Under the pieces are notes generated by a model. The model saw nothing but the letters and a program-made list of their open reading frames with translations, ran no database searches and was not told the DNA's origin. Shown piece by piece: positions 1-64,000 of a stretch of DNA of 64,000 nucleotides. A program made the translations under genes and the position numbers. Each line of letters begins with the position of its first letter. Position 1 is the stretch's first letter. Source of the DNA: Hexactinellida sp. DTS-2022 (lineage: Eukaryota > Porifera > Hexactinellida); contig JAPNXP010000005.1 of the NCBI GenBank assembly GCA_028753945.1, positions 2,480,001 through 2,544,000 of the forward strand, in the 5' to 3' direction.

Positions 1-111
1 GGCGCAGTACCTAAATACCGTCCTGGGGGCCCTGACGGTCTTAATGATCAAACTATCAAGTATCAGTGGCTTGATAGAGACAAAAATAAGCATGATTTAC
101 AGGTCCAAGTA

Positions 112-284
112 CAGTAGATGTCGGATATAAGCACACCGGTTATAAGAACATATAGGATATAGCACACTGTGTTGGAAACCTGTTGCCATATACCCTGTAT
201 TATTTATGTCGGTTATAAGAACATGTCGGCTATAAGCACATCAAGTGCAGTTCCCGACGATGTGCTTATAACCGGATTCCACTG
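112..284. mobile_element. Tc1/mariner (pogo/Tigger-like) MITE
   Basis: A 173-bp non-coding element with inverted ends: it starts cagtagatgtcggatataag and ends gcttataaccggattccactg. It is bounded by TA on both sides (110-111 and 285-286), as expected for Tc1/mariner. A related copy in inverted orientation lies at about 40237-40400 inside a hAT MITE, and an element with related ends lies at 42598-43067. It has no coding capacity. Confidence 0.7.
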
Positions 285-359
285 TATGTCAAGTTGTGCT
301 AAATGTAAAGTTTTGTATTTTAACATGTTGTATGTTATTGTATATTATAGGCAATGAAA

Positions 360-2952
360 CAGAGTGTTGACTTGTACGAAGAAGAACAGAGAAAATTCAC
401 TGTCTCTAAAATTAGATGACATAATCACTAAATCAACTGACATTAAGATCCCCAAGGATGGATTTTTGGCACCTTGATACCACATTTATATTGTCAACAT
501 GACATCAAATACAGTAGTCATTTTAGTCCAAAACATAATTAATATTATACAAGTTTCTTCAAGTTAAAGTAAGGTAAAGAACTCCCTTTTCTTGGAAGGG
601 AGTTCGTCTCAAGGACCGAGATTACATAATGATGCCAGATTTAATTGATTGTCTACTCTAATTCGTTGGTAAGAGTCTGGGGAAGGTTACCAGTTCATAG
701 GAAAAGTAACAGTTAAAACCTTCGCAAGTTTTCACCATTCAAGTATTGCACTGCCTAAACTTTTAGAATATTGACCGGCGAATGTGGAATTACCTAAGTA
801 TAGTCATCATTTATACAAATTGATCTTATTGAACACCATTTTGGATTATACAAACAGATGTAAAACCACGCACGGATCCACCGGGGGGTGTGCCCTCCTT
901 CCCACAGTGGGCAAATACAGGTACATCAGCGGTCATAGGTATTTAGGTGCAAGATAGAGGTATAAAAGGTATTAGTTACCTATAGGTTATCACCTATAAC
1001 AAATTGAGTGGGCCCAAAAATATTTTGGTATGGCAGACATTTTTTAAGTTGTGATGATTTAGCAAAAATGAGATAAATCGAATTTCGAAAATATTTTTAT
1101 CATTATCATCGATCTAGTTGGACTATTAATACTAGTAGTATGTGTCGATGTGTAGAATACAAATGAGCATCTTACATCTCATTTTCCGCTTTATAACTGA
1201 TTAAAATCATGTACTATGTGAGAAACAACAAATTAATAATTACGACAGAACTCAGAAATTTTTTCAGATTCTTTATCTGGGATTTGAAATTAACACACCA
1301 TCTGATCGGATACTTCACTCAGTTCACTGGTATTCTCGTTGCGTGTTTCAAGAACATTAAATGCATCAATATTAGTCATTTTACATTGATTTAACGAATA
1401 AACACAGTATATATTACATATTTTACATATTATACTTAACCACAAGTATTTGAATATTTAATAAACAACTCAATTTTTTGAAATTTACGTCCGATGGACT
1501 GTTTAATAATTTATGTAACATTTTTGGGTCAAATGATGTCAATTAGTGACTGGTTACATATTAAAGAGAATATTCTGTTGCTTAAGATAGAATAGGTGTA
1601 ATAATTGACCATATCTTACCATATAAGATCGGGCACTAAATATACAAAAAGTATCATCGAAAACTGAATAAAATAAATTATAACGAATTCGCAAACCATA
1701 ATAGATGTACTAATTATAGACAAATATCTGGAAACTAGAAGAAAAACTGATACTAGTATGTTCTATTGCTCTGGAAAGCTTCTTTTATGTTGTAAATTTA
1801 GCACTTGAAACTTGATACTATTTGAAAACTCGAGTTTTATCTTGGAAACTACGTATAGTTAATGATCGTAATTCAAATTATAATATCTTGACTTGCAGAT
1901 GGAATTTGCTAAAATAAATTTAATTTCTATGGTCCTTGACTATCCTAGCAACACATATTTAAGAAATTGAGCAAATACACATACCTCAAAATGTGAGCTA
2001 TGACCGCTGATTTGCCCACTGTGCCCCCCCCCCAAATCTTCATGAGATTGGACTCAGAGACTGTCACATTTCACAGATAGCTAAATTAAAGTAATAATTA
2101 ATTCTAGCCTGGATCCGTCCTTGTGTAAAACTATAATGTGTTGATTTGTCAAGTCCTGGAAAATGAGAGGGCACTTAAACAGTCAAATATTCTCTAGCTG
2201 TATATTAGGACAGATTATGTCCATAAAGATAGAGATTCGTTTATGGATTTTACAGCAGCTTAGAAACCCATGAAGATGATCTTTATCGCATCCATCCTGA
2301 GAATTTTGATACATATCACACATTATATGTGTGTGTAGCCACTCTTTTAAAGTATTCCTGAATTCATACACAAGACAACCTCTAGCTTTTATCGGAGGAT
2401 ATGCTGCTTTTCCTATTAAGGAAATTGTCTAAAATCTCAGATTTGTACCCCGATTGTTGTTCAGTACTCACTGAAAATATATGGAATTGAATGGAAATTG
2501 AAGACCCGGATTTTGTCTTTTGCCTTTTGCCTTGATTGGCCTTTTTGATCGTGGCTGCTTAAAATGCCTCTTCCAATTACGTGCTAAATGTGGTGTTTAA
2601 ACCTAGGAAAGTGATAACAATTATGTTTTCAATCGGATTCAAGCAACTTCCTCTCCTAAAACTCGATAGTGAAAAGTGCGAAGACTTCGTTGATGAGTCT
2701 ATAGATTGCTTAGTAAAGAAGGAAATCAATTTATTACTTCAAATTTTAACAATACATAGTAGCCAATTGTTACTTAACAGCAACAAGGCAAATAACCATA
2801 TTGTCCTACTACCTGCCCCAAAGAAAATCACAAGAAATTCCTCTAAATATTTGCTTAGTTTTCATAATTCTACTATCTACTTTGCATGTAATAATATACT
2901 TGAGCTTGAATTTATGTTGGGAGACAACTATGAACCATATATACTACTTTGA
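360..2952 (+). pseudogene. P-element transposase relic, split by a hAT insertion
   Basis: This is decayed P-element (THAP9-family) transposase, recognised by comparison with the better copy at 33434-37168. Around 655-866 it reads TFASFHHSSIALPKL and then EHHFGLYKQM, which matches TFTSFKQACLVLPQI and EHHFGLYRMM in the other copy. The latter carries the probable catalytic Glu. After the insertion at 867-2123 the reading resumes with CQVLENERALKQSNIL (matches LQILESERRLKVSNIL). It continues through DRGCLK (matches DRGGLK) into the open stretch 2581-2952. Several frameshifts and stops separate the pieces, so it cannot be functional. A 10-bp hairpin at 579-605 falls inside it. The left boundary is uncertain, and no terminal inverted repeat like that of the intact copy was seen. 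Confidence 0.75.
867..2123. mobile_element. Non-autonomous hAT-type element in the P relic
   Basis: A 1257-bp insertion flanked by an exact 8-bp target duplication, tgtaaaac (859-866 and 2124-2131). Its ends are inverted: left cacgcacggatcca, right tggatccgtccttg. Subterminal inverted matches include cacagtgggcaaat near 902 and atttgcccactgtg near 2011. An 8-bp duplication and these ends fit hAT. No transposase can be read inside, and small ORFs here look like chance. Confidence 0.75.
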
Positions 2953-3484
2953 TATGTGTAGCTGAGGTAATGAGTCTAGTATTAATCAGGCTAATTGGTT
3001 ACAGTTATAAAAATAAACCCGCCTTTATCTTATTCCTGGTCCAAAGCAGTGAAATGGCCTTTATATAGTGGGCTATGCGTTAGATTATAAATAAGTGGTA
3101 AACAGTGAAGTAAATGGGAGATGACAAGGAATAGGTATTTGGGTGGAAGATAGGTAATTGAAATGAATTATTTAAATACAAGTTTTGAGGTTTCTAGAGC
3201 CTTTTGACGCTTTCGAAATTCTCGCATGTATTCTAATTTGCAAGATATTCGTAATCTTAATATTTTAGATACGTATTAATATATGTTTGCAATTTTTAGG
3301 TTCTTCACAATTAAATACGTGTCAGCAATTTGGCTGTATGATAGTACTAGAGAAAACAAAGTAAATATAGTGGGTGTCATATCAATGATTCAAACAACAT
3401 TTGAAAATTTGAATTAGATGCCCCTGTTCTCCACAGAATTCACATTTAAAGCTATTTATGAACTTGATAAATAAATGATTACTA
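2953..3484. other. Unassigned AT-rich stretch
   Basis: This lies between the P relic and the Tc1-type MITE. I see no coding sequence, no clear repeat, and no P-element terminal repeat. Confidence 0.4.
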
Positions 3485-3961
3485 CACTCCCTACCAAAGT
3501 ATTCGTACTCCAAAAGCATTCCCATAGAAAATAGTAATATAATGTGTCAATAATAATGTTTATTGTACACTAAATACATGGAATATTACAATTTAGATTT
3601 CATATTCGTAATCTACGCATTCGAAATATACATTTAAAGAAGCTTAGAACTCTATTAGCAACTGATTAGGTTGAAAATTATCATCCTATGCCACCATGTA
3701 CAACTTATTCCCATCTTGTACCATGGGGATAAATGGAAGAAGTGGTACATGGTGACACCGGATGATTATTTTCAAACAAATAAATATGTAATTGAGTTGA
3801 AAGCTTCTACATTGGTCAATTCGGTGGCGTAGAATACGATTCTGAAACCAAAGTGGCGACATCTCATATAATTTGTATACATTAGCGATAAATATTAGAG
3901 ATATATAGTACTATTTCCATAGGAAATTTTTGGGTGTACGAATACTTTTGGTAGGGGAGGG
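3485..3961. mobile_element. Tc1/mariner MITE
   Basis: A 477-bp element with roughly 60-bp inverted ends (about 3485-3545 and 3900-3961) and TA on both sides (3483-3484, 3962-3963). The end consensus, cactccctaccaaagtattc, resembles the widespread Tc1 terminus with its AAAGTATTC block. There is no ORF of note. Confidence 0.75.
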
Positions 3962-4329
3962 TATATTCCATGCGGACAATATATTCAAAAGATGTTTTGT
4001 GTGCATGTCACAGTGGCTTCGTAGCAGGGAATAGGAATTATTTTCATAGTCATATATATTAGTATTTATTATTTAGAAAGCACCTATATAGTCTTATTGC
4101 ATTATATTAGAAATTTCAATTGAATCTAATGCATATAAATGTATGAAAAGGTGAAAGTAAGACTGCGGATATGATGCAATCAAAAAAGTGAAATAATATA
4201 CTGTGAATCAGAGTGACTTTGAGGTTTTATTTCTTTCAATATCCACCGAGATAGTTCTTCTAATTTCCTTAACTTACATAATTAATACATGCCGAGTTCA
4301 TTTTTATCAATTATCTTACTCAATTCATA

Positions 4330-4660
4330 GAATTTTCTGGACTTAGACAGATTAAATTTTGATAAATTTCATTTGAACTGAAAAACGACAAGGTAAGATG
4401 TGTGAAAGCCGGAAATGTTTATACCAGCTCATACCAGGCTAGAAATTCTTCTACACGACTTTCTATTTACCATTGATGAAATATCAAAATCATAGCCCCC
4501 GCTTCATTGCGCAACATGGTATTTCAGTTCACATTCCATTCCGAGCTTCATGTAACTAGGCAATTAATTTACTATTTGGTATTTCTAATTCTAATTAAAA
4601 TTCTCAAATATAACATGTGCAATACTCTATATTGCTACTCATTCATAACAGAAACAATTA
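4330..4660 (+). repeat. Upstream region of the RAG1-like gene, also present at 20 kb
   Basis: About 330 bp directly upstream of the RAG1-like start. It recurs in inverted orientation at about 20035-20390. Shared blocks include aaaacgacaaggt, catggtatttcagttcaca and cattcataac. Because it abuts the transposase gene and is repeated elsewhere, it is a candidate 5' end or promoter of that transposon family. This is inference. A CACAGTG heptamer lies further upstream at 4009-4015, but no partner end was found. The stretch 3962-4330 shows nothing else. Confidence 0.5.
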
Positions 4661-4670
4661 GCGTTTTAGT

Positions 4671-6219
4671 TTGGGAAATATATTAATCATAAAGGTCAAT
4701 TACAGTATGGCAGCTAGTACTATTATTCCAAAAACAAGACTTGATATGGCTGTTATCTTACAGAGAAATGGCTTTGATGTTCGCAAAACAATTGCGGAAG
4801 TAACAAAAATTGTTGATATAGACGATGATAAGATGGGTTCGTTATTCTCGTTAATGTCAAAGATCCATAGAAATTTTCAATCATCAAAGAAGTCGGTCGA
4901 AAATCTTATCGGGGAGTGGTGGAATTGTGAAATCCCTTGGCAAATACCAATCTCAAAAAGGCTCTGCCTAACATCCCTCAAACCATTAGCATCAGTAAGT
5001 CAGGAAGATGGTTCAGTTATGTTATCTAGACGTAAGTCTCTTGAATCTCTAACTTACAAGCAGCAACGCACTCGATTAGCAGCAGTATTATCATGTATTA
5101 GAGCGTCTGCTGAAGCTGAAAATACACCGCCATCTACTATAGTTGCTATTGCCTTGCAGCTATTATCCAACGAGGTGGATGACCGAAAAGTAGCCAATGT
5201 AGCTAAGAAATAGCTTATGATGGAGATTTTGGGAAACTAGTACACAGTCAAATCTCACTTGAAAAGTCTTTGTTTCTCCTTGATGCCCTGGAAATAGGAA
5301 AACGAAAGTACACAAAAAGAAGACAATTACTCATCTCTGATTTAGTGCATTTTCCCGCATATAATAAAGTAGCGGAACTAAGAAGCAAATTGATCTTAAA
5401 GTCTACGATCCAGTTCTACCCTGACCCTGCTAATCCTATAGGCGTTCATTACCCTTATCGAATTTTTGTACAACACACATTAGAACGTATTTTAGCTACT
5501 TTATCTGAATGCCAAATTGATGATTTCCCACTCGTATTCCAGATTTCAGATGGACTGGATGGTTCCGGTAGCCATGTTATCTATAATCAAGAGAAGACCA
5601 ATACAGCTACCAAAGATTTTATTCTATTTTGCTTTAAACCCATCTCAATTCGTTCAAAGTCTGGTCAGCTCTTTTGGGAAAATGATATCCCAAATTCCCC
5701 CTTTAGTCAAAGGCCAATATTCCTCTGTGCTGCGAAAGAAAGTGAAGCGACAATTCGGAGCTTAATGTCAAGTTTGATCAATCCTGATACAGACGAAATG
5801 AAAGAAAATGGCCTGACTTTACCGGAAGGTAAAGTAGATGTTGAAATTATTAGATCCATGTTTGATGGGAAAATGTCGGAGATTCTTTCTGGTGCTGGGG
5901 GAGCAAGCTGTCAGATGTGCACTGCAACACATAGTGATCTTAAGGACCGTGAGCTAGTCCTACAAGGATTCCCGATAAATAGACACATCACTGATGCTAT
6001 TGAAATTTTCAGTGATATGGAAAATGTTCAAGAATTCTTCACACTCCCTTCAAATGATCGCTTTAATTTGACCCACGAACCGATTACAACGATTGATATC
6101 AATTCCGCATCTCCACTTCATTCTTATACGTGCATATTTAGGTAAGCCATTAACAAATTAACATTAACAATTCTTTCCAAATTTAGATGGTTCAATCTAC
6201 TCGTTTATCACCTGCAGTA
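4671..6219 (+). pseudogene. RAG1-like transposase (copy A), C-terminally truncated
   Basis: RAG1-like DDE transposase of the RAG-like transposon family. The N-terminal part is open at 4671-5213; a better start may be the ATG at 4707 (MAASTIIPK). A one-base frameshift near 5206 leads into the second open part (5270-6145). Visible RAG1 landmarks, numbered from 5270, are: SDGLDGSGSH (Asp at about residue 94, corresponding to mouse RAG1 D600); RPIFLCAAKESEATIRSLMS, matching [20 protein letters not shown]; MFDGK (Asp about 199, corresponding to D708); and CQMCTA (C214 and C217, the RAG1 CTLC zinc site). The exon ends at 6141 with a gtaagc donor. A 45-bp intron (6142-6186, ending tttag) precedes WFNLLVYHL, then a stop. 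The part carrying the third catalytic residue is missing. Within these limits it is well preserved. No RAG2-like kelch repeats were seen nearby. Confidence 0.8.
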
Positions 6220-6274
6220 GGATACTTAATTGGAAGAAAGGGAATTACAATACTTTAGCAATATATATGTTAGC

Positions 6275-6509
6275 CAGGCCTTCATCTGGGTGCGCGGCGC
6301 ACACCCAGGGGTGCGTGATTTTAAGGAAAATGCTGGAAGGGTGCGTGAAATTGGAATTAATTGGGTGCGCAGTGCGCACCCAGAGTTTTTTTAATACTAA
6401 ATTTGGTCTTCTTTTGGTAAATATGCTATTTTTGGTCTATTTGGGTGCGAGATTGTAAAATAAACATTTCCTAGGGTGCGCGGATCTCTTAGGGCTAGAT
6501 GAAGGCCTG
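6275..6509. mobile_element. hAT MITE with exact 8-bp duplication
   Basis: A 235-bp non-coding element, flanked by atgttagc on both sides (6267-6274 and 6510-6517). Its inverted ends are caggccttcatct and agatgaaggcctg. It contains internal gtgcgc-rich inverted blocks. It sits between the RAG1-like copy A and its inverted partial copy. Confidence 0.85.
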
Positions 6510-6616
6510 ATGTTAGCTGTCACAATATACCCATTATGCATAATAACAACAGCAACTATATATTCACACAAATTATTTCTTCAAATTCAAAATACGCGTT
6601 TTAACAAATTAGCCTA

Positions 6617-6998
6617 ATATGCGTGCGGGTATAAGAATGAAGTGGAGATGCCGAATTGATATCAATCTTTGTCATCGCTTGATGGGTCAAGTCAAAGCGA
6701 TCATTTAATTAACATTTTCCACATCACTCAATAATTTAATAGCATCAGTGATGTGTCTAAAATCAACAGTGATGTGTCTAAAATCTTTCAACATGAGTTG
6801 GTGTGCACATCTAACAGTTAGCTCCCCAAGCACCAGAAACAATCGCCGACATTTCCCCATCAAACATGGATCAAATAATTCAAAAAGTGAGGCAATTTCT
6901 TTAATTTCATAAATATCAGGGTTGATCAAACTTGACATTAAGCTCCGGAAGTTCGCTTCACTTTCTTTCGCAGCACAGAGGAATATTGGCCTTTGACA
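6617..6998 (-). pseudogene. RAG1-like fragment (copy B), inverted
   Basis: The minus strand repeats the 5700-6140 part of copy A: SSLINPD, SMFDGKM-like and CQMC-like sections in a decayed form, then RHITDAI, the conserved NSASPLHSY region, and the exon end. A short duplicated stretch (FRHIT twice) and indels are visible. Copies A and B therefore form an inverted pair about 0.5 kb apart with a hAT MITE between them. Just beyond B, a ggggtaaaggtataaata block at about 7016-7080 recurs near 21857. Confidence 0.75.
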
Positions 6999-7266
6999 AA
7001 CCCAAAGCTGGCGGTGGGGTAAAGGTATAAATAATAATTACTTTCACTTTCAATTGAAAATGAATTAACTTTCAGTTTCAAAATCACATTCCTAGCCAGG
7101 CGAGGATAATAACTTATTAAATAAATAGGGAGAATTAGGGATATCGTATCATAATATCATTCTTCCATATGATTGTACCAGAATTTGAACGAATTGAAAT
7201 AGGTTTAAAGAAAAAGAAAATTTTGGTAGCTGGATATTCTCTTGATTGTAGATACATGGTATCGGA

Positions 7267-7458
7267 CAGGGGTTTATCCAGGGGCGCGCCATAGGCCTAG
7301 AGGCGTGTAAATTGTGATATGTTTTCGTTTAGGAGCGCGAAAATTGCCGAAAGTCCCCATAGAGTAAACAAAACTAACCTTTTAGGCGTACATAATTCAT
7401 ACTTTAGTGACCTTAGGACAGTTAGGAGTGTTCAATTATACTCCTGTATAATATCCTG
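7267..7458. mobile_element. 192-bp hAT MITE, copy 1
   Basis: Starts caggggtttatcc and ends tataatatcctg, with exact 8-bp duplication gtatcgga (7259-7266, 7459-7466). A second copy in the same orientation lies at 45631-45823 and shares most of its sequence, including ggcgcgcc-like, gaaagtccccatagagtaa and cataattcatact blocks. Confidence 0.85.
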
Positions 7459-7707
7459 GTATCGGAACAATGCAGTCCATGTGAAATCTGCAATACGAGT
7501 GGGAAATCATTAATTTTTGAACTAGAGAAAGTGGCTGAAATACGTTGTAATGTGTTGTACAAAAACTCGATAATGATATAATTAGTAAACGCCTATAAAA
7601 CTGGATCGTAGACTTTAATTAATCAAGATCTATCGCTTCTTAGTTCCGCAACTTTTATTTACATGTAAGATAACAGCAAGATCTTGTCTTGTTAATTGGA
7701 ACAATAA

Positions 7708-8310
7708 TATGTATCTATATATTAAAAGCGAAATTGTTGTCTGTTTGTGTGTGTGTGTGTGTTTGTCCAGAATTAATTGGAAAGACTACGAGTCCCAGAA
7801 AGCTGAAAATTTGTATCCTAGGGTAATTTTGTATATTGCGACAACGATCTATTGGTTTTCGAAGCGAAATAACGGGACTATGACGTCAGAAAGGCATATA
7901 TTTGGGAATAACACTTTCAGTTTTTACTGGATTCGCTCACAATTTTAGATCATAACACAACATACAATGAAACACACGTATACCGATTTATGGGATTGTG
8001 ACGTCACATAGGAACTAATTTGGATTCAGCTCTTACAATTTTGATTCGTTCGTCAAACAATTTTGTCACATTATAAAACAGAAATGCATTGCATGTCTCT
8101 AGAAATTTTTGTAATTTTCGCATTTAATCTCAGCCAGGCACTTACAAAAATGTAACCTCCAATTGCTGCGTCATTGCACATATTGAGGTTTTACGATTTA
8201 ATCTACACCTACATTAATTCCGAAATTACAGATTCAATAATCCAGTTTGCCTTCTATCAGTTTATTTTTATTGGTGATTGATGTAATAATTTATTAGCTT
8301 ACGTCAATCA
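7708..8310 (+). repeat. Helitron-like 5' region, shared with 19017-19600
   Basis: Begins tctatatattaaaagcga, then a TG-rich run (tgtctgtttgtgtgtg) and ttgtccagaattaattgg. About 590 bp aligns with 19017-19600, differing at scattered positions. TC at the start followed by tatattaaaagcg is a common Helitron-like 5' terminus. Because the Helitron coding region starts only about 160 bp downstream, I take this as the 5' end of that element. The copy at 19 kb would then be a non-autonomous derivative. I see no independent TSD; none is expected for rolling-circle elements. Confidence 0.6.
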
Positions 8311-8470
8311 AAAAATTATAGCCTTTATTCTTATATTAGTATCTTTATAATTAGTAATTATTTGGCGCAATTTTTAGTAGATATATTCCTCATTATAAAT
8401 AGTTACCGCTAATGAATTCTTGGTTTTTTATTATTTATTTCACCTTGACGAATTAGATTCAATTGTTGTT

Positions 8471-9710
8471 ATGCCTCCTAAATGGAAGACAGGGATTCAG
8501 GGGGGGAAGAGCTTCAGTGCTATACGAGATGGAGAGTCGGAGAGTGAACGTACTGCTCGCCTCCTAACGAATAGGGAATACCAGTCGGTATATTTAGGCT
8601 CTCAGACTGAAGAGGAAACTGCTGCGCGCCTCGATAAGAATAGGGAATACCAGTTGGCCTATTTAGGCTCTCAGACTGAGGAGGAAACTTTAGCTCGCCT
8701 CGATAATCAGAGGGAATACCAGTCGGCCTGTTTAGAGTCTCAGACTGAAGAGGAAACTGCTGCTCGCCTCGATAATCAGAGGGAAAATCGTAGCGTGCTG
8801 AGAGCAGGAGAGACAGCAGAGCAGCATGCTGAGCGTGGCAGGAAAGGGTTGAGTTGTATGCTAATTCCCTCATTTCTAAGTCTGCTTTGAATTTAGCTAG
8901 GTCACATTCTGCCTGTGAAATTGCTGATAACTTGAGCGCTGAGTATTCAGTTGGCAGTATGACTTCTTCCTGCACTTTTTGTGATGCGAAATTCTGGGAA
9001 AGTGAGAAATTATCCACTAGCACCAAATTATTACCTAAGTTTCCACTCTGCTGTGGACAGGCCAAGGTTGTTCTTCCCTCTTTAGCTACGCCGCCTGACC
9101 TGCTTGATCACTTGCTGACAGCGGGTGACACCAGAGGGAGAGCTTTCAGAGATAACATTGAGCGTACAACTCTGCTCTTGCTTTCGCCTCGCTCGGAGTT
9201 AACCTGGATACGCAGCTCGCCAATGCTAAGAGAGGTGTACACATTCCGTATTCACGGGACTGTACACCACTACATTGGACAGCTCATGCCGAGAGAGGGA
9301 CAGGCCCCGGCATTTGCTCAGATATACATCCATGACGGTACCCCTGAGGCTGAAGCGGAGATTCGCCAGCAGGCACTGGGAGAACTGCTCTACCCGAGCT
9401 CCTGTGTCTACAGGCTAGCTGCACGAGGTCAATCCCTATGTCTCATTCTTCAGACAGGGAATAGACCTCATGCGAGAGCATGAAGGTGCAGAGGTGAGGA
9501 TGACGATTAGATCTGACGGGGCCTCTGATCCCCGTCGGTACAACGCCCCCACTGCACCTGAGATCGCCGTTATCATGCCTGGAGACGGATATAACGAGCT
9601 GGAAGCCAGCAGAGACATTGTCCTGCACGCGCGGAGTGGGGGTTTGGGGCGAATTACCGAGCCCCGCCGCGCCTACGATCCCCTGCATTATGTGCTCCTA
9701 TTCCCTCGAG
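8471..9710 (+). pseudogene. Helitron transposase, N-terminal part
   Basis: N-terminal half of a Helitron RepHel protein. It starts MPPKWKTG at 8471. Four imperfect 22-residue repeats follow (REYQSAYLGSQTEEET type, a 66-bp tandem repeat at about 8560-8800). Then comes the Helitron-like N domain: CTFCDAKFWESEKLSTST, PKFPLCCGQAKVVLP, the YTFRIHG motif and a GQAPAFAQIYI block. At least two frameshifts occur, near 8840-8860 and near 9420. The last exon part carries EVNPYVSFFRQGIDL, YDPLHYVLLFPRG and ends at a GT donor at 9711. A 63-bp intron (9711-9773) with a TAG acceptor restores LFPRG/EDGW, a hallmark Helitron segment. Confidence 0.8.
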
Positions 9711-9773
9711 GTAAGTACTGCTGATTGATTGGCATTATGTATTAGGGTGCACTGTTTATACTGCTTCTCTTAG

Positions 9774-11062
9774 GTGAGGATGGCTGGCGGCTTAAATTCC
9801 CTCACAGCAGAGGAAAGGGTTGCGTCACTCCGATGGAGTACTACTCCTACAGACTGATGGTCTGGAGCAGCCTGAGCTACCTGCACGTGTTCGGGAGACT
9901 GTTCCATCAGTACCTGGTGGATATGCACGCTAAGATAGAGCAGTAGAGACTGAAATACATAAAGTTCAACCAGAGGAAGATCAGGAGTGATCTCTACAGC
10001 GATCTGGCTGACGCTCTGTCCTCAGGCAACACGGACGCCGGTGAGCTGGGACGCAGTATTATTCTCCCCTCCTCTTACACAGGTAGCTCCAGACAAATGT
10101 TTGAACTCTATCAGGACGCTATGGCTATAGTCAGGAAATATGGTAAGCCAGACTTATTCATTACATTTACATGTAATCCACAATGGGAGGAGATTACGTC
10201 CGCGCTGCTATTAAATCAGAAAGCGAGCGATCGCCCTGATTTAATAGTTCGAGTCTCGCCTTAAACTGCGTGAATTATTGAGCGATATAACCAAAAAACA
10301 CATTTTTGGTAAGCCTCTCACTTATGTGTATACCATAGAATTCCAAAAGCGGGGCCTACCGCATGCTCATATTCTAATTAACTTACTGATGAGGATAAGC
10401 CGCGAGACCCGTCTACATATGATAACATAGTGAGTGCTGAGATCCCGGACCCAGTTCTTAAACCGAGGCTACATAGCATTGTGAAGCGCTGTATGATCCA
10501 TGGTCCATGTGGTTTGTCTAACAAAAGCGCCGCTTGCATGCGTGATGGTAAATGCTCTAAGAGATTCCCGAAAGAATTTTCTTGCGTGACCAGTACTGCT
10601 ATTGATGGGTACCCTAATTACCGCCGCAGGGATAATGGCCGTAGCGTGCAAGTAGGGAAGGCTCTTCTTGACAATCGGTGGGTAGTCGCATACAATCCCT
10701 ATTTGCTGTTGAAGTACAATGCACACATTAATTTAGAGATTTGTACCTCAGTTACTGCTGTTAAGTAACTCTTCAAATATGTGTACAAGGGTCATGATAG
10801 AGCCATTGTAGAGTTCAGTTCAGGCGAAAATGCGAATACTAGCGTACATAAGCGTAAGGACGAGGTCGCTAATTACGTAGAAGGTCGATACGTTTCTGCC
10901 ACGGAAGCTTGCTACCGTATATTCGCCTTTGACCTTCACGGTGAATTCCCCCACGTGATGAGGCTAGCTCTCCATATTGAGAATGAGCAGTATGTGGTCT
11001 TCTCTGCTGACGCGGACATTGGAGATGTTCTGAGCAGACAGAAGTACACCACACTAACTGCA
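9774..11062 (+). pseudogene. Helitron Rep (HUH endonuclease) domain
   Basis: After the intron the protein reads EDGWRLKFPHSRG, then YYSYRLMVW. The Rep core follows: PDLFITFTCNPQW, then YTIEFQKRGLPHAHIL, whose HAH is the HUH metal-binding motif (about 10363-10371). The two-tyrosine motif normally reads KYLYKYVYKG. Here the first tyrosine codon is TAA (10765-10767, after TAVK), followed by LFKYVYKGHDR. Another in-frame TAG interrupts AKIEQ/RLKYIKFNQ near 9943, and there is a frame change near 10255. It nicks and joins single strands in rolling-circle transposition in intact relatives; this copy cannot. Confidence 0.8.
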
Positions 11063-11073
11063 TGGTTCGTAGC

Positions 11074-11478
11074 AGAGATGCAGCGGTCTGGACCGGACCG
11101 GACGACCGGTCTCAGGTCGGTCCGGTCCGCTTATTCTCAAGTGCGGTCTGGACCGGTCCAAATTAACGATATAACGGTCTGGACCGGTTCATCGGTCTGG
11201 ACCAATCATAGGTCTGGACTCATCCTAGATTGGACAAACGATCAGGCTCCAATCCGTTATTTCCTATTGTTTACAAGCACATAAGTAATAAGTATCTTAT
11301 AAATACAAGTGGATATAATTAGTCACTCTACTATGTGGTCTGTAACTGTCCTAATAGGGATATAACGGTCTGGACCGGTCCAGACAGATCCAATATTTTT
11401 ATCATACGGTCTGGACCGTCCAGAAAAAAATCATGACGGTCCGGTCCGGTCCATGAAATTTCCGGACCGCTGCAACTC
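11074..11478. mobile_element. 405-bp insertion with 11-bp target duplication, in the Helitron gene
   Basis: Inserted in the Helitron coding region between TAWFVA and KKFPAG. The repeated target is tggttcgtagc (11063-11073 and 11479-11489). Ends are inverted: agagatgcagcggtc on the left, and gacc-rich sequence ending ggaccgctgcaactc on the right. The interior is dense in ggtctggaccgg inverted repeats. A 9-11 bp duplication and GAG-type ends suggest a Mutator-like MITE; hAT is less likely. Confidence 0.7.
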
Positions 11479-11489
11479 TGGTTCGTAGC

Positions 11490-14400
11490 TATTAAGAAAT
11501 TCCCTGCAGGGCTAGAAGAACTCACTTACACGAATTTCGCTGACGAGATTGTGTGGGACAAAAATAAGCGTGAATGGAAACCGAGAGTTAAGCGACATGG
11601 TAAATGATAGCCGTCTGTACTCAGCTCATCCAGGGGAGGGACCACGTTTCTACCTAAGGATACTGCTGAACTATGTCACAGGTTGCACGAGCTTTCAGGA
11701 CGTCCGTACTCTCCCTGATTGCACCGTCTGTGACACCTATAAGGAGGCATGTCTGAGACGAGGTCTGCTGGAGGATGATCAGGAAGCTGATCAGTGTTTG
11801 GCAGAAGCAGCTACCTGTTCTATGCCAGCACAGTTGCCTCAGCTATTCGTGACTATTCTCCTGTTTGTTGAGCCATCTATTCCACTCGCTCTCTGGGATA
11901 AGTACAAACCCTCTTTCGCTGAGAACTTCCTGTGTCGTGCTAGAACTGTATTCGCTTATGTAGAACTCGATGAGCATATCTTAAATAGTGTATTGCTTGA
12001 TCTTGAGTACCGACTGCAGAAACATGGAAAGTCCTTAGCTGACTACCCAGGAATGCCAATCCCTACTAATGTGAGTAATCCGTATGAGGAATCGCGTATC
12101 ATTATGGATGAGCTTGATTATAATGTTAGTGAACAGAATGATATAGTGAGTAATGCTGAACAGTTGAGTATTTATAACATTATAATTGCAGCTGTTAACG
12201 ATACTAATTCGTACTCTAATGCATTATTTATCAATGGACCTGGAGGGACCGGAAAAACGATCCTTTATAACATGCTGTTATCCACGGTCCGTTCACAGGG
12301 TAATATAGCATTAGCCATGGCTTCATCCTGTATAGCAGCTCTGCTCCTACAGGGTGGTAGGACTGTTCACTCTAGGATGAAGGTCCCTATCCATTTGAAT
12401 GAAATCTCTGTCTGCAATATTTCCAAACAGAGCGCCTTAGCTAGGTTAATTCAGCGCACCAGACTGTTTGTTTGGGTTGAGGCTCCTACGACACATAGAC
12501 ATCTGCAGAGTGTATCGACCGTACATTGAGAGATCTCTGTTCATGCGATATCCCATTAGGTGGAAAAGTTATTGTGTTTGGAGGTGATTTCCGTCAAATA
12601 CTGCCTGTAATCAGACATGGGACCGAAGCTGATGTTGTGTCAGCCTGTCTGAATAGATCGCCTCTCTGGAGTCATGTTAAGCTTCTTAAACTCACTATAA
12701 ACATGAGACTCCGTAATTTATCTTCAGGTGATGCACCCCAAGTTAGTGACTTCTCCAAATTCCTTTTGAGAGTTGGAGAAGGCACTGAGCCCGAGGATGA
12801 GAGTCATATGATTCACGTATACCGCAAATTCGTAGTAGCAGGCGAGTCAGTTTCTGATTTGGTTGCTGCTACTTACGTCGATATTAAGGTTAACTATAAT
12901 AATCCAGATTATATTTCTCGCCGTAGTTTGATGTGTCCTAAGAATGACACCACTGAGTTTATAAATCAATACGTTATGAACCTGATACCAGGGGAGGCGA
13001 GCACGTTGATAAGCGCAGACTCGGTATGTGAGGAGCAGGCAACAATGTACCCCACTGAGTTCCTAAATTCTATTACACCAAATGGTTTGCCTCCTCACCG
13101 ACTGTACCTTAAGGTTTACGCTTCTATAATTTTATTGCGTAGTCTTGATCAGACTCATGAATGTGTAACGGCACTCGGTTAACTGTAAAAGCATTCTTAA
13201 ATCGGATTACTGACGCCGAAATTGCCACAGGTGTTCATAAGGGTAAACGGATTTACATTCCCCGCATTCCCATGACTCCATCTGACTCAGACTTCCGTTT
13301 GTGCACAGAAGGAGGCAGTTTCCAATTCGTCCTGCCTTTTGTATTACCATTAACAAAGGGCAAGGACAGAGTTTAGAAAATGTTGGCATATTCCTACCAT
13401 CTCCGAATGCTATTTTCAGTCATGGCCAACTATATGTTGCATTGAGCCGAGTTCAAAACCCTGCCGGATTAAAACTTATGGTTTGTGGCGGCACCCCCTC
13501 CTCATCCGGCGGAGCCTTGGTTAAGAATGTAGTATATCATGAGGTATTCCAGAATCATTTGGGTAATGTAGTGCACTCCACTCAGGATACATGTACCATG
13601 GATGTGTCACTTCCATGCTGTCCCCTTTCGCATTCTGATTCCGAAGACCCGGTCTTTAGTACTGCGAAAATGGTATCTGTACCAGATGATTCTGAGCCAC
13701 TCAGTAAAAAACCTAAGCTAACTGAATTCAGTGATAATATCCTCAGTCCATTCCTGGATTCCCAATCTACTCAGTCTCCCATGAGTACTGATTTGCCTGA
13801 TTTGATGTTTGATGGTATTATCACAGGCCCGGTACATACTATGGATATTAATTTGCTCAATTGTTCCATAAATAACTTGACTCCCCTTATGCAAAGGAGG
13901 ATTGCCAGTAGTATTGGGTTAGATGTCGAACCAATTTTAATGACTAGAGAACCATTACTTCGCCCTCTTATTAATAATTACAAGCAATACTACTGTTCAC
14001 TGGAAAATAGATTGACAAATACATTTCGCATGAATATTTCTTTAGTACCAGTATTTTCCGATGGTAATTGTTTGTATCGAGCATTATCCCATATTATATT
14101 TGGTACTGAATCGAAATTTGAAATGCTAAAGCAGAATCTGATTGGTACATTCAAGTCGAGTCCACAACACTTTCCTAATGTTATGGAAAAATCAGGTTTG
14201 TACTCTGAGGAGGAATTGCATGAGCACGTACAACGTATTTCCGCTCCTCATGCATGGGGTACTGACGTATAATTAAGGATGTTAGAAGCTTTAGCTGGCA
14301 TCGCATCGTCTCCATTATTGCAACCGATAATGATTCCAATAACTGGAGACTACACAATGTTTATATCCATGGTCAACTAACAAGTCCAATAGTATGTGAT

Positions 14401-14499
14401 CCAATCTACCATGGTCCCAAATTAGGGATAGTGTATCATTGTATACACCACCATGTAGGTTCTGAACACTTTGATCCGTTTTACTTAATAACTCAATAA
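11490..14499 (+). pseudogene. Helitron PIF1-type helicase with C-terminal OTU domain
   Basis: Resumes with KKFPAGLEELTYTNFADEI. Walker A is FINGPGGTGKT (about 12229-12261). Walker B reads WVEAP where the family has WDEAP, so the metal-binding Asp is Val. [30 protein letters not shown] and LYVALSRV are the later superfamily-1 helicase motifs. Frameshifts lie near 12525, 13165 and 13300. After a linker of about 170 residues comes an OTU-type cysteine protease: [13 protein letters not shown] (catalytic Asp and Cys), and after one more frameshift near 14270 EHFDPFYLITQ with the His, then a stop at 14497-14499. OTU domains are known in Helitron2/Helentron-type elements. The copy at 61977-63986 gives a good template. 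Confidence 0.85.
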
Positions 14500-14514
14500 G
14501 GTTACATCAGTATT

Positions 14515-14730
14515 GAGATCCCTCTGACTATTCTATTGGGTTGGGGAGTGATACAGCTGTATATCATAGCTGTATTCCCACAGTTGCAGTGTACTATCTA
14601 CTGTAGTGTGATTCTCCTGATGGATGTGAATGAGATCCCTCTGACCATTCTTCTGTGCTCAATTGAATTGGTTAGGGAGTGATACAGCTATGTATCATAG
14701 CTGTATGCCGCAGTTACAGTTAATGCAGGG
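14515..14730 (+). repeat. Tandem pair with hairpins after the Helitron gene
   Basis: Starting 16 bp after the OTU stop, two copies of about 100-117 bp begin gagatccctctga (14515 and 14632). Each contains gggagtgatacagct ... agctgtat, an 8-bp stem (atacagct/agctgtat) around 14552-14577 and 14682-14707. Subterminal hairpins are typical near Helitron 3' ends, so this may be the 3' region. No clear CTRR terminus was seen. Confidence 0.5.
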
Positions 14731-15957
14731 TTTTTATAAGGTTAAGACCGCGGTGTAACTCAGCTTAATCGCGGTGTAATACCGAAAATATGGACCTAGC
14801 AATTCTACCTCACAATGATCCAATCAATAATTAGACGAAAAATATCTAATCATAATCTTATGAAAATGTGTTGATATTTTTAGACAAGAGCTTTTGAGAG
14901 CGAAATTTAAATTGTAATATTAATGCATAATTTCCCAAGATTAAACCGAAATTACTTTTGCCCACTCTACAGCACCGTACGCTCGACCCGAATCCTGCTC
15001 TAATTATTAACCAGGATCGCCCTTAAAAAGAACCCTGAGATAATGCATCCTGTAGTGATCCATTTTGCGATTAAATTATTCACTCATCCCAGCAGGGATT
15101 CAAAATGACTAATTTATTTGATTTTTTTTCGAGAAATATACATCATTGAATTAACATAATAGAAATCAATGAAAAGCTATTCACCTGTTATTTGGGCAGT
15201 GAATATAGTTTATAATATGAATAACTACAATTGAAAAGTTTTTTCCCATTTCAAATAGTTAAAATCAACATTAAATTTTGATTTTGATTTTATTCAAAAA
15301 TTAGTGTTTTTACTATCCCTGCGATTAACGCTATTGAGTTATTAAAAAGTGTAGAAAACAGTACTAATACTGTTTTCTGCCCCTCGATAAAAACGGATCA
15401 TATTGGCACTAGGCTCGGGGAAAGGTACTGGATATGTTCCAAGTGTGTCCGTTCTATTTTAGAAAAGCCCTGAGGGACCGAGCCAATACTGTAGTTTATT
15501 TTACTAAGATAATTTAAATTTTCCAACAAACAGATTGAGGTCATGATTATTCATCTCAAAAGTGGTGATTTACTAAAATAATTTTGGGAGCACCAAATAG
15601 AATACTACGTTATTACATCTATCAATAAACTTCAATGACACTAAGAGACTCCTTAGTAAAAAGTAAACGTCATATGATTTGAAGGTTTACATCAAGCGCC
15701 ATTTGTGTAAATATAGAAAAGTTACTGTAATACAAAAATATTTTTATTACAAGTACTAAATGTGGTATAACCATCATTAACAACAATTATGACCTAAACA
15801 AATAAATACCACATAATGACTTGAAAATTAATGTCACTAGCTATAAATACAGGAGATTAAAAAACAAATTATTCGCTCCACACCTATATCTCATTCATTA
15901 TTAAATTATTTTATGTTTATTTTTGAATCTTAACTACATGATAGTTACTTACTTTTT
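14731..15957. other. Unassigned AT-rich stretch with one strong hairpin
   Basis: No coding sequence is recognised. At 15353-15378 agaaaacagta ctaa tactgttttct is a perfect 11-bp stem with a 4-base loop. Downstream, ggctcggg (about 15412) and ccgagcc (about 15477) could pair. Function unknown. Confidence 0.4.
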
Positions 15958-15962
15958 ACTAT

Positions 15963-16619
15963 ATGGATATAGATCTAGATGAGTTGTTAAATTTTGCGAA
16001 TGACTGCCACACCCACACCGACGTTGACCGCCACACCCACACAGACGATGACCGCCACACCCACACAGACGTTGACTGCCACACCCACACCGACGATGAC
16101 CGCCACACCCACACAGACGATGACCGCCACACCCACACCGACGATGACCGCCACACCCACACAGACGATGACCGCCACACCCACACAGACGTTGACCGCC
16201 ACACCCACACAGACGATGACCGCCACACCCACACAGACGATGACCGCCACACCCACACCGACGATGACCGCCACACCCACACAGACGATGACCGCCACAC
16301 CCACACAGACGTTGACCGCCACACCCACACAGACGATGACCGCCACACCCACACCGACGTTGACCGCCACACCCACACCGACGAGCGCCACAGGAGGCCG
16401 AGGCGAGGAGCGAGGAGAGGCGGCGAAGCGAGGAGAGGCGGCGAAGCGAGGAGAGGCGGCGAAGCGAGGAGAGGCGGCGAAGCGAGGAGAGGCGGCGAAG
16501 CTAGGAGAGGCGGCGAAGCGAGGAGAGGCGGCGAAGCGAGGAGAGGCGGAGATCGGGTAGGGGGAGCCTGGACCAAGCAGTCCAGGCTCCTTGATATTTT
16601 AGAGTTAATAATAAGGTAA
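15963..16619 (+). CDS. Possible exon made of two minisatellites
   Basis: I do not recognise a family. The plus-strand reading starts [14 protein letters not shown]. It then has about 15 copies of an 8-residue unit (HTHTDDDR; 24-bp repeat, about 16010-16385) and about 8 copies of a 6-residue unit (RRGGEA; 18-bp repeat, about 16405-16555), and ends [18 protein letters not shown]. The stop is preceded by a possible splice donor (ag/gtaata at about 16616). Because 24 and 18 are multiples of three, several frames on both strands are open by construction. The open frame alone is therefore weak evidence. The non-repeat ends are the better hint: an acidic start, and a tail resembling the start of Myb/SANT-like helices. 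A similar layout occurs on the minus strand at 59381-59674. Confidence 0.3.
16563..16590 (+). other. Perfect 11-bp hairpin
   Basis: ggagcctggac, loop caagca, then gtccaggctcc. It lies at the end of the minisatellite exon and is inside the predicted reading frame. It could be a structural element of a mobile DNA end or of an RNA; nothing in the context decides. Confidence 0.5.
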
Positions 16620-16827
16620 TAACCACTTAATTGAGGGATTTTTTCGAATTTAATTGAGCTTTTTTAAATAAACCTTTTTCTTTTAGACAGTATTAAAGTA
16701 ATTAAAACAAATAGACGAACTCTTCCGTTTTTTGCTTGAAAGGCTTACACTCACAGGGAGTTGTATATAATGGTGCTCAAATATTTTTAATTCGAACCCC
16801 TAACCTCTTATAAGCTAGATTGAAATG

Positions 16828-17085
16828 AGTTACCCTTATGATGCAGCTGAAACGAACTACCCTTATGATGGCAGCTGAAACGAACTACCCTTATGATGGC
16901 AGCTGAAACGAACTACCCTTATGATGCAGCTGAAACGAGCTACCCTTATGATGGCAGCTGAAACGAACTACCCTTATGATGCAGATGAAACGAACTGCCC
17001 TTGTGATGCAGCTGAAACGAACTACCCTTATGATGAGGCTGAAACGAACTACCCTTATGATAGAGCTGAAACGAACTACCCTTAT
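16828..17085. repeat. Tandem array, unit about 24-27 bp
   Basis: About ten copies of gcagctgaaacgaactaccc followed by ttatgatg, with one-base length variation between units. Long minus-strand reading through it is a consequence of the repeat. It differs from CRISPR in having no unique spacers. Confidence 0.85.
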
Positions 17086-17125
17086 TAAACAAATATAACT
17101 ATCTTGCATGATATGTCTGTTTATT

Positions 17126-17564
17126 GTACTGTTGTATGACGGTTTACTTACCATGACAGTTTACTTACCTCTATTAATATAACAATAATTAACCATGGAT
17201 ACTTTCTATCCATGGCGGTTTACTTATCGTCTTTGCAATGGCTTCACACTTTATACTTTCTATTAAACATCTACACTTATAAGGATTCACATCTCAAATT
17301 CTAATTTACTTTTCATAATTTGAACATAGCATTTAATAATTTCCATAATAGCTTAGATATTTTGGGCAATAATGACATTTTCCAATTAGAATTTGAGATA
17401 TGAATCCTTATAAGTGTAGATGTGTAATAGAAAGTATAAAGTGTGAAGCCATTGCAAAGACGGTAAGTAAACCGTCATGGATAGAAAGTATCCATGGTTA
17501 ATTATTGTTATATTAATAGAGGTAAGTAAACTGTCATGGTAAGTAAACCATCATACAACAGTAC
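17126..17564. repeat. Long inverted repeat (foldback/MITE)
   Basis: Arms of about 180 bp (17126-17306 and 17384-17564) are nearly perfect reverse complements, separated by about 77 bp. The outer ends are gtactgttgtatga and tcatacaacagtac. Each arm contains gtttactta repeats and an accatggatact block. No coding sequence. The family is undetermined. Confidence 0.8.
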
Positions 17565-17943
17565 AAATATTAAATCAATCTTTCCACACATCCCACAAAT
17601 TTTAATCCCGTTCTACTAGATCATAATCTATGTTAATTAAACGGTCTTATTCTCACCTTTAAAATATTATTTTGAGAGATTAAATCCAGAATTCATAAAT
17701 TTCTTTGAATTAATAAATAACTTTTTTTACAATAGAATTTACTGAAATAATTAATTGCGTATAATTTACCAACCACATGTTGCAATTTATTTGAGCTAAC
17801 AAGCTGACCCTTAGCTGAACGAGCTACCCTTAAGAATTATTAAGCTATTAATTAATTAATAATTTATAACTATTGTGTAATGAGAATAACTTACATAACA
17901 TAATTTCCCAAACAAATTACAGTATCTAATCACAATCCAATAT

Positions 17944-18832
17944 TAATTTAGGCGCGCGTGACCTTCGTTATATAAGGCCATACTACTGAGTAGATTTTGC
18001 TGGACAATGGATTACTTAAAGTCCATTGATTATTAGCTGACATATCTTTATCTCAATAGTTAGTAATCAGAGACCTGAGAAATGCATTATAATTATATAG
18101 GAAGTCAGGAACATGATATCAAGGCATACATAACACCCTAAAAACTATCTATTTCATGTTAACTATGCTAATAGCCTAGTACTGATCTATCCGCAATTGG
18201 TAACTTCCTATTCATTGATAATACATTTTCTAGGCCTAACTTCAATATTTTTTGAGATTATTAGCACTTAATTATTTATATGGTAATAATCTCATTATCT
18301 CAAAAATATTGAAGTTAGGCCTAGAAAATGTATTATCAATGAATAGGAAGTTACCAATTGCGGATAGATCAGTATTAGGCTATTAGCATAGTTAACATGA
18401 AATAGATAGTTTTTAAGTTATGGCTCATTTTAAGAAATATGCATTACCCTTGCAACCGAGGAATGTGTAAACATTCCATTTATAATTTCGATATATTTCA
18501 TTCAACTAGTTATGGACATCCTCATGTTCCAATTTTGAACATTTATATCACGGATAACTATGTTAAAAGCAGGCTATAAAAACACGATAATTCCCACGAA
18601 AAATAGCGATTACGTAATCAAATGGTGATATATCACAATTCTAAAGGGTGTTATGTATGCCTTGATATCATGTTCCTAACTTACTATATAATTATAATGC
18701 ATTTCTCAGGTCTCTCATTACTAGCTATTGAGATAAAGATATGTCAGCTAATAAGCAATGACTTTAAGTAATCCATGGTTCGGAGTAGTAGTATGGCCTT
18801 ATATAACGAAAGTCACGAGGCGCGTTATTAAA
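17944..18832. repeat. 0.9-kb palindromic element
   Basis: The left arm, 17944 to about 18275, is mirrored by 18292-18415 plus 18640-18832. Shared blocks: cttcgttatataaggccata and its complement near 18795; caaggcatacataacaccct and its complement near 18640; aggcctaacttcaatatttt and its complement near 18300. The right arm carries about 220 bp of extra sequence (about 18417-18637) absent from the left. The centre is a short AT-rich loop. There is no ORF. The stretch 17565-17943 before it is unassigned. Confidence 0.8.
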
Positions 18833-18837
18833 TAATA

Positions 18838-19016
18838 GTGTGTAATTTACTAGCTACAGGTAAACTCATTATTAATATTATTGCTTTGGGGAGGTAAAGG
18901 CCGCGAAGCGGCCGTTAATTGTATCGCGTAGTGCCTAACACGAAGGAACAAGAGTCGCGAAGCGACTTTTGTCAGAGAGTGATCCGTCGCTAAGCGATCG
19001 AGACCGAAGGGCTCGT
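18838..19016 (+). mobile_element. Helitron-like 3' end with three mini-hairpins, copy 1
   Basis: The end of a dispersed element. ggccgc gaa gcggcc starts at 18899, a cgcgtagtgcc block follows, then gtcgc gaa gcgac, and a degenerate gtcgctaagcgat. It finishes accgaagggctcgt at 19016. Immediately after it the 5' end of the next copy (tattaaaagcgg) begins, so the two elements are head to tail. Confidence 0.65.
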
Positions 19017-19994
19017 ATATTAAAAGCGGAATTGTTGTCTGTTTGTGTGTGTCATTGTCCAGAATTAATTGGAAAGACTACTAGTTCCAGGAAGCTGAAA
19101 ATTTGTATCCAGGGGTAATTTTGCACTGCGACAACGATAAATTGGTTTTCTAACTGAAATAATGGGATTATGACGTCATAAACGCACATATTTGGGAATA
19201 TCTCTTTCATTTTTTATCCGATTCGCCCACAATTTTAGATCATAACACAATATACAATGAGACACACGTTTACCGATTTATGGATTGTGATGCTACGAAG
19301 GAACTAATTTGGATTTAGCTCTTACAATTTTGATTCGATCGTCAAACAATTTTGTCACATTATAAAACAGAATGAGTTGCATGTCTCTAGAAATTTTTAT
19401 AATTTTCGCACTTAACCTGCGCCAGGCCATAACAAAAATGTAACCTCCTATTGCTGCGTCATTGCATATATTGAGGTTTGATGATTTAATCTTCACCTAC
19501 ATTATTTCTGAAATTGCATACTTGATTAATCCAGTTTGGCTTCTATCAAGTTTAATTCTATTTGTGATGTATTTAGCTTACGTCAATCATATAAGTATGC
19601 ATAATATTACTATCAAAGTAAGTAATTCAACTATTTACTATACCTATATCCTCTGCATAATTAATGACATATTGATGATGCAGCGAATTAATATTAATAA
19701 AACAATTCACTATGCAGTAAATCCTGGGTCAGTAAATAACATGAATGAATGAATTAATTAATTAATATATTGACATACTGGGGTCTCAAATAGCAGCATA
19801 CTGAATTGAGTACGCGTAATTTACAAATCACAGGTTAAACTTAATTATTATGAGTGATATTTGAGGAGAGTAAGGCCGCGAAGCGGCAGTTAATTAATTG
19901 TGTTGCGTAGTATCTAACACGAAGAACAAAAGTCGCTTCGCGACTATTGTGAGAGAGTGATCCGTCGCGAAGCGACCGAGACCGAAGGGCTCGT
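19017..19994 (+). mobile_element. Non-autonomous Helitron-like element, complete copy
   Basis: A 978-bp element. Its 5' 590 bp match 7708-8310, the region leading into the resident Helitron gene. Its 3' 180 bp match copy 1 next to it (18838-19016). Near the 3' end are ggccgcgaagcggc (19873), gtcgcttcgcgac (about 19932), gtcgcgaagcgac (about 19963) and the terminus accgaagggctcgt (19994). No transposase is encoded. Sharing both ends with other copies, and one with an autonomous Helitron, makes it a likely derivative mobilised in trans. Small ORFs inside look accidental. Confidence 0.65.
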
Positions 19995-20034
19995 TATTAT
20001 TAAAAGCCATTACGTAATTGAGCTCTATGAAAAA

Positions 20035-20390
20035 TAATATAGCAAAAAGTGAAAGCTAAACAGTTTCCGTTATGAATGAGTAGTGATACAAATTGCACAT
20101 GTTATAATTGAGTAATATAAATACCAATTAGTAATTGCTATTACCAAGAAACAGGATGTTTGGAATGGGATGTGAACTGAAATACCATGTTGCGCATTGA
20201 AGCGGGGGATATAATTTTGATATATCACTGGTAAATAAAAAGCCATGTAGAACAATTTCAAGTCTGGGATGAGCTGGCATAAATGATTTCGGCTCTCACA
20301 CATCCAACCTTGTCGTTTTTAGTTCGAATGAAAGTTAGTAAATTCTAACTAATTTATGAAGTATTAGAGAATTACTGAAAATTTAATCCC
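20035..20390 (-). repeat. Inverted copy of the sequence upstream of the RAG1-like gene
   Basis: On the minus strand this matches 4330-4660, the DNA immediately 5' of RAG1-like copy A. Aligned blocks include ccttgtcgtttttagttcga, gtgaactgaaataccatg and gttatgaatgag. No RAG1-like coding sequence accompanies it here. It may be a non-autonomous or solo end of the same transposon. The stretch 20391-20951 beside it is unassigned. Confidence 0.5.
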
Positions 20391-20959
20391 ATAATAGCGA
20401 AAGTGTCCAATAACTTTTTCGAAATGATCAGCTATGGTATCATTATGAAACTTTGAAATGGGCCACATATTGCAAATAGCACTGTTAATAAATTATCAAT
20501 AATTGATTGTGAGCACATTGAACAATCGTAAATAAGTGATAATTCTTGTCATTTTCAAGGAATTAGTCAACTTAGAGTAAAATTATACCATGAAATTCTA
20601 AGAATTGAGTAAACAATTGTTAAAAACCAACTCAGCAAATTAATTTTATAATTTAACCAAATTAGAAGAACTTTAACGATATGTGAAAGATGTAAATCCT
20701 CGAAAACGGGCTAATTTACGTTGCAAGTTTTAATTTTCTTCTTTGCATGATACCTGCAGTATTATTTTCACATTTTCACACAGTTATATGCATTCGATTC
20801 AAGTGAAATTTCAAATATATTATTGACACGAAAGTAGAGCATAAATAATTATATGCAAAAATTTCAGGTTTTCGCTTTCTTCTTGAGCGATAAAGTAAAG
20901 AGCTGTTTCATTAAATAGACCATTTAGAAAAATATAAACGGGCTGATTCCGGCTGAATT

Positions 20960-22514
20960 CAGGGCCGGATTAACGGACGGGCCTACTGGGCCTGTGCCCA
21001 GGGGCCTCTGACCACAGGGGACTCGTGGCCCTTTGGTTCCCTTAGCAATCCTATTGCGCATACATTATCACATCTCAAAAATGTGACTAGATAGTGTCCC
21101 TCATTGCGATTATCTATTTCAAAATTATCTAATTGTACCCTAATTATTACTATCTTTTTAAATATTTTGAATTTGAACTTTGTATAGACCACAGTTGGAC
21201 ACTTTGATCCTTTAGTAAATACATGCTAGGCTTAAGTTGATAGTTATATCATGTTCTTATGGTTACTAATTTGTGGTTGGAATTTGAATGATATATGACC
21301 CACGACCGTTCTTGGCGTTCACAAAAATATTCGCCTGTGATTCGAGGCGTTCTCGAACACCTTTTGCAAGATGCTATGATTTTTATGCCGTAATTCCTAT
21401 ATGACATGCTATCAGGGATTCCAACCTCTAGAAACCAAAAAGCGGGTGGTTTTGCCATTTTGTCAGGAGTTTTACTAAAATAGCGGGAGGTCGAAGATGG
21501 AATAGCGGGAGAAAACCGGGAGCCTCAAAATATATGCTATTTCTTTGAATCTATCATGATTGGAACGTTACAATATCAGTATTTAGTATGTTTGGATATC
21601 TACAATTAGGAAACGCATATTTTTCTAGTCATTTCAATCAAATTTCTTCCTGCGTATCTCGTATTGACCCAATGTATGCATTAATACAACAAAAACGAAA
21701 TAGATAGATTAATAAATTTCAAATTTCTACAAAGTATGTATTTTTAATAGATATACGTATATGTAGCAGACAGAAATATCTTCAAAAGTACTCGTAATTT
21801 ACGGACATTTTTTGAGATTTCAAGGATTTTCATGACGATGTAACTTTCGTTACCATGGGGTAAAGGTATAAATAGAAAAATCCCATTTTCACTTTCAATT
21901 GAAGTTGAAATAACTTCAGTTTGACTTTGACATTCCGAGCAACGAAGTACTATTGACAATAAATTTGTAAACGTGTGAAAAGCTCATTCCACCCGTGGTT
22001 CCATGATCGACATATAAACTAAACGAGAAAGAAATTCACCATCGTATCTAGTATAACGACTTTCTGCAGGATGCAGGTACAAGGCATCTGGATATTCTTA
22101 AGATTCCTTAGCCCAACTATTAATACACTACTATTATATTTAATTCGAATTTCGAAGAAATTCTTAATTAGCTAATTTACAAGTAATACGAGTAGAACAA
22201 AACTGGTACTCCTTTCTTGACTAATTTTAGCAAAGAATTCCGTTATTTAATTTATATCATAAAATCTAAATATATAAACAATTTCCAAAAAAGAGGGACT
22301 TTGAAAAGTTTGGCGGGAGGTCGGGAAGATGGGAGGAAAAGGGCAAAAAAGCTGTAGGGTTTTTAACACTGATGCTATATCTACAGGAATTTCTATTGCA
22401 ACGAGTATGCTCTTACAACACGGAGAACGAGGTGTGCTTGTGCCGACAAACAGTGGGAGGGGCCTCTAAGGACGCTGGTGCCCAGGGGCCTCCATACCCC
22501 ATAATCCGTACCTG
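20960..22514. mobile_element. Non-autonomous hAT element, 1.56 kb
   Basis: Exact 8-bp duplication gctgaatt (20952-20959, 22515-22522). Ends are inverted: cagggccggattaacgga on the left, taatccgtacctg on the right, with subterminal gcccaggggcctc blocks near 20998 and 22481. The interior contains a nested MITE-like segment from about 21425 (cagggattccaacctc) to about 22372, with target sequence atgctat on both sides. There is also a ggggtaaaggtataaata repeat near 21857 shared with 7016. No transposase is readable. Confidence 0.8.
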
Positions 22515-22522
22515 GCTGAATT

Positions 22523-23090
22523 ACCAGTACTAGTGTTCCCACTTGCTCCAGTTAGGTGAAGCTTAACATTCGTAACTTCTTTTATGCGCTGTGTAATTAA
22601 CTTTAGAATTTCGACAACTTTGTTTAGTATCCATAAACAGTTCATTTACTTCCCGAAGAGTTAGGGACATTTTTTGTACTTGATCGTTTAGCAATATTTT
22701 CTGAAAATACATAGATATTCAATTAATTAAGTTTTGAAATCAAGTTATTTATTTAGATTGATTAATACTACATTCAATAGTACATTACATTAATCACATT
22801 CTTATGTTTCATAGCAAAATCACATTCCCATTATACAAAAACTACGGATCGCTAAAGTACTGGTGTAAATTACAGGAATAATATATGAGTCAAATCATTT
22901 GTTTTGTCTAGAAATTTAAGAAACCGCAGAAAATGTAACATAATGCTAAATCAGCGATGACGTCATAATTTTGAAATCCCAAGTCCTGCCCAAATTTTGT
23001 CATGACCAAATAATAGTCTTCCATCAAAACTAAAGTAGCCAAAATTTAAGGGAGATATATTAAAAATTAATGAAGTCATATCCTACTGAA
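22523..23090. other. Unassigned AT-rich stretch
   Basis: No reading frame, repeat or known motif that I can support. Confidence 0.4.
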
Positions 23091-23112
23091 AGTCTTTTCC
23101 AAAATACCCCAT

Positions 23113-23252
23113 TGTCCTGTTGTCACAAGTCAGAATGTTGTTTTAGACTATTGTCACAAGTCAGAATGTTCTTTTCGACTGTTGTCATAAGTCAGAATTT
23201 TCTTTTCGACTGTTGTCACAAGTCAGAATTGTTTTTCCATTGTTGTCACCAC
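23113..23252. repeat. 31-bp minisatellite, about four units
   Basis: The unit gttgtcacaagtcagaatgt followed by tcttttcgact is repeated four times with substitutions. It gives a run of cysteine- and phenylalanine-rich codons in one frame, which I regard as incidental. Confidence 0.8.
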
Positions 23253-25765
23253 AGTCTCACCTTTAAGAATCCTCAATTATTTTTAGTTCTTCGATGTATT
23301 TTTAACACTTGTAGATACAATTTATGTTATATAATTTCATCACTTCTGATACATACGCAGACTATTTGTTATTGTCACTGAAATTAGGACGATTTCTAAA
23401 CTCTATTCGTAGGCACTATATAATACAATTATGATTTTTAAGCCTTAAGGCTCTGTCTCAGGAAATTTATCTCTTCCTGTTGGAGCAATAGCCTTGGGTG
23501 TCAATAACTCCTACAGTGCATAAATTCATAGCTCATACCTGCCAATTCATTGAACTAAATGATAGTTGTGGTCTAAAGAAATTCTCAGAAGGTTTGGAGC
23601 AGGGATATAAACAGATACTTGGGTAAAGTGATATTTATCACGGAATTCCGATTTCTTTTCTGAAGTTAAGGAAATTTTCACCCGAATTTATTTAGTAGGC
23701 GACCCGATAATGAACGAAATGTTTCGTAAGTGCATTTAATGCAAAGAATGTGGTGAACTTGGACATCAACTAGAGGGTAGAGTTAACTTGAACAGTATGC
23801 TACTCATATAGATTATATTGTCCAACATATGCTTGTTGATAGTTTTACTGTGTAGTCAATATATTGAGTGATTAATGAGTAATGTTTGTCTAATCATTAC
23901 CAATATAAATTATAGCCAAATAACTTAACTACAATTAAGTTCTCAATCAGTGAATGTATTTGTCCAACCATAACAACCATAAATAGGGAATGGAAGGTAG
24001 CCGAATATTTTAGTTGCCGTGAACTTCCGTGAACAAATATTTTTAGATATTAAAGTTACATTGGATACTGTTTTATAAGTCTAATATAGGCTTTAGTGCG
24101 AGAAATAGAGGGAAAATTTTGTTGCTCATTAATTTGATTTAGTCATTTTTATTAAATATAGAGTAATGCTATATCATCGTTGAGTTTTCGTAGAGATAAA
24201 ATGAAATTCACTGATTGACAGGATAATATCAAAGGAAATACACGTAGGTTTATACATATCTACTTTTAAAGGAATTTAATAGTGAAATTTAGTATATATT
24301 CGAAATGTCCAATTTCAAAATACTTTGTGTTTTGGATGCACCCACTTATACTATAACTTCGTGTATGAACGAAATTGTAATATCTGAATGTCAAAAATTG
24401 GACTACTGGTAGCTATTAACCCACTGTGCAACAGTCCAAAAAAGCATTATGACTTGTGCCTCATCGAAATACAGACTAGTTCATGCGCCTCGTTAAAACT
24501 TTCGAAATCCTTGGGAAGTATCATCCATGGTCCAGCATTTCAATAGGAGATCAATGCTTTAGTATGTACAATGTAATGTAAACACTTAGTATTAAATCAT
24601 AAGCACTACAATTTCAAGGAGTCCTCAAGGCATGGGCGCTGAAAGGTGGGGTGCAAAGGGGGCAAGCTCGCTTGACCCACAGAATTAAGTCGATGACTTA
24701 AGTTTTAATATGTTTCCAAAAGTGATTTACCCATTTTTGGAACTGCCCCCGGCGTCCTCGGGGATTTATATAGTTCGGCGCATATGTAGGTATGTTAAGT
24801 AAGCTATAATCTCTGTAAACGATAATATCTTTACCTTACTCGCAAAATATTTGATCAACAGATGGTACTTTTTGAAATTCGAATATCGAAACTCGATGAA
24901 ACAAACATCAGTTGGAAACTTTAGATGAGATCAGTGGTTTAGACCTCGCAATATTGCAGTAACTGACAAACCATCTTAAACACACTACGTCGTAAGTTCC
25001 ATGGAATCAGCGTATGCAGAAAAAGTTGAGATTTATATTTTGACTCAATAATCTCTTTAATAATACTTGGTTAATTGGGACATCACTTAGGTAAATGTTG
25101 AATTAATTCTCCTTTCACAGTAAAGCACTAAATTTGAATATTGGAAAAATCGGTTAATCAAACAAAACATAATCCCCAGGCTGTATAAAATACATGGTTG
25201 AATCCATTGAAATTCGATAAATAAAAATTATGAAGGTAAATATATTAAAACACATAAACATACCCAAATCATTAATCTCGTGATATAATATTCGATGTAA
25301 CGAAGAAAATGGTGATAGAAAGTCAAATGGTCCATCAGAAAGCAAAATATTGCTATATTTTGGGCTGTGCAATTCTACATCGAATTTTAAACAACAAGCA
25401 ATCATATTAGCACAATCATTTTGGATTTTGATGAATAGAGAAATTGATTCACCTAAATTAAGGAAGAGAATATAAACTATGGCTTTAACAGTAACAAATA
25501 GAAAGTGGCTCAAAATGGCGATAATGGCCGAAAAGGTATTTAGGTGCATGCTAGCGATATATAATGTATTATTGGCCTATATAATATCGACAAAAATATT
25601 CGATTGACATAATCAGATTATATATATGGCTTCATTTTTATATATAATGAAGTCATCTATAAATTACCATATATGGTATAATTTACGTACTGATCAGATT
25701 TCAGCAAAGACTTCATTTTAATAGCACGCAATAATATCATAGGTGTAGGCGAGTAGAGCGCCCCC
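23253..25765. other. Unassigned region
   Basis: Mostly AT-rich single-copy-looking DNA. A 131-codon minus-strand ORF (25154-25549) is hydrophobic and matches no family I know; composition can explain it. Around 24630-24770, G- and C-run segments (ggtggggtgcaaaggggg; ctgcccccggcg) look like degraded hAT ends. Confidence 0.35.
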
Positions 25766-26117
25766 CAGGGTTGATAAAAATCATTATTTTTTTGAAAAAA
25801 TCTAAAAAGTCCGACTTTTTTTATTTAAATCAGAATTTTGATTTAATTGTTTTTTTTGCATTCTATATCACACTGGCGTATATTATTTGGCTAATAGATT
25901 AATTACATTGATAATGACTCAGTATCAATGTAATTTGACTAATTATCAATGTATTTCTTTTCTTTTCGCAAAAAACAATGGACATAAAAAATCGGATTAA
26001 AATAGAAAAAGTCTGATTTAAATCAAAAAAGTTCGAGTTTTTTTATTTAAATCAGATTTTTGATCTAAATCATGATTTTTGGTAATAAAAATCATTGATT
26101 TAAATCAAACAACCCTG
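25766..26117. mobile_element. hAT MITE (cagggttg family)
   Basis: A 352-bp element with inverted ends cagggttgataaaaatcatt and ttaaatcaaacaaccctg. It contains repeated tttaaatca blocks. The flanks gcgccccc and gcgccgcc form an 8-bp duplication with one difference. It sits in a g/c-rich terminus of an older element (to about 26200). Confidence 0.75.
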
Positions 26118-27340
26118 GCGCCGCCCCCCTATATTTTCAACCTGGGGGGGTGCTCGTAGGACGCCCCCACAGTGGGCACTTTCAGGGGCGTAACCGCGTA
26201 AGTGGAAATAGGAAAACTATGATAGATAGAACCTAATGAAGTATTATTGACATATAGGTTATCGGTAGCTGCAAACATAATGGCAATATCAAAAATGATA
26301 TAAGTAGTCTCCTAAAACGCAATTCTAGACGATTAATGATAAATCAGTCATAAATTATATTTTAGGTTTGTTAACAAAATTTATTGTTCAACCATGATTA
26401 TTGATTATAATTTTTGAACCTGATATAATTTTTCAAAAATAGATAAAATCCTAATATATTATGTTTAAAAGTCATTAGATGACCCCAGTCGCGCCCTTTC
26501 GCGCATCTAGAATACTTTTTAATTTGAAGGTATCATAATAATCTTTCATTTAAGATGTAAAAATCAATTGCTCATGATTGCTCTCAAAAGTTCTTGAACA
26601 ATATTGGAAATTAGTAAATGCGTCCGAATCATAAATTCTGGTCGGAATGTAATATAATTTTAGACTATATAAGAAGTTAAAATACATTCATGTACATTGA
26701 TTTCATACAATGCCAATGCCAATGATAATGCTAACTTGAATATTCATCAACATAATATAATTTGTTGAATTTTGTACGACTTTGATACTGCAATTCTGAA
26801 AACACAAAAATTGCTTTTTTTAGAATTGTTATAACATGATGATCTAATTACACATAACTCTTGATCTCGAATGTTTCTCAGCACAATAAATTGGATTTTT
26901 AGGTTTTCATGTATGCTGAAAACGATGTCAATAATATCGAGTCAATCTGAGGCGCTCGAAAAATGCTCTATTTCCACTTGTTTGCCCACTGTGCATGCAT
27001 GCGCGTGCGCCTGCACCCCCCCGCAATTTTGGAGCTATGATACCCAATTGTGTGGTCATTATATTCTAGATAGGATTGTTATCTTGTGGTCATGTGGTCA
27101 TAATATATTCAAATTAGGATACCTAATTAAGAGAAACCAAACTATGCGAATTAAGAATGATTTACTAACAACTAAGAATTCAATGTATGTGTTTGCAATC
27201 TAATTAATGAAACCTTTAAATAGTGTTATTTAGTAAGCTCTATTCAATTTAGAAACGTATGCTTCTCTCTGTTTTCATAAACAGTGTGTGACTTTGAGTA
27301 TATAAATTAACCATTTGTGATTTTACAAAAAGAATAATTT
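26118..27340. other. Unassigned region
   Basis: AT-rich. Two g/c-rich patches contain cccacagtgggc (about 26165) and gcccactgtgcatgcatgcg (about 26985), resembling hAT-end debris. No gene can be supported. Confidence 0.35.
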
Positions 27341-27341
27341 T

Positions 27342-29593
27342 ATATGTCCGAAAAGAGAACCCGAGAAGAACAGACAGATATCACACTGTTCCGCAACAAA
27401 AACTATGACTTAGTATGTAGCTAAACCAACCACTTTATTTGTAGAGCAGACTGAGCTAATAGAATTGCCTATTCCTGAAAGACAGTGGATCCAAGAATTA
27501 CCAAGCCCACGCCAAAGGCCGAAAGCGGTTATTCGATTCAGACGGCTTGGTTCGAGGAGTTTTCAAGACTAAAACTTGCGGAAAATTCGAAGTCATTATA
27601 TTGTATTAGCTGTCATTGGGCATTCGAACAACGTCACCTAAAACCTGCAGACATTTGAACTTGTACACATACTTCTTTTCCATGGAAGGAGCATGTTTCA
27701 GGATGGAGTAATTTCAAGAAGGGTCGTGATGGTATCAGGAAGCATAATGAAAGTGGTATACACCGCAATGCTGAATTTGCTATAAACCTCGCTAGGAATG
27801 CTGCAAAACATAAAGTTATTTTGGACGCAGGAACGAATAGTGAATTTGAGCTCAACAGAAAGGGACTAAGAGCTGTATTCGAAAGTATTAGGTTGTGCGG
27901 ACATCAGGGTCTGGCTTTACGTGGACATCGTGATGAAAACAACACTGCAAACCTTAACTGCATAGTTAACTTGATTGGAAAATTTAATATAATGGTCAAT
28001 CAGTATCTGACGGCTGAGAGTAAAATGAAGTACCTTTCGCCAGGAATCCAGAATGAAGTATTGAGATCACTAGGCCATTATTTACAAAGGAGCTTAATTA
28101 ATAGGATATAGACTGAATCTGTTGGGTTCGATGAAGAACCAGTATTTTCAATTATCTTGGACGAAACCACTGACATCAACCGAAAGGAACAAGTTTCATT
28201 TTGTATTCGCTTTGGTAATACTGACTTGCAAAGTGAAGAGGTTTTCCTTGGTTTTCACCTCACCAGCCGTACCAATGCTGATAGTCTGATCCACCTGGTT
28301 AAAACCTCGTTGCTGAGTTTTGGCCCTCCATTTACTGGAATACGTGGTCAAGGGTACGATGGTGCTCCAAATATGTCAAGGAAGAATAATGGTCTGCAAG
28401 CCAAGGTTATTGCTGAAAATCCAAAGGCTTTGTATTTGATTGTCTTGGTCACCAGCTGAACTTGGTTGTTCAAGATTCGTTTGCATCAATTCCTCAAGTC
28501 ATGATTTCACTGGAACGTTTGAATGCGGTCGTTCATTTTATAAAAAATTCACCCAAGAAGTTGGATCGATTTCAGACAATGATGAATGAGATAGAGAATA
28601 GAGGTGATAATCGGCAAGACAAACATTTATTACGTCCACTTTGTCCTACGCGTTGGGTTATGAGACTGGCCGCCGTTGATGCGTTCCTAATTCACTATGC
28701 AGCAATACTCGGAGTTTCTTGAGGCTATAGCAAACGATCTTAGTGAGCCAGGAAAGAGTAGGGGGGAAGCTGAGTCATATTTACATGGTCTTTAGTCTTT
28801 TCAGAATTACTGCAACCTACGGGTTATTCAGAGGCTTTTGCAAGTTGTTCATCCAATCCACGTAGAATGCCAGGGAAGAAAAGCGACAACCGGCGAGGTC
28901 AAATCATGGGCAAATACATTAATTTTAACCATAACCGCCTATGGCCAGGATAAAGAAATGCTTAGGCGCTCTACAAAAGTGTAAAGACTGTAACAATCCA
29001 GGACCTGCCGAAATTTCCGAGGAACAAATAAGGACATTTTATACCGAGCTTTACTCTTTGGTGATGGAAACTGGTGCGAAAGCACTTCTAGATAGGTATT
29101 CCAAGAATGATCTCGCTGTTGTCGAATTATTGAGACGAGGTTTGGAGGACAACTGCATGGTAGACTCAGAGCTGAACATATTGGCTAAGTTCCATGCTGG
29201 GGAAATCAAGCTGGATAACCTCCGCTTTGAGAGAAATATCTGGTTCGCCCGATGTAAAGGAATGCAGGATCAGCAGCATACGATTGCAACATTGAGGGAA
29301 AAGCTAGTCGAAGAGGATGCACTTAAGATAATGATCCCTAATATGCACATGCTTTGTGTCATATATGTTTGTCTTCCCGTTAATACTTGCGAGGCGGAGA
29401 AATCTTTTAGCATGCTAAGACGAATCCATACCTTCATGCGAAATTCTCAATCACAAGAGAGGTTAAATCAATGTTCAATTTTGGCCATCCATAGGGAAGT
29501 AACACATTCCATGGAAATTGAGCAACTCATTGAGGAGTTAATTGATTCGACTGCTCAAAGGAGAAACAAGTTCTCTCTATATACCTCCTAACA
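27342..29593 (+). pseudogene. hAT transposase relic, ZMYM1/DUF4371-like
   Basis: Cut-and-paste hAT transposase. Pieces in order: MSEKRTREEQTD near 27342; a TTF-like zinc region around 27560-27780 (SLYCISCHW, HNESGIHRNAEF); and the DUF4371 body at 27821-28111. SIILDETTDI follows at about 28151 (first catalytic Asp), then IRGQGYDGAPNMS at about 28340 (second Asp), and CPTRWVMRLAAVDAF at about 28640. The C-terminal dimerisation segment at 29340-29440 reads VCLPVNTCEAEKSFSMLRRI, which holds the Glu. Stops near 28110 and 28722 and frame changes near 27650, 28455 and 28800 break it. Both termini are unclear. At its right edge it runs directly into the RAG1-like relic on the other strand. Confidence 0.85.
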
Positions 29594-31850
29594 TATTAGT
29601 TGAGTGATTCAACCCATTCTTCTGAAAATAATTTCAGACCACATCCGTTGCTATGTACAGCAATTAGTTCAACAGAATGGGCTAGGAGTTAATGCAAAGA
29701 TGTGTGATGCTGACAAAGGGAAATTCTTTCATTATAAACTGATAAGTTTCTTTGCAAAAATTATTAAGTTTAAGGGTGTCCAGTTTGGAGCTGCTATTAT
29801 ACAGGAGTAAAATAACAGAAAGATTTTTCTGAATTAGAGCAATTGATGTTTTGTCCTCTGGTAACAAAGAAGAAGTTGCCCACCTAATGTAGTCCTTTTC
29901 ATTATGAAAACAGGATCGCGCTACATTTCCAGTGGAACTAGTGCCACCACCACACGAAGGGATATCTATGTGTAAACCAGTTTTCTCCAATAATAGGTTG
30001 CGATCCTATTCATAGACTGATGTATATCTGGAGATGTAGGAGACCACTTTCTTTGTCCTGCATCTAAGTTATAGATTAGTAGCATGAACCACCTAAACAC
30101 ACAGAGATAGCTATGCAAAGGTGACGCAGATATGATATCAATATTTGACATTGGGAGATGAGGTAAGCCATATCTCTTGTCGGAAGGTAGCTTCAAAAAT
30201 TCTTCTTCGTTAACAAACATCGTTGATAATGTCAATTGCATCTTAGACATGCCTATTTATAGGATAACCACACTCAACTAACTCGATGTCTGTAAGTTGC
30301 TCTCGTATTGCTGTACATAGCTGGCAAGATCACCTCCAGCTCCACTTAGAAAACCGGGAATTTTACCGTCGAACATAGTTCTCTTCACTATGACGTTCAC
30401 ATGACATGGAAAATATTCAAAACCAACTGTTTCCAGGATACGGGTTTCTGTATAATAATTTTATCCACTAGGTAATGAACATTTTCCAGGTTTTCTTTCT
30501 AAGCTCAGCAACTAATGCCATTGGCCTTTACTAAGGGTGAATTTGGGGAAGGATTGGTCCAAATCTCCTTTCCGGTTTTGTCAATTAGTGACAAAGCTCT
30601 AAATGCAAAAAGAATAAATGATTTGGTAGAGAGATTGGAATTACTAGGTGCCTGGTTATAGATTCGATGAGATCTTGAGCCATCTAAGCTATCAGCTATT
30701 GTTAAAGTAATCGGAAACTGAGATTCTTTAGGAACAGGATTGAGTTGTAACAATCGTTGAGTAGTGAGACTAACATACTTGCCAACCGTCCCGATTTTGG
30801 CAAAGATTTTGTAAATTGTCCCGCGTCTCGCTTTTGTACCCTGTATTTCATTTTTGTGACAGTAACATTAAAATATAAAGATCTGAGCATTTCTTCTTCC
30901 AATTAGGTAATAAATCTGTAGAATTAACTAGGGTCCCGTCTTTTTAGCGGGACGTCCCGTTTTATTGACGGGACGTTTTGTTTTATGCAATTGGATGAAG
31001 GTTCATTCCGTTGAGACAATCAAATTATTACAATTACTAGGACATCCGTATAAATAGTAATACTACTTCACTTATTTATGTACTAATGTTCTTTGTCCCG
31101 CCAAACTACCTTAAGGGCCGCCAAAATTCATTCCTCCTTCCCGCCAAAAACTTGCTATAGGTTGGCAAGTATGGACAAACCAAATTTGAAGGTATGACAA
31201 TATCAATTGAAACACCATGTTCATTGTGTATCATTTCCATACTATTTGCTGAAGCTATGTCTCTTCTATGTGCAGCAATCCATGCAAAAACTCAGGAAAT
31301 AGTATTTCTTCTGACTTGCAAATACGTTTTAAGTCCGAATATTTTTTCTTTCCAATTTCGAGCAGATCAAACAAAAATCTCTCGTTTGCTCCCCTTAGAC
31401 TCCCCTACATTTGCACTAGGAATTTCTCTGGAAATCTTAGCAGACCCTCTATCATAATTTGCATTGCAAATAGATTATAATGCAAGAGCTGCAATAGTTA
31501 TAGGTTCTGTATTCTCCCTATCACCAAGAAAAGAAATATGGTCTAGTAATACAGATAAATGTGTTCTTATTGATTCAAACGTGAGATCTGATATTGGTTT
31601 CCTACTTTTAGTACTTGAACGAAATTCAACGAATGAAATAGAATCCAAGATTTGACTTTCAGATTAACGTTTCTTGGAAGGGTTGCATGCTGCGGGTGAT
31701 AAAAAGACATTTATTTCCATGTGTTTATGTCATTATTTCGTACAAACTCTCTTCGAACAGGTACTAAATCTTTAAATTTCTTATTCAGATGAGTGTATTC
31801 AGATTCGGGTAAATCAAACAAGTTGAGGATATTTCGAGTTGCTTAACTAC
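29570..31850 (-). pseudogene. RAG1-like transposase (copy C), rearranged
   Basis: Minus strand. The N-terminal part (about 31850-31190) contains TFESIRTHLSVLLDHI and PITIAALAL, matching TYKQQRTRLAAVLSCI and PSTIVAIAL of copy A. A MITE (30774-31173) interrupts it. Next is TIADSLDGSRSHRIYNQ (about 30700-30650, first catalytic Asp). Then, out of order, a VAELRKKT segment near 30505 is followed by MFDGKIPGFLSGAGG (second Asp, about 30370-30325) and CQLCTA (zinc site). From 30250 on: ASPLHSYLCVFRWFMLLIYN without an intron, then GGTSSTGNVARSCF (matching RAG1 NGNFARKLM), and AHSVELIA followed by FSEEWVESLN (about 29630-29600). The last corresponds to the RAG1 E962 segment. RRY-type residues end it at about 29570. 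Several frameshifts and stops are present. It supplies the C-terminal half missing from copy A. Confidence 0.8.
30774..31173. mobile_element. hAT-type MITE inside RAG1-like copy C
   Basis: A 400-bp insertion with inverted ends catacttgccaacc and ggttggcaagtatg. Possible 8-bp target duplication agactaac/ggacaaac (6 of 8 match). The interior is rich in gtcccg and cgggac repeats. The transposase homology continues on both sides of it. Confidence 0.75.
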
Positions 31851-32627
31851 AATTATTACGGTGTCAACTATACATTAGTATAGTGGCCCAGTATTCAAAT
31901 CACTGCCTTTACTATTATTTTACTGTGCCGACTATACTATACTATAGTGGCCCAGTTCTAATATTACTGCCTTTATTATTATTTATATTTCTACGTAGCA
32001 GGTGCCCTGGCCACATCTGTATACATTTAGGGCTGAAACTTGGCATGCAGGTGCGGAGTGACCGTCTAATTTGACCTGGGGTTACGAATTTTGATCAAAT
32101 AATTTTAGCACCTATTTAATCTATTATGGATCATAACATTAAATAATAAATAATGAGCTTGATTAAATTTACATATTTGGATAGTGAATTAAATTCTACA
32201 CCTTTTGGCAAATCGCAAATGTTCAATTTGGCCTAGGTTTATACTCTATTGTTTCGACTTGCGATAATTAAATTGATTTAAATTGTGAATTCCAGCTGGC
32301 TTATATTTAATTGTACTAATAAAATACAATGGATTAAAGCAAATAAAATAAAATAAAGAATTTTTAACTTTACTAATCGTGGATAACATTGCTAAAATAA
32401 TTAACTATTATAAAATATATTATCTATACATAATGAATGAATGGCATTAAATTCAAGATGGTTTAAGATAGAAATTAACTTCAAATGCAACAATCGTTCC
32501 TTAGTCCCGTAACAACATGTTAAAGGAGTCTAAACACCATTAGGCTTTCATGACATGGCGAAAAAAATCCAAAATTGCAGCTGTGCCGACATCATGTTCC
32601 TTTGGAGGCACTATCAATAAATCAGTC
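31851..32627. repeat. Dispersed repeats left of the ZNF862-like hAT
   Basis: 31865-31980 holds two tandem copies of an actatactatagtggcccag unit, also seen inverted at 49865-49925. From 32020 to 32410 the sequence matches 39170-39660 in the same orientation (gaaacttggcatg, ggtgcg, ctggggttacga, gaattccagctggctt). From 32560 to 32610 lies the left arm of a palindromic MITE (gcagctgtgccgac, catgttcctttgg); its right arm reappears at 39090-39150 and a full copy lies at 48595-48720. Confidence 0.6.
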
Positions 32628-33433
32628 AGGGTTGCATACAGGTTTTTAGGTCAGGGGGGGCAAATGGGGTTGGTTAAAGAAATAAGGAGGGCGAAGCCCA
32701 TCCAACTAAGGGGGTCCGGGGGCATGCTCCCCCGGGAAATTTATTAGTTTGAAGTGTCTGAGATTGCTTCCAATGCGATTTCAGCCAATTTTGTATGCAT
32801 TATTTGGTCACTCAAGGGGATAATTGTTTTATTGGGAGCTTATTTATAATTTTACATGTTAGTGAACTTTATACACAGGATAGTAGAGTGACCTCAAATC
32901 CTCGGATCATTAAAACAGAAGAACATCTAGCAGTGAGTCATGAGCAAGAATATTCTCTCTTATTTTGGACCTAGTAGCTGTAATGGAGTTACATGTAACT
33001 CAAGCCAATCAGTTTCAGATAACGACTCTTCCGATTCTGATTCAATGCTACCACCAAATAAGAAGAGCTGCACAGAGAAATTTAGACCTCTAAAAAGCCG
33101 AAGGAGTTATCGCAAGGATTGGGAGAAAGAATTTAACTGGTTAGTGTATGATCAAGATGTTAATGGTGCCTTTTGTCGAATTTGTAGAACACACAGTATG
33201 CATCACACCACTCAAGAGCATACTGGAGGTGTTTGGGTTTCAAAACCATTTCAAAATTGGAAAAAAGCTGTTGGTAAAATGATAGAGCACCAAAAAAGTG
33301 CACACCACATCAGATGTAGTGAAGCCATGGTTATGACCTCAACCCAAGTCTCAGTAGCTCAACAGATTCAGAAAGTCTGCACTTTGGAAAGGGAGAAACA
33401 TAGAGATTCCCTAAAGTCACTAGTACGCTGCAC

Positions 33434-36400
33434 CATAGCCTACTATACATAAGGCCTAACATCAAAATGTGGATTTTGGACCAGGGATGTGTTAGCCGAT
33501 ATAAACGATAAAATACAGGCAATAGCAAATTTAGAGAAGATGTATATTCTTAGTCAGTTAAACCTTTCTAAAAGCTTTAGAACCATCATATCACTGATAA
33601 TACGGTTTGCACCCCATAAGCATACTAAAATTGAATACAGCTGATTTTTAATATTAATATATAATTCAACATATATTTAATAGTTATAGACATAATTTTA
33701 CAATTACAGGTCACAAATACATTATAAGAGGCAACACGGTACATTCATCACTCATTAGTTTCATCAACCATCTCGCAACAGCATCGAACTTCTCATTACT
33801 ATTTATTATTCTGACGGGAACATCACTAAATCTTTCTGTTACCTAGTGTAAAATGATAAAATATATTTGTGGTTCCAATTAACAATACACAAAATCAAAT
33901 CAACTAAGAATACACACATGAATACGTATGCTTTAATGGAATTTTTTAACTTTCGCTTCTCAGTATTCTTGAAAATCACCATAGAATTGTAATTTTTTAC
34001 CTTATTCGCAAAGAAGCAATTCCCAGCTACGAATACAAGCTTCTGAAGGATATGGGAACCATTCACACTACAAGATGAACACTTCTCTCTCCATAATTTA
34101 CAACCATCAGCATCTAATAATACATTCATAGATAAGTCAACAAGAATTTTTCTACAATGACCTTTCACAAATATCTCCATTAGTTCGCTATCATTTTCTA
34201 TGCAAATAAAGATCTTCCAAACAGTGACAATAGATTCTAGGACTACCTCCGATGGATATTTCAAACCTCCTCGATCAGCGAGTTCTAATAGTTTGAACTT
34301 AGATATAGTATCAGATTCATCGACGAGTAAATCTCTTTCAATAGTCAAAGAATCCCGGCATATACGACATGGTTGAGTACGTTTCAAGTATTGATGTACT
34401 GAATAGCCAGCAATAAAGGCTAATGACTGAAGTACCAGAAATTTACAGTCAATGGCTGAGAGGTCTGATATAGCGCTCAAGAAAGGATCAAGGTCAACTT
34501 CACTGGTAGAATCTGCGCTATCCGATGGTGAAAATGATTGAATGAACTCTTGCAAAGAAGTACTAGAATCATTCTGATTTGAAAATAGACGTAGTATATT
34601 GGATACTTTAAGACGACGTTCTGATTCTAAGATCTGAAGATAGGAAACATGATAATTAGCTCCTGACATCATACGATATAGTCCAAAATGATGTTCCAAT
34701 GGATCAGTCTGCAAGAAAGATGTCAAGAGGTATGAAAACCCACAGTCCTGAGTTAGAAAATTTGCTATCTGTGGCAACACGAGGCATGCTTGTTTGAAGC
34801 TGGTAAACGTCTGCTTGCTTAAAGAGCCAACTTTCCCAGACAGTGACTCCAAGCTTCTAGCCAATAGACAATCCTAGTCAGTAAGAGAAAACGCTCATAG
34901 TTAAATCTTATTGGATTAGACAATGGGTCGTTCAACCTGATATGTTTATATGGCATATTGATATTGAAAATTTTCCAGAGAGATAAGAGAATCTCAACGA
35001 AATCAGAGGTGTTGCATTTGAATGCAGGAGAACGCTGCTCATCCTGGATAGCTAGAGCAGCAATTGTAGATTCGTGTACTACTTTTAGGACCAACTTAAC
35101 ATTTTGACGTTCTAAATTGGATGGATAACAAGCCTTAGAAGTCAAACGAGGGGCAAGTTTAGCAAGGCTATCTCTCTCAGAATTATATAGTATACGGATA
35201 TCACGGAAAGAAGCATGACAGATATTCAATGGATAAGCGCATCGGTCAATAGAAAAACAGTTCAAATCAGGATAAGAAAAGAGCTTATTATCAGTTTGTT
35301 GATTCAACCAATTATTGCGAATAGTTTTCAGAATATGTACGAAGTCAAATGTAAGGAAAATACCTCTGCGTATATCACAAGGGTGTGGTACTCGAGTCTC
35401 CAGCTTTCTATTAGGGGAAAACAATTTGAAAAGTTTCACATTAAGGGGATAGTTGTCAGTGGAGATGATTTCAACGAACAAGCCACAATCTTCAACATCA
35501 TGAATACAAGATTTGATAGTGTCGAATAACTTTTCAGCTGTTACAGAAGCACATGGGAGTAGACGAACAATACAAGACCATTTCTTATACAGACTCGACA
35601 CCATGATAGCGAAAACTGTCTTGGTAGGATTATCTGGATCGAGGTTTGAAGCAAACAATCTCCCTCCTTTATAAGAAATATCAGATTTCACGTGAATTTC
35701 ATCCATTTGAATAATGACATGCCTCTGTTCCTGAGAAAAGGAATGTGTGGATTCCTTAAGAAACATAAAGAATTCATTTTCAAGTCCAAATGATGAATAC
35801 AATTTTTGTAAGGTATTGGAATGAGGAAGAGAAATGCAAGACATGCTCTGTAGATAGTGATAAGAAGCAGGAGAAATGAGATGTGTTTTAAGAGCTAAGA
35901 TCTGCGTCAATACGTTATACCTCCGCCTCTTTTTTGGAACAAGACTATTTCGAAGCTGACAAAGAACAAACTGGAGCCTTGAAACTTCAGGACAAGGAAC
36001 CAAATCATCATCAGATTTACCGTCGTACATATTATCAATAACTTGTTGGATATGACTTTCCGCAGATGCGATATGAGACGTGTTATCAAAATTAGTGGAA
36101 ATATTCCCAGAAATTTTGGGTGCAGATGGCGGAATAGAAATTTCAATTAGAAGCGAATCAATTTGTCGAACATCACATAGTGTTACGATAGAAATTGGAA
36201 GATTTTCACCATTATGAAAAACTTTGACGGACAAGTCAAAATTTACCGATAAGTACGTATTAACTTCAATCTTAAAACTATCTATACGGGGACGCATAAA
36301 AATTAATGCATATTCGTCGGGATACCACGTAGACCATATACTAGCAATTGAGAGTAAGGGTAACTTAGCTTGTAAATCATGGAAACTGTGGATCTTGAAC

Positions 36401-37168
36401 TTTTCATTCTCTTCGACATCTGACTCTAGACTTAGTTTAACTGCTTGATAGAGAAGTTCGTCATCCTTGTCCTCTAGAGATAGACGTGTGCGTTTGGTGG
36501 CAGTATGAGATGAATAGTACCGTGGACATCCTGGTAAAATAGTTGGCACAGCTCCAACTTTCAGCTTAGGACGGTTTCTTGGTATTTCTCGATAACTTCC
36601 GTCTCAATTAGGAACTTTGTGTGTTGTTTCGAACACATCTTCTCTAAAATGTTTTGAGCACACGTACACGACTTTCAGTTCATCTATATCATCTCTGTGT
36701 AGCGCTCGTAACCAAGCATGTCTCAGTTCATCCGGCGTCTGTGGCATCTTGAACACAGGTATTCTGTCGGTTGGATCATAATTACTTTTACAACCTGGTG
36801 CAGAACAGTTGTTGGGCATGATAATAGCTAGGTTAACGGAAACAGATTGGAAAGTATCAGAAAGGTGGATTAATAAAGAGAAATAGTGAGAAATAACGAG
36901 ATATTAGTGGAAATACAAATTTTTAGATAAATGTTTATATATGTACATTAGTGAATATATACATTATGGGTTATTAATAATTATATCTTCAAAATCAACC
37001 CTGGTTGCAAATTGACCAATTTTATGGTTGGTTTGGCATATTATAGACTATTTAGTATCAGAAATAGCCAATAAATGATAATCCCTTCGAAATCAATTCA
37101 TATCGGCTAACACATCCCTGGTCCGAAATCCACATTTTGATGTTAGGCCTTATGTATAGTAGGCTATG
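33434..37168 (-). mobile_element. Nearly complete P element
   Basis: A 3735-bp element inserted in the hAT transposase gene. Terminal inverted repeats are 69 bp with one mismatch (33434-33502 and 37100-37168); the tip is catagcctactatac. The target duplication is gctgcac (33427-33433, 37169-37175), 7 clear bases against the 8 expected of P elements. Minus-strand coding covers most of the interior. The near identity of the ends makes it the youngest large insertion in the window. Confidence 0.92.
33839..36819 (-). pseudogene. P-element (THAP9-like) transposase
   Basis: Starts at 36819 with a THAP DNA-binding domain: MPNNCSAPGCKSNY, a W in HAWLRAL, and VCSKHF (C2CH zinc). A single TGA (36604-36606) separates it from the in-frame remainder RNRPKLKVGAVPTILPG, where the open stretch 36549-34819 begins. 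Catalytic RNase H-like residues: Asp in QMDEIHV (residue about 283 of that stretch) and Asp in ISTDNYPLN (about 364). A one-base frame change near 34850 leads to the C-terminal part (34864-33839), with Glu in DPLEHHFGLYR. Total coding is about 1000 codons, in the family range. With only two breaks it is by far the best P-type copy here. Alternatively the second break could reflect a sequencing error. Confidence 0.9.
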
Positions 37169-39082
37169 GCTGCACCCACTTTCTCGTGCGTCACCATATA
37201 GCTCACTCAACAAATTTCATTGATTTGGTCGAATTAGTCGTGTCTTGTGGGGATAGGGAATTGCAAACCTTTATTGAAACTGCTTCCAAGAATGCTGTCT
37301 ACACTTCTAGAGGGGCTGTAGTTGAGTTTATCCAAGCACTTGGTACGTGGACTGAGGAATCACTTCTCAAAAAGCTACAGAAAGTGCCATTTTTCAGTAT
37401 AATGGGGGATTAATGCACAGATGTGAGCGTGATTGAAGAATTGTCCATATTCTGTCGCTGGGAAGAAAATGGTGTAGCTGTTGAATCATTCTTGGAAATC
37501 ATACAATTAAAGAGGACTAATGCAGAAACCATATACACAGCCATTACCAATTGCCTCAAAAGCAAAGGCCTTCAAGTGAGCAACATCATTGGTTTGGGAT
37601 TCGATGGTGCTGCAACATTCTCAGGCAAGAAGACTGGAGTCCAGGCCAGACTCAAGAAACATGCTCCACACGCAGTCTTTGTCCATTGCCACTGCCATAT
37701 GTTACAATTAGCATGTGTACAAGCAGCTAACAGCACACCTGGAATTAAACATGTGTACATCGCTTTGACAACTCTTTGGAAATATTTCCATTATTCCCCC
37801 AAACGAGCAGAGTCTCTGAAAGAAATTCAAAAAGTTCTCGAGCTCCCCGAATTGAAAGTCATAAAACCATCTGACACTCGGTGGCTATCACATCAAATGT
37901 GTGTGAAAGCTGTTAAAGCTAATTACAATGCACTGATGCTTACCTTGTCCAATAACTACCAGAATTTTCATGAACCAGAAGCGTTGGGCTTACACAAGAA
38001 CTTGTCACAGTTTTCTACTATTGCCTCAATCTATCTGCTTGATTATGTGCTACCAATAACAGCTAAACTTAGTAAGACCCTTCAATCAAAACAACTTGAT
38101 CTTTCAATGATATCTGCCCTTGTAGATGCCTCCATTACATCCATAGATGATGCAATAACACCTGCAGCTAACTGGAAATTTAGAACTTTTAGACAACAAG
38201 GATGATATTCAGCAAACTACAGGAAAAACGTTTGACACCAGTAAGCTACTGAGATTCCAAGAGACAGTGGCTACCCCATTCGTAAACACTCTCAATCCAA
38301 ACATTTCAAGAAGGTTCGAAGCACAAGATATTGTGTCAGCATTGTCAATATTTGATCCCCGAAAAATCCTAAGTTCTGACTCAACTCAATTGCCAACATA
38401 TGGAACAAAGTCCATTATTGAATTACTCACTGATCACTATGCCCAAGAGAGACACAGTCTGACTCTAGATGAAGAAGAAATTCAAAAAGAAGGATTGATT
38501 ACTCCTGAGTTGCACACAGAATGGATAACTTTTCGTGCTTCCTCTCAAAAAAGCTGAGGATGATATCGCTAAACAACTTAAAGAGCTAGTTACCAATGAG
38601 ACGCTTATCACAATGTTTCCAAACTTGAGCAAAATTGCTTCTATTTGTTTAACTATACCAGTATCAACTGCATCAGTTGAAAGAAGCTTGCCTGCGATGA
38701 AGCTCATTAAAAAAGGCTTAGAAACTCTTCATCTGAAGGAACACTGTCTCAGCTAATGAGGATTGGCATTGAATCTCCTGAAAAGCTAACAGATGATGAC
38801 TTAGACTCAATTTTGGAAGTATGGAATAGAAAACCACGCAGGATACCGATTTGAACCAACTATACGTTTGTACATCTTGAACTATACTGACAATTGTTGT
38901 AGCTGTGTTAACAGTATTATTTATGTATGATTTTCTGTATTGGCATATCTAGTAACCTTTCTGTGATTACTTGTCTTCTAGGGAGGGTCAAAACCCAGCG
39001 CAGGGGGGGAAAGGCAGCCCAGGGGGGGCAAAAGGAAACCCAGGGGGGGGGGGGGAAAGCCCCCTCCTAAATGCAGCCCTGA

Positions 39083-39838
39083 ACCACCAACAGAATATAG
39101 TGCCATCAAAGGAACATGGGTCGGCACAGCTGCAATTTTGTTATTTTTCTTTCCCGAACGGTACCCTGGCTTCACCTTTATAGATTAAGTCATGAAACTT
39201 GGCATGTAGGTGCGATGTTACCGTTTAATATGCATCTGGGGTTACGATTTTTGATTAACAAATTTTGGACACATTTTTAACACCTTTCAAATATTTTCTG
39301 GTCCATAACTGAAAATATGTTATACTAAAGCCCCAATTTTATTACACCATTGGATTCACCATAAAATTTTGTGTCTAATGGGAGAAGACAAATTTTTATA
39401 ATGGGTTTAATTCATGCCACTAGTGGGGGTATAATTTTCTTTATTTACTCACGCTTCAGTTTCAGTAAAACTGTTAAATCAATTTCCTTGTTTCAACTTG
39501 TATAATTATATTGATTTAACTTGTTAAATCTTACTCTATTGTTTCAACTTACATTAAATATATTGATTTAACTTATAAATTCCAGCTGGCTTCTATTAAA
39601 TTGTAGTATTACTATCAATGGATTAAATAAAATTAAATAATATAAGGAATTTGGAAGACGCTCATTTGCGTACATAACATTGTGTACAGTGTATATATTT
39701 CACAGTTACATATACTACACTTGGGAACAAAAGAGTTATTATCTGAAAACAAAGAATACAAGTGATTTTGACAAACTTAAGACTTTTTGCCATGCATAAA
39801 ATGTGCAAAACGACCGAATACTGGTAGGAAAAATAAAA
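39083..39838. repeat. Dispersed repeats right of the ZNF862-like hAT
   Basis: 39090-39150 is the right arm of the palindromic MITE into which the hAT inserted. 39170-39660 is the direct-repeat partner of 32020-32410. The last 180 bp are unassigned and precede the MULE start. Confidence 0.6.
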
Positions 39839-39892
39839 ATGGCTACAAATGACTTAACCTTTCGATTAGTAACTAAGTTCCTTTATCTAAGG

Positions 39893-40707
39893 CAGGGGTC
39901 GGCAACCCCCGGCCCGAGGGCCAGATCTGGCCCGCGAGGCGAAATGATCCGGCCCGCGAGGCGAAATGATCCGGCCCGCGAGGCGAAATGATCCGGCCCG
40001 CGAGGCGAAATGTTCCGGCCCGCTGCTCTCTAATAACATGCTCATCATGACCTCCGATTTGTTCATTCAAATAAATACAAATTAAGTGCACCCTCGCTAT
40101 CCTGAAGAGAGGTGTTCCGATTTGTGAATTCGTATGGAATAGTCAAGTAATACGATTATATAAGCCTCTAGAAATGAGATCCTGAATTCCTGATAATCCA
40201 AACCATACAAGTCCAAAGCTTTTAAATCCAAACTAAACATTTAACATGCCTGGTATAAGCACATGGTCGGGAACTGCACTTAATGTTCTTATAACTGACA
40301 TAAATCTTATAGGGTAAATGTCAACTGTTTTCCAAATAGTGTTCTTAGATCCGATATGTTCTTATAACCGGTGTGCTTATATCCGACATCTAATCTACTA
40401 CCCAAATACTTCTCAAAGACAATTTTTCACAATTCCAATGTAATGTTCAAAAAATTCCAAATTTTACGAATGATAATTTTGGATCTGCTGGCGGACTAGC
40501 GAGGTTCGAAATAGGGAGGGTGAACAATATTTTTATAAATTATAGTGTGGTAACATTATTATTATAAGTCAATTCAAATTTTCTCATGATCAACAATTCT
40601 ACAATGGAACAATTCGGAGTAAGACTAAAGGATGATAAATCGCTTGGCCCGTCTAATGCTGTAAATTAATCAATCTGGCCCGTAGGTTCAAAAGGTTGCC
40701 GACCCTG
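39893..40707. mobile_element. hAT MITE 1 in the MULE gene
   Basis: 815 bp with exact duplication atctaagg (39885-39892, 40708-40715) and ends caggggtcggcaaccccc and ggttgccgaccctg. This end type (GGTCGGCAACC with GGCCCG) is widespread among hATs. Near the left end a 21-bp unit (ggcccgcgaggcgaaatgat) is repeated four times (about 39936-40020). A pogo-like MITE fragment (40237-40400) is nested inside. Confidence 0.9.
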
Positions 40708-42597
40708 ATCTAAGGGGATAAATAAGTTATCTCATGATGGAAACTTATACATATTCCACCGGGGAATATTTAAGAGGGAATGGAGATGCGAGATCCGAAC
40801 GTGCAAAGCAAGAGTCCACTCAGTCGATGATTTGATTGTCAAAATGTCTGGAGAACATTTTCATTCAAAATAAAATGGCAAAGAAGAAGTTGCGATTGCG
40901 AAAAAGAACTTAAGGAAACGTGCAAGAGGAGCTCACGATAATCCACATATTGCTATTGGAGAAGAAATGAGTTCTCTATCAGAGGTATCAAAATCTCTAT
41001 TTCCATCACAACATACTCTAAAGCTGATGTATAAGAGACAACGTACTGCCCCACCAATTCTACATTCCGTTGAAGATCTAAAATTAAACGCGTCTGATAA
41101 AAATACTATCGAATTGCTAACTTCCTATTTTATGATTCCGGACCCCCACCAGAGAGAATAGTAATGTTTGCTACAAGAGAAATTTAGATTTCCTAGCAAT
41201 GTCAGGTATCTGGCTGGCTGATGGGACGTTTAAAACAGTGCCTACTCTATTTACCCAGCTCTACACTATTCATTGTCTTGCTGGAGGTCCGAATCCCTTG
41301 GCTAATGGACACTTATTTACTTGAATTTACACATTGCTTCCCAATAATAAAGCCACTACCTACACTAAAACGTGGAAAGTTATTAACGAAGCTTGTCTTT
41401 GTCGATTTTGAACAGGCGGTGATTAATTCTTTTAAATCAATTTGGCCACTAATCCAAGTAAATCGTGCTTCTTTGACCTGTCCCAGGCTATGTTCCGAAA
41501 GATACAGTCCTTAGGCCTGTTGTATGAGATTTCTACTACCATGAGATTCTTACTACTTTGTATACAAGGACCATTGATGACAAATTGCTATGAGATTCTT
41601 AATACCTTTGTTATTCTTTCTCACCTGTTTTCTCAAGATCTATTCTCAATATATTTGAGTGTTAACCACATGAATAACCAATTTCTAAAAGGAATAGCAA
41701 GAATTTAATTGTGATATTGTAATGGGATAAATTCCATTACAATATCTCAATTTGCTATTATAATTATTGCTACATTATTTATTGTATTGTACAGTATCAA
41801 TTTAATTTTAAATCGTTTGGTATGTGTATTTTGTATATATTTGTTTGTTTGCAACTACTTATATAGGCTAAGAAATAAATTTCATAGAATAATATTATCT
41901 ATCCAAAATATATCTAGGTAATTTTTTCCAAAAACTTCTTATGTGTCAATCTTTATCAAAATATTAAAGTTTTCGTATAAAGTTGTTTTCAACAGCTATA
42001 ATGGGGTAATCAACTATATTGACATGAATTTACCAATTATACATGGCCTAGGACACAATACTTTGACATTATGCAATCATAATATATACTTTATAGGAAT
42101 TAAAATATTATCATAATATCTTCAAGTTGACAATCGTGCAACTACCTCTTACAGACCTCAAGGGACAATTTAGACAATTAATAGCGATATCTATCTACGT
42201 ACTAGGAAAAGATTACAGCTGAGGCTGGTATAGAGTTACCTAAATGCTACAACCTCCAGTATTATCAGTAAACAGTAAATAAAAACGTGGCACTGCACTG
42301 GTTATAGTTGGTTCTACCTGATATTGGAATTGAATTCTACTTTATCTTGCCCTTCCGATATGTATATTCGAAATATATTGTACAAACACTGTAGCAGAAA
42401 AACGGCTGTCTACTACTTCTCTAACTTCCATTCCAACTTTCCAGTAACTATAGTGACAAATATCAAAATGCAACCTACTCGATTTTTAAATCCAGCAATA
42501 ATTGGCAATGCTTATTCCACTCGCGCTGAGTCTATTAAACCACATGGGAACTTTTTTTTCTTCTAGCAATATCTGCTATATTCGGAAAAATACACAA

Positions 42598-43067
42598 CAG
42601 TAGATGCCGGTTATAAGAACATCGTCGGGAACTGCATATCAAGGCTGGATTCGGTTAGCTGTTGCTAATATCGGTTAGCGGTTACAGAATTCGTTAACCA
42701 GTCAACCGGTCTGTTGAAAATCAGCAGTATTATTTGGAAATTATTGTATAAATAATTAAAATTATTTGAATTGTGTTAGAAAATTATATCATAAATCCAT
42801 TTCCCATCACGGCATCACCAAATAATATACTTTCTTTTTAACTTAACCAAAATATGAAATGCATCAATTAATGTACTATTTTTGGGTAATACTTTTTAAA
42901 GCTCAGTCTTATTCAGTAGTATAATCTGGATTTTCTAGAGGGTTAGTTGTATTGAGTAGCATGGGCGGTTAATCGGTTAACCATGTCGAGAAATCGATTC
43001 ACAACCGTAGCCTAAGCCGGTTAATGTTCTTATAACCGGCGTTCTTATATACGTACAACATCTACTG
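42598..43067. mobile_element. Pogo/Tigger-like MITE
   Basis: 470 bp, starts cagtagatgccggttataag and ends acaacatctactg, followed by TA (43068-43069). Related to the element at 112-284. The interior has cggttaacc-rich inverted blocks that may be another nested element. Confidence 0.65.
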
Positions 43068-43293
43068 TACTGTACTATATAAAGAAATACAGATTCATTG
43101 GAATACAAGGAGCTGAATTTATTTGCGTTACTTGGAAGTCAAGTTAGTGGACACTCACCAACAGAATATCTTCTGAATAGTCAAATGGATTCTAATCAGA
43201 TTTTGGCAACCGATATACAATTAGTGGATGATTCGTGCTAATTATAATTTCAATATAATGAAAACGTGGAGAAAACACCAACCAAGCAATATA

Positions 43294-43395
43294 CAGTTAA
43301 CTCCGCTTAATAGAGCCACAGGTTAATCGGTTTCTCCGCTTAATCGGGTCAGAACAACCTAGTCCCGAGGTGGCTCTATTAAGCGGAGTTGACTG
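43294..43395. mobile_element. 102-bp Tigger-type MITE
   Basis: Near-palindrome: cagttaactccgcttaatag at the left and ttaagcggagttgactg at the right, with TA before the left end (the right flank is ag). The CAGT-AACTCCGCTTAAT end is typical of pogo/Tigger elements. Confidence 0.7.
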
Positions 43396-44220
43396 AGTTA
43401 GCAAATTTGGATCACCATTTTCAGCCTGTTACTGATCTCATAAATGGTCGTTAATTAACATTCATATTTTACGAATTACAGTTTAGTAATGTATATACTA
43501 TTTGCAATCAAAACTCTTTTGTAATCCTTTTTAGAAATTAGTTAGTAACTAAATAATACTAATTCTATTAGCAAATGGAATTTATTCCATTACAATATCA
43601 CAATTAAATTCTTGCTATTCCTTTTAGAAATTGGTTATTCATGTGGTTAACACTCAAATATATTGAGAATAGATCTTGAGAAAACAGGTGAGAAAGAATA
43701 ACAAAGGTAGTAAGAATCTCATGGTAGTAAGAATCTCATAGCAATTTGTCATCCATGGTCCTTGTATACAAAGTAGTAAGAATCTCATGGTAGTAGAAAT
43801 CTCATACAACAGGCCTCAGCAACAATACCAAAACAATCCGGAATTTTCCGTAACGATTACAATGTTACCAACACTCGCGTAAGTCCACCTGAACTTGTTG
43901 GATTGTCGTTTGATCATCTTGTTACGATATTTCCCGAAAATGCTTTATCCCCTTTGTAAGTATTTCGAGGAAACATACATAGGGCTGATGACGCACACTA
44001 GGGGGCGCTAGGGGCGCTCAAGCGCCCCCAATATATTCAACGAAATAGTCTATTCATTAGAGAAGGTGATATATTCCACAAATTAAATATTGGTATAAAC
44101 CATAAATTAAACGTATGTATTGCAGTATTGGGATCAACCGATCAAGTTATAAAATTCCTATACGAAGTTCGTGATAGTTATCTAATAAATAAAATATATT
44201 GTTCCCATAGAAATTCCATG

Positions 44221-45515
44221 TTAATTAATTTTAGAAATGGAGATTAACAAGTTTAGATTTTTGTAGAGTTCTAGGTCAAGGGAGTGCCCTGATTTAATAA
44301 TAATATGCGCTCTTTGTAGTTCACTTCTCAGAAAATCGAGGTTAAACTCAAAGCAGTTTTCGTATCGTGAAACCAGGGGTAATAACCTGTTGAAATCCAA
44401 ATAACACGATTTAGAAGCATCGAACGCATCAATTGACATCAAAAGTTCAAGATTTGCATTAGAAAAACGTTTGTCAAGTTCTCTTATGATCATTGGAATA
44501 GCATCTGCTTTCAAAGACTGGCATAACTCGTGCCCTCGAACTTGGCTCTGACACCTTCGATCGAATAGAGGATCTTCATAGTCAATATATATTCCGATCA
44601 TAGAACACACTAATTTGGAATCTGTTAACACATTTTCTATAGATATCTCAAGTGGTAATTGTTTATAGCCAATATTTCTCCAGCAACTGTTGTCCACTTG
44701 ATTGAATTTTCTTGCATAGCTAAGTTCAAACTATGCATTATAGATAACACCTCATGTAAAAACACCAAAGAGATTATAAAGTTACCAGAATACATCTTGT
44801 GATGAAGTCGTGCTGGTGTATCTTGTGTATTAGAATGAGATTGCGCTATTTCTTGAAGAGTAAACAACACAGCCTAAATTCTTTTCAATATGGTATGCAC
44901 TCCCAAAATTTGCAAGACCACCGAATTTCGCTAATTTTCGATGCAGCCATTACTTTTTGGTTAGAATATAATTCTTTCTGTATTTTTTCGAACAGCTCTT
45001 TATTTTTTGATACATTGAAAATATTTTGAAGCGATTTATATATATTAATAACAGAACTTGCAGATTTGACTTGCTTAAAATATTTAAACGGTGAGCAGCA
45101 CAGTGTAAATAGATCATCTCCGGGTATATTTCTTGAATTTTTGCAATTACACCGGAATGCTGCCCACTCATGACCGCAGCTCCATCTGTACCAAGCGCTA
45201 ACAATTTTGAAGTTAACCCCATCTCATTTAATGTCGGAATTACCCCGTTTTGTAGTATTCCATCGGCATCTGTTTCAACAAGTCTAGTAAAACTGTAGAA
45301 TCTCTCCATAATAACCATATTTTTATCCAAATATGTAAAACAAATAGATAGTTATTCATGGCCCGCGTGTCTTTACATTCGTCTATTAACAGCGCAAACA
45401 TTTTTGATGCTTCTATTTCTGATCGAATAGTGTGTCTTACCTCGTCTGCTAAAGCTTGAATCATCTCATTGCAAGACCTCTTTGAAGTATAATCATATGT
45501 TTTATGAGTCGCTGT
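44221..45515 (-). pseudogene. hAT transposase relic, ZMYM1/DUF4371-like
   Basis: Minus strand. A possible acceptor (ctattacag) precedes THKTYDYTSKRSCNEMIQ at about 45515. Then FALLIDECKDTRAMN (first Asp), and after a frame change near 45340 LLALGTDGAAVMSGQHSG (second Asp), YLHCAAHRLN, SEIRWSCKF, and the part near 44680-44221 with VLTDSKLVCSMIGIY and CQSQVRGHELCQSLKA. The C-terminal dimerisation motif is not visible, so it is truncated or interrupted. Several frame changes. It belongs to the hAT at 43992-48253. Confidence 0.8.
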
Positions 45516-45630
45516 AATAGAAGAATGGAGATATTAAAAATGTTTGTTTGTAAGAAGCATTAACTTAATGAATTCTTCCCATTTACCTTGGTTCAATGAT
45601 TCTGAATCTTCATCATATCCTCAGTCCTCT

Positions 45631-45823
45631 CAGGGTTTTATCCAGGAGCGCGCCATACGCCTAGAGGAGTATAAATTGGGATATGTTTGCGTTTAGGAGC
45701 GCGAAAACTGCCGAAAGTCCCCATAGAGTAATACAAAACTAACCTTTTAGGCGTACGAAATTCATACTATAGTGACCTTAGGATAGTTAGGAGTGTTCAA
45801 TTATAATCCTGTATAATACCCTG
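45631..45823. mobile_element. 193-bp hAT MITE, copy 2
   Basis: Same family and orientation as 7267-7458. Flanks agtcctct and tgtcctct (one difference) form the 8-bp duplication. Ends cagggttttat and ataataccctg. Confidence 0.85.
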
Positions 45824-46460
45824 TGTCCTCTAAATGCCATTTCCTGAGAACAAAAGTATTTGTGATATTCTAGTAAAGCTTCAAATATTCTCTATTATAT
45901 TCAACTACTAATTTTCTGTCCGGATTTAGACTTTCCAGAATTGAAATTCCTTTTTAATCTTGTATATACCTATAGTTTTTCCCAATTGATCATTGATATA
46001 TTATGACCTTCACTATTATCATGACCTTTTAAACCTCTTCCTTTCTGCATAGCGTGATTCCAATTATTAAAACCTTTGAGAATAAATGCATTTTCGGTTT
46101 TCTATGTGGCTGTAGAGAAATATCGACAAGCAAAGCAATATGCTTTATTCATCAAGACACTCTAACCAATAAAAAGTGTCATACCAAGACAATTGAAAAG
46201 AACGCCCCATACAAAGTTTCTCGGTACTTTTTGGAAATTGTATAGTCTTCGGACGCGCAGGTCCGACGTTTAATTAACCTCGGTCACAAACAATCAGACT
46301 GCGTGTGTTTCCCACATTACAGTTGGAACTTGAGAACACTCATTTTGAATTGAAACTGTTTGTAGCTCAAGAGAGATCAGAGTTCCCTGCTGAGATGTTT
46401 TGGTTTGAAATGGGGATATAACTGGAGAAGGTTCTGATACCGAGAAGTTATTATTAATTG

Positions 46461-46936
46461 TAGGGATGCACCGGATCCACTTTTTTGGATCCGGCCGGAT
46501 CCGGATGTCACCGGATCCTCAATTTTCGGATCCGGCCGGAACCGGATCTTACCGGATCCGGATCCGCTTGGAAAGAAAACAGTTATATTAAGTTTGTAGT
46601 AATTGATATATGGTAAAGTAAAACTTCGTTAGTATGAAGACATTAAAATTGTCTCAATCTGTCAATCAGAGATATTTAATTAATTTATGTCTCCTATTAC
46701 TTCATGAAAATTATAATAAATTTGAATTGGCGTAGAGTATGTCACTATTGAATAGTTTTTGTAAGTAATTAGAGGTTACTTGGATTAATAGAATCAATTA
46801 AATAGTTGATACACATACAGATTCGGATCCGGTGGATCCGGTAACCTCATCTCGGATCCGGCCGGATCCCGGATCCTCCACAAATGGGGAAATCCGGCCG
46901 GATCTGGAACCGGATCCAAGATCCGATGCACCTCTA
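46461..46936. mobile_element. hAT MITE with ggatccgg-rich ends
   Basis: 476 bp, exact duplication attaattg (46453-46460, 46937-46944). Inverted ends tagggatgcaccgg and ccgatgcacctcta. Subterminal regions are dense in ggatccggccggatcc. The middle is AT-rich and non-coding. Confidence 0.85.
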
Positions 46937-47021
46937 ATTAATTGTACCAACAACTGATGTTTTAGAATGACAAAACCTTTGTTAAGCATAAATTGATGTA
47001 ATGAAAAACTTAGATATAGAG

Positions 47022-48148
47022 TAGTGGTTCCCAAACTGGAGTCCGCGGTCCCTTTGGGGACCGCGAGGTACTTTTTGTAGGACCGCGAGATAGTTGAAAC
47101 AAAATTTTTAGTAAAGATTTATGAATTAAAAAATCATTTATTGTGACTAGAAAAAGTTGGGAATACAATACTTGCTAGGAATTGGAAATTGGACTAATAG
47201 CACTTTATTGTATCTGACTTCCAGGGACTTCGCCCCTGGACCCCACTGTGGAGCTTCCAGCGCGCCCCAGACCCCCAGGTAGAGACGCGAATATTTTATA
47301 AAATCACAACCCCCTTTATGACAAATCCTGGATCCGCCCCTGGCTTCTTTCTACTAATTAGTTTACTAAGGTAATAAATTCCATAACAAGGATTCAATTG
47401 TGTTAAAATATTTACAATGCAGGAATATTCTTGCACAAGTACATTAATTTAATCCAATTAATTGCAACGAATTCAGTACGTATTATAGACGCCTTAATTC
47501 AAATTCAGCCCAAGGGGATAAATAATTCTAAAATTACAGCTATACCGACATATTCAATATTCATACCTGCAAATCTATTTGAGTCATATCCCTGTACGGG
47601 CATCAATTTTCCTTGTACATTGGCCAAAATGCCTGTACACCCCAAATTTTTCTCGCTCGCTATCCTCGCTCGTCCGGGGAATCACTGTACTGTACAGGGT
47701 ATTCCTGCACGCTTGAATAGGAACTGTTAATTTACACAAAACAAATGTTACATTTTAGGTATTATATGACTCACAATCAGTAAACTAAAAAACCCGTACA
47801 AATGTAATACTTGTAAATCCCTGTACGCCTGTACAGAACAGCCAAAATTGTTAAAATCCCAGTACTGTTGGCCGGTATGATATTGTATATTTAATGGAGC
47901 CACTTTCCACGAATATATAGATCCTCCAATTAACATACAACTTGTCGGCGCAGCAGTAATTTATTTCTATTTGTATTTTAAGAGAAGCTTTTGATATTTT
48001 CTGTTTAGTGTTATACTTTATAATCCAGAGTATTAAAATTACTTGCTTAGAATTTCTTTATGTATAAATTAATGGGGGATCACTAGAAGTTTCCAAATCA
48101 CAAAGGGGACCAAAAACTCATGTTTTTTTTTAAGTTTGGGAACCACTG
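47022..48148. mobile_element. hAT element (gtggttcccaaact family)
   Basis: 1127 bp, exact duplication atatagag (47014-47021, 48149-48156). Ends tagtggttcccaaactgg and agtttgggaaccactg, a very widespread hAT terminus. The interior shows a nested block with catacctgcaaat (about 47565) and gccggtatgata (about 47870) and several ctgtacagg repeats. Confidence 0.85.
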
Positions 48149-48398
48149 ATATAGAGTAATAAGTTAATAACCAAATAATTTAATTGACATTACAAAAACA
48201 AACTAGGATAATTAGGTCAGAGCGCCCCCAATAATTAGCAGTGTCCGCCACTGGCTGATGAATTTAAATAGCGGTAGAAATCCTCCTCTATTCCCCGTTG
48301 ATTTTTGGAATATTTTCCATCTCGTACCTCAAGGAATACCTAAGACTATTAATTTGGTCGAGGCATGGCACCGTGGATATTTAACTACATGTGGTTGT

Positions 48399-50083
48399 CA
48401 CCAGTCCAGGGATGGGGCCAAGCCCCCTAAGGGCTTAAGCCCTTTGGACTCAAGCCTATTTTTGAGAGGGCTTAAATTCGGACTTAAGTCCTCCTTTAAT
48501 AAAAGGGCTTTAGTCCGGACTTGGACTTAAGCACATTATAGATGAGCTTCAAGCACATTTTCAAGCTCTTTTCAAGGCACATATTAAAAAAAAATCCAAA
48601 ATTGCAGCTGTGCCGACGCATGTTCCTTTGGTGGCACTATATTTTGGTGGTGGTCTATTGATAGTGCCTCCAAAAGAACATGCTGTCGGCACAGGCTGCA
48701 ATTTTGGATTTTTTTCGCCATGTCATGAACGTCACATGGTGTTTACACCCATTTATCAATTTGTTATGGGACAAAGGAACGTTTGATAAATTTCATGCTT
48801 CTTTCTATCTTAAACCATCTTGAGTTTAAGTAAATATTTCCATTATAAATGCGTTTTAGACCCCCTATCACTCTAATACAATTCGGGCACCAAACAAGCA
48901 CACAAGCGAATAGTGATAAACTAGAAATTCCATCTCAATAATCCATTGTTTATTATAAGTCCGTTATCGTTTTGAAATTGAAATCAGCATACTTGTTTAA
49001 TTAGAATGACATATGGGATTAAGTTTATATTTCCATTATTAATTAATGCGTTATAAGCCCCCCCCCCCTTACACTCTAATACCTATCGGGCACCAAGCAC
49101 ACACATAGACAAATATTTATACAAATAGATATTCCATGAATTTCCATCTCATTAATCCATTGTTTGAATATCAGAAATCGTTCTGAAATTAAATAACTGT
49201 TGAGTGAAATTGAATTTTCATATAGGAGAAAACTTTAATACAACTATTGTATAAGAAATCGATTTATATAGTAGCAGCTATTGAATCAAATTGAATTATT
49301 CATAAATAGAATACTTTATTGTAACTATGATATCAGAAATTGATTTGTATAGTAATAGCTATTGAATGTAAATTAATTATGCATATACACTAGAATTATT
49401 TATTGTAATTATGATATCAGCAATAACTTGAATCGAAATAACACTGAATCTAATTGAAGTATTCATAAATAGTAGTTCTTCATCGAAAACACGAAATAAT
49501 TGCATAACTGAATCTTAATGAATTTATGATTTTAGAAAGTTAAGGGTGAATTGTGGCAACTTTGAGCCTAATTATCGGGGAAATGAGGACGGATTAAAAA
49601 AATTGTGAAGAGCTATTAGTTGCAAAATACTCTTCTGAAACTAATGATTCTAAATTTTTTCGTGTTATTGCATTTATTTTCTTATGGGACAAAAAAAGCT
49701 AAAAGTCCCGCTAAAATTTTTCCCAAGTCGAAATTGAAAATCAGGCCACGAAGTGCACATTAATCAACAACCAGACACTTATCCTAAAAATCTCAGAGCT
49801 CTAGCACTTATCGTTTAGCCTGGGGAGGCGACACGGAGAAAAAAAAATCCAAGGCACTAAGACCAATACTGGGCCACTATACTATAGTATAGTCGGCACA
49901 GTAAAAATATGGTATGGATTTCTAAATAATTAGAGTAAAATACTTAGTCCGGACTTAAGCCCTTTATTAAGGGCTTGAGCTTGGACTTAAGCCCTTTGTC
50001 AAAAAGGGCTTGGGCTTAAACCCTTCTGATTAGGGATGGGTTGGACTTAAGCCCTTTTGAAAGGGCTTGACCCCATGTCAGGG
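48399..50083. mobile_element. Fourth insertion in the MULE gene
   Basis: About 1.7 kb. Left end cagtccagggatggggccaa, right end gcttgaccccatgtcaggg; both sides carry many aagcccttt/aagggctt repeats. It splits CGCH from HPTIW of the MULE. Inside lies a complete palindromic MITE (about 48595-48720: ttgcagctgtgccgac ... gtcggcacaggctgcaa) of the family that also flanks the hAT at 32.6 kb, and an inverted copy of the 31.9-kb unit (49865-49925). The target duplication is not clear. Confidence 0.65.
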
Positions 50084-50240
50084 ACACATCACCCCACAAT
50101 ATGGATATTTGAAAACTGAACAAGCTAATGTAGAACTGTAACATGTGAGATATCTTTGTGGAGAAGATCCCAAAAAAAGACAAAAATCCATTCAGAACGA
50201 AAAATCGTTAAGAAACTTGGTAATTCTTTAGCACACAGAC

Positions 50241-50548
50241 CGACACTATTATACCTGCGTGGGGTTTCCACTCAAAATTTCTAACACCTCGACAAGTTAT
50301 GATGTCATTGTCACATTTCGAGAACCCTGAAAATTCACTTAATCGCAGATAATTCGCGACCTTTAAGAGATAAATATCTGAAAATTTAATAGAACATGCA
50401 CATTAATGATGCGGACATGCTGGTCACACCAGATCGCCAATGTGTTAACTCATTATCGCATGATGACGTAATAATTAAAATTTCATATTGTTAAATTTGA
50501 CTATTTAGGCCTATTTACGCTTTATAATCTATATTAGGAGTATATAAA
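50241..50548. other. Unassigned stretch
   Basis: Beyond the MULE C-terminus I see no coding sequence. The MULE terminal repeat could not be located. Confidence 0.35.
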
Positions 50549-50624
50549 CCACACACCAACCGCTTCGCGGTTGGTGTGTGGTTGTGTTCTGCAGCGAAGC
50601 GACCTAGCAAGCGAAGCGCGCTAG
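50549..50624 (+). mobile_element. Helitron-type 3' end
   Basis: A perfect 15-bp stem with a TTC loop (50549-50581: ccacacaccaaccgc / gcggttggtgtgtgg), followed by cagcgaagcgacc, gcgaagcgcg and CTAG at 50621-50624, with T next. A hairpin shortly before CTRR is the classical Helitron terminus. The matching 5' end was not found. Confidence 0.55.
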
Positions 50625-50764
50625 TAATTTATTAATACTAGGATTACTTAGTAGTATGCCCTATTATTGGCATACATTAATATTTGACTAGTAATACTAA
50701 TAACAATAATAACAATTTGGCGAAAAGTGGATGAGTGCCCCAGGAGTGGCCAAGTTGAATTCAA

Positions 50765-51000
50765 GGTCTAGTTACGCAGCTGTCTAGCAGTGAGGTTGAC
50801 CTAGATCCTTTCTTGAGCGCTATTTCAGATCTCAGCTATCGTGTAACTTACAGGTGCTTCAGTCTTAAGAGTTTATCGCTGGCTATTCACTGTATTCAGT
50901 GCACCAATACTTGAAACGAAGTTAACCATGTCGTATATGCCAGCATGTCTTAACAATAGAAAGAGATCTTTAGTCGATGAACAGGATACTATAAGCTCGC
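50765..51000 (+). pseudogene. P-element transposase fragment
   Basis: Reads EVDLDPFLSAISDLS, identical to the corresponding stretch of the P element at 33.4 kb. Further on come LSLAIHCIQCTNT-like and a DEQDTIS piece (matching DESDTIS). Frameshifted. It is a third copy of this family, in the plus orientation. Confidence 0.75.
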
Positions 51001-51844
51001 CAAAGTATTGGTACAACCAATAATTTCCAAGTAATTAGTGTATATTAACTAACATTTCAATAAACTTTCAAGGACTAGAGAGCTTATAAGATACATAATG
51101 GAAAGGCATTGAAGGGTACTGAAATAGTGTCTGTATTGACAGAAATTTGCTAATTCGCACTAAAATGTTCAACTAAAAGATAGAATAGTAGAGATATTGA
51201 TACTCCAAACTACGATTCAATATGAGTCATAGTCAAGTCGCAAAGTAACAACAATATTATGCATAACTATAAGGAAAGTCTCTAAAAGCAGAAAGGGAAA
51301 TGGCGTCCAAATTGACTCTGAAATCAACTTAGGCTGCGCTGGCTGATCCGCAACTATTCCCCTGAGAATCAGTGTGGCGACGAACAGTGGAAACTTAGGT
51401 GAAATATGGGAAAACGTATGCGTTCTGGACACTTAAATTCGAGGTTAAAGCTGAATTCAAGTTAATAAATAAACTAAAAATGCTTAATTTTCAGAACCAA
51501 TAAATTGGTTAGTTGCTAAGGCCATGGAAAGTGTTCTGGTTTTTTACAATTGGAATTTCTATTATGCGGTTGAAAGCTGTATTGGATATTTGGAGTACAT
51601 TGTCCTAGAAAATAACTTTCCTTCAGAATATTTACATATATTGTATGTATACCTCTAACTGTTAAATATTCTGAATACATCTCAGCATAATAATGCTATG
51701 TATAGACTCGATTTTTCTGACCATGGATAGAATTTAAGCCAATTTTGTTGACCGACCATAATATTTTACACCATTTTAATTAAGATACACGGTACTCAAT
51801 TGAGATCTGTTATGGTGGCCATTAATTAAATCATCGAGAGAGGA
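51001..51844. other. Unassigned stretch
   Basis: A 71-codon minus-strand ORF (51217-51432) matches no family I recognise; the rest is AT-rich. Confidence 0.35.
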
Positions 51845-52280
51845 GAAGGGATAGTCACATAAGACGGATCCTGGCTCATTATTATGAATCGGATACAAAA
51901 TTTCAAAGTAGTCAGTGGAGTGGAGAATCGCTATGAGCCTATTACGAGCAAGCCTAAATGCCTAAATTTCGCCGGAAAGAGAATGGACAGTGTAATATGG
52001 GTTGGAGAAGACATACTGCTAAAGGATTGGCTCACAGAGAAGACAACCATCAATAGCGATTATCAAATAACCGAATTGGTTTCAATGTCTTGCACCCTGC
52101 TGATAATACAAACTTGGCTCCAAGTGACTACAGGCTGTTTGGAGAGATGAAAAGCTCCTTCAAAAAAGTAATCGGGGCGGGTGGTATAACTGTGGCGAAG
52201 GGATGTGTGATTCACAGTGGGCAAGCCAGAGGAAATAGCGGAATTATTATGATACTATATCCGTTAAATTTATATTAAGT
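51845..52280 (+). pseudogene. Mariner transposase relic
   Basis: C-terminal half of a mariner (IS630/Tc1/mariner) transposase. KRMDSVIWVGEDILLKDWL, then TTINSDY, correspond to the region around the second Asp, although the usual WD is not intact. After a frame change, HPADNTNLAPSDYRLFGEMK contains the third acidic residue of the DD34D signature (LAPSDY). Earlier residues near 51860 (DGSWLI) resemble the DESW motif. Broken by frameshifts; terminal repeats not found. Confidence 0.75.
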
Positions 52281-52637
52281 GAAAATTTTGTATAAATTAA
52301 TGATCTATTATCGATTTACTATAATTTCAGTTAAAAAATTTAAAATATGAATATGTATTGTTGTTATCTACAAAAATAGGTAAACAATTAAGTTCAAATA
52401 AAAAACTTTGAATATTAAAAAATTCGTCTTTATTTCTACTAAGTCAATAAGAATGCGCTCTATTATTTAATTAAAAAAATATTAATTGTATTGGAAAAGA
52501 AAGTAAGAAAGTCCATAGACCGAAACAACATCAATTATGACTAAATATATAACATTCATCAACTAGACGAAAAAAGTAGGAGTAGAAGGAATTACAAATT
52601 GATATAACAAAAAATCAAACAATTATTTAAAAGGAGG
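52281..52637. other. Unassigned AT-rich stretch
   Basis: No coding sequence or repeat that I can support. Confidence 0.35.
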
Positions 52638-53049
52638 TAACAAAAAGTACACAGATCATGATCCTTAGGTACACAGATCATGATCCTTCGGTACACAGAT
52701 CATGATCCTTAGATACACAGATCATGAACCTTAGGAAGTCCACAGATCATGATCCTTAGAAAGTACACAGAACATCATCCTTAGGAAGTACACAGATCGT
52801 ACACCATTATAGGCTTGTCTCGAAATATTCGGTCAGTGTTGTTCTTGGTCCGGCCGGACCAAATATTTCAGTAATATTCGTTCCGACAGGACGAAAAGCT
52901 AACCCGGACCAAATATTTCAGAAATTGTTGGTCCTATTGTATATTATTTTGTCCAAAGGGTAAAATATTCTAGATTATGAGAGCAATATCTATATTATTA
53001 AACTCGATTGTAGTCCGTTTCTAAAATTTTCCATGGTAGAAAGGGTGAG

Positions 53050-53131
53050 GAGTAAGGCCGCAAAGCGGCCGTTAACTTGATGTGCGTAGCACCTATCCGC
53101 TCCAAATCGACCGAGACTGAAGGCTCGTTTC
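53050..53131 (+). mobile_element. Triple-hairpin end, copy 3
   Basis: gaggagtaaggccgc aaa gcggcc, gttaacttgatgtgcgtagcacc, cgaccgagactgaaggctcgt. Same family as 18838-19016. The third hairpin is decayed. Plus orientation, inside the foldback element. Confidence 0.65.
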
Positions 53132-53327
53132 TAATAAATATGCATTTTCTAAAACAAATAAATATAGAGCTAATTTAATTAACAACAACATTGATTTTAA
53201 CCATTACTGTACTTCTTTTGATTGGTCCCTTTGGGACACGCATTACAACTATTTTAAAAAATGTGGTTTAACTGATCTCTTCCCTCGAGACTAATTGCTA
53301 TATTATTGCACGACGGTCACTACTAAT

Positions 53328-53904
53328 CAGTGTTCTCTCTAATTTTCGGGTGCAGGACTTCTGACGGGGGGTTTAGCCAAATCCCTGGGGGGGGGGACAA
53401 ACATTTCCAAAAGAAATTTTCGGAGAGTTCACTTTTAAAATGAAATTGTATAACACGAGCCCCTCGGTCTCGGTCGCTTTGCGACGGATCGGTGCTACAC
53501 ACCATAAGTTAACGGCCGGAAGTCGGCCTTATCCTTCACCATTTCCACCATGGAGGATGTTGTATACATCCCTTTCTACCATTTTCAATTGTTTTAGGTT
53601 GTGTACCAATAATAACCGTTGAAATCATACTTCTAGGTAGATTTTGAATTTTGAGGCATTTGTTTACCTATTTTTGTAAGCAACAAATATTCATATTTAA
53701 TACAATCCGGATAAACACACAAACAACAATCGAGTTTAAAAAATATAGATTTAAGTTGAAGAAGCAATTTATTTATACCAAATTGGTGGCCTTAATACCC
53801 TCTAATTTTTGGGGACCTTGATCAATCACGACTTTTTCGGGGGCTCTAGGGGGAAAAAAAGTTATTTTGTGGATCCCCTGAAAAATTACTTGGAGGGAAC
53901 ACTG
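53328..53904. mobile_element. hAT MITE nested in the foldback element
   Basis: 577 bp, ends cagtgttctctct and ggagggaacactg. The 8-bp flanks ctactaat and ctaccaat differ at one base. A triple-hairpin end (53455-53539, minus strand: acgagcccctcggtctcgg ... aagtcggccttatcc) lies within it. The hairpin sequence therefore entered the MITE, or the MITE captured it. Confidence 0.75.
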
Positions 53905-54194
53905 CTACCAATAAGCCAAATTTCAATGTTGAAAATTTATACCCGTACCAAAAATGTCTGAAATATATGGTCCGGACGGACCAAAAACAACACGGACCGA
54001 AAATTTCGAGACAAGCCTATAATGGTGTACGATCTGTGTACTTCTTAAGGATCATGATCTGTGTACTTCCAAAGGATCATGATCTGTGTACTTTCTAAGG
54101 ATCATGATCTGTAGACTACCTAAGGATGATGATCTGTGTACCGAAGGATCATGATGTGTGTACCTAAGGATCATGATCTGTGTACTTTTTGTTA

Positions 54195-55873
54195 TATATT
54201 GAAATAGGATACATCAGTTCATAAAAAATAATACCCAAATAATTAGTAGTCAAATTGTCTGGAACACGTAAATTTTCTGATAACGTTATATCAGGAAAAT
54301 CCGTAAAATGAGATCCATTTGAAAAACATAATTCAAAAAATTTTGAAGAAAACAAATCCCAAGGTTCTTGATAAATAGGAGATGAGCTACTCAAAGATAT
54401 ATTATTCAAGTAAAGGACTTTAACGTTCAAAATATTTTTGGGATCAACAACTTCCACCATAAGTAATACCAATTTTTTTTCTTTAATTCTAAAAGGAATA
54501 AAGCATAAATCTTATCCCCTTATACCATAAGCGTAGGAACCGTGGGGGTAGTGAAGGCTAAAGCCCCACCTCAGTAAATTTTTGGTGGTGCTCAGCCCCA
54601 CCTCTTTTTGAAAGGATCCATTTTCATTGTCAAAGTAAACTTTGATTATTGACCCTTATGTGGAAAACCTCAACGTATGCATAGGGCACTTAGGGATGCC
54701 GAACGCGAAATTCTACTAGGTGGTATCGGCAGTTTCTAAGTTATTGTTCAAACACAATTAGAACACTATAATCATATAATCTATGTCTAACTAAGATTTT
54801 TAACACCAGAGAATATTTCCATGAATTCTATTTTTGTTTCACAAATTATTCTATAATAAGAAAAGTATAAGAGCTAAAGTCGATTTCTTTTCGACATTTT
54901 ATAGCTAATACATTAAACTAACTAAATGAAATGCACTATAATCAATCGAATTATTTGTCACTCCAGTAGTTTTGAAAGTAAACAAGAGATCAAGAAATGC
55001 CTCTGTCGCCTCATAACAACTATATAGTACTAACTTTATAGGTATTAACATCGCATTGATAACTACCCAATTCTCTGGGATGACATTGATTATATTCAGA
55101 TTTCAATGAATGTTAAACAATAATAGAACGTCATCTAGTTCCATATTCAAATACTTGACTGTAACTCGGAAGATAAATGAGCTAGAGAGTCAAACTTTGA
55201 TTTGATAATAGCTAATATGTAAGGGTAGAATGGAATAAACTAGCAAGGGAATATAACTTTTCCTGAGCCAGGGGATCCGAGACCATAAGGCTAAAACTGA
55301 TATAACTATGGATCAGAATGGAATCATATTTTTCAAGGTATGGGTCGAGCCGTAAGGGCGTTAGTTCAAAAAGTTGTACTGTATATTCAACAATACTAGG
55401 AATTAAAAAATGACTAGGATCAGGTCTATAGAACACTTTCTATACTGTAATTAATTTTACATGGATTGTCGAAAACGGTTAAGATTTTCAAAATTTATCC
55501 ATTTTAACAGGTAAACAATAGGAAGAATTGGTTCGGTCTCAACCATTCTAGTAAATATATTGGCACGGGCGTCGCACGGCTCCGAAACTCTCCGGCCAAA
55601 CAGTTAAAGTGGTCCGGAAAAACCGGAACCTCCTATATAATATAATAAAACTGGTCCCATGGCCGGACCAGCCGGACCGCGTGAAGCAACCTATTGGCGT
55701 ATTATATTAACACAGGTGCAGTAGCCTTTATATTTTACGCGAGTTGGACCTTTCACCTAAATAAGCATATTTATGATTACCTCCCAAAGCGTTATGGCCA
55801 TAATTAGCCTTGAAATCTCACATAGTATTTTAATTATTTGTACAAATAATCATATGCTCAGCCAAACTCGCTT
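54195..55873. other. Unassigned region
   Basis: AT-rich. At 54540-54610 a gccccacct-rich patch and at 55575-55690 a ggtccgg/ccggacc-rich patch look like remnants of DNA-transposon ends. ORFs here are short and not recognisable. Confidence 0.35.
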
Positions 55874-56170
55874 AAAAACTTTCAAAAAGAAATTATTCAA
55901 GCTACACTTGATGGTAGGGATACCCTTGTCCTTTATTCCACCGGGAGTGGAAAAAGCATAAGTTTTCAGTCCCACCAGTATTTTTAAAGAAGAAGGCTAT
56001 AATCATAACACCGACAATCAGCTTAATGCAGGATCAAGTTAACAAACTAAATGGTCTTGGTATCCAGTCAGTTTTTTTGGGCTAAGCTCAATCTGATAAA
56101 CAAGCTGTAATACTTTGGTTGGATCCTGATAGTGAAATATCTTACCTTTGTTACTCCTGAATGGATTACT
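55874..56170 (+). pseudogene. RecQ-family helicase fragment
   Basis: A short stretch of DExH helicase of the RecQ type. It reads FQKEIIQATLDGRDTLVLY, STGSGKSISFQ (motif I, Walker A) and, after a stop (TAA near 55986), AIIITPTISLMQDQV (motif Ia) with NKLNGLGIQSVFLG. Another stop near 56085 and frame decay end it. The DExH box and later motifs are absent. It may be a fragment of a host gene copy or one captured by a transposon; no intron is visible in this short piece. RecQ helicases unwind DNA during repair and recombination. Confidence 0.65.
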
Positions 56171-58132
56171 AAACCCTGTAATCAATCGAAGGTTAAATAG
56201 CTCTATTGTCAGTCAATTCAACTATCAATAGGAAAAAAAAACATTGATTTCTGTAAAATAAAAAATTTCTCAGGTTTCTAGACCGAAAATAGAAAAAAAG
56301 CCAAAATTTGACATTCATGGATAATTAGCACAGTGGTTTATTGACAGGGAGTTGGACAATTTTTTACCAATTCTGATCTCTTCAAAAACGTTTTTATCGT
56401 GTTCAGCTTAATCGAGAACCTAGGTAACTGTTTTTACAGTTAAAAATTCCAAGTAGAATTAGAAATATGATGCAGTGTCTATAGTTTCAATGGCTAAATA
56501 TAATTGAAGAAATTTTGTGGTTAACTATTATGCATCATTTCATGCTCGTGTATCTCATTAGGTTTCGATCACAATCAGCTAATACTTTCACAGTGTTTAA
56601 TTATAGTTTAAATCATCCTAAAACTGTTGAATACTCTTCATATAATTATATGTCCTTTAGTATAATTATCATTGCAAATTATGATTAGCTGGAAGTGTCC
56701 GAACTGCTAAATTCCATGTATTGGTATTGCGAAAACTGTCGTGTCGTGTCGTGTCGTTTTACTAGCCCTATTTATATATAAAGTTTAACTATATAGCTTG
56801 GATTTTTACCACTTTCCAGCCCCGCGCAACCGCGCGCAAACCAAAATCTACGTGTCTATATACGGGGGCTTTGAAGATTTATATACGAAGATTTTAATTA
56901 TTTTTTTCAAAATTTCATCAATTAGTAAACTAAATGAATAATTTAGAAGCGTGGGATTACCTTTCAACCAAGGAAACTATACGGGTTGCTGTAAATGTAA
57001 TAGAAAATGCAAGGGTGATCAAATGCCAAAATTGGATCAACAAAAACTGGTCGAATCGTTGATGTTAAAAAAGCTGGTTATTTAACTGGCCTAGGCTCTC
57101 GAATTACATTATCAACTTAAATAGGTCTACACCATGCATTTATTTAGAGATGCATATAAATGAATTAGCTCTAGTTTATTTGAAAATACTAATTTAGCAA
57201 ATATTTGTGGAATTATGGGAATTAAAAAATATACTATGACGTCATAACTTAAAAATTTGAAGCCGTACTAATTTTCTGAGTCCATAAATGGATTCACAAG
57301 TATAGATAACCCATGGGTACATAATACATTTGATAGGTCTATCTGCTCTGGAAATACCTACTTCCTGTGAATGGTCCAAATAAACCACTGTGATTAGTAA
57401 GCACTTTTTATCTGTTATCGTAGTAGTATTGCTCTTATTAATAGTTGGTACTTTTTAGATCTATTGAAAACCGCAGAATTTTTGAAAATCGGACTAGTGG
57501 TTTAAATTACCTCGTTTCCGAAAAATGAAAACCCTGGTATGGCAATATGGAAAGATATAGGGAATATCCTGAGCGGCGACTGTCCATCAAAAAGTCACTT
57601 GGTCGGCGAATGTGGTGCATATAGATATAACTAATTATAATTAGTAGACATAGCATTTGCACACAAATTAATGTTTGCAGACCGTGTAGAGTCAAATAAA
57701 TTTTCAGAAGCCTCAAGATTTGGGGAAAGGTCATTTTTTTGTGGGGGGTTGGTTATTTTAATTTAAAAATAAATTATTTATCGGGGCATTTTAAGATTTA
57801 TATCAGTATCAAGAATGTTTTATAAGGGATACATACACCATACAGTGTAGAATGGAAATCGACAAAATTGGGTGTTTTTACTGTTTTATCTATTTGTCCA
57901 CCGGAGTCACCCCTCACTAATGAGCTCACCCTTTTTAAAAAAACCTGCACTTGCCACTTGCGGTACAAATGGGAATGTGTGTATCTCAGTGGAAACGATC
58001 GTAATAATTTTGAAATTGTGCACCTATAGTAATTAGACTATTTACGTAGTATTCAAATCTGAAATCAGAATTCGTATATTGTAATTGCTTCATAATCATC
58101 AGAAATTATATTTTAATTATCTAATATATAGT
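56171..58132. other. Unassigned region
   Basis: AT-rich. A pentanucleotide run (gtcgt repeated four times) lies at about 56737-56757. No gene is supported; small ORFs near 57507-57734 look accidental. Confidence 0.35.
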
Positions 58133-58219
58133 TAACGAGCCCTTCGGTCTCGGTCGCGTTGCGACAGATCGGTGCTACGCACCTCAAGTTAACGGCCGCT
58201 ATGCGGCCTTACTCCTCAC
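58133..58219 (-). mobile_element. Triple-hairpin end, copy 5 (best preserved short copy)
   Basis: On the minus strand: gtgaggagtaaggccgc, then ata gcggcc; gttaacttgaggtgc gta gcacc; gatctgtcgc aac gcgac; cgagaccgaagggctcgtt. The three stems are all present. No 5' end was found within the following sequence. Confidence 0.65.
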
Positions 58220-58790
58220 TAAACTTATTAAGTAATAATTATATTACAATATTTCTTAAGATTAAATTGCGGGTAACTTTGTATGTAACGATTTTAGAAT
58301 AGATAAATCTGAAACTAATAATCAGTTAATTAATAAATATTTCTAAAGATAGTTTGATCTGTTAGCTTTGAAATTTAGAATCGAGACAGTCATGGTAGCT
58401 CTTTTTCTCAAATAGCAACTATAATATACATTAACTCAACGATCTATAATAATTAGTTACTAAATATATCGGTTGAATTCTACCTGTATGACCTTCGGGA
58501 ATTATTTAGTTTGCTCAACCAAAATGTCGCTTAGCTTACAACGATATTTATCCCGAGATTTATAGTTTGTAAGGCACTGGAGATTCAATTGCTATTAATG
58601 GTATATGATATAATTTGAAACATTATAATAATAGAACATGCATACCACTTGAATCAAAACTATAATTGTTTACACAATTGTACTTCCAATCCCCTGGAGG
58701 GTTTACACAGCAAAACTACTAAGCGTCTACTGCGAGCCACTCGTGTTACCAGGCCCCTTCCCCCTTCGAGTGGCACCTATGGATATGGAA
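58220..58790. other. Unassigned stretch
   Basis: No coding sequence. 58730-58785 (gagccactcgtg ... cccttcgagtggc) could form an imperfect stem. Confidence 0.35.
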
Positions 58791-58799
58791 GTTGTTGCT

Positions 58800-59090
58800 C
58801 ATTGAACTTTTGTTAGTAGATATGAACTCCTTAGAGAGTGCTGTTGATTGTGTATTCGCTGACTCGATACCCCGTAGATAGGAACTTAGTAGAGTGTTGC
58901 TGATTGTGTATTTGTTGACTCGATACCCCGTAGATAGGAACTCCTTAGAGAGTGCTGTTGATTGTGTATTCGCTGACTCGATACCCCGTAGATAGGAACT
59001 TAGTAGAGAGTGTTGTTAATTGTGTATTCGTTGACTCGATACCCCGTAGATAGGAACTTAGTAAAGATTGGTGTTAATTGTGTTAGTTCT
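58800..59090. repeat. Tandem array, unit about 60 bp
   Basis: About five units containing gactcgataccccgtagata followed by ggaactta or ggaactcctta and gattgtgtatt. The core ctcgatacccNgtagatag recurs in the 240-bp array at 60016-60730. The two arrays are therefore related, on either side of the repeat-coding exon. Confidence 0.8.
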
Positions 59091-59380
59091 TTAGGAGATT
59101 TTGGCTGAATACAGATAGAAAGTTGGTTAGTAATTTATGCAAACAAATTATGTACCTGTTGAAGCCTTATCATGCTCTATTAGTATTCCCTCTAATCTAA
59201 AACTTAAGATTATGCAAATTACACTATACTGATTTCATTATTATTATTATTATGTTAATCTTATAATTATCTAAATGTTAATTATTACTATTTACACTAA
59301 TCTCTTCTTCTTTTTCTTAAACTGCTGTTTTGGCTAAAAATAGGGAAAAAGAAATATGAAGTACCATAATAGATTAATAG

Positions 59381-59674
59381 TTACAATGACATAATGTAAA
59401 TTACCTTAATCACCTTGTCCAAAACGTCCAGCATTCTAAATGCCAACTGCTGGTTAACTGTGGCGCCTCCTCTCCTGCCTCTATTCGGGTTTTTTCTTTT
59501 TTTGTTTGGGTTGGTGTCGGTGGCAGGGGGAACAGTCTTGGTGGCAGGAGGTACAGTCTTGGTGGCAGGAGGTACAGTCTTGGTGGCAGGGGGCACAGTC
59601 TTGGTGGCAGGGGGCACAGTCTCGGTGGTGGCAGGGGCCACAAAGTCGGTGGAATCTTCACTTTCCGTTTCCAT
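59381..59674 (-). CDS. Possible exon with a PPATKTV repeat
   Basis: Minus strand. No known family. Starts METESEDSTDFVAPATTET, then five units of VPPATKT (21-bp repeat, about 59526-59630), then a basic stretch NPNKKRKNPNRGRRGG that could be a nuclear localisation signal. It ends ATVNQQLAFRMLDVLDKVIK at a plausible splice donor (aag/gtaattt at about 59403). Past the donor the frame closes quickly. Layout (acidic start, variable repeat, arginine/glycine-rich part, helix-like end with LLD/MLD, donor) resembles the plus-strand exon at 15963-16619. A coding exon is possible but unproven. Confidence 0.4.
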   Translation of the reverse strand: METESEDSTDFVAPATTETVPPATKTVPPATKTVPPATKTVPPATKTVPPATDTNPNKKRKNPNRGRRGGATVNQQLAFRMLDVLDKVIKVIYIMSL

Positions 59675-59689
59675 TAAATAGTATATTTC

Positions 59690-60010
59690 GAATTATATTA
59701 CATTGTTTCAGATGAATATATTTATATGTTTTAGATCCTTACACATAGATTATTTTGAATGAGAATTAGCGACTAAGTTAAATTTAATTGGCTATCTAGC
59801 TCCAGCAGTTGTAAGTAAGTAGGAATACGTATATCTTATATCTAGGAATTACACAATTAATTTCAAGTAAATTACTCACCTTATTATGAAATGGTCTTCA
59901 GATTGAAAAGATTGAAAAGTAGCTTGTTGGTTTCAGTGTTCGGATTGAAAAGTTGTTGAAAATATTGAAAGGATTGAAAAGTCGGATTAAAAAAATAGGA
60001 ATGTTGCTGA
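59690..60010. other. Unassigned stretch upstream of the minus-strand exon
   Basis: Contains short gattgaaaag repeats (about 59895-59990). No promoter motif can be asserted. Confidence 0.35.
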
Positions 60011-60015
60011 TTGTC

Positions 60016-60730
60016 CTTTTTTTAACTCGATACCCAGTAGATAGAAATTATTGAGACAGCGTGATTATTGCTTAGTATTTACCTTTGTACAGCTCATTCT
60101 ATTTTGTAAAACTGGGTAATTAATGTTCAAAGAATACACAATAAAAATCACTAACCTTTATTGTGAAATGATTTTGAATGTTGAATATTAGACACGCTTA
60201 TAGTTTACTGGGTTAAACTATTAGGATTTAGCTTTTTGTTTCATGTTTCATTGTCCTTTTTTTAACTCGATACCCAGTAGATAGTAGTTATTGAGACAGA
60301 GTGATTATTGCTTAGTATTTACCTTTGTACAGCTCATTCTATTAAGTATAACTGGGTAATTAATGTTCAAAGAATACACAATAAAAATCACTAACCTTTA
60401 TTGTGAAATGATTTTGAATGTTGAATATTAGACACGCTTATAGTTTACTGGGTTACACTATTAGGATTTAGCTTTTTGTTTCATGTTTCATTGTCCTTTT
60501 TTTAACTCGATACCCAGTAGATAGTAGTTATTGAGACAGAGTGATTATTGCTTAGTATTTACCTTTGTACAGCTCATTCTATTAAGTATAACTGGGTAAT
60601 TAATGTTCAAAGAATACACAATAAAAATCACTAACCTTTATTGTGAAATGATTTTGAATGTTGAATATTAGACATGCTTATAGTTCTACTGGGGTACGCT
60701 ATTAGGATTTATCTTTTTGTTTCGTGAATT
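60016..60730. repeat. Three tandem units of about 235-240 bp
   Basis: Units begin near 60016, 60250 and 60490 with tttttttaactcgatacccag, and share gagacagNgtgattattgct, cactaacctttattgtg and tagacacgcttatag. They differ at only a few positions, so the amplification is recent. Non-coding. Confidence 0.85.
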
Positions 60731-60816
60731 TGATGACTGGAAGGTATCGAGTGTAGGTATCGAGTGTTATGAAATTATATGTGAAATGTAATAATACAAA
60801 AATTGCACAGATTTAA

Positions 60817-61704
60817 GGCTCGACCCACACCTTCACTAATATAGTCCCAATCAAATACAAACTTATATCACTTTTCGCCTTATCTATACTGATAACAAAT
60901 CCGCAATAAAATTGAATTCGAACAATATTCGCTCGAGTGATTTAGTATAATTAAAATTCCGTAATATTAAATTCCTATACCAGATGATTTTATGTGCGCC
61001 CAAATTGAAAAAATTTTTTTGATGATTAAGAGTTGTTTAGACTTGGGTTATTATCTAAGTATATAAACAAAGAAATGTAGGCTATTTTGATATGAATTCA
61101 TATTGACAATATTGTTCAGTAACGCTTCAAAGTGAAACTATTCAAATTTCTATGATTATCTTGCATTTTTCTGATTCAAACACTTACAACAATTATTTTC
61201 ATTTATTGTGAGTATCGTAACTAGCCTACATAGCTTGATCTATATATGATCTATATGCCTGAAGTCTAAAATTGCTAAATACATTTAAGAATTTTTCTCA
61301 AAATGGGCGCAGGTATGTATAGGTTGAGTATTTGGAGAAAAATATCTGTTTATTTATATTATATTACAGTTTAACTATATATATACACTCCATTCAGTAG
61401 GAATCTTATATAGTGGTTATATAACAATGTTAACTAAGTATTATGCAATGGTTTAATCTTAAGTTATGTAGTATTAAGGAATAAAAATTAGATAATTCCG
61501 CTATAAATTGTGACGAAATCCCCACCAAATTTTGTATTACGTCAGTGGCGCAAAGTGGCGCAAGGTGGTATATTTCCTAAAGTATTTGGAATTTCGGGAT
61601 GAAAATTTCTGTGAATAAACCCCATCTATAGAGCATGCGGAATATGCAATAATATACATTTAATCAATGTTCTGGGCCTCCGCCCTGAAGGTGTGGGTCG
61701 AGCC
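60817..61704. mobile_element. TTAA-flanked element with 21-bp inverted ends
   Basis: 888 bp, flanked by ttaa (60813-60816, 61705-61708). Ends ggctcgacccacaccttca and tgaaggtgtgggtcgagcc. TTAA targets suggest a piggyBac-like MITE, though the palindromic target makes the exact boundary ambiguous. No coding sequence. Confidence 0.6.
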
Positions 61705-61976
61705 TTAATGGCGCTAAGTGGGTCTCGTGTAGATACCAAATATAATCAAGTATAACAGAGCCCACAGCAGCCGGAGCCATAAAATAATCAGATAAGTGAT
61801 CATAAAGAGTAATTAAACTCCTGGCCAATAAAAAATGATGAGTATCAAAAACTTTGATTGAAAGAATTTTCTAAGTTATGAACTTATGAACTCATCAAGA
61901 AGGGCGCTAGTTCTGACCTTAGAGAGCCAGAACTGTAAGCAGCCGACGTAATATTCATCAATGCGATGAAACATTA

Positions 61977-63986
61977 CTAAGCAAAAAAGAAGGAATCAAA
62001 ATGTTCATTTCCTTCTAGACGGCTACTAAGTCTATGATGTAAAATACAGACTTTCTGTGCATTAAAAATCGGATCACATTCAATAGGAGTGTCTAACTTA
62101 TTGTGTAAATAGTTAGGGAGAATGTTCCAATTCATTGAGTTGACATGAGTACAGTCAACTGATAATATGTCAATTCCAGCCAAGGCGGCTAACATATCAA
62201 GTTCAAAATTTGTACCCCATGCATTGGGTGCAGAAATAGCGTTAATATGTTCATGCAATTCCTGCTCACTGTGTATGCCAGATGTGCGCATAACATTGTA
62301 GTGATGCTGGGTACTGGTAATGAATGTATTAATCAGATTGTAGTTTAATATCTCGAAAAAAATTTCAGTGCCAAATATTATATGAGATAGGGTACGGTAC
62401 AAACAGTTACCATCTGGTTGAACATTATACACTGAAACATTCTGACCAAAATATGTTGTCAGTTGTGCTTTAAGTGAGGTGTAATAATTGCTTACTGCAC
62501 CTCGAGTCTCACGAATAGGTAAAATTAGTATCTCGTGTAATCCAATACAATGCGCAATCTTCTGCCGCATTGGGATAGTAAGATTATTCACCGTACCATT
62601 GAGAAAAGACTCTGACAAATCGAATGGATCTCGAATTATTGCATCAAATATACATTCACGATCTGATAATGGTGATACAGTGTATTCAGCTATATCCATT
62701 TTGTCTATTACTTCCAATGGGCTAATAGTACTGTCATTAAACTCAAAAAGTTTCATGATTTTACCTTTGCCATCAGATATATTTAGGACAGACTCTCTCT
62801 TTGCAGGAGCAATTGCCTCAGGCAAAGGAGTCATTGTCAATTGGGAACTTGGGAATGTTTCATTCAATAGAGAACATATTTCATCTATGTCTTCTATGGG
62901 CTCAATATGAGAAGAGGATTTAAAAACTTCCCTATAGACTACATTTCTAATCCAAACTTCCCCAGATTTTGATTTGTCAGTTCCACATACCATTATTTTT
63001 AGTCCCAATGGATTTTTAACTCTACTCAATGCAACATAGAGTTGGCCATGACTAAAAATGGCTTCAGGGGATGGCAGATATAGACCAACGGTATCCAAAC
63101 TCTGACCTTGCCCTTTGTTAATTGTGATACAATAGGCCAAGCGGATTGGAAACTGCCTCCTTCTGAGAATAAATGGAAGTTCAGACTCAGAAGAAGTCAA
63201 TATAATTCGTGGTATAAACACTCGCTTATGCTTGTTTGTACCAGTTGCAATCTCCGCGTCAATTACTCGGTTTGAGAATGCTCTAATAATCAACCGAGTA
63301 CCATTACAAAGACCCTCATCGGGATCAAGGTTACGCAATAGAATTACAGTCGCAAACAATTTCAAGAATAGCCGATGAGGAGGCATACCGTCAGGAGTGA
63401 TGGAATTTAAAAACTCATTTGGAAAATTTACTGCAGCAGAACCTTCTACAGAATCTGCGCTCAAAAGAGTTATACCATCACCAGGAAGCTGATGAATTAC
63501 GTAATCGTTTATTAAACAGCTGTATCATTTTTAGGACACAGAATAATTTTTTGACTTACATAATCACGATCAGCATAATTTACATTTATATCACCATAGA
63601 CTGAAGTAACCTAAGTCTGTAATGGAATCATCTGGTACTACAAATTTGTTATCTATGTGAATCATTTGATTATCATCCTCACGTTCAGTACCTTCTCCCA
63701 CTCTTAATAAAAAGTTGGAAAATTTACTGACCTCGAGGGCATCTTGTGACAATAATGTTTGGAGGCGCATATTTATAGTTAGCTTCATTACTTTAACATA
63801 ACGCCAGAGATATGACCTGTTCAGACAGGAAGAGACCACTTCGGCTCTCGACCCATGCTTAACCACAGGGGGTATCTGACGGAAGTCGCCTCCAAAAACC
63901 ATTACTTTGCCACCAAAGGGGAGATCACAGGAACAAATATCCCTCAAACTGCGATCAACACACTCAGCTACATGCTTATTTGACAT
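61977..63986 (-). pseudogene. Helitron helicase and OTU domain, running off the window
   Basis: C-terminal part of a second Helitron protein; its N-terminus lies beyond 64000. From the right: KHVAECVDRSLRDICSCDLP, GGDFRQIPPV and KLTINMRL (63986-63610). Two one-base frame changes (near 63600 and near 63520) lead to CPKNDTA, INDYVIHQLPGDG and then the long open part 63464-61977: [24 protein letters not shown], a variable linker, and a complete OTU-type protease. The latter reads VQPDGNCLYRTLSHIIFG (Asp, Cys) and EGNEHFDSFFFA (His) at the C-terminus. It is clearly related to the Helitron at 8471-14499 but is not a recent duplicate. The last 270 bp before it (61705-61976) carry a small hairpin (agttctg/cagaact near 61910) but no certain 3' terminus. 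Confidence 0.88.
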
Positions 63987-64000
63987 GCACGCTTCATCCC

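Follow-up and report, generated by a model that had tools for sequence, protein, structure and literature searches.

What kind of transposase lies near the left end of this stretch of glass sponge DNA, and how closely is it tied to RAG1? The window (the whole stretch analysed, 64,000 nucleotides of contig JAPNXP010000005.1 of Hexactinellida sp. DTS-2022) had been annotated from its letters alone as carrying a RAG1-like transposase at 4671 to 6219. We conclude, with a probability of roughly 0.93, that this is a cut-and-paste Transib, a cousin of RAG1, which sits within an older Transib copy and has many relatives, some of them recently active. The RAG1-type landmarks reported in the initial annotation are genuine: SDGLDG (nt 5546), MFDGK (5858) and CQMC (5909) all lie in one open frame, 5207–6142, and the RPIFLCAAKES block is found in the same frame between the first two. 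An alignment of a relative with a bird RAG1 places these landmarks at the RAG1 sites D600, D708, C727 and C730 (mouse numbering). The likeness is not a matter of chance, since the 312-residue window piece finds the insect Transib HzTransib (1.3e-7) and amphioxus RAG1L (5e-4); vertebrate RAG1 follows at 0.11 or worse. The single frameshift is also real, as the N-terminal part of the transposase lies in a separate and different frame (4662–5210) from the catalytic one.

The element itself begins well before 4671. An exact CACAGTG heptamer at 4009–4015, the sole copy on either strand between 3500 and 9000, opens a left (5') terminal inverted repeat at 4009–4035 on the forward strand, with a second motif, AGGGAATAGG, at 4026–4035 (forward strand, offset 18). 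The alignment to the closest relative, locus L059 on contig 6, begins exactly at this heptamer and runs from 4009 to 6218 at 95% identity. Within it, the N-terminal transposase part occupies 4707–5210 (forward strand), including from about 5031 a stretch resembling the nonamer-binding domain (NBD) of RAG1 (RRKSLESLTYKQQRTRL), and the catalytic and zinc part, with the four landmark equivalents, occupies 5207–6141 (forward strand) in the shifted frame. L059 is 3,383 bp long, has CACAGTG at both ends and is flanked twice by CGTCA, a perfect target duplication; its match to the window piece contains six stops.

The C-terminal truncation described earlier holds only in part. The stop at 6143 falls within a 45-bp insert at 6142–6186 on the forward strand (GTAAG...TTTAG), after which the start of the next exon, WFNLLVYHL, matches again at 6187–6218 (forward strand). 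In L059 the corresponding insert is 57 bp long, L034 has a longer, different one, and the flanking motifs are joined directly in 10 other loci. Five loci (L023, L024, L025, L030 and L037) failed a strict second pattern, and their printed sequence is free of an intron-like insert. Judged from sequence, the 45-bp insert is probably a small intron. The loss of the C-terminal part stands, as similarity to L059 stops at 6218 and both the remainder of the protein and the right end of the element are missing. The window element is a dead copy that is complete at its 5' end.

Pieces of a second Transib lie on either side of it on the opposite strand. The N-terminal to middle part, decayed and broken into several pieces, spans 6629–7709 (reverse strand), and the C-terminal end with 3' untranslated pieces spans 3164–4008 (reverse strand; 4008–3983, a weak match at E 0.015, then 3473–3421 and 3418–3164). 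The weak match ends at 4008, immediately before the window copy begins. We read the two sets of pieces as one older, more decayed copy, and the simplest reading of the arrangement is that the window copy inserted into it and that a later deletion took the right end of the window copy along with the middle of the older one. Between the two copies, palindromic GGGTGCGCRGYGCRCACCC repeats are found at 6287–6509, where the sequence resembles a portion of locus L004 at 87%.

Elsewhere, the window carries DNA transposons of several kinds. An element without the gene at 56329–57392 has the same kind of ends, with the second motif at offset 27 in its right end and, by eye, at 18 in its left end, and a target duplication (ATTAG) read from the printed flanks; because the gene is absent, its polarity is not known. 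Facing pairs of CACAGTGGGCA ends, about 0.8–1.1 kb apart, at 903–2023 and 26168–26993 are perhaps further non-autonomous Transibs; by eye, neither pair has a matching target duplication, and the end at 26168 has its second motif at offset 36, nine bases past 27. CACAGTGG occurs 10 times in the window against 0.90 expected. More Transib remnants lie at 29575–30795 (reverse), 23390–23766 (forward) and 20006–20819 (reverse), the last of which matches L059 only in the region before the gene. An element at 11516–14269 (forward strand) with PIF1 helicase frames and an OTU protease domain looks Helitron-like, a name that is our own, and a second such end (Pif1 2B and OTU) lies at 61980–63524 (reverse strand). 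A hAT dimerisation domain (28935–29588, forward) and a TNP-like RNase H frame (34822–36603, reverse) were also found.

Searching the 112 Mb genome to which the window belongs with the window piece gave at least 132 matches, itself included and a few loci counted twice, with 127 of 651 candidates scored. By our own count among the matches listed, 13 are free of stops and have an open frame of at least 690 residues, as the initial annotation had foreseen in suggesting that intact relatives may lie elsewhere in the genome. Exact CACAGTG ends around the gene, together with 5-bp target duplications, were found in 14 of 20 fetched loci; 13 of the duplications are perfect and that of L055 has one mismatch. 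The other six (L042, L046, L048, L051, L054 and L057) show no CACAGTG end pair with a target duplication. A repeat in L042 corresponds to the L040 site without the insertion: it has a single TGCCC, which in L040 stands on either side of the element. Near-identical copies occur at different sites (99.1–99.9% over 2.4–3.7 kb, with one pair at 98.95%), and the family has therefore moved recently. Each bounded relative encodes one transposase, of 711–749 residues where the frame is whole, and no second gene was seen in any of the 14: among the frames considered (the four longest per element, from 90 residues upwards), the non-transposase ones reach at most 127 residues, with a 164-residue frame in L045 and 146–192-residue frames in L059 counted as broken transposase pieces.

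Long open transposase frames are common enough in this genome that one might read the window gene as domesticated by the host instead of as a relic of a transposon. We consider this extremely unlikely, given that the window copy is frameshifted, breaks off abruptly, has a terminal repeat and lies inside another copy, and that its nearest relative combines six stops with a perfect target duplication.

Autonomous Transibs usually number one or a few per animal genome (PMC4411706), and against that figure their numbers in this glass sponge genome are high. Outside it, the named homologs among the matches listed come only from another glass sponge, Oopsacas minuta, apart from one bird RAG1. The genome gave no match to a Wnt profile, in a search run without a positive control; a study of two glass sponges (PMC5684314) bears a title on animal polarity without Wnt signaling, and PMC10282587 points in the same direction. 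Four of the O. minuta proteins (P0022, P0037, P0040 and P0047) bear the UniRef name 'V(D)J recombination-activating protein', yet they match these Transib proteins, and P0022, the only one of the four placed in our tree, groups among Transib proteins; this suggests that such names for O. minuta proteins mark Transib transposases. Locus L057 (1216–3309) represents a more distant Transib family whose farther relatives, at 31–50% identity, sit in public contigs; L057 also matches Pfam DUF1280 below threshold (E 2e-4), and so does its relative P0136. When bacterial and archaeal genomes were scanned with a pattern, a single weak locus came up, in Aquimarina (28% over a short stretch), which by eye we judged to be an unrelated 230-residue frame, and a scan of viral contigs gave zero matches.

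Is the family then RAG1L or Transib? The check proposed at the outset, a RAG1 profile search, did not bear out RAG1L membership. None of the three window pieces gives a match to the profile, and the scanned proteins of this genome reach at most 37.9 bits, compared with 245.7 for an amphioxus RAG1L fragment; the best single stretch genome-wide scores 32.4 bits. For the window piece and two relatives, the best sequence match among solved structures is HzTransib. The zf-RAG1, RING and importin-binding domains, all seen in a bird RAG1 scanned alongside, were not found in the three window pieces or in five relatives (six scans: L012, L032, L023, L057, P0039 and L001, the last as part of L057). Low identity and a missing N-terminal region are what set Transib apart from RAG1L (PMC7204232), and L012 is 22% identical to the amphioxus RAG1L fragment. 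Genome searches for RAG2, which were run without a suitable positive control, gave zero matches with the RAG2 profile and one match far below the cut-off (E 0.8, 16.6 bits) with RAG2_PHD.

The active-site and zinc residues are well preserved in the family. Both aspartates and both cysteines are present in 50 of 50 alignment rows, the two zinc histidines in all 42 rows with letters there, and the catalytic glutamate (the E962 site) in 42 of 42, in one or the other of two neighbouring columns; the window copy keeps D, D, C and C and has lost the H, H and E region. The zinc region is 64–68 residues long in four relatives, similar to the 59 of amphioxus RAG1L and the 63 of mouse RAG1, whereas that of HzTransib has about 29, of which 16 are not visible in the source used. 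A CCHC tail of the CTT1 type follows, its first cysteine found in 37 of 40 rows, its second in 38 of 40 and its histidine in 37 of 39 rows with letters. L023 is without the tail motif, L059 has another residue at the histidine, and the window copy has lost its tail. Besides the full zinc region and the CCHC tail, the relatives retain an NBD-like domain.

With the predicted structure, Foldseek put mouse RAG1 at the top (1.8e-23) and HzTransib close behind it (2.5e-23), and a second structure alignment gave HzTransib the highest Z, 33.2. The predicted fold alone does not separate Transib from RAG1. The P element, ISCth4 and Hermes folds rank far below both, and assignment to a different DDE superfamily such as Chapaev/CMC, hAT or P element is contradicted by the terminal ends and the sequence matches together; we regard it as barely conceivable. 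In a tree of 67 rows, two RAG1 proteins and amphioxus RAG1L are split from the other 64 rows with an SH-aLRT of 100, in a quick, unrooted analysis with a single RAG1L. HzTransib has a very long branch in this tree and its own place is unsure.

These results bear on whether the window gene is a true RAG1L gene, from a RAGL transposon that has lost its RAG2L. The order of the RAG1 landmarks, the first rank of mouse RAG1 in Foldseek, and an NBD-like domain, full-length zinc region and CCHC tail of the sort common to RAG1 or RAG1L would all suit such an origin. We rejected it, and hold it to be very unlikely, on the low profile scores, the missing N-terminal domains, the single-gene elements and the tree split. 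The earlier designation of a RAG1-like transposase therefore stands as membership of the RAG1 superfamily of DDE transposases and falls as membership of RAG1L. This comes close to the outcome that the initial annotation had set against its own reading, a non-RAG Transib, except for some weak RAG1 signal, which a Transib would be expected to give. The Transib assignment fits the family's CAC-starting repeats with 5-bp duplications, RAG1-type active site and transposase-only elements; the window copy itself shows the CAC end on its left side only.

The ends of the elements are not alike in spacing. Across 204 kb (the window and the 20 loci), 21 of 49 distinct CACAGTG sites are followed by the second motif, at offsets 17 (2 sites), 18 (7), 27 (10), 28 (1) and 36 (1), although the motif was picked after inspecting ends and some loci are near-duplicates; six scrambled heptamers gave 0 matches in 73 sites. 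Other subfamilies (L044 and L052, for example) carry a different second motif. We also compared the 5' and 3' ends within each element, with no motif set beforehand, in 12 elements: 11 of the 14 bounded ones and the element at 56329–57392 of the window. L041, L045 and L053 were dropped because they nearly duplicate L040, L044 and L043. The best shift was 9 or 10 in 10 of the 12, in one case tied with another shift, and was otherwise in L049 and L056. Taken singly these matches are modest: in 4 of the 12 elements no more than 1 shuffle in 200 did as well, and in L047, one of the ten, 39 did. Summed over the 12, identity is 0.62 at shift 9 and at most 0.37 at other shifts. The 5' end is the short end in all nine gene-bearing elements that show the shift. 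A looser heptamer rule added four bounded loci from 24, two of which (L034 and L037) repeat subfamilies already used; their shifts are 9, 9, 9 and 14, and their summed identity again peaks at shift 9 (0.62 vs. at most 0.42 elsewhere).

How do these elements compare with known systems? HzTransib of Helicoverpa zea (PDB 6pqn/6pqx), the closest in sequence and structure alignment, shares their heptamer-type ends (PMC8289069), and Transibs share their 5-bp target duplications (PMC7204232). Apart from its short zinc region, HzTransib differs in that its structures do not begin to align before residue 195 of the sponge model, so that no counterpart of the NBD-like domain is seen in them, and in having ends called symmetric (PMC8289069), whereas the sponge ends are mostly asymmetric. 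NBD equivalents are described in both Transib subgroups by Tao et al. (2022; PMC9435367), who give Subgroup I a retained α11–α12 zinc region, a CTT1 tail, an NBD-like domain and asymmetric ends, the last claimed for all its members. The sponge proteins fit Subgroup I in zinc region, tail and ends, a likeness by description rather than by clade comparison. A figure legend of that paper compares ctenophore, Hydra and bacterial Transibs and names no sponge; the paper speaks of hundreds of metazoan Transibs, and sponge members may already be among those in its supplement.

PMC8355894 treats asymmetric ends as rare outside vertebrates and lists ProtoRAG and a few insect Transibs (Transib5 of Drosophila; Transib2 and N1–N3 of Anopheles) with 12/23-asymmetric ends, so that asymmetry in Transib ends is in itself nothing new. 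The insect elements are RAG2-free, RAG2 was not found for the sponge elements either, and in both the heptamer-type ends combine a short with a long spacing; as described there, their second sequence is nonamer-like, whereas many sponge elements have a GGRAATAGG-like motif and the asymmetry extends across most subfamilies compared. The RAGL transposons (ProtoRAG and the algal AanRAGL), in the descriptions available, likewise have a RAG1-type core, CAC ends and 5-bp duplications, and in AanRAGL the second motif starts 18 and 27 bases in (by arithmetic from a 13-bp element and 4/13-bp spacers), as in many sponge ends. They differ in carrying RAG2L where the sponge elements show one gene, and amphioxus RAG1L outscores the sponge proteins by far on the RAG1 profile. 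The vertebrate 12/23 recombination signals (RSS) have a CACAGTG heptamer identical to that of the sponge ends, and both systems show one short and one long spacing. A full V(D)J signal, a heptamer with ACAAAAACC (the vertebrate nonamer as given in PMC8289069) at 12 or 23 bp, was not found: the second motif differs both in sequence and in spacing, which is about 13/22 depending on the motif start chosen.

Based on these features, transposition could proceed as follows. The catalytic core of the transposase would bind the CACAGTG heptamer and the NBD-like N-terminal domain the second motif, bringing together one short (5') end and one long (3') end. Nicking and hairpin formation would then occur at the heptamer border, and the ends would be joined to a target with a 5-bp stagger. 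We suggest, only tentatively, that in the sponge lineage the pairing of short with long CACAGTG ends is enforced by a Transib transposase that has a RAG1-like NBD and works without RAG2, and that the 12/23 logic predates RAG2.

Transib is a known kind of element; what is unexpected is its abundance and preservation in a glass sponge. No title or opening of an abstract that we covered has glass sponge Transibs as its subject, and the word Transib occurs zero times in the main texts of the O. minuta and Aphrocallistes vastus genome papers. The architecture of the ends and the domains of the protein bear on the origin of the RAG signals, where the source of the short and long V(D)J pair is disputed. 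The interest of the sponge elements is that RSS-like ends are present where RAG2 was not found, and a large sponge family with recent copies would permit a test of whether asymmetric synapsis needs RAG2. If the proposal is true, the logic of the 12/23 rule would already have been present in the Transib stem that gave rise to RAGL, and could be tested with a single-protein system.
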